Position numbers and translations under genes: made by a program. From positions 1 to 22,873 of the forward strand of contig CAMBHQ010000001.1 in the NCBI GenBank assembly GCA_945867245.1: a stretch of 22,873 nt of DNA, read 5' to 3'. Below the pieces are notes generated by a model, which worked only from the letters and a program-made list of their open reading frames with translations, did not search any database and was not told the origin of the DNA. Below, in pieces: positions 1 through 22,873 of the stretch. Origin of the DNA: an uncultured Porphyromonas sp. GTDB lineage: Bacteria > Bacteroidota > Bacteroidia > Bacteroidales > Porphyromonadaceae. Every line of letters starts with the position of its first letter. Position 1 is the stretch's first letter.

Positions 1-1601
1 TTATAGTCTGTAATATTGTTAGCACGCTGAGCTTTAGCTTTCTGAGCAGGGCCTGTGGCCTTCCCCATAGCGTCGAGAACCTCATACTCTGGCGTAATCG
101 TGAGCTTAGCACCTGGGTCAGCACTAAACCATAGATAGAAGCGACCTTCCGACTCGCCACCAGCGGGGATAACGATACCCTCGGTGCCATCCTCAGCAAT
201 CAGAGGGAATACCTCTGGGCCTACTGTCGCACCTACGAAAGGCGCCTGCTTGCCTGCCAACAAATCAGCCTCTGTGAATCCTCCGTAACTAGCATTCCCC
301 CAATAACCCATCATATAGGCCCCTTGGTAGCTGATAGCGCGGTAGCTACGTTGCTTCAGGACAATACCACCCCTTTCATTCTTAACCATTTGCTGTTGCT
401 CGAAGGTACCTCCGTGGTTACCCGTAACAGACTTCACACGAATTGGCTTATCTAGTGTATTCTTGAGCTTGAAGGCTAGGATAGTACCACGAGGCTCAAT
501 CTTGAAACCATGCACAGAGGCATAGTTCTTCTTGTTATCCCCCACTGCGACATCTGATCCCTCGCCAGAAGTCGTCAGCTTGACGAAGCGACTAATCATG
601 GGGAAGTGGCGCTTCATAGTCGCAGAGTTACCCTTCTGCTCCTGTAGACCAATACCCCGACGACGCACCTCTACATCACTTGGATTACCGGTACGGGGGA
701 TAACACCCTGCAAAGGCCCTTTAGGGCCACCGAAGTAGCTAGCGAACTCAGCCTTCTTGGGGAAATAATAGCGGTTAGGCTCCGAGAACGAGGGGTGATT
801 ACCTAGCCCCCCAGTACCATTATCTCTATATACAGCAGGCTTCGAGCCTATCTTCTGATAGAAGAGTAGATCTTGGTCCGTGTTATCTTTTAAAAGCTCA
901 TGTATATCCCCATTACCAGAGACACCATAGTACTGGTTGAGGCCTTCTGCATTGTTATGACCACCTGCGTGTCCACCTAGGGCTACGGCCATATACCAAT
1001 CACCATCGAAGAGGGCAGCCCCATACTTAGCACGGATAGCATTCATCGGCAAGTGAATGCGCAGGTTTTGCTTACCATTAGCCCCATTGATAACGGCTAC
1101 AGTAGCACGACTACCATTGCTCACGCCAGAGTTGAACTCACGGCCATTCCATGCCGTTACACGTATCTGTCTAGCTGCTTTAGGTAACTCGAGAGGATCT
1201 GAGCCTTGAGCGACAGCATAAGTACGGCGAAACTTGACACTAACCTCTGTATATTCAGGGTTAATTCGGTTCTCTGACACGCGGTAGGTTGGCGCTTGGT
1301 GATTGCGTTGGTCTTCACCTGTTGTTAAGTCTTCTACGAGGTCAGTGAAGGGACCATCAAACTCTGCCTGTGTGTACTTTACCCTAGGTACGAGGTTGGC
1401 ATCCTTGCTCGAAGGGTCTGCATTCCACGTTAGGGCACGGAAGCTCTCGTCCTCCTTCCATGTGTCTATCACCCCCTCTATAGCGAGTACCTCTTGCTCT
1501 GCAACTTCTCCCGCCTTGACCGCAGGAGTATCTTCGTTCTTAGCACACGAGCTAAGCACGAGAGCTGTAGCAGCTACAGCTATAATATACTTCTTGCTCA
1601 T
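1..1601 (-). CDS. Large surface lipoprotein, fimbrillin-like in part; C-terminus beyond the window
   Basis: An open frame of 533 codons runs leftward from the ATG at 1601 to the window edge without a stop, so the C-terminus is missing. The N-terminus MSKKYIIAVAATALVLSSC is a lipoprotein signal with lipobox LSSC (lipidated Cys about residue 19), so the protein is exported and lipid-anchored. The rest is rich in Gly, Asn and aromatic residues and looks beta-rich. The stretch RGTILAFKLKNTLDKPIRV resembles the strand pattern of Bacteroidales fimbrillin-type surface proteins, but that is a weak family hint. It lies 41 bp downstream of the small peptide gene at 1643-1810 and has no clear promoter of its own, so the two are probably co-transcribed. 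I do not recognise a specific function. The reading frame and lipoprotein nature are seen directly; the fimbrillin relation is inference. Confidence 0.85.
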   Translation of the reverse strand, partial: MSKKYIIAVAATALVLSSCAKNEDTPAVKAGEVAEQEVLAIEGVIDTWKEDESFRALTWNADPSSKDANLVPRVKYTQAEFDGPFTDLVEDLTTGEDQRNHQAPTYRVSENRINPEYTEVSVKFRRTYAVAQGSDPLELPKAARQIRVTAWNGREFNSGVSNGSRATVAVINGANGKQNLRIHLPMNAIRAKYGAALFDGDWYMAVALGGHAGGHNNAEGLNQYYGVSGNGDIHELLKDNTDQDLLFYQKIGSKPAVYRDNGTGGLGNHPSFSEPNRYYFPKKAEFASYFGGPKGPLQGVIPRTGNPSDVEVRRRGIGLQEQKGNSATMKRHFPMISRFVKLTTSGEGSDVAVGDNKKNYASVHGFKIEPRGTILAFKLKNTLDKPIRVKSVTGNHGGTFEQQQMVKNERGGIVLKQRSYRAISYQGAYMMGYWGNASYGGFTEADLLAGKQAPFVGATVGPEVFPLIAEDGTEGIVIPAGGESEGRFYLWFSADPGAKLTITPEYEVLDAMGKATGPAQKAKAQRANNITDY

Positions 1602-1642
1602 CTTTTTCTTTTTTCGTTAATTTTAGAATTAGGACTTTAGGG

Positions 1643-1810
1643 CTACATCGAAACGCTATTAGACGTTTCTTCGGCGTCTACCCAATCCTCTAGGTAGCCT
1701 TCGAAACCGTAATCATCAAAATAGGCGGAAGATGATAAGGTCTCCAGAATGCTCGTGCCATGTCCAACGAATAGGGTCTCCACCGAGGGACTTAGATATG
1801 CTTTCTTCAT
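1643..1810 (-). CDS. Small Bacteroidales peptide (MKKxYxxPSVE type), 55 aa
   Basis: A longer frame opens at 1888, but I place the start at 1810. The peptide from there begins MKKAYLSPSVETLFVG, which matches a common class of short Bacteroidales proteins starting 'MKKxYxxPxxE', and a perfect Bacteroidetes -7 box sits about 32 bp upstream, inside the longer frame. The C-terminal half is very acidic and aromatic (residues about 31-46, FDDYGFEGYLEDWVD). There is no signal peptide or membrane segment. It precedes the lipoprotein gene at 1-1601 by 41 bp and probably shares its transcript. Function unknown; a leader or precursor peptide and a small cytosolic accessory protein are both possible. Confidence 0.7.
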   Translation of the reverse strand: MKKAYLSPSVETLFVGHGTSILETLSSSAYFDDYGFEGYLEDWVDAEETSNSVSM

Positions 1811-1842
1811 GAGATAATATATAATTAGCTTGTACTTTGTCG

Positions 1843-1850
1843 CAAAGATA
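1843..1850 (-). promoter_or_regulatory. Bacteroidetes -7 promoter box for the small peptide/lipoprotein unit
   Basis: Read on the minus strand this is TATCTTTG, a perfect fit to the Bacteroidetes -7 consensus TAnnTTTG. A weak -33 candidate (TTTC, 1871-1874) lies 20 bp upstream. It places the transcription start about 25 bp before the ATG at 1810 and supports that start over the longer frame. Confidence 0.6.
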
Positions 1851-2006
1851 TGAAAAATAATTAACAGCACGAAATATCCCTGCTCCATTTTACTACGACT
1901 CCCCCCTGTGCGCTAAACACACTCTAAATCTACGACTTAGCAAAGATGCCTTAGAAGCTAACTTCTCCCCCACACAGACCACTGATCACCGCCCGCCAAA
2001 AAACGC

Positions 2007-2014
2007 TATCTTTG
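2007..2014 (+). promoter_or_regulatory. Bacteroidetes -7 promoter box upstream of the DUF4248 gene
   Basis: TATCTTTG is a perfect match to TAnnTTTG, 97 bp upstream of the ATG at 2112. No convincing TTTG -33 element is seen at the right distance. It is divergent from the promoter at 1843-1850; the 223-bp gap between the two genes contains no other recognisable feature. Confidence 0.5.
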
Positions 2015-2111
2015 TCCTAGGGTATCACTAGGTGCTGACTTTGTATTGCCCGAGGCACTGGTGCTCCCCTAGCAACTCATTATAATAACTGTATTAATAT
2101 GTATTTAGCCT

Positions 2112-2387
2112 ATGGCAAACACCAGCAATCTGGTACATATACCTCTAGAGCGAGGCTATATGTACACCTTCCGCTCCGTAGCTATGCGCTACTATCCCCA
2201 CCTCAAGCCTGAGACGGCTAGCCGTTACTTCCGCCGTCTAATCAACAGCGACCCTATGCTCCTAAGGGGGCTGATGCTGCGCTGTTACCGACCGCGCCAG
2301 CGCAGCCTAACGCCCCGACAGATAGAATACCTCATCGAGGAGCTCGGCGAGCCTAAAGAGTTCTACGAGATAACCATCGGGAGGTAG
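2112..2387 (+). CDS. DUF4248 family protein, 91 aa
   Basis: The 91-residue protein matches the remembered pattern of the Bacteroidetes-restricted DUF4248 family: an N-terminal 'Y.....AMRYYPHLKPETASRYFRRLI' type segment (residues about 18-44), then YRPRQRSLTPRQIEYLIEEL (59-78) and a closing GEP motif. The mix of short helices and Arg-rich loops suggests a compact, possibly nucleic-acid-binding fold, but no function is established that I know of. It is the only gene left of 11.4 kb on the plus strand and stands alone. Its TAG stop (2385-2387) abuts the inverted-repeat element starting at 2388, so the last codons may have been shaped by that element. Confidence 0.8.
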   Translation: MANTSNLVHIPLERGYMYTFRSVAMRYYPHLKPETASRYFRRLINSDPMLLRGLMLRCYRPRQRSLTPRQIEYLIEELGEPKEFYEITIGR

Positions 2388-2414
2388 TGGGCAGTGGTCA
2401 CTATGTAGCCACTC

Positions 2415-2506
2415 GGCCACCTAATAGGTCGCCACTGGTCCGCCTAATAGGCGGACGATCGTCGACTCGGTAGGCGGCCAAGTGTCTTCCTATAGAGTAG
2501 TCAGAG
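2415..2506 (+). repeat. Four degenerate 23-bp tandem units, copy A
   Basis: Units start at 2415, 2438, 2461 and 2484, each exactly 23 bp, with the recurring core GTCCGCCTAATAG. The same four-unit block occurs at 11488-11579 in the same orientation, with high identity over about 100 bp including the flanking CCACTCGG. The centre (about 2453-2463) holds a near-palindrome, GGACGATCGTCG. The repeat is direct and has no unique spacers. Confidence 0.75.
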
Positions 2507-2597
2507 GCTAGCGCACACTAGAGCTAGTCTGGCTGGTCTGGCTAGTATCACTAGTGTACCTAGTAGCCCTCGTCTCACTAGAAATACTAGACACCGA

Positions 2598-2639
2598 CCA
2601 CTGCCCACTAGCCACTGATCACTAGCCACTGACCACTGC
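2598..2639 (+). repeat. Heptamer tandem repeat YCACTRN, six units
   Basis: The sequence parses without gaps as six 7-mers: CCACTGC, CCACTAG, CCACTGA, TCACTAG, CCACTGA, CCACTGC. Looser units continue to the left (2591-2597, 2584-2590). The same heptamers occur beside repeat copy B at 11404-11476, partly in reverse orientation. No coding frame is evident. Confidence 0.7.
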
Positions 2640-2644
2640 CCAGC

Positions 2645-2688
2645 AAAAACACAGGGCCGTACCAGTCTAAGTACTGGTACGGCCCTGT
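2645..2688 (-). terminator. Intrinsic terminator of the BACON/S8/PorV-like operon
   Basis: A perfect 16-bp stem (2651-2666 with 2673-2688) and 6-nt loop lie 19 bp beyond the last stop of the minus-strand operon. On that strand the stem is followed by a run of five T (2645-2649), which gives the direction. There is no T-run on the plus-strand side. Confidence 0.85.
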
Positions 2689-2707
2689 TGGCGTCTAGAC
2701 TGGTCGC

Positions 2708-3622
2708 CTAGAGTCTAAAGCCTAAGCCAGCGCCGATCCAACTCATATCCTTATTCTTGGAGTGGCGGTAGGATAGGTCTAGAGATAGCTTAGAGAAGTC
2801 GTAGCCCACTCCGCAGGTGAGGTAGTTGTTATACTCCTCGTGTACGAAGCCTGCACGCAGATGCAGAGCATTGCGCCAGCGATAGCCCACACCGAGGCCC
2901 AGCGTATTGGTCTCCGACATAAACACACGGCTCAGCCCCACACCGAGCGACAGGTCGTGCTCCTCTGCTAGAGCAAAGTCTACGCCAGCGGCCAAACGTA
3001 CGTCTGTAGGCAGCTGTACCTTGTCTACCGAAGGCTTGTATTGTAGCTTGGTGCCGAAGTTATTGAGTGAGCCCGTCAGGCTATAGCCCCAAGAGCTGAA
3101 CTTATCTCGCCACGACAGGGCTATGCTACCAGCCACGGCATCGGCCTCGGTACCTACGTAAGAATTGAGGTAACTCAGACGTACAGAGCCCTGCAAGCGA
3201 GGACTCAGAGCCACTGCATAACCCAAGTCTAGAGAATAGTCCTGAGGGCGTATATAGCCCAGTTCGCCTGTCTGACTAGCGAAGGGCACCCGTGGACCAC
3301 TCATCGAGCGGAAGCCAGCCATAATAGCGTGCCCCTGAGCTATCTGATAGCCTAGAGCGAGGGTCTGGAAGGCACTAGAGCCATAGTCCTCGACAGGGCG
3401 CAGAGAGAGGGCATAGTTGGCCTCTAGCTTAGTATTAGAGCTGAGCAGGCTGTAGGGCTCTGTGTAGAGAGACATCCCCCTGCCGTGTGCTAGTACTGCG
3501 TCGCCCATGGCAGAGCTACGTAGGTCGGGATTGGCCTGCAGGAAGGGCAGAGAGGCCGTCTGCTGTGCCACTACAGGACTAGTGGCAAGGCCCAGGAATA
3601 GGGCGATTATATAGCGTTTCAT
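2708..3622 (-). CDS. PorV/PorQ-family outer-membrane beta-barrel protein (T9SS-associated paralogue)
   Basis: The protein has 304 residues with a signal peptide, MKRYIIALFLGLATSPVVA, cleaved before QQ. The mature N-terminus carries FLQANPDLRSSAMGDA, the hallmark start of PorV/PorQ-type barrels. Alternating hydrophobic/polar strands follow to a C-terminal aromatic-rich strand (GAGLGFRL), as in an outer-membrane barrel. PorV carries T9SS cargo from the translocon to the surface attachment machinery; PorQ belongs to the same attachment complex. At 304 residues this is shorter than my recollection of housekeeping PorV (near 390), so I call it a paralogue. Its ATG lies 4 bp past the stop of the S8 protease, which carries a T9SS sorting domain, so a dedicated shuttle/partner role is plausible. 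Family assignment is firm; role is inference. Confidence 0.82.
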   Translation of the reverse strand: MKRYIIALFLGLATSPVVAQQTASLPFLQANPDLRSSAMGDAVLAHGRGMSLYTEPYSLLSSNTKLEANYALSLRPVEDYGSSAFQTLALGYQIAQGHAIMAGFRSMSGPRVPFASQTGELGYIRPQDYSLDLGYAVALSPRLQGSVRLSYLNSYVGTEADAVAGSIALSWRDKFSSWGYSLTGSLNNFGTKLQYKPSVDKVQLPTDVRLAAGVDFALAEEHDLSLGVGLSRVFMSETNTLGLGVGYRWRNALHLRAGFVHEEYNNYLTCGVGYDFSKLSLDLSYRHSKNKDMSWIGAGLGFRL

Positions 3623-3626
3623 CTGT

Positions 3627-6365
3627 TTACTGCTTTACGAATGGCTGTGTGTACTTAGCTCCATCGACAAGGGTCTCTAGCTGATACGTACCCGGAGCAA
3701 AGCGAGAGATATCTAGGGCAAGCGATAGGGCTGTGCCTGTGCTAGCATCGGCCGTGAGCTCTCTACGTAGCACCACAGAGCCAGAGGCATTGCGGATAAC
3801 GATAGAGCCGCTTTGCTTAGGACGCTTGAGGTCTAGGTTGAGTCGCGTCGTGGCTGGTATCGGATACACTCTGTAGACCACACTGCTGGCTACACCATAT
3901 ACCTGTAGCAAGCCCTGATGCTGTGCGCCATGCTTGTCTGTGGCTGTTACCTCTAGCGTAGCGGAGCCGACCCTGCTGGTAGAGACGCTCAGCGTAGCGC
4001 CGTCGATAGCTGTCGTAGCCCCTGTAGCGTCCTTGATACTACGTACAGAGAAGCTCACAGGGTCGCCCTCGGCATCCACGAAGAAGTCGGCTAGCTGTAG
4101 CTGTGTAGCACCAGACTTGATGGGGACGAAGAGCGTGGGCATCTCTATCACCTGTAGCGAGGCCCCAGGCGCTGTATTGTTGTACACCTCGAAGACCAAA
4201 TCCGTCTGAGCACTAGCTCCGTATATATCTACCACCTTGATGGTCGTGCGGTACTTGCCGACAGGCGCTACAGCACGCAGGCTAAGGCTAAGCCCCTCTG
4301 CACTGCGCTTGATGAGTACGCCACGCTGCTCGCCACTAACGATATACTCCCAGCTCTGGCTATCAGGCTCTGTCACCTGCAGCGTACGGCTCAGTACCTC
4401 CTGACCCGATATACGTACGAGACCTTGCTCATCGCTCCACTTGAGCTGTGGTAGCTGATTGCTCCCCGTAGTGCCCTCGAAGAAATAAGGCGTCGAGGTA
4501 TTGCCCCATCTATCCTCTGCCTCTATGGCGAAGTAGTACTTGGTAGACAACTCTAGATTGAGGAGGGTATGCGCTATCGTCTCGCCTACGTTTAGGAAGT
4601 GCGCATAGAGCTCTCTGCGGTAGCTAGCGCTCTTGTAGTTGGCGCTCGTAAGCGGTGATGCCGAGGCGTATATGCGGTAGGCTACAGCCTTGGTGTCATC
4701 AGCATCCGAGACATTGGCAAAGCTCAGCTTGATACCTGTCATATCCTCGCTAATAGTAACGTTACGCACGGCATCCGGAGCCTGATTACCCTTGGGCTGT
4801 AGGGCCAGTACAGCATCTATATAGCCACGGCCCATACGCCCTCTAGTGGCGGGGTTCTCGGCATTGACATCTCTATCCTTGACAGCATTGACAAGGCGGC
4901 TCTTGAGCTCCTCGGCCGTGAAGCCCTGACCCCCATACTGAGAGACTACTAGGGCAGCGATACCCGACACGTGCGGGCAAGCCATAGAGGTACCTACCAT
5001 AGTACCATAGCTATTGTCGGGCAGAGTGCTGACTACCTCGCCATCAGCCAGCCAGTCATTACCCCCTGGGGCTAGGAGCGATACCCAGTCCCCGCGGTTG
5101 GAGTAGTCCGTGAGCTTGAAGTCTGGCCCGAAAGAGCCCACCGAGATAACAGGCGCGTAGGCGGCAGGATAGGCTCTATAGTCCATATAGTCGTTACCTG
5201 TGGCAAATATAACCACCCCACCCTTCATGGGCGAGTCTGAGCGCTGATTGCCCTGCTCGTCGCAGCCAGCGAACTCTATGAAGTAGTCGATAGCAGCAGC
5301 CATAGAGGGCGACATCACGCCTGGCCCTGGATAGGTATAGCCCCAGGAGTTCTGGCTAATGATAGCGCCAGCATCGGCTGCGTACTTCATAGCCGGAGCT
5401 GCGTCGGCACTGCGGTCGGGCGCATCCTTGGTATGCGCGAAGGTCTGGCACGATATCAGGCGTACCCCGCTATTGGTAGAGCCATCACCACCGGCTACAC
5501 CGGCTACACCGAGGCCGTTATTATTGCGTGCTGCCACGGTACCGGCCACGTGCGTGCCGTGTCTATGCCCCGTAACCTTGCCACTATTGTCTACGAAGTT
5601 GTAGCCGTATATATCGTCTACATAGCCATTCTGGTCGTCATCTACGCCCTCGGTGCCATTGGCCTCGCGCTGATTAACGTGCATATTATCCTTGAGGTCT
5701 TCGTGCGCTACATCGATACCTCCATCGATAACAGCTACTACCACATTAGGCTTACCTGTCTGTGTCTGCCAAGCCTCGTAGAGGTTGATATCCGAGCCTG
5801 CCACATGCCTCTGTCCCGAGCCGTCGTTGTGGTAATGCCACTGCTGGGCTAGCATAGGGTCGTCGAAGGGTGCCGCAGTAATAGCACGTGCTGTCTCTGC
5901 GCGTAGCTCTTTGACCTTGCTCTTGGGCAGAGCTAGCTCGTAGAGAGGCTCTACGGTACTCACCCCAGGCAGTGCGCTCAGGGTGGTCATAGCTCTCAAG
6001 GGCGATACAAGGGTATCGTACTCTATATCGTACCATAGGTGCATACCCTTTTTGCGCGAGCGGGCCTCGTACTTACCAGCGTGTGGGAATACACGCTTCA
6101 TGCGCTTGGCCCCTACCGAGGATAGGTAGTTGTCTATGCTCGTGTGGCCACTACGTAGCCCTTCGCTCCCTGACTGCACAGAGAAGTTGTCCCCTATCGA
6201 GGGGTCGAACTTAACGCGCAGCACGCCCTGCTTGATGTGTGCATCAGTAGTCTCTGCCTGTGGCTCTGCTACTGCTTTGGTGTCGCTGTTGCCCAGTGGC
6301 TCCTGCATACAGGCTGAGAACAGGAGCGATAGCGCAGCAGCATATATCGAAATTCTTGTATTCAT
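3627..6365 (-). CDS. Subtilisin-like S8 serine protease, lipoprotein signal plus T9SS sorting domain
   Basis: The protein has 912 residues. An N-terminal signal with possible lipobox FSAC (Cys19) is followed by a propeptide-like region (about 45-150). The S8 catalytic domain (about 170-520) shows the complete triad: Asp214 in VIDGGID, His269 in HGTHVAGTVAA and Ser460 in GTSMACPHVSG, with oxyanion Asn391 in FATGN. Then come an FN3 domain (about 528-634), two cadherin/Ig-like modules (about 638-730 and 736-824) and a C-terminal domain (832-912) with VYPIPATTRLNLDLK, FAPGTYQLE and the ending PFVKQ. The last part fits a type A T9SS sorting domain. It should be an active endopeptidase delivered to the cell surface. 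It sits in an operon behind three BACON lipoproteins (21-bp gap) and just before the PorV/PorQ-like gene. Oddity: a lipobox and a T9SS domain in one protein. Confidence 0.9.
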   Translation of the reverse strand: MNTRISIYAAALSLLFSACMQEPLGNSDTKAVAEPQAETTDAHIKQGVLRVKFDPSIGDNFSVQSGSEGLRSGHTSIDNYLSSVGAKRMKRVFPHAGKYEARSRKKGMHLWYDIEYDTLVSPLRAMTTLSALPGVSTVEPLYELALPKSKVKELRAETARAITAAPFDDPMLAQQWHYHNDGSGQRHVAGSDINLYEAWQTQTGKPNVVVAVIDGGIDVAHEDLKDNMHVNQREANGTEGVDDDQNGYVDDIYGYNFVDNSGKVTGHRHGTHVAGTVAARNNNGLGVAGVAGGDGSTNSGVRLISCQTFAHTKDAPDRSADAAPAMKYAADAGAIISQNSWGYTYPGPGVMSPSMAAAIDYFIEFAGCDEQGNQRSDSPMKGGVVIFATGNDYMDYRAYPAAYAPVISVGSFGPDFKLTDYSNRGDWVSLLAPGGNDWLADGEVVSTLPDNSYGTMVGTSMACPHVSGIAALVVSQYGGQGFTAEELKSRLVNAVKDRDVNAENPATRGRMGRGYIDAVLALQPKGNQAPDAVRNVTISEDMTGIKLSFANVSDADDTKAVAYRIYASASPLTSANYKSASYRRELYAHFLNVGETIAHTLLNLELSTKYYFAIEAEDRWGNTSTPYFFEGTTGSNQLPQLKWSDEQGLVRISGQEVLSRTLQVTEPDSQSWEYIVSGEQRGVLIKRSAEGLSLSLRAVAPVGKYRTTIKVVDIYGASAQTDLVFEVYNNTAPGASLQVIEMPTLFVPIKSGATQLQLADFFVDAEGDPVSFSVRSIKDATGATTAIDGATLSVSTSRVGSATLEVTATDKHGAQHQGLLQVYGVASSVVYRVYPIPATTRLNLDLKRPKQSGSIVIRNASGSVVLRRELTADASTGTALSLALDISRFAPGTYQLETLVDGAKYTQPFVKQ

Positions 6366-6386
6366 ACTCTTTGGTTTTACTCGTGC

Positions 6387-7841
6387 TTATTCCTCTAGCG
6401 AGCTTATCTGTATCTCTACCTTAGGCTCGTCGATGCCCTCGTAGCGCACCATAGACACTACTACACTTATCATCTTGCCTAGGTGATAAAATCTATATCC
6501 AGGGCCTATATCCCCCATCGATACGAAGCCCTCTCTCTGCATAAAGGCCACAAACTCGTTGGTCAGATGCAGGGCGCCACCGGCCTCGTAGTACACCTGA
6601 GACGAATCTCTAAGGATAAGGAATACCGAGGTAATAGTGCGCTGAGCGTTGGCTCTAGAGACTCTATATACAGAGGCTAGGAGTGGCGCATCGGCCACAT
6701 CGTACCACAGTATATCTCTATCCTCGTTGGGGTCGTTGATGCTAGAGCGCTCGGCGTTGAGCGTACCGCCGTGGCTCGTCTCCCAGCCAGTGATAAGGCT
6801 ATTGCTACCTGCCGAGAAGTTCATATAGCGGTAAGGGAAGGCTGTCAGCGTAGCCTGTAGGGCGGGCTGTGCAGGACGATAAGTATAGTACACATAGCCA
6901 TCTAGCACTATCTGCGCACGTACAGAGCTCTGAGCATTGTAGTACTCTAGCTCGCTCACCTGCTCGAAGCCATGGCGTAGCAAGAAGGTCCGCTGACCCT
7001 CTAGGTTGATGCGGTTGCGGAAGAAATCGCCGTGGGCGCTATACACCTTAGCAGTCTTGTATCTATTGTTGTAGACGAGGTAGGTGATGAGCGGGAAGGC
7101 AGAGCTCTTGGTCTTATAGCCCCAGTTGTATAGATTGAAGCGCCCATCGGGTATCTGCGAGTTCTCGCTCTTGCGGGCTAACTCGAAGTCGCGCAATGCC
7201 TCCGACGACTGTAGGAACTCCATCGAGGGCAGTACATAGTACATAGCCCCACGCTGCGTTACCTGCACCTCGTGCAGTCCTCGCCCGTCCCTCGTCTTGA
7301 TGTAGATTTTGCCGACGCGGTCCTCACGCTCTGTAGTCTCGTCCACGGTGATGCGTAGCTCGCTCATAGCGTACATAGGCTGTAGATGTATCCAATCCTC
7401 CTCGGTCTCGGCTACCCAGTCGCTGCTATTGCTCTCTACGTCTATCGTCAGGGCTGCGCCCCACTGATTGAGGTCGATAGACTCCTGATTGGTGCTGATG
7501 CTCACCCCGAGCCCGAGCTGTGTGATGCGCAGCTGCTCGCGCGCCTCGCCAGCGATAATCAATATATCTGCCTCTCGGCTCTCTGCACTCGTATTGGCTG
7601 CTAGCTTGATATTGAGCTGATTACCCTCCTGACTGAGGCTCACCCAATCGGCATTCTTGACCGAGGCCCATTGCCCGTGGTTGGTGCTAACGACCAGTGT
7701 CTTGGTCTGCTCGCTACTATCTAGCGTGATAAGCCCACTCGGAGAGACTGTCAGCGTCGTAGGCTCTAGTACAGTATCTCGTCCGCAGGAGGCCACTAGG
7801 CTCGCCAGCAGGAGCAATACTATATATATCTTATGTTTCAT
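6387..7841 (-). CDS. BACON-domain lipoprotein, third of three tandem paralogues
   Basis: The protein has 484 residues. The signal MKHKIYIVLLLLASLVASC has lipobox VASC (Cys19). Two BACON-type beta-sandwich domains follow (about 30-112 and 115-197), recognisable by WASVKNADWVSLSQ, LRITQLG, WVAETEEDWIHLQP and VQVTQRG. The remaining ~285 residues form a C-terminal region shared with the two upstream paralogues: YVLPSMEFL, FELARKSE, FPY, HGGTLN and LTNEFVAFMQREGF. BACON domains are thought to bind carbohydrate or mucin, or to act as spacers on surface proteins. It is fourth-to-last... in operon order it is third, 35 bp after the 7877-9295 gene and 21 bp before the S8 protease. The function of the C-terminal region is not recognised. 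Confidence 0.85.
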   Translation of the reverse strand: MKHKIYIVLLLLASLVASCGRDTVLEPTTLTVSPSGLITLDSSEQTKTLVVSTNHGQWASVKNADWVSLSQEGNQLNIKLAANTSAESREADILIIAGEAREQLRITQLGLGVSISTNQESIDLNQWGAALTIDVESNSSDWVAETEEDWIHLQPMYAMSELRITVDETTEREDRVGKIYIKTRDGRGLHEVQVTQRGAMYYVLPSMEFLQSSEALRDFELARKSENSQIPDGRFNLYNWGYKTKSSAFPLITYLVYNNRYKTAKVYSAHGDFFRNRINLEGQRTFLLRHGFEQVSELEYYNAQSSVRAQIVLDGYVYYTYRPAQPALQATLTAFPYRYMNFSAGSNSLITGWETSHGGTLNAERSSINDPNEDRDILWYDVADAPLLASVYRVSRANAQRTITSVFLILRDSSQVYYEAGGALHLTNEFVAFMQREGFVSMGDIGPGYRFYHLGKMISVVVSMVRYEGIDEPKVEIQISSLEE

Positions 7842-7876
7842 TCGTTCGCTTTGTTTGTAGTTGACTATCTACGAGC

Positions 7877-9295
7877 TTAGACTCTGCGCATATTGAAGCG
7901 TATCACCTGCTTCATCGTACCACCGACGTTCTCATTGCGTATCCACACGTCGAGGAAGATACCCTTGCTAACGTTGCGGTACTTATACATATTGAGGAAG
8001 TCTATCTTGGATATCATCTCGAAGCCCTCCTCGGCGAGCATCTTGCGGAACTCACGCGTCAGATAAGGCGTTCCCTTGTGGAAGAAGTAGGCGTAGCGAT
8101 AGTCATCGAAGGCCTGCACGCTCTGGTCCCCGAGGTAGTAACGACGATACAACGAGGGGCTAGAGGTCTGGAAGTATAGGTCCTTGGCGCTGCTCTTCTC
8201 GGGTACATAGGTACCGCCATTGGCAGCCTCGTAGGCCTGTATCTTGGCCTCATCACCGATCTTGAAGTCTAGGCAACCATAGGGGAACTGAGTGAAGACA
8301 GGCATACCGGCAGGCTGCTCGGGCAGGAAGCGGAAATTGATATACGCTGGTACATCCCCCTTGGCAGCCACTAGTGAGGCCTCCATATTAATATCGGGCT
8401 GTACATAGATGTTGCCGAAGTCAAAGAGGAAGCTCTTGCTCTTGAGGAAGTCTACCACCTTGGTCTTGTACTGCTCCTGAGCTATTATATCGTTGCTCGC
8501 AGGATACAGCTTGGCCTCTACATACTGATTGTTGGCGAAGGTGTACTCTACCCTAGGGAAGAGCGGACTACGTGTGGCATAGCCATAGGTAGACGAGTTG
8601 ATAAAGCCATCGGGCATCTTGACCAAAGTGCTGTGTCTGGCCTTCTCGAAGGCCTGCACCTCGTAGGGGTTGGAGAGGAACTCGCCGAAGGGCAGTATGA
8701 AGGTCTGTATGCCACTCTGTACGATGGTATAGGTACCGAGTACTGTCCCCTGCTCCACTAGACGTACAGTAGCCTGGCGCGGAGCCAATTCGGAGTTCTC
8801 CTCCACGGTAATCTCTGCTCGGCGCTTAGTGTAGTTGGGACTCAGCTGCACCCAGCTCTCGTCGCTCTCTAGCTGCCAGTTCTGCGTATTGGTAGAGACG
8901 TAGAAATACTTCAGCCCCCCGAGGTCATCGACCTCATCTGTAGCGGGGAAGAGCTTAGCCTCTTTGGGCGCACCCGACTGCGATATCATTACGGCCGACA
9001 TCTGACCACCGGCTATCACCTTGACCTCAGCCTGTCTAGTATCGGTGCTGTAGTTGGGCTCTACAGAGACCTTGAGGATAGAGCCCTCGGTCTCTGTCTG
9101 TAGCCACGAGGCCTCGGCTATGGCCTCCCAGGCTTGAGCAGACTTCACGCTCAGCGTGTATTCGTTGCCTGTGGCCTCGGCACTGATAGCAGACTCCGAG
9201 ATGGATATCGGCTCGGTGCTCGGTGCCTCGTATTGGCTGCAGCCCTGTAGCACTAGAGCGAGGCTAAGTGCTAGGGCGAATATATTTAGCTTCAT
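7877..9295 (-). CDS. BACON-domain lipoprotein, second of three tandem paralogues
   Basis: The protein has 472 residues with signal MKLNIFALALSLALVLQGC, lipobox LQGC (Cys19). Two BACON domains are visible (WEAIAEASWLQTE and VMISQSG; WQLESDESWVQLSP and YTIVQSG). The C-terminal region has the family motifs FILPFGEFL, FEKARHS, PDG, SPLFPRVEY, FPYGCLDF, NGGTY and LTREFRKMLAEEGFE. It lies 27 bp downstream of the first paralogue and 35 bp upstream of the third, all in one direction, with no promoter seen between. Like its neighbours it should be lipid-anchored, and may face the outside in a Bacteroidales envelope, but it lacks the usual acidic export signal right after the Cys (SQYEAPSTE follows), so surface exposure is uncertain. 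Confidence 0.85.
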   Translation of the reverse strand: MKLNIFALALSLALVLQGCSQYEAPSTEPISISESAISAEATGNEYTLSVKSAQAWEAIAEASWLQTETEGSILKVSVEPNYSTDTRQAEVKVIAGGQMSAVMISQSGAPKEAKLFPATDEVDDLGGLKYFYVSTNTQNWQLESDESWVQLSPNYTKRRAEITVEENSELAPRQATVRLVEQGTVLGTYTIVQSGIQTFILPFGEFLSNPYEVQAFEKARHSTLVKMPDGFINSSTYGYATRSPLFPRVEYTFANNQYVEAKLYPASNDIIAQEQYKTKVVDFLKSKSFLFDFGNIYVQPDINMEASLVAAKGDVPAYINFRFLPEQPAGMPVFTQFPYGCLDFKIGDEAKIQAYEAANGGTYVPEKSSAKDLYFQTSSPSLYRRYYLGDQSVQAFDDYRYAYFFHKGTPYLTREFRKMLAEEGFEMISKIDFLNMYKYRNVSKGIFLDVWIRNENVGGTMKQVIRFNMRRV

Positions 9296-9322
9296 ATTAT
9301 ATTATCGTTTATGATGGTACTA

Positions 9323-10810
9323 CTATCCGATAGGGATAACGTTGTAGGCGAGGACGCCCTGGCCATTCCATTTACCATAGTAAAACTTCAGGGCCACACG
9401 CTTCTCTCGGTGGATATAGGTGTAGATGCTCCCCTTGTTGTCTATATCATTGAGCTCGTAGCCCTCTCTAGCCAGTAGCGCCTGTAGCTCCTTGGTCATA
9501 AAGTAGAGTTTGGCATAGCTATACAGCCCTGTCTCTAGCTTATCCGTAAAGAAGATCGTCTGTACGAGCTTGCCCTGAGTATTGAAGACATAGCTACGTG
9601 CATAGAACGGAGCGCCCGAGAGGAATATCTCGATAGGCACACCCGACTGGCGCTTGTACACCCCAGACCAGGTCTCGGAGTACTTACCGCCTATCTGCGC
9701 TTCGTGCGCCTGTATCAGGGCCAGTGTACCATCAGCAAAGTTGCGATAGCCTAGGCTAATGCTGTCTAGAGTGCTGTAGCTCTGTGGCTGCTCTACGATG
9801 GGCGTGAATACGACCTCGGCCTGCTCGCCCTTGACCGCCACGACCGCTGTTACCTTGGATGCCGTATTCCTGTAGACCTTGGTATAGCTAGTGAGCGTAG
9901 TAGGCGAATTGAGCTGTACCTCGAAGCCCTGCCCGCGCAGGTAAGTATCGAAGGCTGCATCGCGTACCACCTGAGCATTAGCAGGTAGTAGGATGACACG
10001 GAACATAAAGTTACCCTGCAAATCCTGCATCTCGTACTTCACGAAGGGGAAGAGTCTAGAGCCCGTCTCATACACGTAGAAAGGCTTCTCGGCACTCACC
10101 TGTGTAGCCTCGGCGGGACCCTCTACGAAGACGCTACGACGGGCCATCTCCTTGGTATCAAAGCTAGCACGGTTGCCCCCCCACTCAAAGAAAGGCAGTA
10201 TATAGCTGAGCCCAGCCTGCTGTGTAATCGTTATCGGTGTAGTACCCCCCGAGTGTACGAGCTGTAGTTGTAGCGTGCGAGACTCGTAGGCCCTGTTTTC
10301 GCTGATGCTGAGCAGGAATCTTTTGAGGTGTGGCTCGGCTGTAACCTGTAGCCAATCATTCTCGGGGACCTCCACACGCCAATCCTCCGAGAGGCTGTTG
10401 AGCGTAATCTCGTAGTTGCCCGACCAATAGCCATAGGTATAGGCATCCTCAGACACAGATACTGCTGTAGAGAGACCGGCCTGCTCTACACGTATCTTCT
10501 GACGCTGCTGACCAGAGAAAATGGTTAGTTCTGCTGTACGCTTGGTAGTCTGCGGATTGGCCTGAGCTACTAGACTAAGCGTATTGTCCGATACCTGCGT
10601 AGCACGTAGCCACGAGGCATTGCTGTACACCTCATAGCTCTGATTGGTCTCGAAGCTAATCCTCTGCTCCGAGGCCTCCGCACCAAAAGAAACAAGCTCT
10701 GAGGTACCATCTGCTAAGCGAAAGAAACGCTCCTCCACATGGGAGTCCGAGCAGGAGGCAAACACCCCCAGCGTTAGCAGAAAGAAGAATTTGAGTAATT
10801 CTCTTTTCAT
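9323..10810 (-). CDS. BACON-domain lipoprotein, first gene of the five-gene operon
   Basis: The protein has 495 residues. The signal MKRELLKFFFLLTLGVFASC has lipobox FASC (Cys20). Two BACON domains carry YEVYSNASWLRAT, IRVEQAG, WRVEVPENDWLQV and ITITQQAG. The C-terminal region follows the family plan (YILPFFEW, MARRS, SRLFPFVKY, IGGKY, MTKELQALLAREGYE) but is the most divergent of the three: it replaces FPY..DF with LGYRNFADG and HGGT with IGGKY. The residues just after Cys20 (SDSHVEE) are polar and acidic, which in Bacteroidetes can favour surface export of lipoproteins. It is the first gene after the promoter at 10915-10922 and heads the operon ending at the terminator 2645-2688. Confidence 0.85.
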   Translation of the reverse strand: MKRELLKFFFLLTLGVFASCSDSHVEERFFRLADGTSELVSFGAEASEQRISFETNQSYEVYSNASWLRATQVSDNTLSLVAQANPQTTKRTAELTIFSGQQRQKIRVEQAGLSTAVSVSEDAYTYGYWSGNYEITLNSLSEDWRVEVPENDWLQVTAEPHLKRFLLSISENRAYESRTLQLQLVHSGGTTPITITQQAGLSYILPFFEWGGNRASFDTKEMARRSVFVEGPAEATQVSAEKPFYVYETGSRLFPFVKYEMQDLQGNFMFRVILLPANAQVVRDAAFDTYLRGQGFEVQLNSPTTLTSYTKVYRNTASKVTAVVAVKGEQAEVVFTPIVEQPQSYSTLDSISLGYRNFADGTLALIQAHEAQIGGKYSETWSGVYKRQSGVPIEIFLSGAPFYARSYVFNTQGKLVQTIFFTDKLETGLYSYAKLYFMTKELQALLAREGYELNDIDNKGSIYTYIHREKRVALKFYYGKWNGQGVLAYNVIPIG

Positions 10811-10914
10811 CCTTAGTTGTTTTGTTTGTATTAGATATTATCTCACAGTGACATAACAGAGGGAATAGCCACCTCTAAAGTATTGATTCATACTCCCCGT
10901 GTCATTATCTACCA

Positions 10915-10922
10915 CAAAAGTA
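10915..10922 (-). promoter_or_regulatory. -7 promoter box for the BACON/S8/PorV-like operon
   Basis: The minus strand reads TACTTTTG, a perfect TAnnTTTG match, about 100 bp upstream of the ATG at 10810. A second identical box lies at 10967-10974. Neither has a clear TTTG -33 element, so one or both may depend on an activator or alternative sigma factor. The 5' leader just before the ATG is AC-rich, as is usual for Bacteroidetes start sites. Confidence 0.5.
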
Positions 10923-11065
10923 CTAAATTCGACGAATAATAGCAGCTCTATAAAGGCAACAGGGCTCAAAAGTATCAGACAATAGGGCATAATACCTCCA
11001 TCGTGTCCCCTCGCCTACTCTCAATAGCCTCACCCTCTAGGGCGCTCCAATATCGGTGCATATCA

Positions 11066-11398
11066 TGTGGATAAGCTGTGAATAACCGGTGCTTAGGCCC
11101 GATGCCTCGGAGGGGGCTGTCGATAAGGGGGCATTAAGCACACATTGCATTCACATTGGCCTCAGTCGGACTTTATACCCTGTCGACAATGTCTATATGT
11201 ATAGGCTGATGCCCACAAGAGCCTATATATAGGGGCTTGCGCGTCCTCCGAGTCGATTGAGCATAAGTAGCCCAACGATCACAGCCGAGCGCCCGCCAAG
11301 GGCTACCCGCCGAGCAATACCCACACTATACACGCCTATTACTACTACTATCTTTTTATATAGCTTATAAAAAATAAAGTTATAGTAGCTGTGGATAA
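11066..11398. other. Candidate replication origin: DnaA-box cluster plus AT-rich unwinding core
   Basis: On the plus strand there are two consensus DnaA boxes in reverse (TGTGGATAA at 11066-11074 and 11390-11398), a close variant (TGTGAATAA, 11077-11085) 11 bp from the first, and a one-mismatch box (TGTCGATAA, 11118-11126), all in the same orientation. On the minus strand the last box is followed by G and then CTACTATAACTT (11377-11388), which resembles a DnaA-trio element, and then by an AT-rich stretch (about 11341-11388). Another TTACTACTACTA run borders the other side of that stretch (plus strand, 11339-11350). Genes on both sides point away from here. The boxes are seen directly; origin function is inference. 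No gene is evident between 10923 and 11617. Confidence 0.45.
11193..11232. repeat. AT-rich inverted repeat inside the candidate origin
   Basis: CTATATGTATAGGCT (11193-11207) can pair with AGCCTATATATAG (11220-11232): 13 bp with a 2-nt bulge and a 12-nt loop. There is no T-run, so it is not a convincing terminator. It lies between the left and right DnaA boxes. Confidence 0.5.
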
Positions 11399-11412
11399 AA
11401 GTAATCAGTGGC

Positions 11413-11476
11413 TAGTGATCAGTGGGCAGTTACTGGCGCACGCTACTAGCCACCGCTCACTGACCACTGATCACTA
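11413..11476. repeat. Inverted heptamer arrays forming an 18-bp hairpin arm
   Basis: TAGTGATCAGTGGGCAGT (11413-11430) is complementary at 17 of 18 positions to 11459-11476, with a 28-nt loop. Both arms are made of the CCACTGA/TCACTAG heptamers also seen at 2598-2639, here once in each orientation. It directly precedes repeat copy B. Confidence 0.65.
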
Positions 11477-11487
11477 GGTGGCCACTC

Positions 11488-11579
11488 GGCCGCCTAATAG
11501 GTCGCCACTTGTCCGCCTAATAGATCGACGATCGTCCGCCTACTAGGCGGCCAAAGGTCTGCCTATAGAGTGGGCATAT
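11488..11579 (+). repeat. Four degenerate 23-bp tandem units, copy B
   Basis: Units start at 11488, 11511, 11534 and 11557. The shared core is GTCCGCCTAATAG; the third unit contains the palindrome CCGCCTACTAGGCGG. The block aligns unit for unit with copy A at 2415-2506 and keeps the same flanks (CCACTCGG on the left, CTATAGAGT in the last unit). No spacers or cas genes are present. Confidence 0.75.
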
Positions 11580-11617
11580 ACGCCGTGGCTAGAGATTATG
11601 AAAAAACGATAGTATTG

Positions 11618-11648
11618 TTTGTATTATTGGGATATCTTTATATCTTTG
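11618..11648 (+). promoter_or_regulatory. Near-ideal Bacteroidetes promoter for the leader RNA / Ca2+ ATPase operon
   Basis: TTTG (11618-11621), a 19-bp spacer and TATCTTTG (11641-11648) match the -33/-7 consensus completely. Transcription should start near 11655, leaving a leader of about 237 nt before the ATG at 11892. It is the only promoter in the window with both elements perfect. Confidence 0.75.
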
Positions 11649-11708
11649 TAGTGAGATTTTGAGAACCTAATCTCTCGATATTGTAGCGTTTGCTGCTTAG
11701 CTTCACCC

Positions 11709-11852
11709 CCTGATGGAACCTAGGAAATTTCAATAGGGATGAAAACAGTGAAGGTAGGTTAGTGAACGTCCGCGTGCTACGTGGACGTAACTTACCCACT
11801 GTTTTCAGGGCTTTCCTAAGGCCTCATCAGGAGTGTGGGAGTTACGTCCGCG
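11709..11852 (+). ncRNA. Structured leader RNA with two competing folds (unidentified)
   Basis: The 5' leader folds into a rod of nested stems: P1 11709-11715/11825-11831 (7 bp, perfect), P2 11719-11727/11812-11821 (9 bp, one bulge), P3 11741-11750/11797-11806 (10 bp, perfect), P4 11753-11761/11788-11796 (9 bp, one G-U) and P5 11767-11771/11783-11787 with an 11-nt loop. A competing helix, 11780-11792 with 11840-11852 (13 bp, one G-U), uses the 3' strands of P4 and P5 and cannot coexist with them. This arrangement is typical of riboswitches or attenuators, but I recognise no known class. It lies 40 nt upstream of the Ca2+ ATPase start and no U-tract follows, so control at translation or by a factor is as likely as intrinsic termination. 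A stand-alone sRNA is also possible. Confidence 0.6.
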
Positions 11853-11891
11853 CTATTTATATCTGGTTTGTAGAACTATAAGAAAAGCAAT

Positions 11892-14579
11892 ATGGATATA
11901 AAACGACGAGGTTTAACTACCGAAGAGGTCTTGAGAAGTCGAGAGGAGCATGGCGCTAACACATTGACACCTCCTCAGAAGGAATCTATATGGACCAAGT
12001 TTCTAGAGAAGTTTAGCGACCCTATCATCATCATACTCTTGGTGGCTATGGTTCTCTCCTTGGGATTGGCTAGCTACCACTACTTGGGAGATAATGATCT
12101 TTCTCACTTTTGGGAGCCTGTAGGAGTACTCTTAGCAGTTTTGTTGGCCACAGGGGTAGCTTTTTACTTTGAGTTGAAAAGTGAGAAAGAGTTTGAGATC
12201 CTCAATCAGGTCAATGATGACATATACTATAAGGTATATCGTGATGGCCATATCAGTCAAGTATTAAAAGCTGAGCTTGTAGTTGGGGACTTGGTCGTTT
12301 TGGAGACAGGAGAGCAGATTCCCGCTGATGGTACGCTTGTAGAGGCTGTCTCACTACAAGTAGACGAATCCTCGCTCACGGGAGAGCCTCTGGTGAGTAA
12401 AAGTATCAATGAGAGCGAGTTTGATCCCGAAGCGACTTATCCTACTAACTATATCTGTCGTGGTACTACCGTGCTAGATGGGCATTGCCTATTCCGTATT
12501 GATAAGGTCGGGGATAAGACCGAGTATGGTAAGGTATTTGAGGGTGCTCAGATCGACGATAGCGTCAAGACACCTCTGAATAATCAGCTGGACAAATTAG
12601 CGAATACAATTACCTGGGTAAGTTACGGCATCGCTGCGCTAGTGTTAGTAGGGTCAGCTGTTATTTATGCTCTACAGGGAGGGTTTTCATCCTTCGATTG
12701 GACACACGCTTTGGATTTCTTCTTGCCGAAGATTATGATTGCTGTAACGGTCATCGTTGTGGCAGTTCCAGAGGGTCTGCCTATGAGTGTTACGCTCAGC
12801 CTAGCCTATAGTATGCGTAGTATGATGAAGACGAACAACTTGGTTCGTCGTATGCATGCATGCGAGACCATGGGGGCAGCGACTGTTATTTGTACCGATA
12901 AGACCGGCACACTGACTCAGAATAGGATGACAGTTGCCTCTACAGAGTTTGAATCGATGTATGTGTATCAGGGCAGTTCTATGCTCTATGCTGCGATGGC
13001 TATAAACTCGACAGCTCACTTAGATGCCAAAGGAGATGACAAGGTAGAGGTACTCGGAAACCCTACAGAGGGGGCCTTGCTGCTTTGGCTAAGAGGACAA
13101 GGGGTAAGCTACGAACAATTACGCGAGCGAAATCCCCTAGTAGCCCAATTGACGTTCTCTACCGAGCGTAAGTATATGGCTACGGTGGCGGAGTTCGAGG
13201 GACGAAAAATACTATTCGTCAAAGGGGCTCCCGAGATTATCCTAGAGCTATGTCAGACCTCCGAAAAACAGCAAAATCATTATAAGAATCGACTACAGGA
13301 GTATCAAGGCAAAGCATATCGTACTATAGGCTTTGCATATACCTATCTGGATGAAGAAACCCAACCATGGCGGGACGGACGACTAACAGTGTCAGGATTA
13401 ACCTTTATGGGAGTTGTCGGTATTAGCGATCCTATCCGCCCCGAAGTCCCCGAGGCTATCCGATGCTGTATGGAGGCTGGGATTCAGGTGAAGATCGTAA
13501 CAGGTGATACCCCTGGTACAGCCAAGGAAATAGGACGGCAAATTGGCCTGTGGGATGAGACCTGTACAGATCGTAACCTGATAACAGGCACAGAGTTCGC
13601 GGCGATGACGGATGAGGAGCTACTCCCCCGAGTGGCGGATATCCGCATTATGAGTAGAGCTCGCCCAATGGACAAGGAACGTCTAGTACGCCTCTTGCAA
13701 CAGCGGGGCGAAGTCGTGGCTGTAACGGGTGATGGTACAAATGATGCTCCTGCTCTAAACAGAGCCCAAGTGGGTCTGTCTATGGGGGATGGAACGTCTG
13801 TCGCTAAGGAAGCGAGTGATATCACGATATTAGACAATTCGTTTGCCTCGATCACGCAGGCTGTTATGTGGGGACGCTCTTTGTACCTCAATATTCAGCG
13901 TTTTATCCTCTTCCAGATGACTATCAATGTGGCAGCTTGTATCATTGTACTGATCGGAGCATTTTTGGGGACTGAGAGCCCATTGACGGTAACGCAGATG
14001 CTATGGGTGAACCTTATTATGGACACCTTCGCAGCTCTAGCTTTGGCATCTCTACCTCCTAGCCAAAGGGTGATGACAGCTAAGCCTCGTAAGCAAACAG
14101 ATAACATCGTTAGTCCTGCTATGGCCAAGCGTATATTCGGTCTTGGAGGTTTCTTTGTACTGCTGCTCTTTGCTCTGATACAGTATCTCAAGCACACAGA
14201 CCTGACCTCACTAGCTGACTTTAGCTTTGTAGAGATGAGTCACCACCTCTTTGACTTCTCGGAGGGCTCTTTCTCAGGTTATGAGTTATCAGTATTCTTC
14301 AGTCTATTTGTATTCCTTCAGTTTTGGAATATGTTCAATGCTAAGGCCTACAACTCTGGGAGCTCCGCCCTATCTTACTTAGGTCAGTGTAAAAATTTCA
14401 TACTGATTTCGTTGCTTATCTTGCTGGGTCAGATAGCGATTACTAGCTTCGGGGGAGAAATGTTCCGTGTTATTCCCCTAGACTTCAATACTTGGCTTAT
14501 TATCATTGTTAGCACCAGCCTAGTGCTATGGGGTGGAGAACTGATCCGTCTTTTGGGGACAAGAGTAAACACTAAGTAA
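11892..14579 (+). CDS. Calcium-transporting P-type ATPase, PMCA type
   Basis: The protein has 895 residues, normal for a bacterial type IIB Ca2+ ATPase. In order: N-terminal cation-ATPase segment; M1-M2 (about 43-97); actuator domain with TGE at 163-165; M3-M4 with VPEGLP (Glu294, Ca2+ ligand region); phosphorylation site DKTGTLT with Asp336; nucleotide-binding KGAPE; hinge TGDGTNDAP (Asp614, Asp618); then M5 (FQMTINVAA), M6 (WVNLIMDTFAALAL, with ligand Asn and Asp) and four further helices. All catalytic residues are intact. It should export Ca2+ from the cytosol using ATP. It follows a strong promoter and structured leader, and its stop is 9 bp before the vWA-like lipoprotein gene, so it probably shares a transcript with the tubulin/Hsp70 cluster. 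That link may be functional or only positional. Confidence 0.95.
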   Translation: MDIKRRGLTTEEVLRSREEHGANTLTPPQKESIWTKFLEKFSDPIIIILLVAMVLSLGLASYHYLGDNDLSHFWEPVGVLLAVLLATGVAFYFELKSEKEFEILNQVNDDIYYKVYRDGHISQVLKAELVVGDLVVLETGEQIPADGTLVEAVSLQVDESSLTGEPLVSKSINESEFDPEATYPTNYICRGTTVLDGHCLFRIDKVGDKTEYGKVFEGAQIDDSVKTPLNNQLDKLANTITWVSYGIAALVLVGSAVIYALQGGFSSFDWTHALDFFLPKIMIAVTVIVVAVPEGLPMSVTLSLAYSMRSMMKTNNLVRRMHACETMGAATVICTDKTGTLTQNRMTVASTEFESMYVYQGSSMLYAAMAINSTAHLDAKGDDKVEVLGNPTEGALLLWLRGQGVSYEQLRERNPLVAQLTFSTERKYMATVAEFEGRKILFVKGAPEIILELCQTSEKQQNHYKNRLQEYQGKAYRTIGFAYTYLDEETQPWRDGRLTVSGLTFMGVVGISDPIRPEVPEAIRCCMEAGIQVKIVTGDTPGTAKEIGRQIGLWDETCTDRNLITGTEFAAMTDEELLPRVADIRIMSRARPMDKERLVRLLQQRGEVVAVTGDGTNDAPALNRAQVGLSMGDGTSVAKEASDITILDNSFASITQAVMWGRSLYLNIQRFILFQMTINVAACIIVLIGAFLGTESPLTVTQMLWVNLIMDTFAALALASLPPSQRVMTAKPRKQTDNIVSPAMAKRIFGLGGFFVLLLFALIQYLKHTDLTSLADFSFVEMSHHLFDFSEGSFSGYELSVFFSLFVFLQFWNMFNAKAYNSGSSALSYLGQCKNFILISLLILLGQIAITSFGGEMFRVIPLDFNTWLIIIVSTSLVLWGGELIRLLGTRVNTK

Positions 14580-14588
14580 TCAATAACT

Positions 14589-15950
14589 ATGTCTGAGAAA
14601 AAGAAACTACTATTATCCTCTGCTATGGCGTTTGTGCTTAGCGCCTTGGGGGCTTGTTCATCGTCAGCGAGCTTGGGGAGTGAGCATCTAAAAGATTTTC
14701 ACACCCGCTACATGGAGCAGGCGAAAGATGAGCTTAGCCCCAATGCTTTACATCTTTATGTGGACAACTCATATTGTATTGCTCAGGGGCAGCACTCTAG
14801 CTTTTATAAGGAACTAGTGCCTGTTTTGACGAGGCGTTGCCAAGAGTACTATTCAATTAAAGGAGCCAATATAGTGCAGGAAGATCTTACTGCAGAGGAT
14901 GCCTATAAGCGCCTGTTGTCTATCGAGGATGTACCTTATGCTGCTATTAAAGAAGCTGCCGAGCGTATTGTTCGGGGGAATAGTGAGGCTGTGCTGATGA
15001 CTGATTGCGAGTATTACGAGCAGACGATAGCCCGTGGCAATACCAATAATGCCTACTTAGAGGGCGTCTTTGCTACTTGGTTGGAGCGTGGTCATGATAT
15101 CTACATTATTGCGGAGCCTTATACAGAGACTACGGCCAAGGGTAATTTCGCCAAAAAGCGTTTCTATATAGTGTTTACAAGTGATAAACTTGAGCACAAT
15201 ATATATGCAGAGCTGAGTAAAAATGTTAATCTTAATAGGGAGGGGGTAAAGACTCTGCATCTTAGTGCTACCCCCCCGATGATAGTCGAGACACAATCTA
15301 AGCCAGAACCGACTTTAGCGGCACAAGTATCCTCTTATGGTCGCTACGAGGTCCAGGATTGGCAAATAGACTGGTCGAGTATCCAGAGTATCCTGATGCA
15401 GGAGACCGATCTAGACGGGCAGCCTAATGCTAATGGGCAAGCTGTTATTACGGGCCTCGCCTTCAATTCTAGGGAGGGCGACTTGCTTCGTGTAGATGAT
15501 GTGCGGATACGAGTGTTGCCCCTAAATACAGTTTACTCGGATTTTGTCCAGAGTCTTGAACCTGCGAGTGGCGTATCCGCTCCACAAGTGCACACAATAC
15601 AAGCACTCCCAGAGGCTCCGAACTTTATGCTTCTAGACGAAAAACTATGGAAGAGTAAGCGTCAAATAGCACTGTACTTAGATAGACAGAACTTCGACCC
15701 AACAATATTAGATAATAGTGCTGCGGGGGCAAACTTCTTTCGTATCGACATCTTGGCGGATAAGGTTAGCAATATCACCAATAGCGATGATAAAATTCGC
15801 GAGATATTAGTTTTTGATGATATCTCTGGTGGGGGACAGAATGTATCCCTGTATGAGAGTGTTAAGATATGTCTCAATCGCCCCAAAATACAAAATCTAC
15901 TCAAGGAACAAGTCTTATATAGTATCTACGTCTCAACGTTAGCATATTAA
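14589..15950 (+). CDS. Lipoprotein with a vWA-like domain, start of the tubulin/Hsp70 cluster
   Basis: The protein has 453 residues. The signal carries lipobox LGAC with Cys23, so it should be exported and lipid-anchored. Residues about 50-190 look like a Rossmann-type vWA fold: a hydrophobic strand ending LHLYVDNSYC (Asp59, Ser61: a partial DxSxS metal site), a helix, then AVLMTDCEYY (Asp139 as a possible second metal ligand) and DIYIIAEPY. The rest (about 230-453) has no recognised domain. In published comparative genomics, vWA-domain proteins have, as I recall, been noted near some prokaryotic tubulin-like genes, which fits the context. Start chosen at the only ATG with a signal peptide, 9 bp after the ATPase stop and 22 bp before the membrane protein gene. 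The vWA call rests on motif pattern only. Confidence 0.7.
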   Translation: MSEKKKLLLSSAMAFVLSALGACSSSASLGSEHLKDFHTRYMEQAKDELSPNALHLYVDNSYCIAQGQHSSFYKELVPVLTRRCQEYYSIKGANIVQEDLTAEDAYKRLLSIEDVPYAAIKEAAERIVRGNSEAVLMTDCEYYEQTIARGNTNNAYLEGVFATWLERGHDIYIIAEPYTETTAKGNFAKKRFYIVFTSDKLEHNIYAELSKNVNLNREGVKTLHLSATPPMIVETQSKPEPTLAAQVSSYGRYEVQDWQIDWSSIQSILMQETDLDGQPNANGQAVITGLAFNSREGDLLRVDDVRIRVLPLNTVYSDFVQSLEPASGVSAPQVHTIQALPEAPNFMLLDEKLWKSKRQIALYLDRQNFDPTILDNSAAGANFFRIDILADKVSNITNSDDKIREILVFDDISGGGQNVSLYESVKICLNRPKIQNLLKEQVLYSIYVSTLAY

Positions 15951-15972
15951 TAACATCATAAGTATCACTAGT

Positions 15973-16365
15973 ATGAACAATATCGTAACAACAGTACAAC
16001 AACTATCAGCCCTACAGACAACGACATATATATATGCCGTTCTTGTGCTAGTTGTAGCGTTTGCTGTAGCCTTTGGAATAGCTAATGCTATAGCATGGCA
16101 GGGGGGCAATGACCGCTCTTATATTAAGCGTCGCATCACTACAGCAATTATAGGCTTGTTAGCTTCTCTAGGCTACTGGCTCTATTGTATTGCTGTTGTA
16201 GCAGATAATGTACGCAATCAAGGATTTCGTGCACAGTATGAGAATACAGCTGCGTTAGCTTTGGGGCTAATAGTAGTGGGCTATGTAGGTCTATGCTTTC
16301 TTGTCGCCGTGGTAGCGAGAAAGTCTAAGTTTGGATCTATCTTAGGGGCTGAGAAGGAACACTAA
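15973..16365 (+). CDS. Small three-helix integral membrane protein
   Basis: The protein has 130 residues with three clear hydrophobic segments, about 18-42, 53-76 and 92-117, separated by short polar loops (GGNDRSYIKRR and DNVRNQGFRAQYEN) and ending in a short charged tail (ARKSKFGSILGAEKEH). Positive residues cluster in the first loop and the tail, which suggests those face the cytosol. There is no enzymatic motif. It sits between the exported lipoprotein and the cytosolic tubulin-like protein with gaps of 22 and 12 bp, so a membrane anchor or coupling role for the cluster is plausible but only inferred. Not recognised as a named family. Confidence 0.8.
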   Translation: MNNIVTTVQQLSALQTTTYIYAVLVLVVAFAVAFGIANAIAWQGGNDRSYIKRRITTAIIGLLASLGYWLYCIAVVADNVRNQGFRAQYENTAALALGLIVVGYVGLCFLVAVVARKSKFGSILGAEKEH

Positions 16366-16377
16366 CGAGAGCGAACT

Positions 16378-17973
16378 ATGGCTAAAAAACTATTTGTTCT
16401 GGGGATAGGCGGTACGGGGATGCGCTGTATCGAGAGCCTTATTCACCTATGTGCTATGGGGATGTTTGACGACACAGACTTACATCTACTAGCCCTCGAT
16501 ACCGATAAGAATAATGGGAATTTCTCCCGTCTGAAAGCCCTTAAGGATGCTTATCTGGGGGCCAAAGGGGGGACTGCCGAGCAGAGACAAGCCTTGCAGG
16601 ATACCTTTTTCTCAGCCAACCTCAAGTACTACGAGTTTAGTCCCGATTATGAAACAAAGAGTAGCTTCAAGGCGATCTTTGGCTACAGCGATACTCAGTT
16701 CCGAGCTCCTGAGCAGACAGGTCTTGTAGACCTTATGCTGAGCGAGTCTGTTATGAATTTCAATCTACGCCACGGCTATCGAGCCCAAACGCATCTAGGC
16801 TCTATGATGATGTACCACTCTATATTGGAGGAGGCAGAACGCTCGGGCAGTGGTTTGCGTCGCTTCCTCGACGAGTTGGTAAACGACTCTCAGAGTGGCA
16901 ATCCTCGTATCTTCATACTAGGCTCTGTCTTTGGAGGAACGGGAGCTTCTTCGATCCCTATTATTCCACAGGCTCTAGGGGATGCTGTACTCAAGGTTAG
17001 CAATGGGAGTGTAGACCTAATGGGGCGTGCTTATTTTGCATCTACTTTGTTGACGGCTTATTTCAGCTTCCGTAATCCAACAGCCAGCGAACTCAAAGAG
17101 CAATTGGTGATTGCGACATCGGACAAGTTTGCACTCAACTCTCAGGTGGCTATGATGTTCTATTCGAGCGACCCTACAGTCCGATCTACATATCAGCGAT
17201 TCTATATGATGGGGACAGCTGGCCTAGATTGGAAACCTATGGCTCAGGAGGATAATAGCCCAACGATTACGGGGGGAGATAAGCAGGAGAATGACTCGCA
17301 TTATATCGAGCTTTTGGCTGCAATGGCGGCCTGGGACTTTTCTAGACTTAGCGAGGATACACTCCGTGGAGAGAAGTCCGAGGCTAAGCCACGCTATCTC
17401 TATCGCTCTATCGAAGATACTGGTGTTTTGGAGTTTCAGGATTTTGTCGGGGCTGACTATGCCGAAGAGTTTGCTCGTAAGGCAGGTATGTTACTTGTCT
17501 TCTCCATCCTGAGTAATGGCGAAAATTATGATTTCGTAGCAAGTACTCAGGCGGGTAGGCAAAAAGAGTTTGTGGCCTATAAGGATATTGATCCTCAGCA
17601 GGTAGCAGCAGTCAAAAAGTACTTCGACCTCTTTCATGTCTATGTGGATGCTCAGGGGAGCTTCCGTGAGGGGTGGATACGACAGCTGCATCGTTCGGCT
17701 GGCGGTGGGGAGCGTTTCCTATTTGGTCCTACCATATTTTCGCCAAACGATGCGAGGACTTTGTCCAAGATTAAGTTTAACGAAGGTCTGTATCGCAATA
17801 GTGGCGTAGCTGGAGGCAAGGGCTTCTCGACTGGCTGGTTCTCAAACCAGTTCGATGCTTTCAAGGAGGAGGTAGTCAAGGTTCTCAAAAACAACGAACC
17901 TAAGATGACCAACCGAGGCGAGCAACTCTACAAGATGGTGTACGATGCCCTTAAGGCTCTGTATAAATTCTAA
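16378..17973 (+). CDS. Tubulin/FtsZ-superfamily GTPase-like protein (Tubulin_2 type)
   Basis: The protein has 531 residues. The N-terminus MAKKLFVLGIGGTGMRCIESL has the first nucleotide loop GxGGTG (residues 9-14), and LHLLALDTDK follows (about 37-46), as in FtsZ/tubulin. The tubulin signature loop appears as VFGGTGASSIP (about 184-194). These features fit the large prokaryotic Tubulin_2 group, longer than FtsZ (near 400 aa). Residues after about 260 are not conserved with FtsZ, and there is no FtsA/ZipA-binding tail. The protein has no signal or membrane segment and should be cytosolic. It is 12 bp after the membrane protein and 15 bp before the Hsp70-like gene. Whether it polymerises cannot be told from sequence; the T7-loop catalytic Asp was not confidently located. 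Related families have been proposed to act in membrane remodelling. Confidence 0.85.
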   Translation: MAKKLFVLGIGGTGMRCIESLIHLCAMGMFDDTDLHLLALDTDKNNGNFSRLKALKDAYLGAKGGTAEQRQALQDTFFSANLKYYEFSPDYETKSSFKAIFGYSDTQFRAPEQTGLVDLMLSESVMNFNLRHGYRAQTHLGSMMMYHSILEEAERSGSGLRRFLDELVNDSQSGNPRIFILGSVFGGTGASSIPIIPQALGDAVLKVSNGSVDLMGRAYFASTLLTAYFSFRNPTASELKEQLVIATSDKFALNSQVAMMFYSSDPTVRSTYQRFYMMGTAGLDWKPMAQEDNSPTITGGDKQENDSHYIELLAAMAAWDFSRLSEDTLRGEKSEAKPRYLYRSIEDTGVLEFQDFVGADYAEEFARKAGMLLVFSILSNGENYDFVASTQAGRQKEFVAYKDIDPQQVAAVKKYFDLFHVYVDAQGSFREGWIRQLHRSAGGGERFLFGPTIFSPNDARTLSKIKFNEGLYRNSGVAGGKGFSTGWFSNQFDAFKEEVVKVLKNNEPKMTNRGEQLYKMVYDALKALYKF

Positions 17974-17988
17974 ATTAATCAATTCTCT

Positions 17989-20900
17989 ATGGCAAACAAA
18001 GGTCTACTGATAAAAAGCTATACAGATAAGACGGGGTCGCGTGGTGTTTGGAATGAGCTAGACGATACGCACTCGTATATTCAAGGGATACGCACAGCCG
18101 AAGTACAGGATGGGGGGAAAGCTGATATCCTATCTTCGCTCATCTCGGGCTTACCTTCACCTTGGGCTCGGGCTAAACTTTTTGAGTTTGCCCTCAAAAC
18201 GCTCAATACCCCAGACCCTAATATCGCTAAGGCGGGGCTAATGACTGTCTATGATGGTATTCATGGAGAATGGCGTGGTCTAATAGCTTTGATAGCCTTA
18301 TTCGGGGATCGTATTTCCTTTAGTACTCCAGTCTATCTTGATTATCGTGGGAATAACTACGATATAGCGGCCGCAATGGGGCGTATGCTCTTTGACGAGC
18401 GTGATATCTGGAGCAACCAAGACAAGTTAGCTCAGAATAAGGACGAGCTACCATTCCTGCATCTGATATATTACAATAGAGTTCTTATAGGTGGAACTTC
18501 TCCTCTGACAGGTGTCTTTACCGGAGTAAGCTATGATCTGGGGGCTGCTGGAGACATACCTTGGTATCGTAATGGCAAGTTGGAAGACCCTAGTAAGCTC
18601 CTCAATACAGATCAGCTTAATAAGGTCTACATCTTTGTTCGTAATCTGCGTAGCAATATCGTAGACTATGAGCGTAAGATTAACTCTTGTCGTGCTGGAC
18701 GCCCTGTGATCGAGCTAACGGGCTTCAAAGGAATGCTCGAGAGGTGGGAGAACGAGCTTGATAACCTTGGTCAAGGTAGCCTGAGGAAGCAGGGACCTAT
18801 CGCCTCGTATAGTAATCTCTCTAGCCCAATAGCTGATCTTTTTTATAGCAATGTCCCTGTATATCTCAAATCGGACTACAGCTTTACCTACTCTCTTCCA
18901 TCAGGGGAGTATCAGACGATTGACGACATACAGTCCCTGCTGAGTGAGCATCAGGCCGTCCTGGGGTGGATTGATGGAGATACAGCTGGGAAGAACTATC
19001 TCGAGAACGCTCCTGCATACTACCTGCGTGTCGAGGATATAAGTACGGGGGTTAAATACTTTTTCACTGTGCCCTTGTCAGAGCGGGCATTGACCATCTT
19101 CCGTACTAGTATCAGTAATTTGCTGGGCTATGGTACAGAGCAACGTACCAGACTTACGGCTAAGCTGACCGAAGAGGGTAAGCTCGCCGTAACGATGACT
19201 TTGGATATTGACGGTGCTCCTGTCGCTCTAAATACCCGTGAGTACACCATTACTTGGATGGACACTGGGCGTGTAATTCTGTGGCCAAACTTCCAGAGCG
19301 AAAACTGGACACACTACTATCTGTACACCGAGTTTACAGGCAATGCTGAGCAGAGGTTCTATCCAATATTCTCGGATAAAAATGGCTATATCTGCGAGGA
19401 GCATCAAGCAGATAAGCTATATGTCTATCGTGGTGGTGATAGTGGGCATCCCGACGTAAAGCCAGAGCGCCTAGTTACCTATCCTGGTCTTGACAAGGTG
19501 CAGAGCGACAAGCCCGTGTATGATATACTAGGCATGGAGCGCCCTGTAGGGGTACTAGCGGCTACTACTCGTTTACAGGGGGTAGATGTCTCGGCAGGTT
19601 ATCTAATTATTCGTACTGACAAGGTGGGGCTAGAGGATTTAGGAGAGAATCTACACCGTCAAGAGGCCATAGTGGGTATCGACTTTGGTAGCAATAATAC
19701 ATGTATTTATTATTCGACGAACCAAGGAGACCCTCAACCAATCCAGTTCGATAATACTCGCCTAGTGCTCGTCGGGCAGGAAAATCATAACCAACGAGCC
19801 TTGGCAGACCTCAATGAGTTGCTCTTCTTTTCCAATACTCCTGCTCGGAATGGACAGTTTAAGAGCTGGCTACACGAGCACGAGGAGACCTATAATGCGA
19901 ACCAACAGCATCGCGAAATAGCAGGTGGTGTCCCCGTTAATAGAAATAACATATATGTGCGGGAGATGGATGCCTTCAAGATAATAACCCAGGCGGGTAT
20001 CTTGCACTACAATATGAAGTGGTTGGACGATGATAAGGGTCTGATGAAGAAGAAAGCCTTCCTGAAGAGCTTATGGTTGCAGGCCTGTGCTTACCTCTTC
20101 CGAGTACAGGCTAAGCCAGTCAAGGTTTTCTGGAGCTATCCAGGCTCTATGATGCAGTCTGATGTCAATAATCTGGAGAACCTCTTTGAGGAATTGTGCA
20201 AGAAGCTACGCCCAATCAAATTGGCTACCCCTAGACTAAGTGAAACGCTGATAACAGAGGCTGAGGCTGTATGTCGCTATGCCTTGTCTCAGGACTTCGG
20301 GTTGACGGATCGCAATTTGATACTCGGTATCGATGTGGGGGGGAGTACGAGTGATATTCTACTACTGGCCAAAGACCCACAGAACGGATATCGCAATACC
20401 CTGCTACACGAGAGTTCGGTGCGTATAGCCGCAGGTGTTTTGGCGGATGCGATTAAAAAGAGCGACGCCTTCCGTCAGGCTGTCTATAGCTTTCACGAGG
20501 GAAACGCCAGGAGTGTGTACCTAGAGAATATCAAGGATATTCTGAGCATCCCCGAGAAGGCTCCATTCTTCCTAACAGGTATCTTTGACCAGTTGGACGA
20601 GGAGGGCTTCGACGCATTCTATACCAGTTTGTCAGAGCGTAATAAACGCATATTTGTAATCCCAGCCTATATAACTGGGCTATTGCTCTACTACTCGGGT
20701 ATTCTTATAGGCAAGACTCTACACAAGTACAACCTAACAGACATAAAGGAAGTATATGTTCTCGCTTTTGGTAAAGGCGGGCGTATATTCCACTGGCTCA
20801 CCAATACCCCAGGAAGTCGTTTGACAAAGGAATACTATCGCGATTGTCTCAATGCTGGTGTTGGTCTAGTACTGGAGGATTGTAATATCCAAGTAGACTT

Positions 20901-21387
20901 CCGTGATGAGGAGAAGATACGCCTCGATAATAAAGCGGAGGTTGCTAAGGGAATGTGTACGGATATGAGCAGTCTGTGCACGCGGAATAGGGACGATATG
21001 CACGACATCTGTGGCGAGGAAAACGTGCGTTATATGCAGACAGATGGCTCTCCTCTATCTTTCAGAACAGACTCCGAGTTATATGCTGACTATTTCCAAG
21101 AGTTGAGTCGATTCTCCTTTAACGAGACTCCCAACTTTTCGGCCTTTATGGAGATATTCTACGACTTTGTTTCTGAACGCACAGATATATGTCGTGATGC
21201 CCGCTCTTTACTCGAGGGCGAACTAAGAGATTTGCCTGGTCGTATTGGCAACCTGCTAGCCAATGACCCCGAGTATCGCAAGGCTCAGCGTAATGCAGTA
21301 AATGGTAGGTTTGCTTACCATCAGCCGATCCTTATAGCCGAGGGTTTGGCTTTCCTGCGCACAATTATAGAGAAGTTGCTCAACTAA
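17989..21387 (+). CDS. Large protein with N-terminal unknown region and C-terminal Hsp70/actin-fold ATPase
   Basis: The protein has 1132 residues. The C-terminal half is an Hsp70-like (ASKHA) ATPase: phosphate-1 motif IVGIDFGSNNT (Asp565), an Hsp70-like VFWSYPGS strand (about 713-720), phosphate-2 motif LGIDVGGSTSD (Asp782) and adenosine motif VLAFGKGGR (Gly928). The spacing 565-782-928 is close to that in DnaK. No DnaK substrate-binding domain follows. The first ~560 residues are not recognised; they include SGLPSPWARAKLFE (53-66) and a beta-rich segment (about 280-550). It is cytosolic by sequence. It lies 15 bp after the tubulin-like gene and is very likely co-expressed. A nucleotide-driven partner or regulator of the tubulin-like protein is the natural inference. 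Confidence 0.85.
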   Translation: MANKGLLIKSYTDKTGSRGVWNELDDTHSYIQGIRTAEVQDGGKADILSSLISGLPSPWARAKLFEFALKTLNTPDPNIAKAGLMTVYDGIHGEWRGLIALIALFGDRISFSTPVYLDYRGNNYDIAAAMGRMLFDERDIWSNQDKLAQNKDELPFLHLIYYNRVLIGGTSPLTGVFTGVSYDLGAAGDIPWYRNGKLEDPSKLLNTDQLNKVYIFVRNLRSNIVDYERKINSCRAGRPVIELTGFKGMLERWENELDNLGQGSLRKQGPIASYSNLSSPIADLFYSNVPVYLKSDYSFTYSLPSGEYQTIDDIQSLLSEHQAVLGWIDGDTAGKNYLENAPAYYLRVEDISTGVKYFFTVPLSERALTIFRTSISNLLGYGTEQRTRLTAKLTEEGKLAVTMTLDIDGAPVALNTREYTITWMDTGRVILWPNFQSENWTHYYLYTEFTGNAEQRFYPIFSDKNGYICEEHQADKLYVYRGGDSGHPDVKPERLVTYPGLDKVQSDKPVYDILGMERPVGVLAATTRLQGVDVSAGYLIIRTDKVGLEDLGENLHRQEAIVGIDFGSNNTCIYYSTNQGDPQPIQFDNTRLVLVGQENHNQRALADLNELLFFSNTPARNGQFKSWLHEHEETYNANQQHREIAGGVPVNRNNIYVREMDAFKIITQAGILHYNMKWLDDDKGLMKKKAFLKSLWLQACAYLFRVQAKPVKVFWSYPGSMMQSDVNNLENLFEELCKKLRPIKLATPRLSETLITEAEAVCRYALSQDFGLTDRNLILGIDVGGSTSDILLLAKDPQNGYRNTLLHESSVRIAAGVLADAIKKSDAFRQAVYSFHEGNARSVYLENIKDILSIPEKAPFFLTGIFDQLDEEGFDAFYTSLSERNKRIFVIPAYITGLLLYYSGILIGKTLHKYNLTDIKEVYVLAFGKGGRIFHWLTNTPGSRLTKEYYRDCLNAGVGLVLEDCNIQVDFRDEEKIRLDNKAEVAKGMCTDMSSLCTRNRDDMHDICGEENVRYMQTDGSPLSFRTDSELYADYFQELSRFSFNETPNFSAFMEIFYDFVSERTDICRDARSLLEGELRDLPGRIGNLLANDPEYRKAQRNAVNGRFAYHQPILIAEGLAFLRTIIEKLLN

Positions 21388-21400
21388 GGAGGATAAAGTG

Positions 21401-21432
21401 TGGCTGTGTCGTAAGTAATTACGATGCAGCCA
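21401..21432 (+). other. Hairpin with GUAA tetraloop between the two Hsp70-like genes
   Basis: In RNA, 21401-21414 pairs with 21419-21432 over 14 positions (two of them G-U) and closes on GUAA, a GNRA tetraloop. It lies 13 bp past the stop of the 1132-aa gene in a 115-bp gap, the widest within the cluster. No T-run follows, so it is more likely an mRNA stability or processing element than an intrinsic terminator. No -7 box was found between it and the next ATG. Confidence 0.55.
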
Positions 21433-21502
21433 TACGCACCACCTTCTACGTGTTTGACTCAGATTGCTAACGAATAGCCTACGATATTACTACTAAGCAA
21501 AT

Positions 21503-22873
21503 ATGATTATAAATGCTCTCATACTATATGTACGGAGTAATTCTATTGTCCCCATTGCCTTGTTAAACAATAAAGAGGTTGAGCTAAATGGAAAGCACCT
21601 TAATCCGATATGGCTATACTTCTACGAAAATAAGGACAATGTTCGTGTAGACTTTGGTTTGGAGTATCGCCAGCACTACGAGCAGAATAGACCGCTCTAT
21701 CACGGAGATATCCTCTCCAAGCTCTGGGACGAAGATGCTACCTATGATTATGGCTTTACCCGTCGTCAAATGCGTTATATCTTTGAGGACTCGGGTATTT
21801 GGCAAGGCTTGTCAGAGGCTTATCGTGCTTTAGGTACAGGCTTACGAGGAGATGCACGCATACCCTTAGCTCTATGTTTCCATCCCGAGGTAAAGGCTGT
21901 GCATCAGCAAGAGTTTGTGCGCCTAATACGAGAGGGAATATACTTCGACCTCCTTGCTTATGGTATGCCCTTGGAGAGTTGTGCTTGGCAGGCTTGGCTT
22001 AAAGAGCAAACAGGCACATTGCAGGGAGAACAAGTTTTGGCTATTCAGACTCTATCACCTGATATGTACATCTCTGCTTTCTCGGCGGAACAACCTTTAA
22101 CGTTGGCCAAAGGGCAGACTTTTATTGGGCAGGGGAGAGACCTTCGTAGGCGTGCCCTCGTGAGTCGCATTGTGTATCAAGTTAATCGGGTAAATCGCTT
22201 CCTCAAGAGCGAAGCTGAGATACAGAGGGAAATTGAGCGTCATATACATCTGCACGCAGAGGAATGGATAGCTCGTCTAGACGCTACAAGTGCTCGGGGG
22301 ATACCGATTAGATACAATAACATCAGTTTTGCCTGTGCCCTCAATAGTGTGGAGTCTGCTACAATTAGGCACAGTGAAGTTGAGGCAGATATTAGTCGCC
22401 AAATAGAGGCTCTCGTAGATGGAATTATTACGGAGGCCAACAGTCTATTGACAGCAGGGCGTCGCTATACACAGCTACTCCTTATTGGGGATGCTTGTCA
22501 AAGTCAAGTCTTTCGTAAGCTTCTGATGGATAAGCTGGGGTTAGGGGAGGAGCGTGTTCGTGCCTTCTCAGAGAGGGATTTAGCTCTAGTGTTGAGGGCT
22601 TACTTCGAGATTAAGCCCGAAGCCTTGCTCTCGCTCGAGCAGAGCTGTGCTGAATGTGGAGCAGAGCAGTTGTTGCGCCTTACCGAAGACAAGGAAGATC
22701 GCCTAGCCGGAATTGAGGAGGGGAAAAAACGCCTCACAGAGGAGGAGCGTAAGCGACTACTTAGAGAGTTTCAGACGGCCTCTGATCGGGGGAACGAACT
22801 TCTAGAACGTCGTGAGTTTGCTCAGGCACTTGAGTTTTTTGAGATAGCTAGAACCAAACAACCTGATAACCAA
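21503..22873 (+). CDS. Degenerate Hsp70-like protein with C-terminal TPR; runs off the window
   Basis: An open frame of 457 codons runs from ATG 21503 to the edge without a stop. The plan follows an Hsp70/actin-type ATPase with eroded motifs. The N-terminal strand (ILYVRSNSIVPIAL) lacks the phosphate-1 Asp-x-Gly. VLAIQTLSPDMYISAF (178-193) sits where phosphate-2 should be but lacks the Gly-rich loop. LLLIGDACQSQVFRKLL (about 325-341) matches the adenosine-motif strand with the second Gly changed to Asp. A charged linker follows, then GNELLERREFAQALEFFEIA (about 431-450), the start of a TPR. It is probably a non-catalytic scaffold or adaptor. Start chosen as the first ATG in frame after the 115-bp gap; it is AT-rich just upstream. 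The Hsp70 relation is inference from motif order, and the TPR call is moderate. Confidence 0.65.
   Translation, partial: MIINALILYVRSNSIVPIALLNNKEVELNGKHLNPIWLYFYENKDNVRVDFGLEYRQHYEQNRPLYHGDILSKLWDEDATYDYGFTRRQMRYIFEDSGIWQGLSEAYRALGTGLRGDARIPLALCFHPEVKAVHQQEFVRLIREGIYFDLLAYGMPLESCAWQAWLKEQTGTLQGEQVLAIQTLSPDMYISAFSAEQPLTLAKGQTFIGQGRDLRRRALVSRIVYQVNRVNRFLKSEAEIQREIERHIHLHAEEWIARLDATSARGIPIRYNNISFACALNSVESATIRHSEVEADISRQIEALVDGIITEANSLLTAGRRYTQLLLIGDACQSQVFRKLLMDKLGLGEERVRAFSERDLALVLRAYFEIKPEALLSLEQSCAECGAEQLLRLTEDKEDRLAGIEEGKKRLTEEERKRLLREFQTASDRGNELLERREFAQALEFFEIARTKQPDNQ

Follow-up and report, generated by a model that had tools for sequence, protein, structure and literature searches.

A tubulin-fold protein and a giant ATPase of the actin/Hsp70 superfamily are encoded side by side in a single operon, as the initial annotation of a stretch of DNA from an uncultured Porphyromonas sp. 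had proposed (the window hereinafter is that whole stretch, of 22,873 nucleotides), and the arrangement is conserved in Bacteroidota. In bacteria, a tubulin and a relative of actin are familiar as a pair in FtsZ and FtsA, which act in division, and the partner set observed here is indeed unlike that of FtsZ/FtsA, TubZ or ParM as these systems are generally understood. Its closest precedents are themselves predictions, namely the FtsZl1-vWA-OmpA operons proposed in 2010 and the GTPase-tubulin-HSP70 conflict systems proposed in 2020.

Organization of the operon

The operon (14589-22873, in positions of the whole window) is a compact run of five consecutive ORFs, all on the plus strand, of 453, 130, 531, 1132 and 457 aa. 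The first four are separated by 22, 12 and 15 bp, in agreement with the 12-22 bp originally given, and 115 bp separate the fourth from the fifth. While the cluster stands as first described, its extent is larger than was then stated. Upstream, the gene for a PMCA-type Ca2+-translocating P-type ATPase (11892..14579, plus strand; 656 bits against NCBIfam TIGR01517, cut-off 507) ends 9 bp before the lipoprotein gene. Downstream, the contig end at 22873 truncates the operon within the fifth gene (21503-22873), which is still open after 457 aa. Its probable C-terminus is found on contig C3 of the same genome (G000:C3), which begins with a matching open frame of 329 aa (L215:1-990, E 1.3e-33); next come a TerD-like gene (L215:1074-1670) and a gene for an OmpA-domain membrane protein (L215:1677-2594). 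We infer the join of contigs C1 and C3 from this split gene, the ends of both contigs being without overlap. Promoter and terminator scans gave results at chance level.

The tubulin-like protein and the giant ATPase

The third gene (16378..17973, plus strand) encodes a Tubulin_2/FtsZ-like GTPase-fold protein of 531 aa (P0004), whose structure model displays the fold of the tubulin/FtsZ GTPase domain. The GxGGTG and GGTGASS loops reported earlier are conserved across the 21 members of its family. The former spans residues 9-14 and overlaps the T1-type loop IGGTGMR (16405..16425, plus strand), with G9 retained in 20 of 21 members and residues 10-16 in all of them. The latter, residues 186-192, lies within the T4-type loop GSVFGGTGASS (16921..16953, plus strand), which is invariant except at V184 and T188 (20/21 each, with one X at T188). 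Against Tubulin_2 (PF13809, FtsZl1), P0004 scores 20.1 bits, below the Pfam cut-off of 27; at E 0.1 the same profile matches 18 of the 21 members (best 2.8e-7), and precomputed PF13809 matches are recorded for 34 of the 120 homologues listed. No match to the tubulin-like protein was recovered among 50,697 phage records, and plasmids yielded six weak matches (23-29% identity), none of them reaching a coverage of 80%.

The giant ATPase (P0005; 17989..21387, plus strand; 1132 aa) consists of about 550 N-terminal residues, an actin/Hsp70-superfamily domain at approximately 557-999, and a mostly helical C-terminus. The initial annotation had assigned it a complete Hsp70-type nucleotide site, and the motifs of such a site are present in all 18 members, on the plus strand in the window: the phosphate-1 motif GIDFGSNNTC (19675..19704), with G563, D565, F566, G567, S568 and N570 identical in 18/18; the phosphate-2 motif GIDVGGSTSD (20326..20355), with G780-D789 identical in 18/18, V783 excepted; and the adenosine-type motif GKGGR (20770..20784), again in 18/18. 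In fold comparisons of the structure model, however, DnaK ties with FtsA, MamK and MreB, so that, despite the actin/Hsp70 fold and motifs, Hsp70 is not singled out. The strand-rich region of the model precedes the ATPase domain, and past residue 999 there are two 4-residue strands among helices, the C-terminal substrate-binding beta-sandwich of Hsp70 being absent from the model. The Pfam HSP70 profile (PF00012) at E 0.1 matched none of the 18 members, and searches of PDB sequences with A1, A2 and A3 returned nothing significant (best chaperone E 0.91). With neither the substrate-binding sandwich and lid of Hsp70 in its model nor a match to the HSP70 profile, we do not class the giant ATPase as an Hsp70. 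An identity with SrfB was considered and dropped, the matches being of E 0.07-0.21 and in distant members.

The fifth protein (P0006; 21503..22873, plus strand, for the N-terminal part cut by the contig end) carries TPR repeats and, possibly, a degenerate Hsp70-like domain. In 18 named loci a member of its family (protein cluster C4) follows the gene for the giant ATPase, with lengths of 685-896 aa in the 16 loci with an unsplit ORF, and TPR matches were found in its relatives. Its alignment to DnaK is sub-threshold (hhalign 0.4-0.7%), though collinear over approximately residues 12-365 at a low cut. The "Hsp70 pair" that had been suggested is not supported.

Envelope components

The first gene (14589..15950, plus strand) encodes a predicted lipoprotein with a divergent vWA-like domain (P0002). 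The lipobox cysteine, Cys23, is present in all 16 members of the family, as are D59, S61, T138, D139 and E141. A MIDAS-like motif, DNSYC in the window (14763..14777, plus strand), has the form DxSxC in 15/16 members (L028 differs), and a TDCE sequence (15000..15011, plus strand) corresponds to TDGE in the remaining 15 of the 16. The family aligns to vWA domains with an hhalign probability of 69.7% (E 4.2e-5, over 47 columns), against 0.2-1.2% for four unrelated controls, while Pfam VWA matched none of the 16 members. The earlier description as a vWA-like lipoprotein accordingly appears sound at the level of sequence; metal binding is uncertain, because the motif is DxSxC rather than DxSxS and the window has TDCE.

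The second gene (15973..16365, plus strand) encodes a small membrane protein (P0003) with three helices predicted from hydropathy (residues 22-40, 55-73 and 96-114), as first annotated; its family (protein cluster C3) was found in 19 of the 32 named loci. These lipoprotein and membrane signals also bear out the proposed linkage of the cluster to the envelope, and the OmpA-domain protein encoded on contig C3 adds a wall-binding anchor domain.

Conservation, distribution and mobility

The initial annotation had made the significance of the cluster depend on its conservation beyond the source genome, and such conservation is evident: among 32 named loci collected by searching with the tubulin-like protein, the giant ATPase gene is next after the tubulin gene in 29, the exceptions without an adjacent giant ATPase gene being L025, L026 and L033. 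In two genomes (G031, G032) the giant ATPase lies on a different contig from the tubulin gene. Across 198 genomes of the order, the tubulin-like gene is present in 9/9 genomes with the giant ATPase; leaving aside the window's own genome, 8 have both, 4 the tubulin only, none the ATPase only and 185 neither (Fisher p 1e-11); three of the contigs concerned are equal in length to L021, L022 and L027. The 4 genomes counted as tubulin-only do have a giant ATPase of diverged sequence next to the tubulin gene, and a diverged core recurs across Bacteroidota. A pattern search of 7 such distant giants found the phosphate-2 motif alone, and not phosphate-1 or GKGGR. As the genes behind the HSPLd profile of the distant giants were chosen by their position, its matches to them are circular; profile comparison with hhalign, which is free of this circularity, links them to the near giant ATPase family at 97-99%. 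The conservation of gene order across Bacteroidota excludes chance neighbours. The source names shown among 240 listed homologues are only "hypothetical" or "uncharacterized". Two loci, L013 and L017, bear Firmicutes MAG labels, yet nest among Bacteroidales.

The cluster is probably mobile or horizontally acquired, judging from its distribution, GC content and neighbouring genes. It is present in 3 of 38 genomes of the family. The GC content is 0.47-0.48 from the Ca2+-ATPase gene through the OmpA gene, against 0.53-0.54 outside; the Ca2+-ATPase gene itself is operon-like in this respect (0.469, versus 0.532 for window positions 1-10810), although the step is smaller in Porphyromonas uenonis (core 0.482, downstream 0.523). 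Finally, an integrase gene lies 0.2-0.6 kb upstream in L006, L009, L018 and L216. In one IMG/VR contig, perhaps an integrated element, the core adjoins an integrase gene.

The calcium pump and the TerD-like protein

The association with a Ca2+ pump extends beyond the window. Among loci of the kind that carries TerD, the pump is linked to the operon in 12 of the 13 that are resolvable, on at least three branches of the pump tree (the tree leaves out L024 and L010, whose pumps are fragments, as well as any second copy of one gene). It lies downstream in L003, L007, L009, L011, L012, L014, L020, L024 and L032, and upstream in L008, L010 and the window; L010 is assigned to the TerD kind by inference from its sister L008. 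Prevotella jejuni (L015), although of the TerD kind, has no linked pump, and L004, L005, L006, L013, L016, L017, L018 and L019 were left out of the count because of contig ends. No pump was found on the examined flanks of the 11 other loci and L033. Within the window's genus, all 3 genomes that have the operon encode two PMCA pumps, as against 0/23 of those that lack it. The linked pump of this genus shares a clade with pumps presumed to be resident, including one from its own genome, and it may therefore be a local recruit, although its GC content is 0.469 against 0.552. The pump-linked loci also cluster in the tree, so that losses could account for part of the pattern.

The TerD-like family matches true TerD in profile comparison (92%, E 6e-7), and the gene in the window's genome matches a mixed alignment of TerD-like and true TerD sequences at E 3.9e-79. 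Pfam TerD matched nothing in this genome, including its TerD-like protein; the diverged copy was found with the family alignment. In a relative from another class, three TerD genes (E 4e-51 to 1e-70) occur together with an OmpA protein and the pump, and a TerD-type match is also present in L016. Of 26 other loci examined, 25 have the tubulin-like gene but no gene that matches the TerD or TerD-like profiles, the exception being L206. TerB-like genes are found in L012 (E 9e-5, just under the Pfam cut-off), L014 and L015, and near the operon of L032.

Relationship to previously described systems

The FtsZl1 (Tubulin_2) operons of Makarova and Koonin (2010, PMC2875224) are described, in the part of that article available to us, as combining a diverged tubulin, vWA and OmpA proteins and often membrane proteins, with a predicted function; a Bacteroides caccae sequence appears in its Figure 1. 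The window-type operon likewise unites Tubulin_2-like, vWA-like and OmpA proteins, the last of these on contig C3 across the inferred join. It differs in the giant ATPase, Hsp70 or DnaK having no mention in the article's main text, and in TerD and the Ca2+ pump, neither of which its available part names. The FtsZl1 operons in turn include a P-loop GTPase according to the same portion, whereas none was found in the window-type operon.

The available part of Kaur et al. (2020, PMC7159879) describes GAP1-N2 DO-GTPase-centric conflict systems in which tubulin or HSP70 accompanies vWA, TPR and membrane proteins, and mentions a class joining GTPases, tubulin homologues and an HSP70 chaperone; its section 29 treats tubulin and HSP70 as non-overlapping themes, mainly of actinobacteria and firmicutes. 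Here, in contrast, the tubulin gene adjoins that of a giant actin-fold ATPase, and the hosts are Bacteroidota. In 4 of the 32 named loci (L029, L030, L031 and L034; by Pfam in L029) this core is followed by DO-GTPase2 and GAP1-N2 genes, whereas the window type has neither: no DO-GTPase or GAP1-N2 match was obtained with Pfam among the 13 window proteins scanned, or with local profiles in L215:1-19900.

With ter operons, as covered in the available part of PMC8123226, the operon shares TerD-like proteins, TerB-like proteins in some relatives and a calcium theme. It adds the tubulin, the giant ATPase, the vWA-like lipoprotein and the Ca2+-ATPase, and its TerD-like protein has diverged beyond the reach of Pfam TerD. 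A likeness to the Zorya (ZorAB) motor is confined to distant variants and absent from the window type: profiles identify genes for MotA-like and for MotB/ZorB-like proteins downstream of the giant ATPase in L052, L053, L056, L057, L207 and L208, and in L053 the ZorB-like protein matches PADLOC ZorB1 (E 2.7e-12) and the MotA-like protein matches Pfam MotA_ExbB only at E 0.19. PADLOC at E 1 gave no match for the six window proteins tested; outside the operon it was applied to four neighbouring genes in two loci. Across loci, OmpA and CW_7 domains interchange in one slot.

Functional interpretation

We tentatively prefer a reading, somewhat short of an even chance in our estimation, in which the unit from the Ca2+-ATPase to the OmpA gene is a horizontally acquired, Ca2+-linked trans-envelope NTPase switch that responds to envelope damage or to conflict. 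On the outer side of the inner membrane, the vWA-like lipoprotein would detect envelope damage or a ligand; the three-helix protein would relay the signal inward and keep both NTPases, the tubulin-like protein and the giant ATPase, at that membrane, where their GTP- and ATP-dependent assembly would set the threshold. The protein bearing OmpA or CW_7 might anchor the complex to peptidoglycan, the TerD-like protein could sense cytosolic Ca2+ (or another ligand) entering via the damage, and the pump would bring cytosolic Ca2+ back. The outcome would be survival of, or a conflict response to, an envelope attack by a phage, a colicin-like toxin or an oxidant.

One alternative is a membrane-remodelling cytoskeleton, with inner-membrane tubulin-like filaments, organised by the giant ATPase, that shape the membrane or make vesicles. 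The tubulin fold of P0004 and the rank of FtsA, MamK and MreB, level with DnaK, among the top fold matches of the giant ATPase fit such a role, and the vWA-like and OmpA partners agree with the proposal made for FtsZl1 in the available part of PMC2875224. The same part reports, however, that T6-H7 elements were not identifiable in FtsZl1, the patchy, apparently mobile distribution better suits an accessory function, and TerD and the pump would be left unexplained; we hold this explanation to be unlikely. A second alternative is a Ter-like stress resistance, in which TerD-like, TerB-like and Ca2+-pump parts guard against oxidants, tellurite or colicins, with the tubulin-like and actin-fold proteins as non-polymerising chaperone-like scaffolds. 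The TerD-like gene of the window's own genome and the TerB-like genes of four relatives point that way, but the prevalence of tubulin-like genes without TerD in other loci speaks against it, and we consider this reading rather improbable.

A third alternative is a dedicated defence against phages, within the GTPase-centric conflict class, in which NTPase assembly triggers an effector. It draws on the DO-GTPase2 and GAP1-N2 genes after the same core in four loci, on the ZorB-like protein of L053 and on an AbiL-like pair that lies some 5 kb upstream in one copy; the window-type operon has no recognised toxic effector, and we consider this reading, too, unlikely. The loci taken jointly might represent, with a rather low but appreciable probability, a new class of calcium-linked mobile trans-envelope machines. 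The tubulin-fold GTPase and the actin-fold ATPase would then assemble with each other at the inner membrane, attached to peptidoglycan and under the control of the vWA-like lipoprotein, while TerD with a Ca2+ pump, DO-GTPase/GAP1 or a ZorAB-like motor would serve as interchangeable outputs.

If the trans-envelope switch is real, it would constitute a second, accessory pairing of a tubulin with an actin relative, in a mobile operon spanning the cytosol to the cell wall and the lipoprotein layer, and would show how NTPase switches are put to further use in stress or conflict. The Ca2+ pump, being recurrent, gives a concrete point of entry into the physiology, and the operon is open to testing since the core occurs in cultured species, namely Phocaeicola sartorii, Prevotella jejuni, Xylanibacter rarus and Porphyromonas uenonis; among the homologues listed, the giant ATPase is also present in Bacteroides fragilis.

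Operon organization and conservation

The five open reading frames placed by the initial annotation on the plus strand (14589-22873) were borne out in position, with intervening gaps of 22, 12, 15 and 115 bp. They encode a vWA-like lipoprotein, a membrane protein with three predicted helices, a tubulin-like GTPase-fold protein, a giant ATPase with a modeled actin/Hsp70-superfamily domain and a predicted TPR protein.

The expectation that these genes would co-occur in a fixed order outside the source genome also held. Among the 32 named loci, which are those retrieved with the tubulin-like protein as query, the giant ATPase gene lies next to and after the tubulin gene in 29, the two being separated by -4 to 148 bp. 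Tubulin was detected in 7 of 296 genomes of the phylum, and all six besides the window's own share the order lipoprotein-family gene, small ORF, tubulin and giant ATPase. Of 198 genomes of the order, 13 carry the tubulin; the ATPase was detected in 9 of these and in no other, and in two genomes (G031, G032) the genes lie on separate contigs. In the four tubulin-only genomes of the order a gene of 1106-1192 aa, a diverged giant, adjoins the tubulin, and near and distant giants show a profile match across both halves (97.2% and 98.8%). At the family level the tubulin is found in 3 of 38 genomes, and within the genus in 2 of 25 other genomes (G219, G217). Given this conserved order and the counts for order, phylum and family, the tubulin/giant-ATPase module is old, sparse and accessory.

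Two loci from MAGs labelled Eubacteriales/Clostridia (L013, L017) have tubulins nested among those of Bacteroidales, and are likely to be mis-binned contigs. The giant ATPase ORF of L030 (8178-12416) reaches 1412 aa against a median of 1128 aa. A lipoprotein relative (L028:8077-9585) has DYSGS, the canonical DxSxS, at its MIDAS-like site; 15 of 16 members have DxSxC.

The missing end of the operon

The window spans contig C1 (22873 b) from end to end; the draft genome to which it belongs measures 1.37 Mb and is 54.6% complete. The fifth gene is open at the contig end. Since the window's tubulin falls inside a clade of 20 rows (support 100/100) containing all 13 loci with TerD-like genes after the core, a TerD-like gene was expected next. 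A Pfam TerD search of the window's genome gave no match; a family-alignment search of the same genome recovered a TerD-like gene on another contig (C3:1074-1664, E = 3.9e-79). The first frame of C3 (329 aa) resembles the C-terminal end of the family to which the fifth protein belongs (E = 1.3e-33); it is followed by the TerD-like gene and a 305-aa protein with an OmpA domain (E = 3.2e-13) and one hydrophobic segment, past whose gene the GC content is 0.54. No overlap was found between the ends of C1 and C3, and their continuity is therefore inferred.

Interchangeable modules

Four kinds of module accompany the core. The window's own, the TerD kind, combines one or more TerD-like genes with a membrane protein bearing a wall-binding domain, which is CW_7 in relatives (seven tested) and OmpA in the window's genome. 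A TerD-profile scan of 26 other loci matched only L206, which belongs to a different class of the phylum; there the core is accompanied by three TerD genes together with an OmpA protein, as well as by a Ca2+-ATPase gene that is incomplete at the edge of the sequence examined. The second kind, seen in L029, has DO-GTPase2 (E = 5.2e-10) and GAP1-N2 (E = 2.9e-6); L030, L031 and L034 carry members of the same gene clusters. In the third, represented by the distant variants L052, L053, L056, L057, L207 and L208, the giant ATPase is followed, immediately or after one further gene, by MotA-like and MotB/ZorB-like genes, as at L053:13593-15958, with a ZorB1 match in L053 (E = 2.7e-12). The fourth is a PP2C phosphatase gene in L061.

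In the MotA/ZorB-like variants a motor-type module thus adjoins a tubulin/actin-fold pair. The MotA-like protein at L057:13704-15449 carries LysM (E = 3.4e-7), another wall-binding domain in these operons. Near the diverged tubulin/giant-ATPase pair of L055, a ParA/MinD-like ATPase (10487-12202) is apparently fused to a DO-GTPase1-like domain.

Linkage to calcium pumps

A PMCA-type Ca2+-ATPase gene (11892-14579) ends 9 bp before the lipoprotein gene, and its GC content (0.469) is close to that of the operon (0.467), with 0.532 for window positions 1-10810. Of the 13 TerD-kind loci that could be resolved, 12 have such a pump linked to the operon, 9 downstream and 3 upstream. Among the 38 pumps placed in a tree, the 10 linked ones fall on at least 3 branches and entail at least 5 label changes, 4 of them forced by well-supported branches. 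These separate branches and label changes suggest that the linkage arose repeatedly; losses could account for part of the pattern. Within the genus, all three genomes with the operon have a second PMCA pump, some copies being cut by contig ends; of the 23 without it, eight carry a single close pump, a ninth carries a distant one (33% identity) and none has two (p = 0.0004; 0.003 without the window's genome). The linked and presumed resident pumps of the genus are close kin in the tree. A Klebsiella TerD is reported to bind Ca2+ (PMC8123226).

What the analysis shows is the parts of the operon, their linkages and the modeled folds; sensing, assembly, thresholding and Ca2+ control are inferred steps of the proposed trans-envelope switch. 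Related machines were predicted by Makarova and Koonin 2010 (PMC2875224), who list a Bacteroides caccae member, and by Kaur et al. 2020 (PMC7159879), who mention a combination of GTPases, tubulin homologues and an HSP70 chaperone. We found no description of the Bacteroidota combination in the open-access literature searched, supplements aside.

Probable mobility

The window's genome shows a GC step at both operon ends, and Porphyromonas uenonis a smaller one. Genes on the minus strand at 2708-10810, which encode a PorV-like/porin-like protein (304 aa), an S8 subtilase bearing a type IX secretion tail and three proteins with BACON domains, have a GC3 of 0.61-0.70 versus 0.34-0.52 in the adjoining low-GC operon. 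In the tubulin tree P. uenonis groups with Prevotella jejuni and not with the window's sequence, with modest support (84/78). In L006, L009, L018 and L216 the lipoprotein gene is preceded, at a distance of 0.2-0.6 kb, by a tyrosine recombinase gene (Pfam assignment made on L009), the L216 integrase being 56-58% identical to the other three. L216 is a 60-kb IMG/VR contig classed as viral, with the operon core 261 bp past the integrase gene. About 5 kb upstream of the operon in L009, before the integrase gene, is an AbiL-like pair (846-3029; AbiLi, E = 1.6e-94; RloB, E = 3.1e-44).
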